The translations under genes were made by a program, and so were the position numbers. The notes beneath the pieces are model-generated. The model was not told the origin of the DNA. It made no database searches and saw only the letters and a program-made list of their open reading frames with translations. From the NCBI GenBank assembly GCA_037783545.1, contig JBBELK010000028.1:89434-153433 (forward strand): a DNA stretch of 64,000 bases, written 5' to 3'. The stretch comes from Henricia sp. BOLD:AAB3569. Lineage: Eukaryota; Echinodermata; Asteroidea; Spinulosida; Echinasteridae. Below are positions 1 through 64,000 of this stretch, one piece after another. The stretch's first letter is position 1. The number at the start of each line of letters is the position of its first letter.

Positions 1-394
1 TGCGGAATATATACAGTTTGGAGCATGCCAAATTTGAAGTTGGTTGGAAAATTCCTTGATTTCCAAATTTGCCGGCATTTGGGACACACTTTGACATAAT
101 TCCCGTCACAATCTGGGGTGAGTCAACGGCCGTACAAATGTACACAAGCGCAGCGCAGGGTGTCCTAACAGCCACGGTTAGGGAATAACCACGTAGCCGA
201 GCTCCGCTTTCCCTAAACTCTGAAATTTCTCCGTCATTTCCCAGCGAAAATCTGTCAATTTTGCATGACAAGTGCGGAATATATACAGTTTGGAGCATGC
301 ACAATTTGAAGTTGGTTGAAAAATTCCTTGATTTCCAAATTTGCCGGCATTTGGGACACACTTTGACCTAATTCCCGTCACAATCTGGGGTGAG

Positions 395-2032
395 TCAACG
401 GCCGTACAAATGTACACCAGCGCAGCGCAGGGTGTACCAACAGCCACGGTAAGGGGAATAACCACGTAGCCGAGCTCCGCTTTCCCTAAACTCTGAAATG
501 TCTCCGTCATTTCCCAGCGAAAATCTGTCAATTTTGCATGACAAGTGCGGAATATATACAGTTTGGAGCATGCACAATTTGAAGTTGGTTGGAAAATTCC
601 TTGATTTCCAAATTTGCCGACATTTGGGACACACTTTGACCTAATTCCCGTCACAATCTGGGGTGAGTCAACGGCCGTACAAATGTACACAAGCGCAGCG
701 CAGGGTGTCCCAACAGCCACGGTTAGGGGAATAACCACGTAGTCGAGCTCCGCTTTCCCTAAACTCTGACATTTCTCCGTCATTTCCCAGCGAAAATCTG
801 TCAATTTTGCATGACAAGTGCGGAATATATACAGTTTGGAGCATGCAAAATTTGAAGTTGGTTGGAAAATTCCTTGATTTCCAAATTTGCCGGCATTTGG
901 GACACACTTTGACCTAATTCCCGTCACAATCTGGGGTGAGTCAACGGCCGTACAAATGTACACCAGCGCAGCGCAGGGTGTCCCAACAGCCACGGTTAGG
1001 GGAATAACCACGTAGCCGAGCTCCGCTTTCCCTAAACTCTGAAATTTCTCCGTCATTTCCCAGCGAAAATCTGTCAATTTTGCATGACAAGTGCGGAATA
1101 TATACAGTTTGGAGCATGCAAAATTTGAAGTTGGTTGGAAAATTCCTTGATTTCCAAATTTGCCGGTATTTGGGACACACTTTGACCTAATTCCCGTCAC
1201 AATCTGGGGTGAGTCAACGGCCGTACAAATGTACACCAGCGCAGCGCAGGGTGTACCAACAGCCACGGTAAGGGGAATAACCACGTAGCCGAGCTCCGCT
1301 TTCCCTAAACTCTGAAATGTCTCCGTCATTTCCCAGCGAAAATCTGTCAATTTTGCATGACAAGTGCGGAATATATACAGTTTGGAGCATGCAAAATTTG
1401 AAGTTGGTTGGAAAATTCCTTGATTTCCAAATTTGCCGACATTTGGGACACACTTTGACCTAATTCCCGTCACAATCTGGGGTGAGTCAACGGCCGTACA
1501 AATGTACACAAGCGCAGCGCAGGGTGTCCCAACAGCCACGGTTAGGGGAATAACCACGTAGTCGAGCTCCGCTTTCCCTAAACTCTGACATTTATCCGTC
1601 ATTTCCCAGCGAAAATCTGTCAATTTTGCATGACAAGTGCGGAATATATACAGTTTGGAGCATGCAAAATTTGAAGTTGGTTGGAAAATTCCTTGATTTC
1701 CAAATTTGCCGGCATTTGGGACACACTTTGACCTAATTCCCGTCACAATCTGGGGTGAGTCAACGGCCGTACAAATGTACACCAGCGCAGCGCAGGGTGT
1801 CCCAACAGCCACGGTTAGGGGAATAACCACGTAGCCGAGCTCCGCTTTCCCTAAACTCTGAAATTTCTCCGTCATTTCCCAGCGAAAATCTGTCAATTTT
1901 GCATGACAAGTGCGGAATATATACAGTTTGGAGCATGCAAAATTTGAAGTTGGTTGGAAAATTCCTTGATTTCCAAATTTGCCGGTATTTGGGACACACT
2001 TTGACCTAATTCCCGTCACAATCTGGGGTGAG
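395..2032. repeat. 3-monomer higher-order repeat, 819 bp, two tandem copies
   Basis: Copies are 395-1213 and 1214-2032. The first monomer of each carries the linked rare states GTGTACCAAC, GGTAAGGGG, GAAATGTCTCC and GCCGACA. The second carries GTAGTCGAGC with a CTGACATTT variant. The third carries GCCGGTATTTGGG. The order repeats exactly at 819 bp (3 x 273). The copies differ at a few bases, for example GCATGCACAAT at about 569 against GCATGCAAAAT at about 1388. Confidence 0.85.
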
Positions 2033-5000
2033 TCAACGGCCGTACAAATGTACACAAGCGCAGCGCAGGGTGTCCCAACAGCCACGGTTAGGGGAATAAC
2101 CACGTAGCCGAGCTCCGCTTTCTCTAAACTCTGAATTTTCTCCGTCATTTCCCAGCGAAAATCTGTCAATTTTGCATGACAAGTGCGGAATATATACAGT
2201 TTGGAGCATGCAAAATTTGAAGTTGGTTGGAAAATTCCTTGATTTCCAAATTTGCCGGCATTTGGGACACACTTTGACCTAATTCCCGTCACAATCTGGG
2301 GTGAGTCAACGGCCGTACAAATGTACACCAGCGCATGCGCAGCGCAGGGTGTCCCAACAGCCACGGTTAGGGGAATAACCACGTAGCCGAGCTCCGCTTT
2401 CCCTAAACTCTGACATTTCTCCGTCATTTCCCAGCGAAAATCTGTCAATTTTGCATGACAAGTGCGGAATATATACAGTTTGGAGCATGCAAAATTTGAA
2501 GTTGGTTGGAAAATTCCTTGATTTCCAAATTTGCCGGCATTTGGGTCACACTTTGACCTAATTCCCGTCACAATCTGGGGTGAGTCAACGGCCGTACAAA
2601 TGTACACCAGCGCATGCGCAGCGCAGGGTGTCCCAACAGCCACGGTTAGGGGAATAACCACGTAGCCGAGCTCCGCTTTCCCTAAACTCTGAAATTTCTC
2701 CGTCATTTCCCAGCGAAAATCTGTCAATTTTGCATGACAAGTGCGGAATATATACAGTTTGGAGCATGCAAAATTTGAAGTTGGTTGGAAAATTCCTTGA
2801 TTTCCAAAATTGCCGGCATTTGGGACACACTTTGACCTAATTCCCGTCACAATCTGGGTGAGTCAACGGCCGTACAAATGTACACCAGCGCATGCGCAGC
2901 GCAGGGTGTCCCAACAGCCACGGTTAGGGGAATAACCACGTAGCCGAGCTCCGCTTTCCCTAAACTCTGAAATTTCTCGGTCATTTCCCAGCGAAAATCT
3001 GTCAATTTTGCATGACAAGTGCGGAATATATACAGTTTGGAGCATGCAAAATTTGAAGTTGGTTGGAAAATTCCTTGATTTCCAAAATTGCCGGCATTTG
3101 GGACACACTTTGACCTAATTCCCGTCACAATCTGAGGTGAGTCAACGGCCGTACAAATGTACACCAGCGCATGCGCAGCGCAGGGTGTCCCAACAGCCAC
3201 GGTTAGGGGAATAACCACATAGCCGAGCTCCGCTTTCCCTAAACTCTGAAATTTCTCGGTCATTTCCCAGCGAAAATCAGTCAATTTTGCATGACAAGTG
3301 CGGAATATATACAGTTTTGAGCATGCAAAATTTGAAGTTGGTTGGAAAATTCCTTGATTTCCAAATTTGCCGGCATTTGGGACACACTTTGACCTAATTC
3401 CCGTCACTATCTGGGGTGAGTCAACGGCCGTACAAATGTACACCAGCGCATGCGCAGCGCAGGGTGTCCCAACAGCCACGGTTAGGGGAATAACCACGTA
3501 GCCGAGCTCCGCTTTCCCTAAACTCTGACATTTCTCCGTCATTTCCCAGCGAAAATCTGTCAATTTTGAATGACAAGTGCGGAATATATACAGTTTGGAG
3601 CATGCAAAATTTGAAGTTGGTTGGAAAATTCCTTGATTTCCAAATTTGCCGGCATTTGGGACACACTTTGACCTAATTCCCGTCACAATCTGGGGTGAGT
3701 CAACGGCCGTACAAATGTACACAAGCGCAGCGCAGGGTGTCCCAACAGCCACGGTTAGGGGAATAACCACGTAGCCGAGCTCCGCTTTCCCTAAACTCTG
3801 ACATTTCTCCGTCATTTCCCAGCGAAAATCTGTCAATTTTGCATGACAAGTGCGGAATATATACAGTTTGGAGCATGCAAATTTGAAGTTGGTTGGAAAA
3901 TTCCTTGATTTCCAAATTTGCCGGCATTTGGGACACACTTTGACCTAATTCCCGTCACAATCTGGGGTGAGTCAACGGCCGTACAAATTTACACCAGCGT
4001 AGCGCAGGGTGTCCCAACAGCCACGGTTAGGGGAATAACCACGTAGCCGAGCTCCGCTTTCCCTAAACTCTGAAATTTCTCCGTCATTTCCCAGCGAAAA
4101 TCTGTCAATTTTGCATGACAAGTGCGGAATATATACAGTTTGGAGCATGCAAAATTTGAAGTTGGTTGGAAAATTCCTTGATTTCCAAATTTGCCGGCAT
4201 TTGGGACACACTTTGACCTAATTCCCGTCACAATCTGGGGTGAGTCAACGGCCGTACAAATGTACACCAGCGCATGCGCAGCGCAGGGTGTCCCAACAGC
4301 CACGGTTAGGGGAATAACCACGTAGCCGAGCTCCGCTTTCCCTAAACTCTGAAATTTCTCCGTCATTTCCCAGCGAAAATCTGTCAATTTTGCATGACAA
4401 GTGCGGAATATATACAGTTTGGAGCATGCCAAATTTGAAGTTGGTTGGAAAATTCCTTGATTTCCAAATTTGCCGGCATTTGGGACACACTTTGACATAA
4501 TTCCCGTCACAATCTGGGGTGAGTCAACGGCCGTACAAATGTACACAAGCGCAGCGCAGGGTGTCCCAACAGCCACGGTTAGGGGAATAACCACGTAGCC
4601 GAGCTCCGCTTTCCCTAAACTCTGAAATTTCTCCGTCATTTCCCAGCGAAAATCTGTCAATTTTGCATGACAAGTGCGGAATATATACAGTTTGGAGCAT
4701 GCAAAATTTGAAGTTGGTTGGAAAATTCCTTGATTTCCAAATTTGCCGGTATTTGGGACACACTTTGACCTAATTCCCGTCACAATCTGGGGTGAGTCAA
4801 CGGCCGTACAAATGTACACAAGCGCAGCGCAGGGTGTCCCAACAGCCACGGTTAGGGGAATAACCACGTAGCCGAGCTCCGCTTTCCCTAAACTCTGAAA
4901 TTTCTCCGTCATTTCCCAGCGAAAATCTGTCAATTTTGCATGACAAGTGCGGAATATATACAGTTTGGAGCATGTAAAATTTGAAGTTGGTTGGAAAATT

Positions 5001-5385
5001 CCTTGATTTCCAAATTTGCCGGCATTTGGGACACACTTTGACCTAATTCCCGTCACAATCTGGGGTGAGTCAACGGCCGTACAAATGTACACAAGCGCAG
5101 CGCAGGGTGTCCCAACAGCCACGGTTAGGGGAATAACCACGTAGCCGAGCTCCGCTTTCCCTAAACTCTGACATTTCTCCGTCATTTCCCAGCGAAAATC
5201 TGTCAATTTTGCATGACAAGTGCGGAATATATACAGTTTGGAGCATGCAAAATTTGAAGTTGGTTGGAAAATTCCTTGATTTCCAAATTTGCCGGCATTT
5301 GGGACACACTTTGACCTAATTCCCGTCACAATCTGGGGTGAGTCAACGGCCGTACAAATTTACACCAGCGTAGCGCAGGGTGTCC

Positions 5386-8300
5386 AACAGCCACGGTTAG
5401 GGGAATAACCACGTAGCCGAGCTCCGCTTTCCCTAAACTCTGAAATTTCTCCGTCATTTCCCAGCGAAAATCTGTCAATTTTGCATGACAAGTGCGGAAT
5501 ATATACAGTTTGGAGCATGCAAAATTTGAAGTTGGTTGGAAAATTCCTTGATTTCCAAATTTGCCGGCATTTGGGACACACTTTGACCTAATTCCCGTCA
5601 CAATCTGGGGTGAGTCAACGGCCGTACAAATGTACACCAGCGCATGCGCAGCGCAGGGTGTCCCAACAGCCACGGTTAGGGGAATAACCACGTAGCCGAG
5701 CTCCGCTTTCCCTAAACTCTGAAATTTCTCCGTCATTTCCCAGCGAAAATCTGTCAATTTTGCATGACAAGTGCGGAATATATACAGTTTGGAGCATGCC
5801 AAATTTGAAGTTGGTTGGAAAATTCCTTGATTTCCAAATTTGCCGGCATTTGGGACACACTTTGACATAATTCCCGTCACAATCTGGGTGAGTCAACGGC
5901 CGTACAAATGTACACAAGCGCAGCGCAGGGTGTCCCAACAGCCACGGTTAGGGGAATAACCACGTAGCCGAGCTCCGCTTTCCCTAAACTCTGAATTTCT
6001 CCGTCATTTCCCAGCGAAAATCTGTCAATTTTGCATGACAAGTGCGGAATATATACAGTTTGGAGCATGCAAAATTTGAAGTTGGTTGGAAAATTCCTTG
6101 ATTTCCAAATTTGCCGGTATTTGGGACACACTTTGACCTAATTCCCGTCACAATCTGGGGTGAGTCAACGGCCGTACAAATGTACACAAGCGCAGCGCAG
6201 GGTGTCCCAACAGCCACGGTTAGGGGAATAACCACGTAGCCGAGCTCCGCTTTCCCTAAACTCTGAAATTTCTCCGTCATTTCCCAGCGAAAATCTGTCA
6301 ATTTTGCATGACAAGTGCGGAATATATACAGTTTGGAGCATGCAAAATTTGAAGTTGGTTGGAAAATTCCTTGATTTCCAAATTTGCCGGTATTTGGGAC
6401 ACACTTTGACCTAATTCCCGTCACAATCTGGGGTGAGTCAACGGCCGTACAAATGTACACAAGCGCAGCGCAGGGTGTCCCAACAGCTACGGTTAGGGGA
6501 ATAACCACGTAGCCGAGCTCCGCTTTCCCTAAACTCTGAAATTTCTCCGTCATTTCCAGCGAAAATCTGTCAATTTTGCATGACAAGTGCGGAATATATA
6601 CAGTTTGGAGCATGCCAAATTTGAAGTTGGTTGGAAATTCCTTGATTTCCAAATTTGCCGACATTTGGGACACACTTTGACCTAATTCCCGTCACAATCT
6701 GGGGTGAGTCAACGGCCGTACAAATGTACACAAGCGCAGCGCAGGGTGTCCCAACAGCCACGGTTAGGGGAATAACCACGTAGCCGAGCTCGCTTTCTCT
6801 AAACTCTGAATTTTCTCCGTCATTTCCCAGCGAAAATCTGTCAATTTTGCATGACAAGTGCGGAATATATACAGTTTGGAGCATGCAAAATTTGAAGTTG
6901 GTTGGAAAATTCCTTGACAAATTTTGCCGGCATTTGGGACACACTTTGACATAATTCCCGTCACAATCTGGGGTGAGTCAACGGCCGTACAAATGTACAC
7001 AAGCGCAGCGCAGGGTGTCCTAACAGCCACGGTTAGGGGAATAACCACGTAGCCGAGCTCCGCTTTCCCTAAACTCTGAAATTTCTCCGTCATTTCCCAG
7101 CGAAAATCTGTCAATTTTGCATGACAAGTGCGGAATATATACAGTTTGGAGCATGCACAATTTGAAGTTGGTTGAAAAATTCCTTGATTTCCAAATTTGC
7201 CGGCATTTGGGACACACTTTGACCTAATTCCCGTCACAATCTGGGGTGAGTCAACGGCCGTACAAATGTACACCAGCGCAGCGCAGGGTGTACCAACAGC
7301 CACGGTTAGGGGAATAACCACGTAGCCGAGCTCCGCTTTCCCTAAACTCTGAAATGTCTCCGTCATTTCCCAGCGAAAATCTGTCAATTTTGCATGACAA
7401 GTGCGGAATATATACAGTTTGGAGCATGCAAAATTTGAAGTTGGTTGGAAAATTCCTTGATTTCCAAATTTGCCGGCATTTGGGTCACACTTTGACCTAA
7501 TTCCCGTCACAATCTGGGGTGAGTCAACGGCCGTACAAATGTACACCAGCGCATGCGCAGCGCAGGGTGTCCCAACAGCCACGGTTAGGGGAATAACCAC
7601 GTAGCCGAGCTCCGCTTTCCCTAAACTCTGAAATTTCTCCGTCATTTCCCAGCGAAAATCTGTCAATTTTGCATGACAAGTGCGGAATATATACAGTTTG
7701 GAGCATGCCAAATTTGAAGTTGGTTGGAAAATTCCTTGATTTCCAAATTTGCCGGCATTTGGGACACACTTTGACATAATTCCCGTCACAATCTGGGGTG
7801 AGTCAACGGCCGTACAAATGTACACAAGCGCAGCGCAGGGTGTCCTAACAGCCACGGTTAGGGGAATAACCACGTAGCCGAGCTCCGCTTTCCCTAAACT
7901 CTGAAATTTCTCCGTCATTTCCCAGCGAAAATCTGTCAATTTTGCATGACAAGTGCGGAATATATACAGTTTGGAGCATGCACAATTGAAGTTGGTTGAA
8001 AGAATTCCTTGATTTCCAAATTTGCCGGCATTTGGGACACACTTTGACCTAATTCCCGTCACAATCTGGGGTGAGTCAACGGCCGTACAAATGTACACCA
8101 GCGCAGCGCAGGGTGTACCAACAGCCACGGTTAGGGGAATAACCACGTAGCCGAGCTCCGCTTTCCCTAAACTCTGAAATGTCTCCGTCATTTCCCAGCG
8201 AAAATCTGTCAATTTTGCATGACAAGTGCGGAATATATACAGTTTGGAGCATGCAAAATTTGAAGTTGGTTGGAAAATTCCTTGATTTCCAAATTTGCCG

Positions 8301-10470
8301 ACATTTGGGACACACTTTGACCTAATTCCCGTCACAATCTGGGGTGAGTCAACGGCCGTACAAATGTACACAAGCGCAGCGCAGGGTGTCCCAACAGCCA
8401 CGGTTAGGGAATAACCACGTAGTCGAGCTCCGCTTTCCCTAAACTCTGACATTTCTCCGTCATTTCCCAGCGAAAATCTGTCAATTTTGGCATGACAAGT
8501 GCGGAATATATACAGTTTGGAGCATGCAAAATTTGAAGTTGGTTGGAAAATTCCTTGATTTCCAAATTTGCCGGCATTTGGGACACACTTTGACCTAATT
8601 CCCGTCACAATCTGGGGTGAGTCAACGGCCGTACAAATGTACACCAGCGCAGCGCAGGGTGTCCCAACAGCCACGGTTAGGGGAATAACCACGTAGCCGA
8701 GCTCCGCTTTCCCTAAACTCTGAAATTTCTCCGTCATTTCCCAAGCGAAAATCTGTCAATTTTGCATGACAAGTGCGGAATATATACAGTTTGGAGCATG
8801 CAAAATTTGAAGTTGGTTGGAAAATTCCTTGATTTCCAAATTTGCCGGCATTTGGGACACACTTTGACCTAATTCCCGTCACAATCTGGGGTGAGGTCAA
8901 CGGCCGTACAGATGTACACCAGCGCATGCGCAGCGCAGGGTGTCCCAACAGCACGGTTAGGGGAATAACCACGTAGCCGAGCTCCGCTTTCCCTAAACTC
9001 TGAAATTTCTCCGTCATTTCCCAGCGAAAATCTGTCAATTTTGCATGACAAGTGCGGAATATATACAGTTTGGAGCATGCAAAATTTGAAGTTGGTTGGA
9101 AAATTCCTTGATTTCCAAATTTGCCGGCATTTGGGACACACTTTGACCTAATTCCCGTCACAATCTGGGGTGAGTCAACGGCCGTACAAATGTACACAAG
9201 CGCAGCGCAGGGATGTCCCAACCAGCCCCACGGTTAGGGGAATAACCACGTAGCCGAGCTCCGCTTTCCCCTAAACTCTGAAATTTCTCCGTCATTTCCC
9301 AGCGAAAATCTGTCAATTTTGCATGACAAGTGCGGAATATATACAGTTTGGAGCATGCAAAATTTGAAGTTGGTTGAAAAATTCCTTGATTTCCAAATTT
9401 GCCGGCATTTGGGACACACTTTGACCTAATTCCCGTCACAATCTGGGGTGAGTCAACGGCCGTACAAATGTACACCAGCGCAGCGCAGGGTGTCCCAACA
9501 GCCACGGTTAGGGGAATAACCACGTAGCCGAGCTCCGCTTTCCCTAAACTCTGAAATTTCTCCGTCATTTCCAAGCGAAAATCTGTCAATTTTGCATGAC
9601 AAGTGCGGAATATATACAGTTTGGAGCATGCAAAATTTGAAGTTGGTTGGAAAATTCCTTGATTTCCAAATTTGCCGGCATTTGGGACACACTTTGACCT
9701 AATTCCCGTCACAATCTGGGGTGAGTCAACGGCCGTACAGATGTACACCAGCGCATGCGCAGCGCAGGGTGTCCCAACAGCCACGGTTAGGGGAATAACC
9801 ACGTAGCCGAGCTCCGCTTTCCCTAAACTCTGAAATTTCTCCGTCATTTCCCAGCGAAAATCTGTCAATTTTGCATGACAAGTGCGGAATATATACAGTT
9901 TGGAGCATGCCAAAATTGAAGTTGGTTGGAAAATTCCTTGATTTCCAAATTTGCCGGCATTTGGGACACACTTTGACCTAATTCCCGTCACAATCTGGGG
10001 TGAGTCAACGGCCGTACAAATGTACACCAGCGCATGCGCAGCGCAGGGTGCCCAACAGCCACGGTTAGGGGAATAACCACGTAGCCGAGCTCCGCTTTCC
10101 CTAAACTCTGAAATTTCTCCGTCATTTCCCAGCGAAAATCTGTCAATTTTGCATGACAAGTGCGGAATATATACAGTTTGGAGCATGCAAAATTTGAAGT
10201 TGGTTGGAAAATTCCTTGATTTCCAAATTTGCCGGCATTTGGGACACACTTTGACCTAATTCCGTCACAATCTGGGGTGAGTCAACGGCCGTACAAATGT
10301 ACACAAGCGCAGCGCAGGGTGTCCCAACAGCCACGGTTAGGGAATAACCACGTAGCCGAGCTCCGCTTTCCCTAAACTCTGAAATGTCTCCGTCATTTCC
10401 CAGCGAAAATCTGTCAATTTTGCATGACAAGTGCGGAATATATACAGTTTGGAGCATGCAAAATTGAAGT
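5386..10470. other. Indel-rich zone of the left array, error-like
   Basis: About 20 private one-base length changes lie here, for example near 5386, 5887, 5990, 6555, 6636, 6790, 7986, 8000, 8407, 8489, 8744, 8895, 8952, 9212-9225, 9268, 10050, 10262, 10342 and 10465. There is also a 5-base change at about 6918 (CCTTGACAAATTTTGCC). They fall in many positions of the unit and are mostly not shared by sister copies. Neighbouring array from 10.5 kb on has almost none. They read as consensus errors of a collapsed or low-quality stretch, though degenerate monomers cannot be excluded. Confidence 0.6.
7524..8894. repeat. Five-monomer block duplicated at 11930-13300
   Basis: Monomer starts at 7524, 8076, 8349 and 8622 match 11930, 12482, 12755 and 13028 at a constant offset of 4406 bp. 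The same variant order is present: a 279-bp TGCCAAATTT unit, a GTGTCCTAAC / TGCACAAT unit, a GTGTACCAAC / GAAATGTCTCC / GCCGACA unit, a GTAGTCGAGC / CTGACATTT unit, then a plain unit. The left copy carries extra one-base indels (near 7986, 8000, 8407 and 8489) that the right copy lacks, consistent with the error-like zone described elsewhere. Confidence 0.8.
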
Positions 10471-13400
10471 TGGTTGAAAAATTCCTTGATTTCCAAATTT
10501 GCCGGCATTTGGGACACACTTTGACCTAATTCCCGTCACAATCTGGGGTGAGTCAACGGCCGTACAAATGTACACCAGCGCATGCGCAGCGCAGGGTGTC
10601 CCAACAGCCACGGTTAGGGGAATAACCACGTAGCCGAGCTCCGCTTTCCCTAAACTCTGAAATTTCTCCGTCATTTCCCAGCGAAAATCTGTCAATTTTG
10701 CATGACAAGTGCGGAATATATACAGTTTGGAGCATGCCAAATTTGAAGTTGGTTGGAAAATTCCTTGATTTCCAAATTTGCCGGCATTTGGGACACACTT
10801 TGACATAATTCCCGTCACAATCTGGGGTGAGTCAACGGCCGTACAAATGTACACAAGCGCAGCGCAGGGTGTCCCAACAGCCACGGTTAGGGGAATAACC
10901 ACGTAGCCGAGCTCCGCTTTCCCTAAACTCTGAAATTTCTCCGTCATTTCCCAGCGAAAATCTGTCAATTTTGCATGACAAGTGCGGAATATATACAGTT
11001 TGGAGCATGCAAAATTTGAAGTTGGTTGGAAAATTCCTTGATTTCCAAATTTGCCGGTATTTGGGACACACTTTGACCTAATTCCCGTCACAATCTGGGG
11101 TGAGTCAACGGCCGTACAAATGTACACAAGCGCAGCGCAGGGTGTCCCAACAGCCACGGTTAGGGGAATAACCACGTAGCCGAGCTCCGCTTTCCCTAAA
11201 CTCTGAAATTTCTCCGTCATTTCCGAGCGAAAATCTGTCAATTTTGCATGACAAGTGCGGAATATATACAGTTTGGAGCATGCAAAATTTGAAGTTGGTT
11301 GGAAAATTCCTTGATTTCCAAATTTGCCGGTATTTGGGACACACTTTGACCTAATTCCCGTCACAATCTGGGGTGAGTCAACGGCCGTACAAATGTACAC
11401 AAGCGCAGCGCAGGGTGTCCCAACAGCTACGGTTAGGGGAATAACCACGTAGCCGAGCTCCGCTTTCCCTAAACTCTGAAATTTCTCCGTCATTTCCCAG
11501 CGAAAATCTGTCAATTTTGCATGACAAGTGCGGAATATATACAGTTTGGAGCATGCCAAATTTGAAGTTGGTTGGAAAATTCCTTGATTTCCAAATTTGC
11601 CGACATTTGGGACACACTTTGACCTAATTCCCGTCACAATCTGGGGTGAGTCAACGGCCGTACAAATGTACACCAGCGCATGCGCAGCGCAGGGTGTCCC
11701 AACAGCCACGGTTAGGGGAATAACCACGTAGCCGAGCTCCGCTTTCCCTAAACTCTGACATTTCTCCGTCATTTCCCAGCGAAAATCTGTCAATTTTGCA
11801 TGACAAGTGCGGAATATATACAGTTTGGAGCATGCAAAATTTGAAGTTGGTTGGAAAATTCCTTGATTTCCAAATTTGCCGGCATTTGGGTCACACTTTG
11901 ACCTAATTCCCGTCACAATCTGGGGTGAGTCAACGGCCGTACAAATGTACACCAGCGCATGCGCAGCGCAGGGTGTCCCAACAGCCACGGTTAGGGGAAT
12001 AACCACGTAGCCGAGCTCCGCTTTCCCTAAACTCTGAAATTTCTCCGTCATTTCCCAGCGAAAATCTGTCAATTTTGCATGACAAGTGCGGAATATATAC
12101 AGTTTGGAGCATGCCAAATTTGAAGTTGGTTGGAAAATTCCTTGATTTCCAAATTTGCCGGCATTTGGGACACACTTTGACATAATTCCCGTCACAATCT
12201 GGGGTGAGTCAACGGCCGTACAAATGTACACAAGCGCAGCGCAGGGTGTCCTAACAGCCACGGTTAGGGGAATAACCACGTAGCCGAGCTCCGCTTTCCC
12301 TAAACTCTGAAATTTCTCCGTCATTTCCCAGCGAAAATCTGTCAATTTTGCATGACAAGTGCGGAATATATACAGTTTGGAGCATGCACAATTTGAAGTT
12401 GGTTGAAAAATTCCTTGATTTCCAAATTTGCCGGCATTTGGGACACACTTTGACCTAATTCCCGTCACAATCTGGGGTGAGTCAACGGCCGTACAAATGT
12501 ACACCAGCGCAGCGCAGGGTGTACCAACAGCCACGGTTAGGGGAATAACCACGTAGCCGAGCTCCGCTTTCCCTAAACTCTGAAATGTCTCCGTCATTTC
12601 CCAGCGAAAATCTGTCAATTTTGCATGACAAGTGCGGAATATATACAGTTTGGAGCATGCAAAATTTGAAGTTGGTTGGAAAATTCCTTGATTTCCAAAT
12701 TTGCCGACATTTGGGACACACTTTGACCTAATTCCCGTCACAATCTGGGGTGAGTCAACGGCCGTACAAATGTACACAAGCGCAGCGCAGGGTGTCCCAA
12801 CAGCCACGGTTAGGGGAATAACCACGTAGTCGAGCTCCGCTTTCCCTAAACTCTGACATTTCTCCGTCATTTCCCAGCGAAAATCTGTCAATTTTGCATG
12901 ACAAGTGCGGAATATATACAGTTTGGAGCATGCAAAATTTGAAGTTGGTTGGAAAATTCCTTGATTTCCAAATTTGCCGGCATTTGGGACACACTTTGAC
13001 CTAATTCCCGTCACAATCTGGGGTGAGTCAACGGCCGTACAAATGTACACCAGCGCAGCGCAGGGTGTCCCAACAGACACGGTTAGGGGAATAACCACGT
13101 AGCCGAGCTCCGCTTTCCCTAAACTCTGAAATTTCTCCGTCATTTCCAAGCGAAAATCTGTCAATTTTGCATGACAAGTGCGGAATATATACAGTTTGGA
13201 GCATGCAAAATTTGAAGTTGGTTGGAAAATTCCTTGATTTCCAAATTTGCCGGCATTTGGGACACACTTTGACCTAATTCCCGTCACAATCTGGGGTGAG
13301 TCAACGGCCGTACAGATGTACACCAGCGCATGCGCAGCGCAGGGTGTCCCAACAGCCACGGTTAGGGGAATAACCACGTAGCCGAGCTCCGCTTTCCCTA

Positions 13401-16400
13401 AACTCTGAAATTTCTCCGTCATTTCCCAGCGAAAATCTGTCAATTTTGCATGACAAGTGCGGAATATATACAGTTTGGAGCATGCAAAATTTGAAGTTGG
13501 TTGGAAAATTCCTTGATTTCCAAATTTGCCGGCATTTGGGACACACTTTGACCTAATTCCCGTCACAATCTGGGGTGAGTCAACGGCCGTACAAATGTAC
13601 ACAAGCGCAGCGCAGGGTGTCCCAACAGCCACGGTTAGGGGAATAACCACGTAGCCGAGCTCCGCTTTCCCTAAACTCTGACATTTCTCCGTCATTTCCA
13701 GCGAAAATCTGTCAATTTTGCATGACAAGTGCGGAATATATACAGTTTGGAGCATGCAAAATTTGAAGTTGGTTGAAAAATTCCTTGATTTCCAAATTTG
13801 CCGGCATTTGGGACACACTTTGACCTAATTCCCGTCACAATCTGGGGTGAGTCAACGGCCGTACAAATGTACACCAGCGCAGCGCAGGGTGTCCCAACAG
13901 CCAAGGTTAGGGGAATAACCACGTAGCCGAGCTCCGCTTTCCCTAAACTCTGAAATTTCTCCGTCATTTCCAAGCGAAAATCTGTCAATTTTGCATGACA
14001 AGTGCGGAATATATACAGTTTGGAGCATGCAAAATTTGAAGTTGGTTGGAAAATTCCTTGATTTCCAAATTTGCCGGCATTTGGGACACACTTTGACCTA
14101 ATTCCCGTCACAATCTGGGGTGAGTCAACGGCCGTACAGATGTACACCAGCGCATGCGCAGCGCAGGGTGTCCCAACAGCCACGGTTAGGGGAATAACCA
14201 CGTAGCCGAGCTCCGCTTTCCCTAAACTCTGAAATTTCTCCGTCATTTCCCAGCGAAAATCTGTCAATTTTGCATGACAAGTGCGGAATATATACAGTTT
14301 GGAGCATGCCAAAATTTGAAGTTGGTTGGAAAATTCCTTGATTTCCAAATTTGCCGGCATTTGGGACACACTTTGACCTAATTCCCGTCACAATCTGGGG
14401 TGAGTCAACGGCCGTACAAATGTACACCAGCGCATGCGCAGCGCAGGGTGTCCCAACAGCCACGGTTAGGGGAATAACCACGTAGCCGAGCTCCGCTTTC
14501 CCTAAACTCTGAAATTTCTCCGTCATTTCCCAGCGAAAATCTGTCAATTTTGCATGACAAGTGCGGAATATATACAGTTTGGAGCATGCAAAATTTGAAG
14601 TTGGTTGGAAAATTCCTTGATTTCCAAATTTGCCGGCATTTGGGACACACTTTGACCTAATTCCCGTCACAATCTGGGGTGAGTCAACGGCCGTACAAAT
14701 GTACACAAGCGCAGCGCAGGGTGTCCCAACAGCCACGGTTAGGGGAATAACCACGTAGCCGAGCTCCGCTTTCCCTAAACTCTGAAATTTCTCCGTCATT
14801 TCCCAGCGAAAATCTGTCAATTTTGCATGACAAGTGCGGAATATATACAGTTTGGAGCATGCAAAATTTGAAGTTGGTTGAAAAATTCCTTGATTTCCAA
14901 ATTTGCCGGCATTTGGGACACACTTTGACCTAATTCCCGTCACAATCTGGGGTGAGTCAACGGCCGTACAAATGTACACCAGCGCAGCGCAGGGTGTCCC
15001 AACAGCCACGGTTAGGGGAATAACCACGTAGCCGAGCTCCGCTTTCCCTAAACTCTGAAATTTCTCCGTCATTTCCAAGCGAAAATCTGTCAATTTTGCA
15101 TGACAAGTGCGGAATATATACAGTTTGGAGCATGCAAAATTTGAAGTTGGTTGGAAAATTCCTTGATTTCCAAATTTGCCGGCATTTGGGACACACTTTG
15201 ACCTAATTCCCGTCACAATCTGGGGTGAGTCAACGGCCGTACAGATGTACACCAGCGCATGAGCAGCGCAGGGTGTCCCAACAGCCACGGTTAGGGGAAT
15301 AACCACGTAGCCGAGCTCCGCTTTCCCTAAACTCTGAAATTTCTCCGTCATTTCCCAGCGAAAATCTGTCAATTTTGCATGACAAGTGCGGAATATATAC
15401 AGTTTGGAGCATGCCAAATTTGAAGTTGGTTGGAAAATTCCTTGATTTCCAAATTTGCCGGCATTTGGGACACACTTTGACCTAATTCCCGTCACAATCT
15501 GGGGTGAGTCAACGGCCGTACAAATGTACACCAGCGCAGCGCAGGGTGTCCCAACAGCCACGGTTAGGGGAATAACCACGTAGCCGAGCTCCGCTTTCCC
15601 TAAACTCTGAAATTTCTCCGTCATTTCCCAGCGAAAATCTGTCAATTTTGCATGACAAGTGCGGAATATATACAGTTTGGAGCATGCAAAATTTGAAGTT
15701 GGTTGGAAAATTCCTTGATTTCCAAATTTGCCGGCATTTGGGACACACTTTGACCTAATTCCCGTCACAATCTGGGGTGAGTCAACGGCCGTACAAATGT
15801 ACACCAGCGCATGCGCAGCGCAGGGTGTCCCAACAGCCACGGTTAGGGGAATAACCACGTAGCCGAGCTCCGCTTTCCCTAAACTCTGAAATTTCTCCGT
15901 CATTTCCCAGCGAAAATCTGTCAATTTTGCATGACAAGTGCGGAATATATACAGTTTGGAGCATGCACAATTTGAAGTTGGTTGAAAAATTCCTTGATTT
16001 CCAAATTTGCCGGCATTTGGGACACACTTTGACCTAATTCCCGTCACAATCTGGGGTGAGTCAACGGCCGTACAAATGTACACCAGCGCAGCGCAGGGTG
16101 TACCAACAGCCACGGTTAGGGGAATAACCACGTAGCCGAGCTCCGCTTTCCCTAAACTCTGAAATGTCTCCGTCATTTCCCAGCGAAAATCTGTCAATTT
16201 TGCATGACAAGTGCGGAATATATACAGTTTGGAGCATGCAAAATTTGAAGTTGGTTGGAAAATTCCTTGATTTCCAAATTTGCCGACATTTGGGACACAC
16301 TTTGACCTAATTCCCGTCACAATCTGGGGTGAGTCAACGGCCGTACAAATGTACACAAGCGCAGCGCAGGGTGTCCCAACAGCCACGGTTAGGGGAATAA

Positions 16401-19400
16401 CCACGTAGCCGAGCTCCGCTTTCCCTAAACTCTGACATTTCTCCGTCATTTCCAAGCGAAAATCTGTCAATTTTGCATGACAAGTGCGGAATATATACAG
16501 TTTGGAGCATGCAAAATTTGAAGTTGGTTGGAAAATTCCTTGATTTCCAAATTTGCCGGCATTTGGGACACACTTTGACCTAATTCCCGTCACAATCTGG
16601 GCTGAGTCAACGGCCGTACAGATGTACACCAGCGCATGCGCAGCGCAGGGTGTCCCAACAGCCACGGTTAGGGGAATAACCACGTAGCCGAGCTCCGCTT
16701 TCCCTAAACTCTGAAATTTCTCCGTCATTTCCCAGCGAAAATCTGTCAATTTTGCATGACAAGTGCGGAATATATACAGTTTGGAGCATGCAAAATTTGA
16801 AGTTGGTTGGAAAATTCCTTGATTTCCAAATTTGCCGGCATTTGGGACACACTTTGACCTAATTCCCGTCACAATCTGGGGTGAGTCAACGGCCGTACAA
16901 ATGTACACAAGCGCAGCGCAGGGTGTCCCAACAGCCACGGTTAGGGGAATAACCACGTAGCCGAGCTCCGCTTTCCCTAAACTCTGAAATTTCTCCGTCA
17001 TTTCCCAGCGAAAATCTGTCAATTTTGCATGACAAGTGCGGAATATATACAGTTTGGAGCATGCAAAATTTGAAGTTGGTTGAAAAATTCCTTGATTTCC
17101 AAATTTGCCGGCATTTGGGACACACTTTGACCTAATTCCCGTCACAATCTGGGGTGAGTCAACGGCCGTACAGATGTACACCAGCGCATGCGCAGCGCAG
17201 GGTGTCCCAACAGCCACGGTTAGGGGAATAACCACGTAGCCGAGCTCCGCTTTCCCTAAACTCTGAAATTTCTCCGTCATTTCCCAGCGAAAATCTGTCA
17301 ATTTTGCATGACAAGTGCGGAATATATACAGTTTGGAGCATGCCAAATTTGAAGTTGGTTGGAAAATTCCTTGATTTCCAAATTTGCCGGCATTTGGGAC
17401 ACACTTTGACCTAATTCCCGTCACAATCTGGGGTGAGTCAACGGCCGTACAAATGTACACCAGCGCAGCGCAGGGTGTCCCAACAGCCACGGTTAGGGGA
17501 ATAACCACGTAGCCGAGCTCCGCTTTCCCTAAACTCTGAAATTTCTCCGTCATTTCCTAGCGAAAATCTGTCAATTTTGCATGACAAGTGCGGAATATAT
17601 ACAGTTTGGAGCATGCAAAATTTGAAGTTGGTTGGAAAATTCCTTGATTTCCAAATTTGCCGGCATTTGGGACACACTTTGACCTAATTCCCGTCACAAT
17701 CTGGGGTGAGTCAACGGCCGTACAAATGTACACCAGCGCAGCGCAGGGTGTACCAACAGCCACGGTTAGGGGAATAACCACGTAGCCGAGCTCCGCTTTC
17801 CCTAAACTCTGAAATGTCTCCGTCATTTCCCAGCGAAAATCTGTCAATTTCGCATGTCAAGTGCGGAATATATACAGTTTGGAGCATGCAAAATTTGAAG
17901 TTGGTTGGAAAATTCCTTGATTTCCAAATTTGCCGACATTTGGGACACACTTTGACCTAATTCCCGTCACAATCTGGGGTGAGTCAACGGCCGTACAAAT
18001 GTACACAAGCGCAGCGCAGGGTGTCCCAACAGCCACGGTTAGGGGAATAACCACGTAGCCGAGCTCCGCTTTCCCTAAACTCTGACATTTCTCCGTCATT
18101 TCCCAGCGAAAATCTGTCAATTTTGCATGACAAGTGCGGAATATATACAGTTTGGAGCATGCAAAATTTGAAGTTGGTTGGAAAATTCCTTGATTTCCAA
18201 ATTTGCCGGCATTTGGGACACACTTTGACCTAATTCCCGTCACAATCTGGGGTGAGTCAACGGCCGTACAAATGTACACCAGCGCAGCGCAGGGTGTCCC
18301 AACAGCCACGGTTAGGGGAATAACCACGTAGCCGAGCTCCGCTTTCCCTAAACTCTGAAATTTCTCCGTCATTTCCAAGCGAAAATCTGTCAATTTTGCA
18401 TGACAAGTGCGGAATATATACAGTTTGGAGCATGCAAAATTTGAAGTTGGTTGGAAAATTCCTTGATTTCCAAATTTGCCGGCATTTGGGACACACTTTG
18501 ACCTAATTCCCGTCACAATCTGGGGTGAGTCAACGGCCGTACAGATGTACACCAGCGCATGCGCAGCGCAGGGTGTCCCAACAGCCACGGTTAGGGGAAT
18601 AACCACGTAGCCGAGCTCCGCTTTCCCTAAACTCTGAAATTTCTCCGTCATTTCCCAGCGAAAATCTGTCAATTTTGCATGACAAGTGCGGAATATATAC
18701 AGTTTGGAGCATGCAAAATTTGAAGTTGGTTGGAAAATTCCTTGATTTCCAAATTTGCCGGCATTTGGGACACACTTTGACCTAATTCCCGTCACAATCT
18801 GGGGTGAGTCAACGGCCGTACAGATGTACACCAGCGCATGCGCAGCGCAGGGTGTCCCAACAGCCACGGTTAGGGGAATAACCACGTAGCCGAGCTCCGC
18901 TTTCCCTAAACTCTGAAATTTCTCCGTCATTTCCCAGCGAAAATCTGTCAATTTTGCATGACAAGTGCGGAATATATACAGTTTGGAGCATGCCAAATTT
19001 GAAGTTGGTTGGAAAATTCCTTGATTTCCAAATTTGCCGGCATTTGGGACACACTTTGACCTAATTCCCGTCACAATCTGGGGTGAGTCAACGGCCGTAC
19101 AAATGTACACCAGCGCAGCGCAGGGTGTCCCAACAGCCACGGTTAGGGGAATAACCACGTAGCCGAGCTCCGCTTTCCCTAAACTCTGAAATTTCTCCGT
19201 CATTTCCCAGCGAAAATCTGTCAATTTTGCATGACAAGTGCGGAATATATACAGTTTGGAGCATGCAAAATTTGAAGTTGGTTGGAAAATTCCTTGATTT
19301 CCAAATTTGCCGGCATTTGGGACACACTTTGACCTAATTCCCGTCACAATCTGGGGTGAGTCAACGGCCGTACAAATGTACACAAGCGCAGCGCAGGGTG

Positions 19401-19908
19401 TCCCAACAGCCACGGTTAGGGGAATAACCACGTAGCCGAGCTCCGCTTTCCCTAAACTCTGAAATTTCTCCGTCATTTCCCAGCGAAAATCTGTCAATTT
19501 TGCATGACAAGTGCGGAATATATACAGTTTGGAGCATGCAAAATTTGAAGTTGGTTGAAAAATTCCTTGATTTCCAAATTTGCCGGCATTTGGGACACAC
19601 TTTGACCTAATTCCCGTCACAATCTGGGGTGAGTCAACGGCCGTACAGATGTACAGCAGCGCATGCGCAGCGCAGGGTGTCCCAACAGCCACGGTTAGGG
19701 GAATAACCACGTAGCCGAGCTCCGCTTTCCCTAAACTCTGAAATTTCTCCGTCATTTCCCAGCGAAAATCTGTCAATTTTGCATGACAAGTGCGGAATAT
19801 ATACAGTTTGGAGCATGCCAAATTTGAAGTTGGTTGGAAAATTCCTTGATTTCCAAATTTGCCGGTATTTGGGACACACTTTGACCTAATTCCCGTCACA
19901 ATCTGGGG

Positions 19909-19915
19909 TGAGTCA
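19909..19915. promoter_or_regulatory. TGAGTCA heptamer present in nearly every monomer (example copy)
   Basis: Every monomer begins with GGTGAGTCAACGG, containing TGAGTCA, the canonical bZIP AP-1 (TRE) heptamer. The block is the most constant part of the unit, which is why it was used to phase the array. About 200 copies lie in this window. A TATATA run lies about 165 bp downstream in each unit. Whether any factor binds is unknown; a heptamer occurs by chance about once per 8-16 kb, so its presence in the founding monomer could be accidental. Confidence 0.35.
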
Positions 19916-20185
19916 ACGGCCGTACAAATGTACACCAGCGCAGCGCAGGGTGTCCCAACAGCCACGGTTAGGGGAATAACCACGTAGCCGAGCTCCGCTT
20001 TCCCTAAACTCTGAAATTTCTCCGTCATTTCCCAGCGAAAATCTGTCAATTTTGCATGACAAGTGCGGAATATATACAGTTTGGAGCATGCAAAATTTGA
20101 AGTTGGTTGGAAAATTCCTTGATTTCCAAATTTGCCGGCATTTGGGACACACTTTGACCTAATTCCCGTCACAATCTGGGGTGAG
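19913..20185. repeat. Representative 273-bp satellite monomer
   Basis: This copy carries the commonest state at the variable sites I tracked, so it serves as a working consensus. Hand count: 67 C, 61 G, 13 CpG, giving 46.9% GC and CpG observed/expected of about 0.87. It contains single sites for GAGCTC (SacI) and TGTACA, one GCATGC, one TATATA run in the AT-rich half, and a TGAGTCA heptamer whose last three bases open the unit as phased here. The length is 91 codons. In the minus strand one frame is fully open and a second is open for 79 codons. No internal sub-repeat longer than a few bases was seen. Confidence 0.95.
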
Positions 20186-20464
20186 TCAACGGCCGTACAA
20201 ATGTACACCAGCGCATGCGCAGCGCAGGGTGTCCCAACAGCCACGGTTAGGGGAATAACCACGTAGCCGAGCTCCGCTTTCCCTAAACTCTGAAATTTCT
20301 CCGTCATTTCCCAGCGAAAATCTGTCAATTTTGCATGACAAGTGCGGAATATATACAGTTTGGAGCATGCACAATTTGAAGTTGGTTGAAAAATTCCTTG
20401 ATTTCCAAATTTGCCGGCATTTGGGACACACTTTGACCTAATTCCCGTCACAATCTGGGGTGAG
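20186..20464. repeat. Representative 279-bp satellite monomer (6-bp longer form)
   Basis: It is identical in layout to the 273-bp unit except that the stretch after GTACACCA reads GCGCATGCGCAGCGCAGGG instead of GCGCAGCGCAGGG. The change is one extra hexamer in a run of GCGCAN-like hexamers, so slippage or short unequal exchange could create or remove it. It adds a perfect 10-bp palindrome (20211-20220) and a second GCATGC site, and it keeps the length divisible by three (93 codons). Between 10553 and 28988 I counted 24 long units among about 67. Confidence 0.95.
20211..20220. promoter_or_regulatory. GCGCATGCGC palindrome specific to 279-bp monomers (example copy)
   Basis: The 6-bp longer form creates a perfect 10-bp palindrome, GCGCATGCGC, followed by A. 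This is the core of the animal NRF1 recognition sequence (YGCGCAYGCGCR); only the leading Y is unmet, since the preceding base is A. The 273-bp form lacks it. One copy (near 15258) reads GCGCATGAGC and loses it. Binding is inference only. Confidence 0.35.
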
Positions 20465-23400
20465 TCAACGGCCGTACAAATGTACACCAGCGCAGCGCAG
20501 GGTGTACCAACAGCCACGGTTAGGGGAATAACCACGTAGCCGAGCTCCGCTTTCCCTAAACTCTGAAATGTCTCCGTCATTTCCCAGCGAAAATCTGTCA
20601 ATTTTGCATGACAAGTGCGGAATATATACAGTTTGGAGCATGCAAAATTTGAAGTTGGTTGGAAAATTCCTTGATTTCCAAATTTGCCGACATTTGGGAC
20701 ACACTTTGACCTAATTCCCGTCACAATCTGGGGTGAGTCAACGGCCGTACAAATGTACACAAGCGCAGCGCAGGGTGTCCCAACAGCCACGGTTAGGGGA
20801 ATAACCACGTAGCCGAGCTCCGCTTTCCCTAAACTCTGACATTTCTCCGTCATTTCCCAGCGAAAATCTGTCAATTTTGCATGACAAGTGCGGAATATAT
20901 ACAGTTTGGAGCATGCAAAATTTGAAGTTGGTTGGAAAATTCCTTGATTTCCAAATTTGCCGGCATTTGAGACACACTTTGACCTAATTCCCGTCACAAT
21001 CTGGGGTGAGTCAACGGCCGTACAGATGTACACCAGCGCATGCGCAGCGCAGGGTGTCCCAACAGCCACGGTTAGGGGAATAACCACGTAGCCGAGCTCC
21101 GCTTTCCCTAAACTCTGAAATTTCTCCGTCATTTCCCAGCGAAAATCTGTCAATTTTGCATGACAAGTGCGGAATATATACAGTTTGGAGCATGCCAAAT
21201 TTGAAGTTGGTTGGAAAATTCCTTGATTTCCAAATTTGCCGGCATTTGGGACACACTTTGACCTAATTCCCGTCACAATCTGGGGTGAGTCAACGGCCGT
21301 ACAAATGTACACCAGCGCAGCGCAGGGTGTCCCAACAGCCACGGTTAGGGGAATAACCACGTAGCCGAGCTCCGCTTTCCCTAAACTCTGAAATTTCTCC
21401 GTCATTTCCTAGCGAAAATCTGTCAATTTTGCATGACAAGTGCGGAATATATACAGTTTGGAGCATGCAAAATTTGAAGTTGGTTGGAAAATTCCTTGAT
21501 TTCCAAATTTGCCGGCATTTGGGACACACTTTGACCTAATTCCCGTCACAATCTGGGGTGAGTCAACGGCCGTACAAATGTACACCAGCGCAGCGCAGGG
21601 TGTACCAACAGCCACGGTTAGGGGAATAACCACGTAGCCGAGCTCCGCTTTCCCTAAACTCTGAAATGTCTCCGTCATTTCCCAGCGAAAATCTGTCAAT
21701 TTCGCATGTCAAGTGCGGAATATATACAGTTTGGAGCATGCAAAATTTGAAGTTGGTTGGAAAATTCCTTGATTTCCAAATTTGCCGACATTTGGGACAC
21801 ACTTTGACCTAATTCCCGTCACAATCTGGGGTGAGTCAACGGCCGTACAAATGTACACAAGCGCAGCGCAGGGTGTCCCAACAGCCACGGTTAGGGGAAT
21901 AACCACGTAGCCGAGCTCCGCTTTCCCTAAACTCTGACATTTCTCCGTCATTTCCCAGCGAAAATCTGTCAATTTTGCATGACAAGTGCGGAATATATAC
22001 AGTTTGGAGCATGCAAAATTTGAAGTTGGTTGGAAAATTCCTTGATTTCCAAATTTGCCGGCATTTGGGACACACTTTGACCTAATTCCCGTCACAATCT
22101 GGGGTGAGTCAACGGCCGTACAAATGTACACCAGCGCAGCGCAGGGTGTCCCAACAGCCACGGTTAGGGGAATAACCACGTAGCCGAGCTCCGCTTTCCC
22201 TAAACTCTGAAATTTCTCCGTCATTTCCAAGCGAAAATCTGTCAATTTTGCATGACAAGTGCGGAATATATACAGTTTGGAGCATGCAAAATTTGAAGTT
22301 GGTTGGAAAATTCCTTGATTTCCAAATTTGCCGGCATTTGGGACACACTTTGACCTAATTCCCGTCACAATCTGGGGTGAGTCAACGGCCGTACAGATGT
22401 ACACCAGCGCATGCGCAGCGCAGGGTGTCCCAACAGCCACGGTTAGGGGAATAACCACGTAGCCGAGCTCCGCTTTCCCTAAACTCTGAAATTTCTCCGT
22501 CATTTCCCAGCGAAAATCTGTCAATTTTGCATGACAAGTGCGGAATATATACAGTTTGGAGCATGCAAAATTTGAAGTTGGTTGGAAAATTCCTTGATTT
22601 CCAAATTTGCCGGCATTTGGGACACACTTTGACCTAATTCCCGTCACAATCTGGGGTGAGTCAACGGCCGTACAGATGTACACCAGCGCATGCGCAGCGC
22701 AGGGTGTCCCAACAGCCACGGTTAGGGGAATAACCACGTAGCCGAGCTCCGCTTTCCCTAAACTCTGAAATTTCTCCGTCATTTCCCAGCGAAAATCTGT
22801 CAATTTTGCATGACAAGTGCGGAATATATACAGTTTGGAGCATGCCAAATTTGAAGTTGGTTGGAAAATTCCTTGATTTCCAAATTTGCCGGCATTTGGG
22901 ACACACTTTGACCTAATTCCCGTCACAATCTGGGGTGAGTCAACGGCCGTACAAATGTACACCAGCGCAGCGCAGGGTGTCCCAACAGCCACGGTTAGGG
23001 GAATAACCACGTAGCCGAGCTCCGCTTTCCCTAAACTCTGAAATTTCTCCGTCATTTCCCAGCGAAAATCTGTCAATTTTGCATGACAAGTGCGGAATAT
23101 ATACAGTTTGGAGCATGCAAAATTTGAAGTTGGTTGGAAAATTCCTTGATTTCCAAATTTGCCGGCATTTGGGACACACTTTGACCTAATTCCCGTCACA
23201 ATCTGGGGTGAGTCAACGGCCGTACAAATGTACACAAGCGCAGCGCAGGGTGTCCCAACAGCCACGGTTAGGGGAATAACCACGTAGCCGAGCTCCGCTT
23301 TCCCTAAACTCTGAAATTTCTCCGTCATTTCCCAGCGAAAATCTGTCAATTTTGCATGACAAGTGCGGAATATATACAGTTTGGAGCATGCAAAATTTGA

Positions 23401-24862
23401 AGTTGGTTGAAAAATTCCTTGATTTCCAAATTTGCCGGCATTTGGGACACACTTTGACCTAATTCCCGTCACAATCTGGGGTGAGTCAACGGCCGTACAG
23501 ATGTACAGCAGCGCATGCGCAGCGCAGGGTGTCCCAACAGCCACGGTTAGGGGAATAACCACGTAGCCGAGCTCCGCTTTCCCTAAACTCTGAAATTTCT
23601 CCGTCATTTCCCAGCGAAAATCTGTCAATTTTGCATGACAAGTGCGGAATATATACAGTTTGGAGCATGCCAAATTTGAAGTTGGTTGGAAAATTCCTTG
23701 ATTTCCAAATTTGCCGGTATTTGGGACACACTTTGACCTAATTCCCGTCACAATCTGGGGTGAGTCAACGGCCGTACAAATGTACACCAGCGCAGCGCAG
23801 GGTGTCCCAACAGCCACGGTTAGGGGAATAACCACGTAGCCGAGCTCCGCTTTCCCTAAACTCTGAAATTTCTCCGTCATTTCCCAGCGAAAATCTGTCA
23901 ATTTTGCATGACAAGTGCGGAATATATACAGTTTGGAGCATGCAAAATTTGAAGTTGGTTGGAAAATTCCTTGATTTCCAAATTTGCCGGCATTTGGGAC
24001 ACACTTTGACCTAATTCCCGTCACAATCTGGGGTGAGTCAACGGCCGTACAAATGTACACCAGCGCATGCGCAGCGCAGGGTGTCCCAACAGCCACGGTT
24101 AGGGGAATAACCACGTAGCCGAGCTCCGCTTTCCCTAAACTCTGAAATTTCTCCGTCATTTCCCAGCGAAAATCTGTCAATTTTGCATGACAAGTGCGGA
24201 ATATATACAGTTTGGAGCATGCACAATTTGAAGTTGGTTGAAAAATTCCTTGATTTCCAAATTTGCCGGCATTTGGGACACACTTTGACCTAATTCCCGT
24301 CACAATCTGGGGTGAGTCAACGGCCGTACAAATGTACACCAGCGCAGCGCAGGGTGTACCAACAGCCACGGTTAGGGGAATAACCACGTAGCCGAGCTCC
24401 GCTTTCCCTAAACTCTGAAATGTCTCCGTCATTTCCCAGCGAAAATCTGTCAATTTTGCATGACAAGTGCGGAATATATACAGTTTGGAGCATGCAAAAT
24501 TTGAAGTTGGTTGGAAAATTCCTTGATTTCCAAATTTGCCGACATTTGGGACACACTTTGACCTAATTCCCGTCACAATCTGGGGTGAGTCAACGGCCGT
24601 ACAAATGTACACAAGCGCAGCGCAGGGTGTCCCAACAGCCACGGTTAGGGGAATAACCACGTAGCCGAGCTCCGCTTTCCCTAAACTCTGACATTTCTCC
24701 GTCATTTCCCAGCGAAAATCTGTCAATTTTGCATGACAAGTGCGGAATATATACAGTTTGGAGCATGCAAAATTTGAAGTTGGTTGGAAAATTCCTTGAT
24801 TTCCAAATTTGCCGGCATTTGAGACACACTTTGACCTAATTCCCGTCACAATCTGGGGTGAG

Positions 24863-26791
24863 TCAACGGCCGTACAGATGTACACCAGCGCATGCGCAGC
24901 GCAGGGTGTCCCAACAGCCACGGTTAGGGGAATAACCACGTAGCCGAGCTCCGCTTTCCCTAAACTCTGAAATTTCTCCGTCATTTCCCAGCGAAAATCT
25001 GTCAATTTTGCATGACAAGTGCGGAATATATACAGTTTGGAGCATGCCAAATTTGAAGTTGGTTGGAAAATTCCTTGATTTCCAAATTTGCCGGCATTTG
25101 GGACACACTTTGACCTAATTCCCGTCACAATCTGGGGTGAGTCAACGGCCGTACAAATGTACACCAGCGCAGCGCAGGGTGTCCCAACAGCCACGGTTAG
25201 GGGAATAACCACGTAGCCGAGCTCCGCTTTCCCTAAACTCTGAAATTTCTCCGTCATTTCCCAGCGAAAATCTGTCAATTTTGCATGACAAGTGCGGAAT
25301 ATATACAGTTTGGAGCATGCAAAATTTGAAGTTGGTTGGAAAATTCCTTGATTTCCAAATTTGCCGGCATTTGGGACACACTTTGACCTAATTCCCGTCA
25401 CAATCTGGGGTGAGTCAACGGCCGTACAAATGTACACAAGCGCAGCGCAGGGTGTCCCAACAGCCACGGTTAGGGGAATAACCACGTAGCCGAGCTCCGC
25501 TTTCCCTAAACTCTGAAATTTCTCCGTCATTTCCCAGCGAAAATCTGTCAATTTTGCATGACAAGTGCGGAATATATACAGTTTGGAGCATGCAAAATTT
25601 GAAGTTGGTTGAAAAATTCCTTGATTTCCAAATTTGCCGGCATTTGGGACACACTTTGACCTAATTCCCGTCACAATCTGGGGTGAGTCAACGGCCGTAC
25701 AGATGTACAGCAGCGCATGCGCAGCGCAGGGTGTCCCAACAGCCACGGTTAGGGGAATAACCACGTAGCCGAGCTCCGCTTTCCCTAAACTCTGAAATTT
25801 CTCCGTCATTTCCCAGCGAAAATCTGTCAATTTTGCATGACAAGTGCGGAATATATACAGTTTGGAGCATGCCAAATTTGAAGTTGGTTGGAAAATTCCT
25901 TGATTTCCAAATTTGCCGGTATTTGGGACACACTTTGACCTAATTCCCGTCACAATCTGGGGTGAGTCAACGGCCGTACAAATGTACACCAGCGCAGCGC
26001 AGGGTGTCCCAACAGCCACGGTTAGGGGAATAACCACGTAGCCGAGCTCCGCTTTCCCTAAACTCTGAAATTTCTCCGTCATTTCCCAGCGAAAATCTGT
26101 CAATTTTGCATGACAAGTGCGGAATATATACAGTTTGGAGCATGCAAAATTTGAAGTTGGTTGGAAAATTCCTTGATTTCCAAATTTGCCGGCATTTGGG
26201 ACACACTTTGACCTAATTCCCGTCACAATCTGGGGTGAGTCAACGGCCGTACAAATGTACACCAGCGCATGCGCAGCGCAGGGTGTCCCAACAGCCACGG
26301 TTAGGGGAATAACCACGTAGCCGAGCTCCGCTTTCCCTAAACTCTGAAATTTCTCCGTCATTTCCCAGCGAAAATCTGTCAATTTTGCATGACAAGTGCG
26401 GAATATATACAGTTTGGAGCATGCACAATTTGAAGTTGGTTGAAAAATTCCTTGATTTCCAAATTTGCCGGCATTTGGGACACACTTTGACCTAATTCCC
26501 GTCACAATCTGGGGTGAGTCAACGGCCGTACAAATGTACACCAGCGCAGCGCAGGGTGTACCAACAGCCACGGTTAGGGGAATAACCACGTAGCCGAGCT
26601 CCGCTTTCCCTAAACTCTGAAATGTCTCCGTCATTTCCCAGCGAAAATCTGTCAATTTTGCATGACAAGTGCGGAATATATACAGTTTGGAGCATGCAAA
26701 ATTTGAAGTTGGTTGGAAAATTCCTTGATTTCCAAATTTGCCGACATTTGGGACACACTTTGACCTAATTCCCGTCACAATCTGGGGTGAG
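24863..26791. repeat. Secondary duplication of seven monomers (copy of 22661-24589)
   Basis: After the second 3852-bp copy the phase changes. The monomers at 24863, 25142, 25415, 25688, 25967, 26240 and 26519 match 22661, 22940, 23213, 23486, 23765, 24038 and 24317 at a constant offset of 2202 bp (eight units), including the CAGATGTACAGCAGC / GCCGGTA monomer and the GTGTACCAAC monomer. The next monomer (26792) lacks the TTTGAGACAC change of 24590, so the match ends there. The pattern is what an out-of-register exchange inside the 14-mer would leave. Confidence 0.8.
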
Positions 26792-29700
26792 TCAACGGCC
26801 GTACAAATGTACACAAGCGCAGCGCAGGGTGTCCCAACAGCCACGGTTAGGGGAATAACCACGTAGCCGAGCTCCGCTTTCCCTAAACTCTGACATTTCT
26901 CCGTCATTTCCCAGCGAAAATCTGTCAATTTTGCATGACAAGTGCGGAATATATACAGTTTGGAGCATGCAAAATTTGAAGTTGGTTGGAAAATTCCTTG
27001 ATTTCCAAATTTGCCGGCATTTGGGACACACTTTGACCTAATTCCCGTCACAATCTGGGGTGAGTCAACGGCCGTACAAATGTACACCAGCGCAGCGCAG
27101 GGTGTCCCAACAGCCACGGTTAGGGGAATAACCACGTAGCCGAGCTCCGCTTTCCCTAAACTCTGAAATTTCTCCGTCATTTCCAAGCGAAAATCTGTCA
27201 ATTTTGCATGACAAGTGCGGAATATATACAGTTTGGAGCATGCAAAATTTGAAGTTGGTTGGAAAATTCCTTGATTTCCAAATTTGCCGGCATTTGGGAC
27301 ACACTTTGACCTAATTCCCGTCACAATCTGGGGTGAGTCAACGGCCGTACAGATGTACACCAGCGCATGCGCAGCGCAGGGTGTCCCAACAGCCACGGTT
27401 AGGGGAATAACCACGTAGCCGAGCTCCGCTTTCCCTAAACTCTGAAATTTCTCCGTCATTTCCCAGCGAAAATCTGTCAATTTTGCATGACAAGTGCGGA
27501 ATATATACAGTTTGGAGCATGCAAAATTTGAAGTTGGTTGGAAAATTCCTTGATTTCCAAATTTGCCGGCATTTGGGACACACTTTGACCTAATTCCCGT
27601 CACAATCTGGGGTGAGTCAACGGCCGTACAAATGTACACAAGCGCAGCGCAGGGTGTCCCAACAGCCACGGTTAGGGGAATAACCACGTAGCCGAGCTCC
27701 GCTTTCCCTAAACTCTGAAATTTCTCCGTCATTTCCCAGCGAAAATCTGTCAATTTTGCATGACAAGTGCGGAATATATACAGTTTGGAGCATGCAAAAT
27801 TTGAAGTTGGTTGAAAAATTCCTTGATTTCCAAATTTGCCGGCATTTGGGACACACTTTGACCTAATTCCCGTCACAATCTGGGGTGAGTCAACGGCCGT
27901 ACAAATGTACACCAGCGCAGCGCAGGGTGTCCCAACAGCCACGGTTAGGGGAATAACCACGTAGCCGAGCTCCGCTTTCCCTAAACTCTGAAATTTCTCC
28001 GTCATTTCCAAGCGAAAATCTGTCAATTTTGCATGACAAGTGCGGAATATATACAGTTTGGAGCATGCAAAATTTGAAGTTGGTTGGAAAATTCCTTGAT
28101 TTCCAAATTTGCCGGCATTTGGGACACACTTTGACCTAATTCCCGTCACAATCTGGGGTGAGTCAACGGCCGTACAGATGTACACCAGCGCATGCGCAGC
28201 GCAGGGTGTCCCAACAGCCACGGTTAGGGGAATAACCACGTAGCCGAGCTCCGCTTTCCCTAAACTCTGAAATTTCTCCGTCATTTCCCAGCGAAAATCT
28301 GTCAATTTTGCATGACAAGTGCGGAATATATACAGTTTGGAGCATGCCAAATTTGAAGTTGGTTGGAAAATTCCTTGATTTCCAAATTTGCCGGCATTTG
28401 GGACACACTTTGACCTAATTCCCGTCACAATCTGGGGTGAGTCAACGGCCGTACAAATGTACACCAGCGCAGCGCAGGGTGTCCCAACAGCCACGGTTAG
28501 GGGAATAACCACGTAGCCGAGCTCCGCTTTCCCTAAACTCTGAAATTTCTCCGTCATTTCCCAGCGAAAATCTGTCAATTTTGCATGACAAGTGCGGAAT
28601 ATATACAGTTTGGAGCATGCACAATTTGAAGTTGGTTGGAAAATTCCTTGATTTCCAAATTTGCCGGCATTTGGGACACACTTTGACCTAATTCCCGTCA
28701 CAATCTGGGGTGAGTCAACGGCCGTACAAATGTACACCAGCGCAGCGCAGGGTGTCCCAACAGCCACGGTTAGGGGAATAACCACGTAGCCGAGCTCCGC
28801 TTTCCCTAAACTCTGAAATTTCTCCGTCATTTCTTAGCGAAAATCTGTCAATTTTGCATGACAAGTGCGAAATATATACAGTTTGGAGCATGCAAAATTT
28901 GAAGTTGGTTGGAAAATTCCTCGATTTCCAAATTTGCCGGCATTTGGGACACACTTTGACCTAATTCCCGTCACAATCTGGGGTGAGTCAACGGCCGTAC
29001 AAATGTACACCAGCGCAGCGCAGGGTGTCCCAGCAGCCACGGTTAGGGGAATAACCACGTAGCCGAGCTCCGCTTTCCCTAAACTCTGAAATTTCTCCGT
29101 CATTTCCCAGCGAAAATCTGTCAATTTTGCATGACAAGTGCGGAATATATACAGTTTGGAGCATGCAAAATTTGAAGTTGGTTGGAAAATTCCTTGATTT
29201 CCAAATTTGCCGGCATTTGGGACACACTTTGACCTAATTCCCGTCACAATCTGGGGTGAGTCAACGGCCGTACAAATGTACACCAGCGCAGCGCAGGGTG
29301 TCCCAACAGCCACGGTTAGGGGAATAACCACGTAGCCGAGCTCCGCTTTCCCTAAACTCTGAAATTTCTCCGTCATTTCCCAGCAAAAATCTGTCAATTT
29401 TGCATGACAAGTGCGGAATATATACAGTTTGGAGCATGCAAAATTTGAAGTTGGTTGGAAAATTCCTTGATTTCCAAATTTGCCGGCATTTGGGACACAC
29501 TTTGACCTAATTCCCGTCACAATCTGGGGTGAGTCAACGGCCGTACAAATGTACACCAGCGCAGCGCAGGCTGTCCCAACAGCCACGGTTAGGGGAATAA
29601 CCACGTAGCCGAGCTCCGCTTTCCCTAAACTCTGAAATTTCTCCGTCATTTCCCAGCGAAAATCTGTTAATTTTGCATGACAAGTGCGGAATATATACAG

Positions 29701-32700
29701 TTTGGAGCATGCAAAATTTGAAGTTGGTTGGAAAATTCCTTGATTTCCAAATTTGCCGGCATTTGGGACACACTTTGACCTAATTCCCGTCACAATCTGG
29801 GGTGAGTCAACGGCCGTACAAATGTACACCAGCGCATGCGCAGCGCAGGGTGTCCCAACAGCCACGGTTATGGGAATAACCACGTAGCCGAGCTCCGCTT
29901 TCCCTAAACTCTGAAATTTCTCCGTCATTTCCCAGCGAAAATCTGTCAATTTTGCATGACAAGTGCGGAATATATACAGTTTGGAGCATGCAAAATTTGA
30001 AGTTGGTTGGAAAATTCCTTGATTTCCAAATTTGCCGGCATTTGGGACACACTTTGACCTAATTCCCGTCACAATCTGGGGTGAGTCAACGGCCGTACAA
30101 ATGTACACCAGCGCAGCGCAGGGTGTCCCAACAGCCACGGTTAGGGGAATAACCACGTAGCCGAGCTCCGCTTTCCCTAAACTCTGAAATTTCTCCGTCA
30201 TTTCCCAGCGAAAATCTGTCAATTTTGCATGACAAGTGCGGAATATATACAGTTTGGAGCATGCAAAATTTGAAGTTGGTTGGAAAATTCCTTGATTTCC
30301 AAATTTGCCGGCATTTGGGACACACTTTGACCTAATTCCCGTCACAATCTGGGGTGAGTCAACGGCCGTACAAATGTACACCAGCGCATGCGCAGCGCAG
30401 GGTGTCCCAACAGCCACGGTTATGGGAATAACCACGTAGCCGAGCTCCGCTTTCCCTAAACTCTGAAATTTCTCCGTCATTTCCCAGCGAAAATCTGTCA
30501 ATTTTGCATGACAAGTGCGGAATATATACAGTTTGGAGCATGCAAAATTTGAAGTTGGTTGGAAAATTCCTTGATTTCCAAATTTGCCGGCATTTGGGAC
30601 ACACTTTGACCTAATTCCCGTCACAATCTGGGGTGAGTCAACGGCCGTACAAATGTACACCAGCGCAGCGCAGGGTGTCCCAACAGCCACGATTAGGGGA
30701 ATAACCACGTAGCCGAGCTCTGTTTTCCCTAAACTCTGAAATTTCTCCGTCATTTCCCAGCGAAAATCTGTCAATTTTGCATGACAAGTGCGGAATATAT
30801 ACAGTTTGGAGCATGCAACATTTGAAGTTGGTTGAAAAATTCCTTGATTTCCAAATTTGCCGGCATTTGGGACACACTTTGACCTAATTCCCGTCACAAT
30901 CTGGGGTGAGTCAACGGCCGTACAAATGTACACCAGCGCAGCGCAGGGTGTCCCAACAGCCACGGTTAGGGGAATAACCACGTAGCCGAGCTCCGCTTTC
31001 CCTAAACTCTGAAATTTCTCCGTCATTTCCAAGCGAAAATCTGTCAATTTTGCATGACAAGTGCGGAATATATACAGTTTGGAGCATGCAAAATTTGAAG
31101 TTGGTTGGAAAATTCCTTGATTTCCAAATTTGCCGGCATTTGGGACACACTTTGACCTAATTCCCGTCACAATCTGGGGTGAGTCAACGGCCGTACAGAT
31201 GTACACCAGCGCATGCGCAGCGCAGGGTGTCCCAACAGCCACGGTTAGGGGAATAACCACGTAGCCGAGCTCCGCTTTCCCTAAACTCTGAAATTTCTCC
31301 GTCATTTCCCAGCGAAAATCTGTCAATTTTGCATGACAAGTGCGGAATATATACAGTTTGGAGCATGCAAAATTTGAAGTTGGTTGGAAAATTCCTTGAT
31401 TTCCAAATTTGCCGGCATTTGGGACACACTTTGACCTAATTCCTGTCACAATCTGGGGTGAGTCAACGGCCGTACAAATGTACACCAGCGCAGCGCAGGG
31501 TGTCCCAGCAGCCACGGTTAGGGCAATAACCACGTAGCCGAGCTCCGCTTTCCCTAAACTCTGAAATTTCTCCGTCATTTCCCAGCGAAAATCTGTCAAT
31601 TTTGCATGACAAGTGCGGAATATATACAGTTTGGAGCATGCAAAATTTGAAGTTGGTTGGAAAATTCCTTGATTTCCAAATTTGCCGGCATTTGGGACAC
31701 ACTTTGACCTAATTCCCGTCACAATCTGGGGTGAGTCAACGGCCGTACAAATGTACACCAGCGCATGCGCAGCGCAGGGTGTCCCAACAGCCACGGTTAG
31801 GGGAATAACCACGTAGCCGAGCTCCGCTTTCCCTAAACTCTGAAATTTCTCCGTCATTTCCCAGCGAAAATCTGTCAATTTTGCATGACAAGTGCGGAAT
31901 ATATACAGTTTGGAGCATGCAAAATTTGAAGTTGGTTAGAAAATTCCTTGATTTCCAAATTTGCCGGCATTTGGGACACACTTTGACCTAATTCCCGTCA
32001 CAATCTGGGGTGAGTCAACGGCCGTACAAATGTACACCAGCGCAGCGCAGGGTGTCCCAACAGCCACGGTTAGGGGAATAACCACGTAGCCGAGCTCCGC
32101 TTTCCCTAAACTCTGACATTTCTCCGTCATTTCCCAGCGAAAATCTGTCAATTTTGCATGACAAGTGCGGAATATATACAGTTTGGAGCATGCAAAATTT
32201 GAAGTTGGTTGGAAAATTCCTTGATTTCCAAATTTGCCGGCATTTGGGACACACTTTGACCTAATTCCCGTCACAATCTGGGGTGAGTCAACGGCCGTAC
32301 AAATGTACACCAGCGCATGCGCAGCGCAGGGTGTCCCAACAGCCACGGTTATGGGAATAACCACGTAGCCGAGCTCCGCTTTCCCTAAACTCTATAATTT
32401 CTCCGTCATTTCCCAGCGAAAATCTGTCAATTTTGCATGACAAGTGCGGAATATATACAGTTTGGAGCATGCAAAATTTGAAGTTGGTTAGAAAATTCCT
32501 TGATTTCCAAATTTGCCGGCATTTGGGACACACTTTGACCTAATTCCCGTCACAATCTGGGGTGAGTCAACGGCCGTACAAATGTACACCAGCGCAGCGC
32601 AGGGTGTCCCAACAGCCACGGTTAGGGGAATAACCACGTAGCCGAGCTCCGCTTTCCCTAAACTCTGAAATTTCTCCGTCATTTCCCAGCGAAAATCTGT

Positions 32701-33397
32701 CAATTTTGCATGACAAGTGCGGAATATATACAGTTTGGAGCATGCAAAATTTGAAGTTGGTTGGAAAATTCCTTGATTTCCAAATTTGCCGGCATTTGGG
32801 ACACACTTTGACCTAATTCCCGTCACAATCTGGGGTGAGTCAACGGCCGTACAAATGTACACCAGCGCATGCGCAGCGCAGGGTGTCCCAACAGCCACGG
32901 TTATGGGAATAACCACGTAGCCGAGCTCCGCTTTCCCTAAACTCTGAAATTTCTCCGTCATTTCCCAGCGAAAATCTGTCAATTTTGCATGACAAGTGCG
33001 GAATATATACAGTTTGGAGCATGCAAAATTTGAAGTTGGTTGGAAAATTCCTTGATTTCCAAATTTGCCGGCATTTGGGACATACTTTGACCTAATTCCC
33101 GTCACAATCTGGGGTGAGTCAACGGCCGTACAAATGTACACCAGCGCATGCGCAGCGCAGGGTGTCCCAACAGCCACGGTTATGGGAATAACCACGTAGC
33201 CGAGCTCCGCTTTCCCTAAACTCTGAAATTTCTCCGTCATTTCCCAGCGAAAATCTGTCAATTTTGCATGACAAGTGCGGAATATATACAGTTTGGAGCA
33301 TGCAAAATTTGAAGTTGGTTGGAAAATTCCTTGATTTCCAAATTTGCCGGCATTTGGGACACACTTTGACCTAATTCCCGTCACAATCTGGGGTGAG

Positions 33398-35059
33398 TCA
33401 ACGGCCGTACAAATGTACACCAGCGCAGCGCAGTGTGTCCCAATAGCCACGGTTAGGGGAATAACCATGTAGCCGAGCTCCGCTTTCCCTAAACTCTGAA
33501 ATTTCTCCGTCATTTCCCAGCGAAAATCTGTCAATTTTGCATGACAAGTGCGGAATATATACAGTTTGGAGCATGCAAAATTTGAAGTTGGTTGGAAAAT
33601 TCCTTGATTTCCAAATTTGCCGGCATTTGGGACACACTTTGACCTAATTCCCGTCACAATCTGGGGTGAGTCAACGGCCGTACAAATGTACACCAGCGCA
33701 TGCGCAGCGCAGGGTGTCCCAACAGCCACGGTTATGGGAATAACCACGTAGCCGAGCTCCGCTTTCCCTAAACTCTGAAATTTCTCCGTCATTTCCCAGC
33801 GAAAATCTGTCAATTTTGCATGACAAGTGCGGAATATATACAGTTTGGAGCATGCAAAATTTGAAGTTGGTTGGAAAATTCCTTGATTTCCAAATTTGCC
33901 GGCATTTGGGACACACTTTGACCTAATTCCCGTCACAATCTGGGGTGAGTCAACGGCCGTACAAATGTACACCAGCGCATGCGCAGCGCAGGGTGTCCCA
34001 ACAGCCACGGTTATGGGAATAACCACGTAGCCGAGCTCCGCTTTCCCTAAACTCTGAAATTTCTCCGTCATTTCCCAGCGAAAATCTGTCAATTTTGCAT
34101 GACAAGTGCGGAATATATACAGTTTGGAGCATGCAAAATTTGAAGTTGGTTGGAAAATTCCTTGATTTCCAAATTTGCCGGCATTTGGGACACACTTTGA
34201 CCTAATTCCCGTCACAATCTGGGGTGAGTCAACGGCCGTACAAATGTACACCAGCGCAGCGCAGTGTGTCCCAATAGCCACGGTTAGGGGAATAACCATG
34301 TAGCCGAGCTCCGCTTTCCCTAAACTCTGAAATTTCTCCGTCATTTCCCAGCGAAAATCTGTCAATTTTGCATGACAAGTGCGGAATATATACAGTTTGG
34401 AGCATGCAAAATTTGAAGTTGGTTGGAAAATTCCTTGATTTCCAAATTTGCCGGCATTTGGGACACACTTTGACCTAATTCCCGTCACAATCTGGGGTGA
34501 GTCAACGGCCGTACAAATGTACACCAGCGCATGCGCAGCGCAGGGTGTCCCAACAGCCACGGTTATGGGAATAACCACGTAGCCGAGCTCCGCTTTCCCT
34601 AAACTCTGACATTTCTCCGTCATTTCCCAGCGAAAATCTGTCAATTTTGCATGACAAGTGCGGAATATATACAGTTTGGAGCATGCAAAATTTGAAGTTG
34701 GTTGGAAAATTCCTTGATTTCCAAATTTGCCGGCATTTGGGACACACTTTGACCTAATTCCCGTCACAATCTGGGGTGAGTCAACGGCCGTACAAATGTA
34801 CACCAGCGCATGCGCAGCGCAGGGTGTCCCAACAGCCACGGTTATGGGAATAACCACGTAGCCGAGCTCCGCTTTCCCTAAACTCTGAAATTTCTCCGTC
34901 ATTTCCCAGCGAAAATCTGTCAATTTTGCATGACAAGTGCGGAATATATACAGTTTGGAGCATGCAAAATTTGAAGTTGGTTGGAAAATTCCTTGATTTC
35001 CAAATTTGCCGGCATTTGGGACACACTTTGACCTAATTCCCGTCACAATCTGGGGTGAG
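33398..35059. repeat. 3-monomer higher-order repeat, 831 bp, two tandem copies
   Basis: Copies are 33398-34228 and 34229-35059, each 273+279+279. The first monomer of each has the linked private changes GCAGTGTGTCCCAATAGCC and ACCATGTAG. The two long monomers carry TTATGGGAATAACC. The copies differ at the second monomer (GAAATTT against GACATTT near 34609). Confidence 0.9.
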
Positions 35060-38000
35060 TCAACGGCCGTACAAATGTACACCAGCGCAGCGCAGGGTGT
35101 CCCAACAGCCACGGTTAGGGGAATAACCACGTAGCCGAGCTCCGCTTTCCGTAAACTCTGAAATTTCTCCGTCATTTCTTAGCGAAAATATGTCAATTTT
35201 GCATGACAAGTGCGGAATATATACAGTTTGGAGCATGCAAAATTTGAAGTTGGTTGGAAAATTCCTCGATTTCCAAATTTGCCGGCATTTGGGACACACT
35301 TTGACCTAATTCCCGTCACAATCTGGGGTGAGTCAACGGCCGTACAAATGTACACCAGCGCAGCGCAGGGTGTCCCAACAGCCACGGTTAGGGGAATAAC
35401 CACGTAGCCGAGCTCCGCTTTCCCTAAACTCTGAAATTTCTCCGTCATTTCCCAGCGAAAATCTGTCAATTTGGCATGACAAGTGCGGAATATATACAGT
35501 TTGGAGCATGCAAAATTTGAAGTTGGTTGGAAAATTCCTTGATTTCCAAATTTGCCGGCATTTGGGACACACTTTGACCTAATTCCCGTCACAATCTGGG
35601 GTGAGTCAACGGCCGTACAAATGTACACCAGCGCATGCGCAGCGCAGGGTGTCCCAACAGCCACGGTTAGGGGAATAACCACGTAGCCGAGCTCCGCTTT
35701 CCCTAAACTCTGAAATTTCTCCATCATTTCCCAGCGAAAATCTGTCAATTTTGCATGACAAGTGCGGAATATATACAGTTTGGAGCATGCAAAATTTGAA
35801 GTTGGTTGGAAAATTCCTTGATTTCCAAATTTGCCGGCATTTGGGACACACTTTGACCTAATTCCCGTCACAATCTGGGGTGAGTCAACGGCCGTACAAA
35901 TGTACACCAGCGCAGCGCAGGGTGTCCCAACAGCCACGGTTAGGGGAATAACCACGTAGCCGAGCTCCGCTTTCCCTAAACTCTGAAATTTCTCCGTCAT
36001 TTCCCAGCGAAAATCTGTCAATTTTGCATGACAAGTGCGGAATATATACAGTTTGGAGCATGCAAAATTTGAAGTTGGTTGGAAAATTCCTTGATTTCCA
36101 AATTTGCCGGCATTTGGGACACACTTTGACCTAATTCCCGTCACAATCTGGGGTGAGTCAACGGCCGTACAAATGTACACCAGCGCATGCGCAGCGCAGG
36201 GTGTCCCAACAGCCACGGTTATGGGAATAACCACGTAGCCGAGCTCCGCTTTCCCTAAACTCTGAAATTTCTCCGTCATTTCCCAGCGAAAATCTGTCAA
36301 TTTTGCATGACAAGTGCGGAATATATACAGTTTGGAGCATGCAAAATTTGAAGTTGGTTGGAAAATTCCTTGATTTCCAAATTTGCCGGCATTTGGGACA
36401 CACTTTGACCTAATTCCCGTCACAATCTGGGGTGAGTCAACGGCCGTACAAATGTACACCAGCGCATGCGCAGCGCAGGGTGTCCCAACAGCCACGGTTA
36501 TGGGAATAACCACGTAGCCGAGCTCCGCTTTCCCTAAACTCTGAAATTTCTCCGTCATTTCCCAGCGAAAATCTGTCAATTTTGCATGACAAGTGCGGAA
36601 TATATACAGTTTGGAGCATGCAAAATTTGAAGTTGGTTGGAAAATTCCTTGATTTCCAAATTTGCCGGCATTTGGGACACACTTTGACCTAATTCCCGTC
36701 ACAATCTGGGGTGAGTCAACGGCCGTACAAATGTACACAAGCGCAGCGCAGGGTGTCCCAACAGCCACGGTTAGGGGAATAACCACGTAGCCGAGCTCCG
36801 CTTTCCCTAAACTCTGAAATTTCTCCGTCATTTCCCAGCGAAAATCTGTCAATTTTGCATGACAAGTGCGGAATATATACAGTTTGGAGCATGCAAAATT
36901 TGAAGTTGGTTGGAAAATTCCTTGATTTCCAAATTTGCCGGCATTTGGGACACACTTTGACCTAATTCCCGTCACAATCTGGGGTGAGTCAACGGCCGTA
37001 CAAATGTACACCAGCGCATGCGCAGCGCAGGGTGTCCCAACAGCCACGGTTATGGGAATAACCACGTAGCCGAGCTCCGCTTTCCCTAAACTCTGAAATT
37101 TCTCCGTCATTTCCCAGCGAAAATCTGTCAATTTTGCATGACAAGTGCGGAATATATACAGTTTGGAGCATGCAAAATTTGAAGTTGGTTGGAAAATTCC
37201 TTGATTTCCAAATTTGCCGGCATTTGGGACACACTTTGACCTAATTCCCGTCACAATCTGGGGTGAGTCAACGGCCGTACAAATGTACACCAGCGCATGC
37301 GCAGCGCAGGGTGTCCCAACAGCCACGGTTATGGGAATAACCACGTAGCCGAGCTCCGCTTTCCCTAAACTCTGAAATTTCTCCGTCATTTCCCAGCGAA
37401 AATCTGTCAATTTTGCATGACAAGTGCGGAATATATACAGTTTGGAGCATGCAAAATTTGAAGTTGGTTGGAAAATTCCTTGATTTCCAAATTTGCCGGC
37501 ATTTGGGACACACTTTGACCTAATTCCCGTCACAATCTGGGGTGAGTCAACGGCCGTACAAATGTACACAAGCGCAGCGCAGGGTGTCCCAACAGCCACG
37601 GTTAGGGGAATAACCACGTAGCCGAGCTCCGATTTCCCTAAACTCTGAAATTTCTCCGTCATTTCCCAGCGAAAATCTGTCAATTTTGCATGACAAGTGC
37701 GGAATATATACAGTTTGGAGCATGCGAAATTTGAAGTTGGTTGGAAAATTCCTTGATTTCCAAATTTGCCGGCATTTGGGACACACTTTGACCTAATTCC
37801 CGTCACAATCTGGGGTGAGTCAACGGCCGTACAAATGTACACCAGCGCAGCGCAGGGTGTCCCAACAGCCACGGTTAGGGGAATAACAACGTAGCCGAGC
37901 TCCGCTTTCCCTAAACTCTGAAATTTCTCCGTCATTTCCCAGCGAAAATCTGTCAATTTTGCATGACAAGTGCGGAATATATACAGTTTGGAGCATGCAA

Positions 38001-38638
38001 AATTTGAAGTTGGTTGGAAAATTCCTTGATTTCCAAATTTGCCGGCATTTGGGACACACTTTGACCTAATTCCCGTCACAATCTGGGGTGAGTCAACGGC
38101 CGTACAAATGTACACCAGCGCAGCGCAGGGTGTCCCAACAGCCACGGTTAGGGGAATAACCACGTAGCCGAGCTCCGCTTTCCCTAAACTCTGAAATTTC
38201 TCCGTCATTTCCCAGCGAAAATCTGTCAATTTTGCATGACAAGTGCGGAATATATACAGTTTGGAGCATGCAAAATTTGAAGTTGGTTGGAAAATTCCTT
38301 GATTTCCAAATTTGCCGGCATTTGGGACACACTTTGACCTAATTCCCGTCACAATCTGGGGTGAGTCAACGGCCGTACAAATGTACACAAGCGCAGCGCA
38401 GGGTGTCCCAACAGCCACGGTTAGGGGAATAACCACGTAGCCGAGCTCCGCTTTCCCTAAACTCTGAAATTTCTCCGTCATTTCTTAGCGAAAATATGTC
38501 AATTTTGCATGACAAGTGCGGAATATATACAGTTTGGAGCATGCAAAATTTGAAGTTGGTTGGAAAATTCCTCGATTTCCAAATTTGCCGGCATTTGGGA
38601 CACACTTTGACCTAATTCCCGTCACAATCTGGGGTGAG
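35060..38638. repeat. 12-monomer periodicity marked by TTCTTAGCG
   Basis: The monomers starting at 35060 and 38366 share a cluster of private changes: TTCTTAGCGAAAATATGTC and CCTCGATTTCC. They lie 3306 bp apart (12 monomers, five of them 279 bp). A related monomer with TTCTTAGCG and CCTCGATTTCC, but AAATCTGTC, starts at 28715, 6345 bp upstream (23 monomers). The cluster is therefore a landmark of a third higher-order family that occupies 28.7-40 kb. Intervening monomers match only partly, so I call this a periodicity rather than a clean tandem HOR. Confidence 0.7.
36158..37819. repeat. 3-monomer higher-order repeat, 831 bp, second pair
   Basis: Copies are 36158-36988 and 36989-37819, each 279+279+273. 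The two long units have TTATGGG and the short one has CACAAGC with TTAGGGG. The third monomer of the second copy has private changes (GAGCTCCGATTTCC near 37627, GCATGCGAAAT near 37722). It is the same tri-monomer theme as at 33.4-35.1 kb, without the CAATAGCC marks. Confidence 0.85.
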
Positions 38639-40084
38639 TCAACGGCCGTACAAATGTACACCAGCCCAGCGCAGGGTGTCCCAACAGCCACGGTTAGGGG
38701 AATAACCACGTAGCCGAGCTCCGCTTTCCCTAAACTCTGAAATTTCTCCGTCATTTCCCAGCGAAAATCTGTCAATTTTGCATGACAAGTGCGGAATATA
38801 TACAGTTTGGAGCATGCAAAATTTGAAGTTGGTTGGAAAATTCCTTGATTTCCAAATTTGCCGGCATTTGGGACACACTTTGACCTAATTCCCGTCACAA
38901 TCTGGGGTGAGTCAACGGCCGTACAAATGTACACCAGCGCATGCGCAGCGCAGGGTGTCCCAACAGCCACGGTTAGGGGAATAACCACGTAGCCGAGCTC
39001 CGCTTTCCCTAAACTCTGAAATTTCTCCGTCATTTCCCAGCGAAAATCTGTCAATTTTGCATGACAAGTGCGGAATATATACAGTTTGGAGCATGCAAAA
39101 TTTGAAGTTGGTTGGAAAATTCCTTGATTTCCAAATTTGCCGGCATTTGGGACACACTTTGACCTAATTCCCGTCACAATCTGGGGTGAGTCAACGGCCG
39201 TACAAATGTACACAAGCGCAGCGCAGGGTGTCCCAACAGCCACGGTTAGGGGAATAACCACGTAGCCGAGCTCCGCTTTCCCTAAACTCTGAAATTTCTC
39301 CTTATTTCCCAGCGAAAATCTGTCAATTTTGCATGACAAGTGCGGAATATATACAGTTTGGAGCATGCGAAATTTGAAGTTGGTTGGAAAATTCCTTGAT
39401 TTCAAAATTTGCCGGCATTTGGGACACACTTTGACCTAATTCCCGTCACAATCTGGGGTGAGTCAACGGCCGTACAAATGTACACCAGCGCAGCGCAGGG
39501 TGTCCCAACAGCCACGGTTAGGGGAATAACCACGTAGCCGAGCTCCGCTTTCCCTAAACTCTGAAATTTCTCCGTCATTTCCCAGCGAAAATCTGTCAAT
39601 TTTGCATGACAAGTGCGGAATATATACAGTTTGGAGCATGCACAATTTGAAGTTGGTTGGAAAATTCCTTGATTTCCAAATTTGCCGGCATTTGGGACAC
39701 ACTTTGACCTAATTCCCGTCACAATCTGGGGTGAGTCAACGGCCGTACAAATGTACACAAGCGCAGCGCAGGGTGTCCCAACAGCCACGGTTAGGGGAAT
39801 AACCACGTAGCCGAGCTCCGCTTTCCCTAAACTCTGAAATTTCTCCGTCATTTCCAAGCGAAAATCTGTCAATTTTGCATGACAAGTGCGGAATATATAC
39901 AGTTTGGAGCATGCAAAATTTGAAGTTGGTTGGAAAATTCCTTGATTTCCAAATTTGCCGGCATTTGGGACACACTTTGACCTAATTCCCGTCACAATCT
40001 GGGGTGAGTCAACGGCCGTACAAATGTACACAAGCGCAGCGCAGGGTGTCCCAACAGCCACGGTTAGGGGAATAACCACGTAGC

Positions 40085-40120
40085 CGAGCTCCTTCCAGGT
40101 CGTGTTTTACATCGAGCTCC
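40085..40120 (+). other. Left LINE-satellite junction with repeated CGAGCTCC
   Basis: Satellite sequence runs to CGAGCTCC at 40085-40092. Then 20 bp (40093-40112) match neither the satellite nor an evident LINE motif, and CGAGCTCC appears again at 40113-40120 before GGGAATCG. The true 5' end of the LINE could therefore be 40093 or about 40121, with the 20 bp being filler or a template-switch product. The right junction is at 47111-47114 (AAG then TTTCCCTAAAC). Confidence 0.6.
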
Positions 40121-40323
40121 GGGAATCGTAAGAAAACTTCGCTTTTGAGCGATTATGGTCACAAATTTTATATCATTGTGACCGACATTATACACTGATT
40201 CTGCTGGACCGCCCTCGAATTGTCAGGTTTAGTAATTTTGGTGTATTTTGTAGTTAAAATATTGTATATTTCTTAGGTTTATTGCTATGGCTGACCATTA
40301 AGGTCAGTCAAGCGCAACCAGCC
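40093..40323 (+). promoter_or_regulatory. LINE 5' UTR and presumed internal promoter region
   Basis: The 231 bp between the satellite junction and the first in-frame ATG of ORF1 have no homology to the satellite, apart from an 8-bp CGAGCTCC at 40113-40120 that repeats the satellite edge at 40085-40092. A stem-loop, TCGCT-TTTG-AGCGA, lies at 40139-40152. The 3' part is AT-rich. LINE 5' UTRs usually hold an internal promoter, but no core element is recognisable here. Confidence 0.6.
40287..40301 (+). CDS. Four-codon upstream ORF in the LINE 5' UTR
   Basis: ATGGCTGACCATTAA encodes MADH and ends 22 bp before the ORF1 start at 40324, in a different reading frame. It is the nearest ATG upstream of ORF1, so scanning ribosomes would meet it first. 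A regulatory role is inference; very short upstream ORFs also arise by chance. Confidence 0.3.
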   Translation: MADH

Positions 40324-41964
40324 ATGCAGGGCCAGACAAGCAGTACCGCGTCTTGCTCTGCTGGCCCCATTGTTCCCGGTGACGAGCCCTTTCAAGGGGT
40401 CACCAGGAACAATGGAGTGTTTTTCCATGCGGTCGACAATGTCTCCGTTCAGGATTACATGAACTCCTTTGCAGACCAACTACCACAACAATCTATTGTC
40501 TCCGCGTCAAGGATTTCTAATGGCAGAATTGCTTTTTACTTAAGCTCGAGAACAGAAGTCATCGAGGCAGTCCACACAGGACTCGCCTACGATGGCGGCT
40601 TTATCGAGCTTACACCACTCAATCGCCCTACTACCCGGCTAACACTCTCAAACGTATACCCAGAAATCCCGAACGGAGTCATTGCGGCCCAACTATCATC
40701 CTTTTGCAAGGTGGTGTCGCAGATCCGTCCGATCCCCCTGGGAATTAAAAACAAGAAACAATTAAACATAATGAGCTTCCGACGACAGGTCCAGATCCTT
40801 CTTAATCCTAACATTAATCTCCCCGACCACATAAATTTTACATTTTCTGGAGCCAACTATCGTGTTTTCTTAACAACTGAGTCGGTTCGGTGTTTCCTCT
40901 GCCGGGAGTTCGGGCACGTAAGCAAAAACTGCAAGAAACACCCTTCCAACCCTGAAAATCAACCGGACCCCACCGTAGACAATCCTCTAAACCCACCACC
41001 CGTATTCATGCACGGAAAAAACAAAAAATCTGACCCCAAACACCCACCAAAATCGTCTAAACCCAACAATCCCATCTCTTCTGCCACCACCCCTCCCAAA
41101 GCACCTCCACCCAAACCTCCCCGCGCGGCTGCGCCCGCCCCCGGCCCGTCTAACCACCCTGGTAGGAAAGGCGGGTCGGCCCCGGCTTGTGCCTCGGGCG
41201 CGACCGGTGCTGCCAATTCTGGCGCACCGAACTCGTCGTCCGGCTCCGTGGCCGATGCGGGTGTAGCCCGCGGGGTCACAACCCCATCCCAACCCTCCTC
41301 CTCCAGTTCAACGACAAATGAGAATGCGACAAACTTCGGCTCTCCCCCTGCTCCTCACAGAACATTTTCTGAAGTCTTGACTAAACGCAAGAACCCCCCA
41401 CCCAAATCGCCCCCTGTTCCCTTCAAACTGACTCCCCTCAAATATACCTCTCCTGTTCACAAAATGGCTAAGACAGCCATGAGCCCTAGTTCGTCACAAT
41501 CTCCTTCTCTCTCCCAGGCCCTCGAGGCCCATACACCGGTTTCTTCACCCGCTCCTTCTCCTCGTGTGGCCAATGCCCCTCCCATTCCAGCACAACCCAC
41601 TCCAGTCCATCCTACTCTAGCCCCACCCACCTCAGCCCCACCCACTTCAGCTCCATCAATTACCCCTGTTCCCGCCCCACCCACCTCCGCCCCCTCCACT
41701 GACACTCCTGGTCCATCTGTTTCCTCTCCCATGCCTCTCTCACAGACTTCCGTACTTTCGACTCCCGGCGGTCAGAACACCGACACCGACTCTATGCAAT
41801 GGGAGGATACTCAGGCGGAAGATGATCTGACGTCTGATATCCTCCCTACATCCCGTGGCCCCCTGTCGTCGGAAGATCTCATAAAATTTCTTGTCTTGGT
41901 GAAGGGAAAAAAAAAACAGTCCAGTTTGCAAAGAAATTCACGTCTAACATCCCTGGACTGGTAA
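40324..41964 (+). CDS. LINE ORF1: gag-like nucleic-acid-binding protein with one CCHC zinc knuckle
   Basis: As read, the ORF is 546 aa from the first in-frame ATG (MQGQTSSTAS); the open frame begins 14 codons earlier with a TTG, which is unlikely to initiate. Residues about 30-185 are a compact region of alternating hydrophobic segments, as in the RRM-like part of Tx1/L1-type ORF1 proteins (inference, no fold search). One CCHC knuckle follows: C190, C193, H198, C203 (CX2CX4HX4C). From about residue 210 to 500 the chain is low-complexity, rich in Pro, Ser, Thr and Ala, with a short repeat (PPTSAPPTSAP) near 41620-41690. The family role is to bind LINE RNA and form the ribonucleoprotein with ORF2 protein. 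The printed C-terminus is probably wrong: after an A10 run at 41907-41916 the frame ends within 16 codons, while the frame reached by one added base continues to 42053. Confidence 0.85.
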   Translation: MQGQTSSTASCSAGPIVPGDEPFQGVTRNNGVFFHAVDNVSVQDYMNSFADQLPQQSIVSASRISNGRIAFYLSSRTEVIEAVHTGLAYDGGFIELTPLNRPTTRLTLSNVYPEIPNGVIAAQLSSFCKVVSQIRPIPLGIKNKKQLNIMSFRRQVQILLNPNINLPDHINFTFSGANYRVFLTTESVRCFLCREFGHVSKNCKKHPSNPENQPDPTVDNPLNPPPVFMHGKNKKSDPKHPPKSSKPNNPISSATTPPKAPPPKPPRAAAPAPGPSNHPGRKGGSAPACASGATGAANSGAPNSSSGSVADAGVARGVTTPSQPSSSSSTTNENATNFGSPPAPHRTFSEVLTKRKNPPPKSPPVPFKLTPLKYTSPVHKMAKTAMSPSSSQSPSLSQALEAHTPVSSPAPSPRVANAPPIPAQPTPVHPTLAPPTSAPPTSAPSITPVPAPPTSAPSTDTPGPSVSSPMPLSQTSVLSTPGGQNTDTDSMQWEDTQAEDDLTSDILPTSRGPLSSEDLIKFLVLVKGKKKQSSLQRNSRLTSLDW

Positions 41965-42053
41965 AACAACTCAAACCTCTAAAAAACTACGCCCCTATCG
42001 GTAAGCCCATGCAGAAGAGGATAGGTACACTCTTAAAATCTCTTGATCGTTAA
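41919..42053 (+). pseudogene. Displaced C-terminal segment of ORF1, out of frame after an A10 run
   Basis: In the +1-shifted frame, 44 codons follow the A10 run without a stop and end with TAA at 42051-42053. The peptide is basic and well-formed (begins VQFAKKFTSN, ends TLLKSLDR), unlike the read-through tail of ORF1. Including it would bring the ORF1 stop to 29 bp before the ORF2 ATG instead of 118 bp. The break lies exactly at the homopolymer, so a one-base consensus error, a true mutation, or slippage during expression are all possible. Confidence 0.7.
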
Positions 42054-42082
42054 TATCACTGTCTTTTCTCATTTCCTTTAAT

Positions 42083-45000
42083 ATGGAGGTTTCTTTGCGT
42101 GTGTTTTTGGCCTGCGTCATGACATTGTCATTGCTCACTCTTAACACGGGGGGATGCCTATCCCCCATAAAAAATACTGCTCTCAAAATTTTCACTGATA
42201 CCCTTGGTAATAGCCCTGATATTGTTTTCCTTCAAGAAACATATACTTTAAAAGAACAAAATTCGTGCTGGAACGTATGGTCCCACAGCCCCCACTGCTC
42301 TCCCGGGCCCACCCCCGGATCGGGAGTCACCACGCTCATAAAATCCAACAAAATTGATGTTCTCTCTCACTCTTCTATTTTCCCCGGTTATATTCATTAC
42401 ACTAAATTTAAATTTCAAGATACTGTTTTTCACCTCTACAATACTTTAATTCCACAAAATAACGATACTGCTCTTAAAGCCATTCAATCCTTTGTGGACC
42501 ATAGTTCCAGCTGCAGTGACAATGTCATAATAGGAGGTGATTTCAATTGTTGTCTTAATCCTCTTGTTGATCGTCTGCGTACGTCGGTTGAGCGTAGACC
42601 CAAAGTCGTCATGGCTCTCAGGGGCGCTGTAAATGCATTGTCCCTTTGTGATGCCTGGCGCAGACTGAATCCCAACAAACAAGAGTTCACCTGGTTTCAT
42701 AACTACCCAGCCTCTGTGCAGGGTGTTTATAAAGCCAGGTTAGATCGTGTTTACATTCCTTCCTCCTTATGCCCCTCGGTTAATTCTGTGTCTATTATTC
42801 CCTGTTCTCTCTCCGATCACAGTGCTGTCAGTATTGCGTTTACTTTCCCCTCTCGAATTCAAAGAGGGAGTGCTTACTGGCATTTTAATAACTCTCTCTT
42901 AGATGATGACAACTACAAAGACATTATAAACCACTTCTGGGCTGATTGGACAATGAAAAAAGGAGACTTTCCAGATCTAGCCTCGTGGTGGGACTTTGGA
43001 AAGTCCCACATAAAGTCCATCACCCAGATGTATAGCAGTAAAATCGCTCGCCAAAAACGTCAAACACTCTTTCAACTTAACAAAAAAATCAACGATCTTC
43101 AGTCTGCGCCAGACTTCACTCTAGAAATAAGAGACGCTCTTAAGGAGCATAGGGACAATTTAAATTTTCTGTTAAAGTGTGAAGCGGAAGGCGCTCTTGT
43201 CAGATCCCGCTTCAAATTCACTAATGAAACTGACACCTGCTCCACATTCTTCTTCAACTTGGAAAAAAACAACTCTGCTTCTAAACACATCTCTAGAATT
43301 CGTCTTGCCACTGGGCAAATCACCGATAATCCTAAAGAAATCAAAACCCATATCCATGACTTTTACCAGTCCCTCTACACTTCTACTCCAACAGACGAGA
43401 GCGCCCTCGGCGAACTGTTAATTGGATTAAATCAACTTGACCCTGCAGATTCAGAGGACCTCGAGCGCCCTCTATCTCTGCAGGAACTCGACCTCGCCGT
43501 CAGGGAACTTGGCAAAAACAAAACGCCCGGTCTTGACGGCCTCTCTTCAGAATTTTTTCAGTGCTTCTGGCCCACTCTCAAAAATGATTTTCTTGCCGTT
43601 CTCAACGCTTCTTTCTCCTCAGGTTCCCTTCCTCATTCCTTGAGACGTGCTGTCATCACCCTTTTGCCCAAGAAAGGTGATTTGGCCGATATTGCCAATT
43701 GGCGGCCCGTCTCCCTTTCAAACACTGACTACAAGATTTTTGCCAAGTTGCTTGCCGGCAGGTTAAAGCAATGCATTGGCAGCGTCGTCGGCCCGGACCA
43801 GACCTACTGTGTCCCGGGCCGATCAATACATGATAATTTAAATTTAATTCGGGATATTTTATTTTACTTTAATGCTAATGACTTGCCTTTAGCCGTGGTC
43901 AACCTTGATCAGAAGAAAGCCTTTGATAACGTTGACCACGGCTACTTGTTTAACACAATGAGGGCCATGGGCTTTGGGGATCGTTTCATCCGACACATCG
44001 ACATTTTGTACGGCAGCGCCGAGAGCCTTGTTAAGGTCGGTGGCTCCCTGACCTCTCCTTTCCCATTTGAGAAAGGAATAAGGCAGGGATGCCCGCTCTC
44101 GGGGCTGCTGTACTCAATCGCCATTGAACCACTCATCAATAAACTTAGACTAAAACTTTCTCCCTATTCGTTTCATATTCCTGATACAAACTCATCTGTC
44201 TCTGTGTCGGCGTACGCAGACGACGTGTCTCTCTTTATCACCTCCGACGCAGGCTTTAACGTTGCTGAAGAGGTATATGACCTCTTTAGCAGCGCCTCTT
44301 CTGCATGTCTCAATACCCGGAAGTCCCAGGGATTGTGGGTCGGATCATGGACCGGACGGAAAGACAATCCTCTGGGTTTTTCTTGGAACAGCGAAGGACT
44401 TGCCTTTCTTGGAGTTCACCTTGGGAACACAAATAACTACATAAAACAAAACTGGATTAAATGTAAAGAAAAACTTAACAAAACTCTTAATTCCTGGTTT
44501 CACCGTCTTTACTCTCTTTCTTTCAAAGGAAAAGTTTTAATTGCTAATCAACTTGCCGCTTCAAAAATCTTTCACTGCATTGCTGTTCTTTCTCCTCCAG
44601 ACAATGTTATCCGTGAACTCCAAGAAAGTCTTGTCAATTTCGTCTGGTCCCGCAAGCAGCACCACCTTAAAAAGGAACTTTTGTATCAAAAACCTGACAA
44701 TGGAGGGATGGGTCTGGCACGCCTCCAGGCACGCATTATGACATTTCGACTTCGCACTATACAACGTTTTCTCGACCTCTCCCCCCATCCCAGTTTCCTA
44801 CTCTTCCGCCATTTCTTAAGACAGTACAAGAAACTGGGTTATGATTTCCAACTTTTTCACTTCAACACTGATCCGAAATTCCACTCTCGCCTTCCCTGCT
44901 TCTACAGTGACATACTGCGTGCCTGGACGGCGTCCGGGGCTCGATTGGAAACGCGACCTGACAATATCAACCACGTCATTAATTTACCAATTGCTAGCCT

Positions 45001-45964
45001 ACTTAATGATGCAGCTGATGGTGACGCTATGCCTCCACTGCGGCTCAAAGCGTGCGGTATTCTTCTCGTCCGCCATCTCATCGACTTTAACACCGCTCTC
45101 TGGATTGACGCCCGGACCTTCCATTTCCCCCTCCAAGGACTCCGCCCACCCTCGCTTCGTCTTCTTGAACAAGATCTTCACCGTATTCATCTGTCACTAC
45201 TTCAGCACTTCCCAACTGTCTTCTGCGTTAATGGATGTCGTCTTCCCGTTTCTCAACTCTGCGCTCTCCCACCATTTCCGGACACTCCCGTCAATTTTGT
45301 CTTCTCTTCAATACAAAATGGACTCTCCGCACCATCCAAAGTCATCTACAATATCTTCAACACTTCGTCTTCTCCGTTATCTTCACACTGGCATGAAAAC
45401 GGCTTTCTGAATCCTGGAACTTCCATTCAATGGAAACAATTATATCACCTGCACTCAACAAAGAAAGAGGACGACGTACAGTTCAAGCTTTTTCACAACA
45501 TCCTTCCATCGCTTGCTGTACTAAGCCACATCATACCCGACAGATTTGCTTCCTGTGGATGGTGCGGAGAGCCGGGCTCAATCAAGCACCTATTCATCAC
45601 CTGCCCAGCAATCCAGCCAACCCTCACAACTCTTCATCAGATGCTAAGTCGCCTTCTTCCTTCTACACAACTGAACTTTGACCTCTACTGGGCCCTCATC
45701 CCGCACGCGAAGAGTCGCAGCAAGGAGACAGTTCGATTGTCGAATTCTCTCATCATCAGCTGCAAAAACACCATCTATTTTCTCTACCGTACTTCTCGCT
45801 TCGTCGACCCTCTCATCATCTGGAAACACAATCTCAAATTCAAAATTCTCATAAATTTCTCATTTTACAAATCAATCAACAATCTCCCTCGTTTTCACCA
45901 AAAATGGTCAATTAACAACGCAATCTTTGAATACAACAACGGTATGATGACGTGGTTGATATAA
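42083..45964 (+). CDS. LINE ORF2: endonuclease-reverse transcriptase polyprotein, Tx1-like
   Basis: The ORF is intact, 1293 aa; ATG at 42083 is the first in frame, and Met13 (42119), next to the conserved LLTLNTGG, is an alternative start. The N-terminal apurinic-type endonuclease spans about residues 14-255: N21, E52 (FLQET), D153 and N155 (GGDFN), the RLDRVYIP segment, and D245-H246 (SDHSAV) match the catalytic positions of LINE endonucleases. The reverse transcriptase lies at about 480-790: NWRPVSLSNTDYKIFAK, D609 in NLDQKKAFD, the RQGCPLSGLLYS block, and Y711-A-D713-D714 (YADD). A C-terminal finger has C1158, C1161, H1169, C1174 (CX2CX7HX4C). There is no RNase H domain, as is normal for this group. 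The protein nicks the target and copies the LINE RNA by target-primed reverse transcription. All key residues are present, so the enzyme may be active. Confidence 0.95.
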   Translation: MEVSLRVFLACVMTLSLLTLNTGGCLSPIKNTALKIFTDTLGNSPDIVFLQETYTLKEQNSCWNVWSHSPHCSPGPTPGSGVTTLIKSNKIDVLSHSSIFPGYIHYTKFKFQDTVFHLYNTLIPQNNDTALKAIQSFVDHSSSCSDNVIIGGDFNCCLNPLVDRLRTSVERRPKVVMALRGAVNALSLCDAWRRLNPNKQEFTWFHNYPASVQGVYKARLDRVYIPSSLCPSVNSVSIIPCSLSDHSAVSIAFTFPSRIQRGSAYWHFNNSLLDDDNYKDIINHFWADWTMKKGDFPDLASWWDFGKSHIKSITQMYSSKIARQKRQTLFQLNKKINDLQSAPDFTLEIRDALKEHRDNLNFLLKCEAEGALVRSRFKFTNETDTCSTFFFNLEKNNSASKHISRIRLATGQITDNPKEIKTHIHDFYQSLYTSTPTDESALGELLIGLNQLDPADSEDLERPLSLQELDLAVRELGKNKTPGLDGLSSEFFQCFWPTLKNDFLAVLNASFSSGSLPHSLRRAVITLLPKKGDLADIANWRPVSLSNTDYKIFAKLLAGRLKQCIGSVVGPDQTYCVPGRSIHDNLNLIRDILFYFNANDLPLAVVNLDQKKAFDNVDHGYLFNTMRAMGFGDRFIRHIDILYGSAESLVKVGGSLTSPFPFEKGIRQGCPLSGLLYSIAIEPLINKLRLKLSPYSFHIPDTNSSVSVSAYADDVSLFITSDAGFNVAEEVYDLFSSASSACLNTRKSQGLWVGSWTGRKDNPLGFSWNSEGLAFLGVHLGNTNNYIKQNWIKCKEKLNKTLNSWFHRLYSLSFKGKVLIANQLAASKIFHCIAVLSPPDNVIRELQESLVNFVWSRKQHHLKKELLYQKPDNGGMGLARLQARIMTFRLRTIQRFLDLSPHPSFLLFRHFLRQYKKLGYDFQLFHFNTDPKFHSRLPCFYSDILRAWTASGARLETRPDNINHVINLPIASLLNDAADGDAMPPLRLKACGILLVRHLIDFNTALWIDARTFHFPLQGLRPPSLRLLEQDLHRIHLSLLQHFPTVFCVNGCRLPVSQLCALPPFPDTPVNFVFSSIQNGLSAPSKVIYNIFNTSSSPLSSHWHENGFLNPGTSIQWKQLYHLHSTKKEDDVQFKLFHNILPSLAVLSHIIPDRFASCGWCGEPGSIKHLFITCPAIQPTLTTLHQMLSRLLPSTQLNFDLYWALIPHAKSRSKETVRLSNSLIISCKNTIYFLYRTSRFVDPLIIWKHNLKFKILINFSFYKSINNLPRFHQKWSINNAIFEYNNGMMTWLI

Positions 45965-46014
45965 CTTTCATATTTCCTTGTGACTCTTCTTCGGCTCGTC
46001 TCCCGGAGCGTTTG

Positions 46015-46459
46015 CTCGCTTTTAGCGAGACAGGCTTTATGCCACGCTTCCGGGTTTCGAGCCATTCTGTCTTTTTTTTCACTTTCCCCCCTTTTTTGTC
46101 CTGGGATTTTGCGTCGGCTCTCTTGCCCCTGGATCGGCTGCTCGACTTGTCGAGACATGGTGTATACCTCCGGTCTGGATGTGGGTTTGCTGGCGTAAAT
46201 CTTCTTGCTGGTGTCTAGATCGGCTGCTCGGCTTTTGTCGAGACATGGCAGTTGCCTCCGATCTGGGCACCGGCGTCCGCCCCAACCCCCGCTCTTTATT
46301 TTGTTTTGTTGTCTTTCTTTTTCTGTTGCGTCGGCTTGCCCGTCCCTAAATCGGCTGCTCGACTTGTCGAGACGTGGCGTATGCCTCCGGTATGGGGGCG
46401 GGCTTGCTGACGTAAATCTCCTTGCTAGTGTCCGGATCGGCTGCTCGGCTTTTGTCGAG
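46015..46459 (+). ncRNA. Series of five related stem-loops in the LINE 3' UTR
   Basis: Stems are read directly from the + strand. Loop 1 is CTCGC-TTTTA-GCGAG at 46015-46029. Loop 2 is CTCGAC-TT-GTCGAG at 46141-46154. Loop 3 is CTCGGC-TTTT-GTCGAG at 46227-46242, with a G-U pair. Loop 4 is like loop 2, at 46358-46371. Loop 5 is like loop 3, at 46444-46459. The variation keeps pairing (A-U to G-U) while loop length changes between two types. Some LINEs (for example the UnaL2 type) use a 3' stem-loop for recognition by their reverse transcriptase, so a role in template recognition is a reasonable inference. These lie about 650-1100 bp from the end, further upstream than in those families. Confidence 0.6.
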
Positions 46460-46490
46460 ACATGGCGTAGCCTCCGATCCGGGCATTGGT
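46133..46490 (+). repeat. Tandem repeat in the LINE 3' UTR, unit about 217 bp with two half-units
   Basis: The core ATCGGCTGCTCG(A/G)C...GTCGAGAC(A/G)TGG occurs at 46133, 46219, 46350 and 46436. Spacings are 86, 131 and 86 bp, so a 217-bp unit containing two halves is present twice, the second unit truncated after its second half. Flanking words also repeat (CCTCCGGTCTGG / CCTCCGGTATGG, CTTGCTGGTGTCTAG / CTTGCTAGTGTCCGG, TTGCGTCGGCT). Tandem repeats in LINE UTRs are known in several families. Confidence 0.85.
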
Positions 46491-47085
46491 GATCCCCTCT
46501 CAGTCTTCACTCATGTTTCTCTTCTGTATTCTTTCTTATTGTTTTTGTCTCATCCAATCTAAGTGACAACAACACGTCCCTCATCCTACCCCCGTGGACG
46601 GAGGTCGCCACTTGCAGGCGCATTGCGCCCGCATGCTGTGGTTGGCGACCCCTGGCCTTCCCCACCCATTCCTCTCCGGATGGGTACCCCCCTTTTTTTT
46701 TCTTCTTCTCTCCTTCCTTCTCTGTGTTGTTGTCAAGAATGTATCGTTTTTTTTCTTCTTTGTAAGTGGAGCGCCACTTGTGTATGTTTAAATACGCCTT
46801 TGTTTCATGATTTAACATGTATTATGAACTATTTTGTTTTGTTGATCAGTTATTTTCTTATTTGTTTAAAAGTATATTCAAGTAACATAGTTTCCTATTT
46901 ACTATCCCTAATGAGACCTACAATGTGTTCAACTTATTATGTTACTTTACTAAATACCAAATCAATGATTTTGTTCGCTAATATATCTATGTACTTATTT
47001 TTGACTTAGATTTTGCATCTTTGTGTTAATATTATGTTTTCGTTTTTTACTTTGTAAATATTATTGTTATCATTACTGAAGATGC

Positions 47086-47091
47086 AATAAA
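47086..47091 (+). terminator. AATAAA polyadenylation signal of the LINE
   Basis: AATAAA lies 22 bp before the end of the element, the usual spacing for cleavage and polyadenylation. The element ends TTTTGAAAAGTTAAG and then satellite resumes. No A-tail is preserved, so either the tail was lost at insertion or the RNA ended without one. Confidence 0.65.
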
Positions 47092-50000
47092 GATGTCCTT
47101 TTGAAAAGTTAAGTTTCCCTAAACTCTGAAATTTCTCCGTCATTTCCAAGCGAAAATCTGTCAATTTTGCATGACAAGTGCGGAATATATACAGTTTGGA
47201 GCATGCAAAATTTGAAGTTGGTTGGAAAATTCCTTGATTTCCAAATTTGCCGGCATTTGGGACACACTTTGACCTAATTCCCGTCACAATCTGGGGTGAG
47301 TCAACGGCCGTACAAATGTACACCAGCGCAGCGCAGGGTGTCCCAACAACCACGGTTAGGGGAATAACCACGTAGCCGAGCTCCGCTTTCCCTAAACTCT
47401 GAAATTTCTCCGTCATTTCCCAGCGAAAATCTGTCAATTTTGCATGACAAGTGCGGAATATATACAGTTTGGAGCATGCAAAATTTGAAGTTGGTTGGAA
47501 AATTCCTTGATTTCCAAATTTGCCGGCATTTGGGACACACTTTGACCTAATTCCCGTCACAATCTGGGGTGAGTCAACGGCCGTACAAATGTACACAAGC
47601 GCAGCGCTGGGTGTCCCAACAGCCACGGTTAGGGGAATAACCACGTAGCCGAGCTCCGCTTTCCCTAAACTCTGAAATTTCTCCGTCATTTCCCAGCGAA
47701 AATCTGTCAATTTTGCATGACAAGTGCGGAATATATACAGTTTGGAGCATGCAAAATTTGAAGTTGGTTGGAAAATTCCTTGATTTCCAAATTTGCCGGC
47801 ATTTGGGACACACTTTGACCTAATTCCCGTCACAATCTGGGGTGAGTCAACGGCCGTACAAATGTACACCAGCGCAGCGCAGGGTGTCCCAACAGCCACG
47901 GTTAGGGGAATAACCACGTAGCCGAGCTCCGCTTTCCCTAAACTCTGAAATTTCTCCGTCATTTCCCAGCGAAAATCTGTCAATTTTGCATGACAAGTGC
48001 GGAATATATACAGTTTGGAGCATGCAAAATTTGAAGTTGGTTGGAAAATTCCTTGATTTCCAAATTTGCCGGCATTTGGGACACACTTTGACCTAATTCC
48101 CGTCACAATCTGGGGCGAGTCAACGGCCGTACAAATGTACACAAGCGCAGCGCAGGGTGTCCCAACGGCCACGGTTAGGGGAATAACCACGTAGCCGAGC
48201 TCCGTTTTCCCTAAACTCTGAAATTTCTCCGTCATTTCCAAGCGAAAATCTGTCAATTTTGCATGACAAGTTCAGAATATATACAGTTTGGAGCATGCAA
48301 AATTTGAAGTTGGTTGGAAAATTCCTTGATTTCCAAATTTGCCGGCATTTGGGACACACTTTGACCTAATTCCCGTCACAATCTGGGGTGAGTCAACGGC
48401 CGTACAAATGTACACCAGCGCAGCGCAGGGTGTCCCAACAGCCACGGTTAGGGGAATAACCACGTAGCCGAGCTCCGCTTTCCCTAAACTCTGAAATTTC
48501 TCCGTCATTTCCAGCGAAAATCTGTCAATTTTGCATGACAAGTGCGGAATATATACAGTTTGGAGCATGCAAAATTTGAAGTTGGTTGGAAAATTCCTTG
48601 ATTTCCAAATTTGCCGGCATTTGGGACACACTTTGACCTAATTCCCGTCACAATCTGGGGTGAGTCAACGGCCGTACAAATGTACACCAGCGCAGCGCAG
48701 GGTGTCCCAACAGCCACGGTTAGGGGAATAACAACGTAGCCGAGCTCCGCTTTCCCTAAACTCTGAAATTTTTCCGTCATTTCCCAGCGAAAATCTGTCA
48801 ATTTTGCATGACAAGTGCGGAATATATACAGTTTGGAGCATGCAAAATTTGAAGTTGGTTGGAAAAATTCCTTGATTTCCAAATTTGCCGGCATTTGGGA
48901 CACACTTTGACCTAATTCCCGTCACAATCTGGGGTGAGTCAACGGCCGTACAAATGTACACAAGCGCAGCGCAGGGTGTCCCAACAGCCACGGTTAGGGG
49001 AATAACCACGTAGCCGAGCTCCGCTTTCCCTAAACTCTGAAATTTCTCCGTCATTTCCCAGCGAAATTCCGTCAATTTTGCATGACAAGTGCGGAATATA
49101 TACAGTTTGGAGCATGCAAAATTTGAAGTTGGTTGGAAAATTCCTTGATTTCCAAATTTACCGGCATTTGGGACACACTTTGACCTAATTCCCGTCACAA
49201 TCTGGGGTGAGTCAACGGCCGTACAAATGTACACCAGCGCAGCGCAGGGTGTCCCAACAGCCACGATTAGGTGAATAACCACGTAGCCGAGCTCCGCTTT
49301 CCCTAAACTCTGAAATTTCTCCGTCATTTCACAGCGAAAATCTGTCAATTTTGCATGACAAGTGCGGAATATATACAGTTTGGAGCATGCAAAATTTGAA
49401 GTTGGTTGGAAAATTCCTTGATTTCCAAATTTGCCGGCATTTGGGACACACTTTGACCTAATTCCCGTCACAATCTGGGGTGAGTCAACGGCCGTACAAA
49501 TGTACACAAGCGCAGCGCAGGGTGTCCCAACAACCACGGTTAGGGGAATAACCACGTAGCCGAGCTCCGCTTTCCCTAAACTCTGAAATTTCTCCGTCAT
49601 TTCCCAGCGAAAATCTGTCAATTTTGCATGACAAGTGCGGAATATATACAGTTTGGAGCATGCAAAATTTGAAGTTGGTTGGAAAATTCCTTGATTTCCA
49701 AATTTGCCGGCATTTGGGACACACTTTGACCTAATTCCCGTCACAATCTGGGGTGAGTCAACGGCCGTACAAATGTACACAAGCGCAGCGCTGGGTGTCC
49801 CAACAGCCACGGTTAGGGGAATAACCACGTAGCCGAGCTCCGCTTTCCCTAAACTCTGAAATTTCTCCGTCATTTCCCAGCGAAAATCTGTCAATTTTGC
49901 ATGACAAGTGCGGAATATATACAGTTTGGAGCATGCAAAATTTGAAGTTGGTTGGAAAATTCCTTGATTTCCAAATTTGCCGGCATTTGGGACACACTTT

Positions 50001-50302
50001 GACCTAATTCCCGTCACAATCTGGGGTGAGTCAACGGCCGTACAAATGTACACCAGCGCAGCGCAGGGTGTCCCAACAGCCACGGTTAGGGGAATAACCA
50101 CGTAGCCGAGCTCCGCTTTCCCTAAACTCTGAAATTTCTCCGTCATTTCCAGCGAAAATCTGTCAATTTTGCATGACAAGTGCGGAATATATACAGTTTG
50201 GAGCATGCAAAATTTGAAGTTGGTTGGAAAATTCCTTGATTTCCAAATTTGCCGGCATTTGGGACACACTTTGACCTAATTCCCGTCACAATCTGGGGCG
50301 AG

Positions 50303-53300
50303 TCAACGGCCGTACAAATGTACACAAGCGCAGCGCAGGGTGTCCCAACGGCCACGGTTAGGGGAATAACCACGTAGCCGAGCTCCGTTTTCCCTAAACT
50401 CTGAAATTTCTCCGTCATTTCCAAGCGAAAATCTGTCAATTTTGCATGACAAGTTCGGAATATATACAGTTTGGAGCATGCAAAATTTGAAGTTGGTTGG
50501 AAAATTCCTTGATTTCCAAATTTGCCGGCATTTGGGACACACTTTGACCTAATTCCCGTCACAATCTGGGGTGAGTCAACGGCCGTACAAATGTACACCA
50601 GCGCAGCGCAGGGTGTCCCAACAGCCACGGTTAGGGGAATAACCACGTAGCCGAGCTCCGCTTTCCCTAAACTCTGAAATTTCTCCGTCATTTCCAGCGA
50701 AAATCTGTCAATTTTGCATGACAAGTGCGGAATATATACAGTTTGGAGCATGCAAAATTTGAAGTTGGTTGGAAAATTCCTTGATTTCCAAATTTGCCGG
50801 CATTTGGGACACACTTTGACCTAATTCCCGTCACAATCTGGGGTGAGTCAACGGCCGTACAAATGTACACCAGCGCAGCGCAGGGTGTCCCAACAGCCAC
50901 GGTTAGGGGAATAACAACGTAGCCGAGCTCCGCTTTCCCTAAACTCTGAAATTTTTCCGTCATTTCCCAGCGAAAATCTGTCAATTTTGCATGACAAGTG
51001 CGGAATATATACAGTTTGGAGCATGCAAAATTTGAAGTTGGTTGGAAAAATTCCTTGATTTCCAAATTTGCCGGCATTTGGGACACACTTTGACCTAATT
51101 CCCGTCACAATCTGGGGTGAGTCAACGGCCGTACAAATGTACACCAGCGCATGCGCAGCGCAGGGTGTCCCAACAGCCACGGTTAGGGGAATAACCACGT
51201 AGCCGAGCTCCGCTTTCCCTAAACTCTGAAAATTCTCCGTCATTTCCCTGCGAAAATCTGTCAATTTTGCATGACAAGTGCGGAATATATACAGTTTGCA
51301 GCATGCAAAATTTGAAGTTGGTTGGAAAATTCCTTGATTTCCAAATTTGCCGGCATTTGGGACACACTTTGACCTAATTTCCGTCACAATCTGAGGTGAG
51401 TCAACGGCCGTACAAATGTACACCAGCGCAGCGCAGGGTGTCCCAACAGCCACGGTTAGGGGAATAACCACGTAGCCGAGCTCCGCTTTCCCTAAACTCT
51501 GAAATTTCTCCGTCATTTCCCAGCGAAAATCTGTCAATGTTGCATGACAAGTGCGGAATATATACAGTTTGGAGCATGCAAAATTTGAAGTTGGTTGGAA
51601 AATTCCTTGATTTCCAAATTTGCCGGCATTTGGGACACACTTTGACCTAATTCCCGTCACAATCTGGGGTGAGTCAACGGCCGTACAAATGTACACCAGC
51701 GCAGCGCAGGGTGTCCCAACAGCCACGATTAGGGGAATAACCACGTAGCCGAGCTCCGCTTTCCCTAAACTCTGAAATTTCTCCGTCATTTCACAGCGAA
51801 AATCTGTCAATTTTGCATGACAAGTGCGGAATATATACAGTTTGGAGCATGCAAAATTTGAAGTTGGTTGGAAAATTCCTTGATTTCCAAATTTGCCGGC
51901 ATTTGGGACACACTTTGACCTAATTCCCGTCACAATCTGGGGTGAGTCAACGGCCGTACAAATGTACACCAGCGCAGCGCAGGGTGTCCCAACAGCCACG
52001 GTTAGGGGAATAACCACGTAGCCGAGCTCCGCTTTCCCTAAACTCTGAAATTTCTCCGTCATTTCCCAGCGAAAATCTGTCAATTTTGCATGACAAGTGC
52101 GGAATATATACAGTTTGGAGCATGCAAAATTTGAAGTTGGTTGGAAAATTCCTTGATTTCCAAATTTGCCGGCATTTGGGACACACTTTGACCTAATTCC
52201 CGTCACAATCTGGGGCGAGTCAACGGCCGTACAAATGTACACAAGCGCAGCGCAGGGTGTCCCAACGGCCACGGTTAGGGGAATAACCACGTAGCCGAGC
52301 TCCGTTTTCCCTAAACTCTGAAATTTCTCCGTCATTTCCAAGCGAAAATCTGTCAATTTTGCATGACAAGTTCGGAATATATACAGTTTGGAGCATGCAA
52401 AATTTGAAGTTGGTTGGAAAATTCCTTGATTTCCAAATTTGCCGGCATTTGGGACACACTTTGACCTAATTCCCGTCACAATCTGGGGTGAGTCAACGGC
52501 CGTACAAATGTACACCAGCGCAGCGCAGGGTGTCCCAACAGCCACGGTTAGGGGAATAACCACGTAGCCGAGCTCCGCTTTCCCTAAACTCTGAAATTTC
52601 TCCGTCATTTCCAGCGAAAATCTGTCAATTTTGCATGACAAGTGCGGAATATATACAGTTTGGAGCATGCAAAATTTGAAGTTGGTTGGAAAATTCCTTG
52701 ATTTCCAAATTTGCCGGCATTTGGGACACACTTTGACCTAATTCCCGTCACAATCTGGGATGAGTCAACGGCCGTACAAATGTACACCAGCGCAGCGCAG
52801 GGTGTCCCAACAGCCACGGTTAGGGGAATAACAACGTAGCCGAGCTCCGCTTTCCCTAAACTCTGAAATTTTTCCGTCATTTCCCAGCGAAAATCTGTCA
52901 ATTTTGCATGACAAGTGCGGAATATATACAGTTTGGAGCATGCAAAATTTGAAGTTGGTTGGAAAAATTCCTTGATTTCCAAATTTGCCGGCATTTGGGA
53001 CACACTTTGACCTAATTCCCGTCACAATCTGGGGTGAGTCAACGGCCGTACAAATGTACACCAGCGCATGCGCAGCGCAGGGTGTCCCAACAGCCACGGT
53101 TAGGGGAATAACCACGTAGCCGAGCTCCGCTTTCCCTAAACTCTGAAAATTCTCCGTCATTTCCCTGCGAAAATCTGTCAATTTTGCATGACAAGTGCGG
53201 AATATATACAGTTTGCAGCATGCAAAATTTGAAGTTGGTTGGAAAATTCCTTGATTTCCAAATTTGCCGGCATTTGGGACACACTTTGACCTAATTCCCG

Positions 53301-53317
53301 TCACAATCTGGGCTGAG
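50303..53317. repeat. Repeated 1098-bp 4-monomer block with linked -1/+1 length variants
   Basis: Block 50303-51400 recurs at 52220-53317 (272, 274, 273 and 279-bp units in the same order), and its first three monomers also occur at 48120-48938. Order: an AACGGCCACGG / GAGCTCCGTTTT / CAAGTTCGG unit; a 272-bp unit with CATTTCCAGCG (one base short); a 274-bp unit with AACAACGTAG, ATTTTTCCGTC and GGAAAAATTCC (one base long); then a 279-bp unit with CTGAAAATTCTCC, TCCCTGCG and GTTTGCAGC. The two indels travel together in all three places. That shows they are real inherited variants and not sequencing errors. Confidence 0.88.
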
Positions 53318-56300
53318 TCAACGGCCGTACAAATGTACACAAGCGCAGCGCAGGGTGTCCCAACGGCCACGGTTAGGGGAATAACCACGTAGCCGAGCTC
53401 CGTTTTCCCTAAACTCTGAAATTTCTCCGTCATTTCCAAGCGAAAATCTGTCAATTTTGCATGACAAGTTCGGAATATATACAGTTTGGAGCATGCAAAA
53501 TTTGAAGTTGGTTGGAAAATTCCTTGATTTCCAAATTTGCCGGCATTTGGGACACACTTTGACCTAATTCCCGTCACAATCTGGGGTGAGTCAACGGCCG
53601 TACAAATGTACACAAGCGCAGCGCAGGGTGTCCCAACGGCCACGGTTAGGGGAATAACCACGTAGCCGAGCTCCGTTTTCCCTAAACTCTTAAATTTCTC
53701 CGTCATTTCCAAGCGAAAATCTGTCAATTTTGCATGACAAGTTCGGAATATATACAGTTTGGAGCATGCAAAATTTGAAGTTGGTTGGAAAATTCCTTGA
53801 TTTCCAAATTTGCCGGCATTTGGGACACACTTTGACCTAATTCCCGTCACAATCTGGGGTGAGTCAACGGCCGTACAAATGTACACAAGCGCAGCGCAGG
53901 GTGTCCCAACGGCCACGGTTAGGGGAATAACCACGTAGCCGAGCTCCGTTTTCCCTAAACTCTGAAATTTCTCCGTCATTTCCAAGCGAAAATCTGTCAA
54001 TTTTGCATGACAAGTTCGGAATATATACAGTTTGGAGCATGCAAAATTTGAAGTTGGTTGGAAAATTCCTTGATTTCCAAATTTGCCGGCATTTGGGACA
54101 CACTTTGACCTAATTCCCGTCACAATCTGGGGGTGAGTCAACGGCCGTACAAATGTACACCAGCGCAGCGCAGGGTGTCCCAACAGCCACGGTTAGGGGA
54201 ATAACCACGTAGCCGAGCTCCGCTTTCCCTAAACTCTGAAATTTCTCCGTCATTTCCCAGCGAAAATCTGTCAATTTTGCATGACAAGTGCGGAATATAT
54301 ACAGTTTGGAGCATGCAAAATTTGAAGTTGGTTGGAAAATTCCTTGATTTCCAAATTTGCCGGCATTTGGGACACACTTTGACCTAATTCCTGTCACAAT
54401 CTGGGGTGAGTCAACAGCCGTACAAATGTACACAAGCGCAGCGCAGGGTGTCCCAACAGCCACGGTTAGGGGAATAACCACGTAGCCGAGCTCCGCTTTC
54501 CCTAAACTCTGAAATTTCTCCGTCATTTCCCAGCGAAAATCTGTCAATTTTGCATGACAAGTGCGGAATATATACAGTTTGGAGCATGCAAAATTTGAAG
54601 TTAGTTGGAAAATTCCTTGATTTCCAAATTTGCCGGCATTTGGTACACACTTTGACCTAATTCCCGTCACAATCTGGGGTGAGTCAACGGCCGTACAAAT
54701 GTACACCAGCGCAGCGCAGGGTGTCCCAACAGCCACGGTTAGGGGAATAACCACGTAGCCGAGCTCCGCTTTCCCTAAACTCTGAAATTTCTCCGTCATT
54801 TCCCAGCGAAAATCTGTCAATTTTGCATGACAAGTGCGGAATATATACAGTTTGGAGCATGCAAAATTTGAAGTTGGTTGGAAAATTCCTTGATTTCCAA
54901 ATTTGCCGGCATTTGGGACACACTTTGACCTAATTCCCGTCACAATCTGGGGTGAGTCAACGGCCGTACAAATGTACACAAGCGCAGCGCAGGGTGTCCC
55001 AACAGCCACGGTTAGGGGAATAACCACGTAGCCGAGCTCCGCTTTCCCTAAACTCTGAAATTTCTCCGTCATTTCCCAGCGAAAATCTGTCAATTTTGCA
55101 TGACAAGTGCGGAATATATACAGTTTGGAGCATGCAAAATTTGAAGTTGGTTGGAAAATTCCTTGATTTCCAAATTTGCCGGCATTTGGGACACACTTTG
55201 ACCTAATTCCCGTCACAATCTGGGGTGAGTCAACGGCCGTACAAATGTACACCAGCGCAGCGCAGGGTGTCCCAACAGCCACGGTTAAGGGAATAACCAC
55301 GTAGCCGAGCTCCGCTTTCCCTAAACTCTGAAATTTCTCCGTCATTTCCCAGCGAAAATCTGTCAATTTTGCATGACAAGTGCGGAATATATACAGTTTG
55401 GAGCATGCAAAATTTGAAGTTGGTTGGAAAATTCCTTGATTTCCAAATTTGCCGGCATTTGGGACACACTTTGACCTAATTCCCGTCACAATCTGGGGTG
55501 AGTCAACGGCCGTACAAATGTACACAAGCGCAGCGCAGGGTGTCCCAACGGCCACGGTTAGGGGAATAACCACGTAGCCGAGCTCTCGTTTTCCCTAAAC
55601 TCTGAAATTTCTCCGTCATTTCCAAGCGAAAATCTGTTAATTTTGCATGACAAGTTCGGAATATATACAGTTTGGAGCATGCAAAATTTGAAGTTGGTTG
55701 GAAAATTCCTTGATTTCCAAATTTGCCGGCATTTGGGACACACTTTGACCTAATTCCCGTCTCAATCTGGGGTGAGTCAACGGCCGTACAAATGTACACC
55801 AGCGCAGCGCAGGCTGTCCCAACAGCCACGGTTAGGGGAATAACCACGTAGCCGAGCTCCGCTTTCCCTAAACTCTGACATTTCTCCGTCATTTACCAGC
55901 GAAAATCTGTCAATTTTGCATGACAAGTGCGGAATATATACAGTTTGGAGCATGCAAAATTTGAAGTTGGTTGGAAAATTCCTTGATTTCCAAATTTGCC
56001 GGCATTTGGGACACACTTTGACCTAATTCCCGTCACAATCTGGGGTGAGTCAACGGCCGTAGAAATGTACACAAGCGCAGCGCAGGGTGTCCCAACAGCC
56101 ACGGTTAGGGGAATAACCACGTAGCCGAGCTCCGCTTTCCCTAAACTCTGAAATTTATCCGTCATTTCCCAGCGAAAATCTGTCAATTTTGCATGACAAG
56201 TGCGGAATATATACAGTTTGGAGCATGCAAAATTTGAATTTGGTTGGAAAATTCCTTGATTTCCAAATTTGCCGGCATTTGGGACACACTTTGACCTAAT

Positions 56301-56595
56301 TCCCGTCACAATCTGGGGTGAGTCAACGGCCGTACAAATGTACACCAGCGCAGCGCAGGGTGTCCCAACAGCCACGGTTAGGGGAATAACAACGTAGCCG
56401 AGCTCCGCTTTCCCTAAACTCTGAAATTTCTCCGTCATTTTCCAGCGAAAATCTGTCAATTTTGCATGACAAGTGCGGAATATATACAGTTTGGAGCATG
56501 CAAAATTTGAAGTTGGTTGGAAAATTCCTTGATTTCCAAATTTGCCGGCATTTGGGACACACATTGACCTAATTCCCGTCACAATCTGGGGTGAG

Positions 56596-58778
56596 TCAAC
56601 GACCGTACAAATGTACACAAGAGCAGCGCAGGGTGTCCCAACGGCCACGGTTAGGGGAATAACCACGTAGCCGAGCTCCGTTTTCCCTAAACTCTGAAAT
56701 TTCTCCGTCATTTCCAAGCGAAAATCTGTCAATTTTGCATGACAAGTTCGGAATATATACAGTTTGGAGCATGCAAAATTTGAAGTTGGTTGGAAAATTC
56801 CTGATTTCCAAATTTTCCGGCATTTGGGACACACTTTGACCTAATTCCCGTCACAATCTGGGGTGAGTCAACGGCCGTACAAATGTACACCAGCGCAGCG
56901 CAGGGTGTCCCAACAGCCACGGTTAGGGGAATAACCACGTAGCCGAGCTCCGCTTTCACTAAACTCTGAAATTTCTCCGTCATTTCCCAGCGAAAATCTG
57001 TCAATTTTGCATGACAAGTGCGGAATATATACAGTTTGGAGCATGCAAAATTTGAAGTTGGTTGGAAAATTCCTTGATTTCCAAATTTGCCGGCATTTGG
57101 GACACACTTTGACCTAATTCCTGTCACAATCTGGGGTGAGTCAACAGCCGTACAAATGTACACAAGCGCAGCGCAGGGTGTCCCAACAGCCACGGTTAGG
57201 GGAATAACCACGTAGCCGAGCTCCGCTTTCCCTAAACTCTGAAATTTCTCCGTCATTTCCCAGCGAAAATCTGTCAATTTTGCATGACAAGTGCGGAATA
57301 TATACAGTTTGGAGCATGCAAAATTTGAATTTGGTTGGAAAATTCCTTGATTTCCAAATTTGCCGGCATTTGGGACACACTTTGACCTAATTCCCGTCAC
57401 AATCTGGGGTGAGTCAACGGCCGTACAAATGTACACCAGCGCAGCGCAGGGTGTCCCAACAGCCACGGTTAGGGGAATAACAACGTAGCCGAGCTCCGCT
57501 TTCCCTAAACTCTGAAATTTCTCCGTCATTTCCCAGCGAAAATCTGTCAATTTTGCATGACAAGTGCGGAATATATACAGTTTGGAGCATGCAAAATTTG
57601 AAGTTGGTTGGAAAATTCCTTGATTTCCAAATTTGCCGGCATTTGGGACACACATTGACCTAATTCCCGTCACAATCTGGGGTGAGTCAACGACCGTACA
57701 AATGTACACAAGCACAGCGCAGGGTGTCCCCAACGGCCACGGTTAGGGGAATAACCACGTAGCCGAGCTCGTTTTCCCTAAACTCTGAAATTTCTCCGTC
57801 ATTTCCAAGCGAAAATCTGTCAATTTTGCATGACAAGTTCGGAATATATACAGTTTGGAGCATGCAAAATTTGAAGTTGGTTGGAAAATTCCTTGATTTC
57901 CAAATTTTCCGGCATTTGGGACACACTTTGACCTAATTCCCGTCACAATCTGGGGTGAGTCAACGGCCGTACAAATGTACACCAGCGCAGCGCAGGGTGT
58001 CCCAACAGCCACGGTTAGGGGAATAACCACGTAGCCGAGCTCCGCTTTCACTAAACTCTGAAATTTCTCCGTCATTTCCCAGCGAAAATCTGTCAATTTT
58101 GCATGACAAGTGCGGAATATATACAGTTTGGAGCATGCAAAATTTGAAGTTGGTTGGAAAATTCCTTGATTTCCAAATTTGCCGGCATTTGGGACACACT
58201 TTGACCTAATTCCTGTCACAATCTGGGGTGAGTCAACAGCCGTACAAATGTACACAAGCGCAGCGCAGGGTGTCCCAACAGCCACGGTTAGGGGAATAAC
58301 CACGTAGCCGAGCTCCGCTTTCCCTAAACTCTGAAATTTCTCCGTCATTTCCCAGCGAAAATCTGTCAATTTTGCATGACAAGTGCGGAATATATACAGT
58401 TTGGAGCATGCAAAATTTGAAGTTGGTTGGAAAATTCCTTGATTTCCAAATTTGCCGGCATTTGGGACACACTTTGACCTAATTCCCGTCACAATCTGGG
58501 GTGAGTCAACGGCCGTACAAATGTACACCAGCGCAGCGCAGGGTGTCCCAACAGCCACGGTTAGGGGAATAACTACGTAGCCGAGCTCCGCTTTCCCTAA
58601 ACTCTGAAATTTCTCCGTCATTTCCCAGCGAAAATCTGTCAATTTTGCATGACAAGTGCGGAATATATACAGTTTGGAGCATGCAAAATTTGAAGTTGGT
58701 TGGAAAATTCCTTGATTTCCAAATTTGCCGGCATTTGGGACACACTTTGACCTAATTCCCGTCACAATCTGGGGTGAG
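56596..58778. repeat. Nested 4-monomer repeat, 1092 bp, two copies inside the 3822-bp HOR
   Basis: Markers repeat at about 1092 bp: CAACGACCGTAC (56599, 57690), AAATTTTCCGG (about 56812, 57904), GCTTTCACTAAAC (about 56952, 58044) and CAACAGCCGTAC (57143, 58235). Each copy holds four monomers, and the next higher copy repeats the theme near 61.2-62.0 kb. The same CAACAGCCGTAC monomer appears once further left at 54411, a possible source. Confidence 0.82.
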
Positions 58779-59499
58779 TCAACGGCCGTACAAATGTACA
58801 CAAGCGCAGCGCAGGGTGTCCCAACGGCCACGGTTAGGGGAATAACCACGTAGCCGAGCTCCGCTTTCCCTAAACTCTGAAATTTCTCCGTCATTTCCCA
58901 GCGAAAATCTGTCAATTTTGCATGACAAGTGCGGAATATATACAGTTTGGAGCATGCAAAATTTGAAGTTGGTTGGAAAATTCCTTGATTTCCAAATTTG
59001 CCGGCATTTGGGACACACTTTGACCTAATTCCCGTCACAATCTGGGGTGAGTCAACGGCCGTACAAATGTACACCAGCGCAGCGCAGGGTGTCCCAACAG
59101 CCACGGTTAGGGGAATAACCACGTAGCCGAGCTCCGCTTTCCCTAAACTCTGAAATTTCTCCGTCATTTCCCAGCGAAAATCTGTCAATTTTGCATGACA
59201 AGTGCGGAATATATACAGTTTGGAGCATGCAAAATTTGAAGTTGGTTGGAAAATTCCTTGATTTCCAAATTTGCCGGCATTTGGGACACACTTTGACCTA
59301 ATTCCCGTCACAATCTGGGGTGAGTCAACGGCCGTACAAATGTACACAAGCGCAGCGCAGGGTGTCCCAACGGCCACGGTTAGGGGAATAACCACGTAGC
59401 CGAGCTCCGTTTTCCCTAAACTCTGAAATTTCTCCGTCATTTCCAAGCGAAAATCTGTTAATTTTGCATGACAAGTTCGGAATATATACAGTTTGGAGC

Positions 59500-62400
59500 A
59501 TGCAAAATTGAAGTTGGTTGGAAAATTCCTTGATTTCCAAATTTGCCGGCATTTGGGACACCACTTTGACCTAATTCCCGTCTCAATCTGGGGTGAGTCC
59601 AACGGCCCGTACAAATGTACACCAGCGCAGCGCAGGCTGTCCAACAGCCACGGTTAGGGGAATAACACGTAGCCGAGCTCCGCTTTCCCCTAAACTCTGA
59701 CATTTCTCCGTCATTTACCAGCGAAAATCTGTCAATTTTGCATGACAAGTGCGGAATATATACAGTTTGGAGCATGCAAAATTTGAAGTTGGTTGGAAAA
59801 TTCCTTGATTTCCAAATTTGCCGGCATTTCTTGGGACACACTTTGACCTAATTCCCGTCACAATCTGGGGTGAGTCAACGAGCCGTAGAAATGTACACAA
59901 GCGCAGCGCAGGGTGTCCCAACAGCCACTGTTAGGGGAATAACCACGTAGCCGAGCTCCGCTTTCCCTAAACTCTGAAATTTATCCGTCATTTCCCAGCG
60001 AAAATCTGTCAATTTTGCATGACAAGTGCGGATTATATACAGTTTGGAGCATGCAAAATTTGATATTTGGTTGGAAAATTCCTTGATTTCCAAATTTGCC
60101 GGCATTTGCGGACACACTTTGACCTAATTCCCGTCACAATCTGGGGTGAGTCAACGGCCGTAACAAATGTACACCAGCGCAGCGCAGGTGTCCCCAAACA
60201 GCCACGTTAGGGGAATAACAACGTAGCCGAGCTCCGCTTTCCCTAAACTCTGAAATTTCTCCGTCATTTCCCAGCGAAAATCTGTCAATTTTGCATGACA
60301 AGTGCGGAATATATACAGTTTGGAGCATGCAAAATTTGAAGTTGGTTGGAAAATTCCTTGATTTCCAAATTTTCCGGCATTTGGGACACACATTGACCTA
60401 ATTCCCGTCACAATCTGGGGTGAGTCAACGGACCGTACAAATGTACATAAGCGCAGCGCAGGGTGTCCCAACGGCCACGGTTAGGGGAATAACCACGTAG
60501 CCGAGCTCCGCTTTCACTAAACTCTGAAATTTCTCCGTCATTTCCCAGCGAAAATCTGTCAATTTTGCATGACAAGTGCGGAATAATACAGTTTGGAGCA
60601 TGCAAAATTTGAAGTTGGTTGGAAAATTCCTTGATTTCCAAATTTGCCGGCATTTGGACACACTTTGACCTAATTCTGTCACAATCTGGGGTGAGTCAAC
60701 AGCCGTACAAATGTACACAAGCGCAGCGCAGGGTGTCCCAACAGCCACGGTTAGGGGAATAACCACGTAGCCGAGCTCCGCTTTCCCTAAACTCTGAAAT
60801 TTTCTCCGTCATTTCCCAGCGAAAATCTGTCAATTTTGCATGACAAGTGCGGAATATATACAAGTTTGGAGCATGCAAAATTTGAATTGGTTGGAAAATT
60901 CCTTGATTTCCAAATTTGCCGGCATTTGGGACACACTTTGACCTAATTCCCGTCACAATCTGGGGTGAGTCAACGGCCGTACAAATGTACACCAGCGCAG
61001 CGCAGGGTGTCCCAACAGCCACGGTTAGGGGAATAACAACGTAGCCGAGCTCCGCTTTCCCTAAACTCTGAAATTTCTCCGTCATTTCCCAGCGAAAATC
61101 TGTCAATTTTGCATGACAAGTGCGGAATATATACAGTTTGGAGCATGCAAAATTTGAAGTTGGTTGGAAAATTCCTTGATTTCCAAATTTGCCGGCATTT
61201 GGGACACACATTGACCTAATTCCCGTCACAATCTGGGGTGAGTCAACGACCGTACAAATGTACACAAGCACAGCGCAGGGTGTCCCAACGGCCACGGTTA
61301 GGGGAATAACCACGGTAGCCGAGCTCCGTTTTCCCCTAAACTCTGAAATTTCTCCGTCATTTCCAAGCGAAAATCTGTCAATTTTGCATGACAAGTTCGG
61401 AATATATACAGTTTGGAGCATGCAAAATTTGAAGTTGGTTGGAAAATTCCTTGATTTCCAAATTTTCCGGCATTTGGGACACACTTTGACCTAATTCCCG
61501 TCACAATCTGGGGTGAGTCAACGGCCGTACAAATGTACACCAGCGCAGCGCAGGGTGTCCCAACAGCCACGGTTAGGGGAATAACCACGTAGCCGAGCTC
61601 CGCTTCACTAAACTCTGAAATTTCTCCGTCATTTCCCAGCGAAAATCTGTCAATTTTGCATGACAAGTGCGGAATATATACAGTTTGGAGCATGGCAAAA
61701 TTGAAGTTGGTTGGAAAATTCCTTGATTTCCAAATTTGCCTGCATTTGGGACACACTTTGACCTATTCCTGTCACAATCTGGGGTGAGTCAACAGCCGTA
61801 CAAATGTACACAAGCGCAGCGCAGGGTGTCCCAACAGCCACGGTTAGGGGAATAACCACGTAGCCGAGCTCCGCTTTCCCTAAACTCTGAAATTTCTCCG
61901 TCATTTCCCAGCGAAAATCTGTCAATTTTGCATGACAAGTGCGGAATATATACAGTTTGGAGCATGCAAAATTTGAAGTTGGTTGGAAAATTCCTTGATT
62001 TTCCAAATTTGCCGGCATTTGGACACACTTTGACCTAATTCCCGTCACAATCTGGGGTGAAGTCAACGGCCGTACAAATGTACACCAGCGCAGCGCAGGG
62101 TGTCCCAACAGGCCACGGTTAGGGGAATAACTACGATAGCCGAGCTCCGCTTTCCCTAAACTCTGAAATTTCTCCGTCATTCCCAGCGAAAATCTGTCAA
62201 TTTGCATACAAGTGCGGAAGTAGTATACAGTTTGAAGCATGGCAAAATTCAAGTTGGTTGAAAATTCCTTGATTTCCAATTTGCGGCATTTGCGGACACA
62301 CTTTGACCTAATTTCCCGTCACAATGCTGGGGTGAGTCAAACGGCCGTACAAACTTTACACAAGCGCAGCGCAGGGTGTCCCAACGGCCACGGTAGGGGA

Positions 62401-64000
62401 ATAACCACGTAGCCGAGCTGCTCCGCTTTCCCCTAAACTCTGAAATTGTTCTCCGTCATTCCTCAGCGAAAATCTGTCAATTTTGCATGACAAGTGCGGA
62501 ATATATACAGTTTGGAGCATGCAAAATTGAAGTTGGTTGGAAAATTCCTTGATTTCAAATTTGCCGGCATTTGGGACACACTTTGACCTAATTCCCGTCA
62601 CAATCTGGGGTGAGTCAACGGCCGTACAAATGTACACCAGCGCAGCGCAGGGTGTCCCAACAGCCACGGTTAGGGGAATAACCACGTAGCCGAGCTCCGC
62701 TTTCCCTAAACTCTGAAATTTCTCCGTCAATTTCCCAGCGAAAATCTGGTCAATTTTGCATGACTAAGTGCGGAATATATACAGTTTGGAGCATGCAAAA
62801 TTGAAGTTGGTTGGAAAATTCCTTGATTTCCAAATTTGCCGCATTTGGGACACACTTTGACCTAATTCCCGTCACAATCTGGGGTGAGTCAACGGCCGTA
62901 CAAATGTACACAAGCGACAGCGCAGGGTGTCCCAACGGCCACGGTTAGGGGAATAACCACGTAGCCGAGCTCCGTTTTCCCTAAACTCTGAAATTCTCCG
63001 TCATTTCAAGCGAAAATCTGTTTAATTTTGCATGACAAGTCGGAATATATACAGTTTGGGAGCATGCAAATTTGAAGTTGGTTGGAAAATTCCTTGATTT
63101 CCAAATTTGCCGGCATTTGGGACACACTTTGACCTAATTCCCGTCACAATCTGGGGTGAGTCAACGGCCGTACAAATGTACACCCAGCGCAGCGCAGGCT
63201 GTCCCAACAGCCACGGTTAGGGGAATAACCACGTAGCCGAGCTCCGCTTTCCCTAAACTCTGACATTCTCCGTCATTTACCAGCGAAATCTGTCAATTTT
63301 GCATGACAAGTGCGGAATATATACAGTTTGGAGCATGCAAAATTTGAAGTTGGTTGGAAAATTCCTTGATTTCCAAATTTGCCGGCATTTGGGACACACT
63401 TTGACCTAATTCCCGTCACAATCTGGGGTGAGTCAACGGCCGTAGAAATGTACACAAGCGCAGCGCAGGGTGTCCCAACAGCCACTGTTAGGGGATAACC
63501 ACGTAGCCGAGCTCCCGCTTTCCCTAAACTCTGAAATTTATCCTTCATTGTCCCAGCGAAAATCTGTCAATTTTGCATGACAAAGTGCGGAATATATACA
63601 GTTTGCGAGCATGCAAAATTTGAATTTGGTTGGAAAATTCCTTGATTTCCAAATTTGCCGGCATTTGGGACACACTTTGACCTAATTCCCGTCACAATCT
63701 GGGGTGAGTCAACGGCCCGTACAAATGTACACCAGCGCAGCGCAGGGGTCCACAAACCAGCCACGTTAGAGGGGAATAACAACGTAGCCGAGCTCCGCTT
63801 TCCCTAAACTCTGAAATTTCTCCGTCATTTCCCAGCGAAAATCTGTCAATTTTGCATGACTAAGTGCGGGATATATACAGTTTGGGAGCATGCAAAATTT
63901 GAAGTTGGTTGGAAAATTCCTTGATTTCCAAATTTGCCGGCATTTGGGGACACACATTGACCTAATCCCGTTCACAATCTGGGGTGAGTCAACGACCGTA
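59500..64000. other. Very indel-rich right end of the array, error-like
   Basis: Single-base insertions and deletions become frequent after about 59.5 kb. Between 62160 and 62470 I count at least 15, for example GTCATTCCCAGCG, AATTTGCATACAAG, AATGCTGGGG, GTCAAACGG and GAAATTGTTCTCC. The same HOR positions in the copy at 55.5-59.3 kb are clean. Changes are private and often affect short homopolymers, which suggests a weakly polished contig end rather than ageing of the satellite. Confidence 0.65.

Follow-up and report, generated by a model that had tools for sequence, protein, structure and literature searches.

A site-selective LINE of the sea star Henricia sp. that appears to use several tandem arrays, a 7SL RNA-tRNA array most of all

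The window analysed here is a stretch of 64,000 nucleotides at the end of a contig (C28:89434-153433) in the 740.7 Mb assembly (2,104 contigs) of Henricia sp. BOLD:AAB3569, and its features are collected in Table 1. Mitochondrial sequence in the genome, in which some 360 bp separate cox1 from cox2 and a run of reversed tRNA genes precedes cox1, fits the gene order of sea stars, and matches to metazoan 7SL and vault RNA are also present. Between GAGCTCC, which ends at 40092, and TTTCCC, which starts at 47114, lie 7,021 bp of non-satellite DNA. The uninterrupted 273-bp monomer reads GAGCTCCGCTTTCCC at this point and occurs in that form 183 times in the window; by this comparison the insertion has lost GC and target duplication is absent, which confirms the description in the earlier note of a 7-kb LINE within a single 273-bp monomer, with about 2 bp lost and without duplication. 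On the minus strand of the window, the satellite has a period that is a multiple of three and one stop-free frame, giving open frames of up to 2,374 aa, which are probably due to chance.

Table 1. Features of the window (positions are those of the window; a slash marks a junction or cleavage position)
Feature	Position	Strand	Evidence
273-bp satellite array, left flank	1..40092		TRF period 273, 145.8 copies, 97% matches
5' junction GAGCTCC/TTCCAGG	40086..40099	+	sequence; 5' ends of 14 copies
APE-type LINE, full-length copy, 7,021 bp	40093..47113	+	sequence, domain matches, 18 close genome copies
ORF1, 546 aa, possible CCHC zinc knuckle	40324..41964	+	ORF list; Pfam zf-CCHC
ORF2, open	42083..45964	+	ORF list, domain and structure-relative matches
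APE-like endonuclease domain of ORF2	42134..42820	+	Exo_endo_phos E 2.8e-11; aligned with human L1 EN
Reverse transcriptase domain of ORF2	43667..44422	+	RVT_1 E 3.7e-31
3' UTR with direct repeat of 141 nt (two copies, 86% alike, 217 nt apart)	46109..46466	+	sequence
3' end GAAAAGTTAAG followed by TTTCCC, junction AAG/TTTCCC; target core CCGC/T	47103..47119	+	sequence, copy junctions
273-bp satellite array, right flank, up to contig end	47114..64000		TRF 61.7 copies, 96% matches

The LINE, putatively of Tx1 type, carries in ORF2 both the APE endonuclease and the reverse transcriptase that elements of the Tx1 clade require, and the closest relative of ORF2 among solved structures is human L1 ORF2p (E 4.2e-72). 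A CCHC zinc knuckle in ORF1 is a further feature of the clade; the zf-CCHC match in the window copy (E 0.0054, 17.2 bits) lies under the Pfam cut-off of 20.8, and ORF1 measures 574, 576, 535, 478 and 131 aa in five other fully read copies. The direct repeat in the 3' UTR carries palindromes resembling CTCGACTTGTCGAG. No conserved RNA structure was found at the 3' end of the element, the last 293 nt of which fold as shuffled sequences do (z 0.02).

Copies elsewhere in the genome were identified from both ends of the element. A search with its last 613 bp gave 22 matches, all 22 of which were scored; once the split copies C1493 and C390 were merged and two matches set aside (a 139-bp fragment at 86% on C190 and one at 79% on C495), 18 close copies remained. 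From the first 1,008 bp, with 40 of 114 candidates scored, at least 15 copies at 97% identity or above were recovered, and 14 of these retain the 5' end. The six copies compared at full length differ by 0.2-2.6%, and the window LINE appears to be a member of a recently active, low-copy family. The 3' end is retained in 17 of the 18 copies (C376-376k has lost it), and 13 of these 17 lie at one position in each of four tandem arrays: five in an array of 7SL RNA and tRNA genes on contig C376 (304k, 311k, 337k, 409k and 694k), five in a 60-bp minisatellite on four contigs (C1493 twice, C124, C24 and C103), two in a 193/205-bp satellite (C1550 and C390, with one junction base differing at C390) and one, that of the window, in the 273-bp satellite. 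The 3' end of the copy on C764 lies in the 193-bp satellite at a different position from that used on C1550 and C390, and the remaining three (C376-436k, C190 and C788, whose end is irregular) lie in other DNA. At the 5' side, where 14 ends are available, a 24-mer that marks the 7SL site accounts for six, the minisatellite for five, the 273-bp satellite for two and sequence resembling the 193-bp satellite for one (C788); other copies start with TTCCAGG (minisatellite, C764) or AGG (7SL site). Insertion at a fixed position in repeated DNA, as in many though not all members of the Tx1 clade, is thus evident here. The family differs in this from L1-like elements without site preference, which insert mainly at dispersed, unrelated sites, and in its use of four different arrays it differs from elements of the R1, R2 or Keno type, each of which has a single target. 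The earlier note had raised the possibility of a family that uses the 273-bp satellite as its specific target; the fixed site in tandem repeats holds for the family as a whole, but DNA other than that satellite adjoins 16 of the 17 3' ends and 12 of the 14 5' ends, the kind of finding that the note itself named as refuting its idea.

The array on C376 has a unit of about 707 bp, and Rfam models identify metazoan 7SL (SRP) RNA and tRNA genes in the flanks of the LINE copies there. The 7SL genes are mostly full length, scoring 210-228 bits (one scores 132 and one is cut by the end of the locus), and 25 of the 26 best 7SL matches (out of 4,334 candidates) lie on this contig. A 7SL gene is found within 1.5 kb in four of the six 5' flanks (311k, 337k, 409k and 694k) and in all four 3' flanks scanned out of five such flanks; no 7SL match is present within 1.5 kb in the 5' flanks of 436k and 376k, both of which have the 24-mer site. 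The insertion point is about 75 bp past the 3' end of the 7SL gene, and the LINE is oriented opposite to it. In all four copies at this site that keep both flanks, CTTTGTGSCAACCCAA is present on either side, exactly in 311k, 337k and 694k and with one difference in 409k, which shows that about 16-17 bp of the target were duplicated. All 97 genomic occurrences of the target 24-mer are on C376 (311,867-713,181). Matches to 7SL, tRNA, vault RNA and the histone stem-loop share the region C376:302-713 kb with seven LINE copies.

The extent to which these sites are occupied differs greatly. Six of the 97 exact 24-mer sites border an inserted LINE on its left, while there are five LINEs against 1,053 exact sites in the minisatellite, a number which is an undercount because the arrays vary. 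The 193/205-bp and 273-bp satellites provide by far most of the exact sites and yet are rarely used, with two LINEs at the site against 34,380 exact sites in the former, and one certain LINE together with that on C764 (thus one or two) against 21,927 in the latter. From these counts, the 273-bp satellite is used some 700-1,400 times less per exact site than the 7SL array.

The C764 copy requires separate consideration (loci L043, L067 and L026), as it has the 273-bp satellite on its left and the 193-bp satellite on its right, and shares the left junction GAGCTCC/TTCCAGG with C28. In its 5' part there are only two mismatches to C28 in 2,467 columns (99.9% over about 2.5 kb), followed past element position ~2500 by ordinary divergence, such that the copy is a mosaic. 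Its left flank is 98.5% identical to that of C28 in register and 99.7% identical when shifted by one monomer. We have not accepted it as a second independent insertion in the 273-bp satellite given this near-identity; it is probably the same insertion as that on C28, which the flank fits, short of proof. It would represent either a recombination of two satellites through the LINE or an assembly chimera. The mosaic suggests that recombination also moves sequence.

A different kind of junction is seen on C1550 (62900-64110; L069 and L006), where the LINE is truncated at element position 4678, within ORF2, and is preceded by about 0.57 kb of 18S rRNA sequence from its 3' part (the Rfam matches span model positions 1176-1831, and the final one enters the LINE). 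The order is 193/205-bp satellite, about 0.63 kb of other DNA, 18S, LINE and again 193/205-bp satellite. The join has the appearance of a switch of template in the course of reverse transcription, and would thus be a trace of target-primed reverse transcription in this satellite. There is also a sister subfamily at 78-79% identity, with at least 25 copies among the matches listed. All 15 copies retrieved have a stretch of TTTC repeats within 80 bp of the 5' end, and five of them (L050, L053, L056, L058 and L060) directly follow the 3' end of another copy. In the 5' flanks of these copies (L046-L060) the TTTC stretches often lie inside a dispersed repeat, TATATCAGCCGTGCGCAGCACGCTGGTATATTG, and some of the LINEs stand in tandem with a further one.

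Comparison of the empty sites shows what the four targets have in common. They read GCGC/TCTTTG in the 7SL array, GCGC/TCCTTG in the minisatellite, TCGC/TATTTTG in the 193-bp satellite and CCGC/TTTCCC in the 273-bp satellite, and CGCT is common to all of them, placed exactly at the 3' junction. When positions and strands were drawn at random from these units, none of 200,000 draws had four or more consecutive invariant bases within 13 nt, and a run of three occurred at a frequency of 3.5e-5. Ten further CGCT positions within the four scanned units are unused, and none of them is followed by NYYY, a pattern that was taken post hoc from the four sites. CGCTNYYY is itself common, with 23 occurrences in 150,882 nt (both strands of 19 loci, including the LINE and mitochondrial DNA), and the core alone therefore cannot confine the copies to arrays. 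A short-word BLAST search with E up to 1 found no similarity among the array units, except that the 273-bp and 193-bp (L068) satellites have a weak likeness when opposite strands are compared (at best 90% over 20 bp, E 0.016); the four arrays are thus not all fully independent samples. This likeness hints at a remote shared origin of the two satellites. The outcome on the top strand varies, from a duplication at the 7SL site to the loss of 2 bp in the 273-bp satellite and about 16 bp missing, as judged by eye, in the minisatellite, and a single cleavage geometry does not cover all of the targets. In four of the five minisatellite copies (L033, L034, L037 and L040) the last 30 bp of the 5' flank contain TAGTGG where the array mostly has TAGGGG, a variant that may be 5' sequence brought along by the RNA.

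Target choice is not explained by changes in the endonuclease. Residues 1-256 of ORF2, which span this domain, are identical between the C28 copy in the 273-bp satellite and C376-311k at the 7SL site, and for this pair a separate endonuclease for each target is rejected. Over about 172 ORF2 residues available from the 5' loci, no difference separates C28, C764, the two C1493 copies and C376-311k, and the remaining 7SL copies and C788 differ by one to four residues; in C103, C124 and C24 the frame is broken or interrupted by a stop. C376-311k differs by 0.20% over 7 kb from the minisatellite copy on C103, but by 1.48% from C376-337k, which is at the 7SL site as well. In a tree of 13 copies and 2,374 columns, from which C24 was left out as it diverges beyond column 2100, C376-311k pairs with C103 (support 0.969), apart from the other 7SL copies.

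The flanks bear on how many separate insertions these copies represent. Over 300 bp, identity between the flanks of minisatellite copies is 83-88%, or 69-76% where C24 is one of the pair, whereas the elements themselves, C24 aside, are 0.08-0.48% apart, and this greater divergence of the flanks suggests that the copies are independent insertions. At the 7SL site the nearest 300 bp of flank agree at 93-95% among 409k, 337k and 311k, and at 62-65% between these and 694k; given the likeness of these near flanks, independence rests on those farther out, which over 1,400 bp are 58-76% alike among all four. The flanks of 436k and 376k are 99.6% identical, and these were counted as one event. Unless the 311k copy was made by conversion, the tree of the elements calls for two or more separate insertions at the 7SL site.

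We conclude, with a probability of roughly 0.7, that the window LINE is site-selective, with a short cleavage core and several tandem arrays as targets, among which the 7SL array is the most used; the fixed 3' junctions, the common CGCT, the identical endonuclease at different targets and the diverged flanks are observed and speak for it. The APE endonuclease would nick the bottom strand at a short core, corresponding to CGC/T on the top strand and followed by N-Y-Y-Y in the four used sites, CGCT(NYYY) being the putative recognition core. Insertion would then proceed by target-primed reverse transcription at one fixed position per array, in at least four tandem arrays, with the 7SL-tRNA array used most and the 60-bp minisatellite next. 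Some factor beyond the core, such as chromatin, copy number or selection, would gather the copies in arrays. The insertion in the window is most simply regarded as an occasional insertion where a very abundant satellite offers a matching site. Only one insertion event is certain in this satellite, and four of the 17 3' ends (436k, C190, C788 and C764) do not fit the account given here. A more far-reaching version, to which we give somewhat less than even odds, is that one unchanged endonuclease has the 7SL/tRNA array as its home target and a graded series of secondary arrays with CGC/TNYYY, so that target switching would be in progress, with the satellite copies perhaps acting as homology bridges that join satellites, as on C764.

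Among the alternatives, it is rather unlikely that insertion is near-random at a short core and that mainly the copies in arrays survive selection. The core is indeed short and common, and both big satellites have low and similar occupancy, but seven of the 18 copies lie within 0.4 Mb of one contig, and the small differences among the six fully compared copies leave little time for loss. Direction by Pol III factors to 7SL and tRNA genes, comparable to the targeting of TRE5-A by host proteins as described in the available part of PMC3706591, with the satellite and minisatellite copies arising by other routes, would account for the 7SL array being the most occupied and for a site 75 bp past the 7SL gene. 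We regard it as quite unlikely, however, as the insertions are at a single nucleotide, without a spread of distances, the minisatellite copies have diverged flanks, and Rfam models detect neither 7SL nor tRNA at the one minisatellite locus scanned (L015), at two loci of the 193-bp satellite (L017 and L069/L006) or in the window. A third possibility, that a few founder insertions spread with their arrays through unequal crossing over and conversion between LINEs, is encouraged by the common flanks of 436k and 376k, the mosaic joining two satellites on C764 and the likeness of the nearest 300 bp at 409k, 337k and 311k. It is nevertheless distinctly improbable given that the 7SL and minisatellite units resemble neither one another nor the satellites, that flanks are more diverged than elements and that the lengths of the A-tail differ between copies. 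Finally, a family specific for the 273-bp satellite, with the copies elsewhere as strays, can hardly be right even though C28 and C764 share a junction, as C764 is probably not independent, and both the copy flanks and the one or two copies among so many exact sites reject it.

The several targets of this LINE are best viewed against other site-specific elements. Kojima and Fujiwara reportedly described target-specific LINEs of the Tx1 clade in 2004, namely Keno, Mutsu, Dewa, Kibi, Koshi and Tx1. Each of these families is known with a single target. The Henricia element resembles Tx1-clade LINEs in its APE endonuclease, L1-like reverse transcriptase and fixed sites in multicopy DNA, and its sister subfamily, with TTTC repeats before all 15 of the 5' ends retrieved, adds to the likeness. 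In the available parts of two accounts (PMC4640811, PMC3747384), the Tx1 group comprises target-specific APE elements of the L1 group, the named targets include RNA genes and microsatellites, and that of Keno is U2; as described there, each family has one target, whereas here near-identical elements occupy four arrays. The literature that we found on 7SL and on target-specific LINEs, in which subscription journals are mostly uncovered, contains no LINE that targets 7SL. Within the accessible portions of the sources, the case closest to a single family with two targets is that of the Dada DNA transposons (PMC8869645), related families of which reach several RNA genes by way of similar short targets (PMC8869645, PMC3706591), although, unlike this LINE, Dada elements use a DDE transposase, make 6-7 bp duplications and move without reverse transcription (PMC8869645, PMC3706591). 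R2 and its derivatives R8, R9 and R2NS combine strict bottom-strand with variable top-strand cleavage, as seems to be the case here, and the R2 clade also changes targets, but does so between families and not near-identical copies, according to the accessible sections of PMC5035012; R2 moreover uses a restriction-like endonuclease, by the portion available of PMC4640811, whereas this LINE has an APE enzyme. TRE5-A of Dictyostelium is likewise a non-LTR element found near Pol III genes, as is the LINE at 7SL, but in the excerpt of PMC3706591 it is placed near its target via host proteins and not at a single nucleotide.

These findings correct the account of the window LINE as satellite-specific and add a 7SL RNA gene array, absent from the literature that we found, to the targets of LINEs. 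Changes of target in site-specific LINEs are generally deduced from families of ancient divergence, whereas in Henricia near-identical copies are present in four arrays. As some of these copies have an identical endonuclease, the bases at their junctions suggest what the enzyme recognizes, and may predict further targets.
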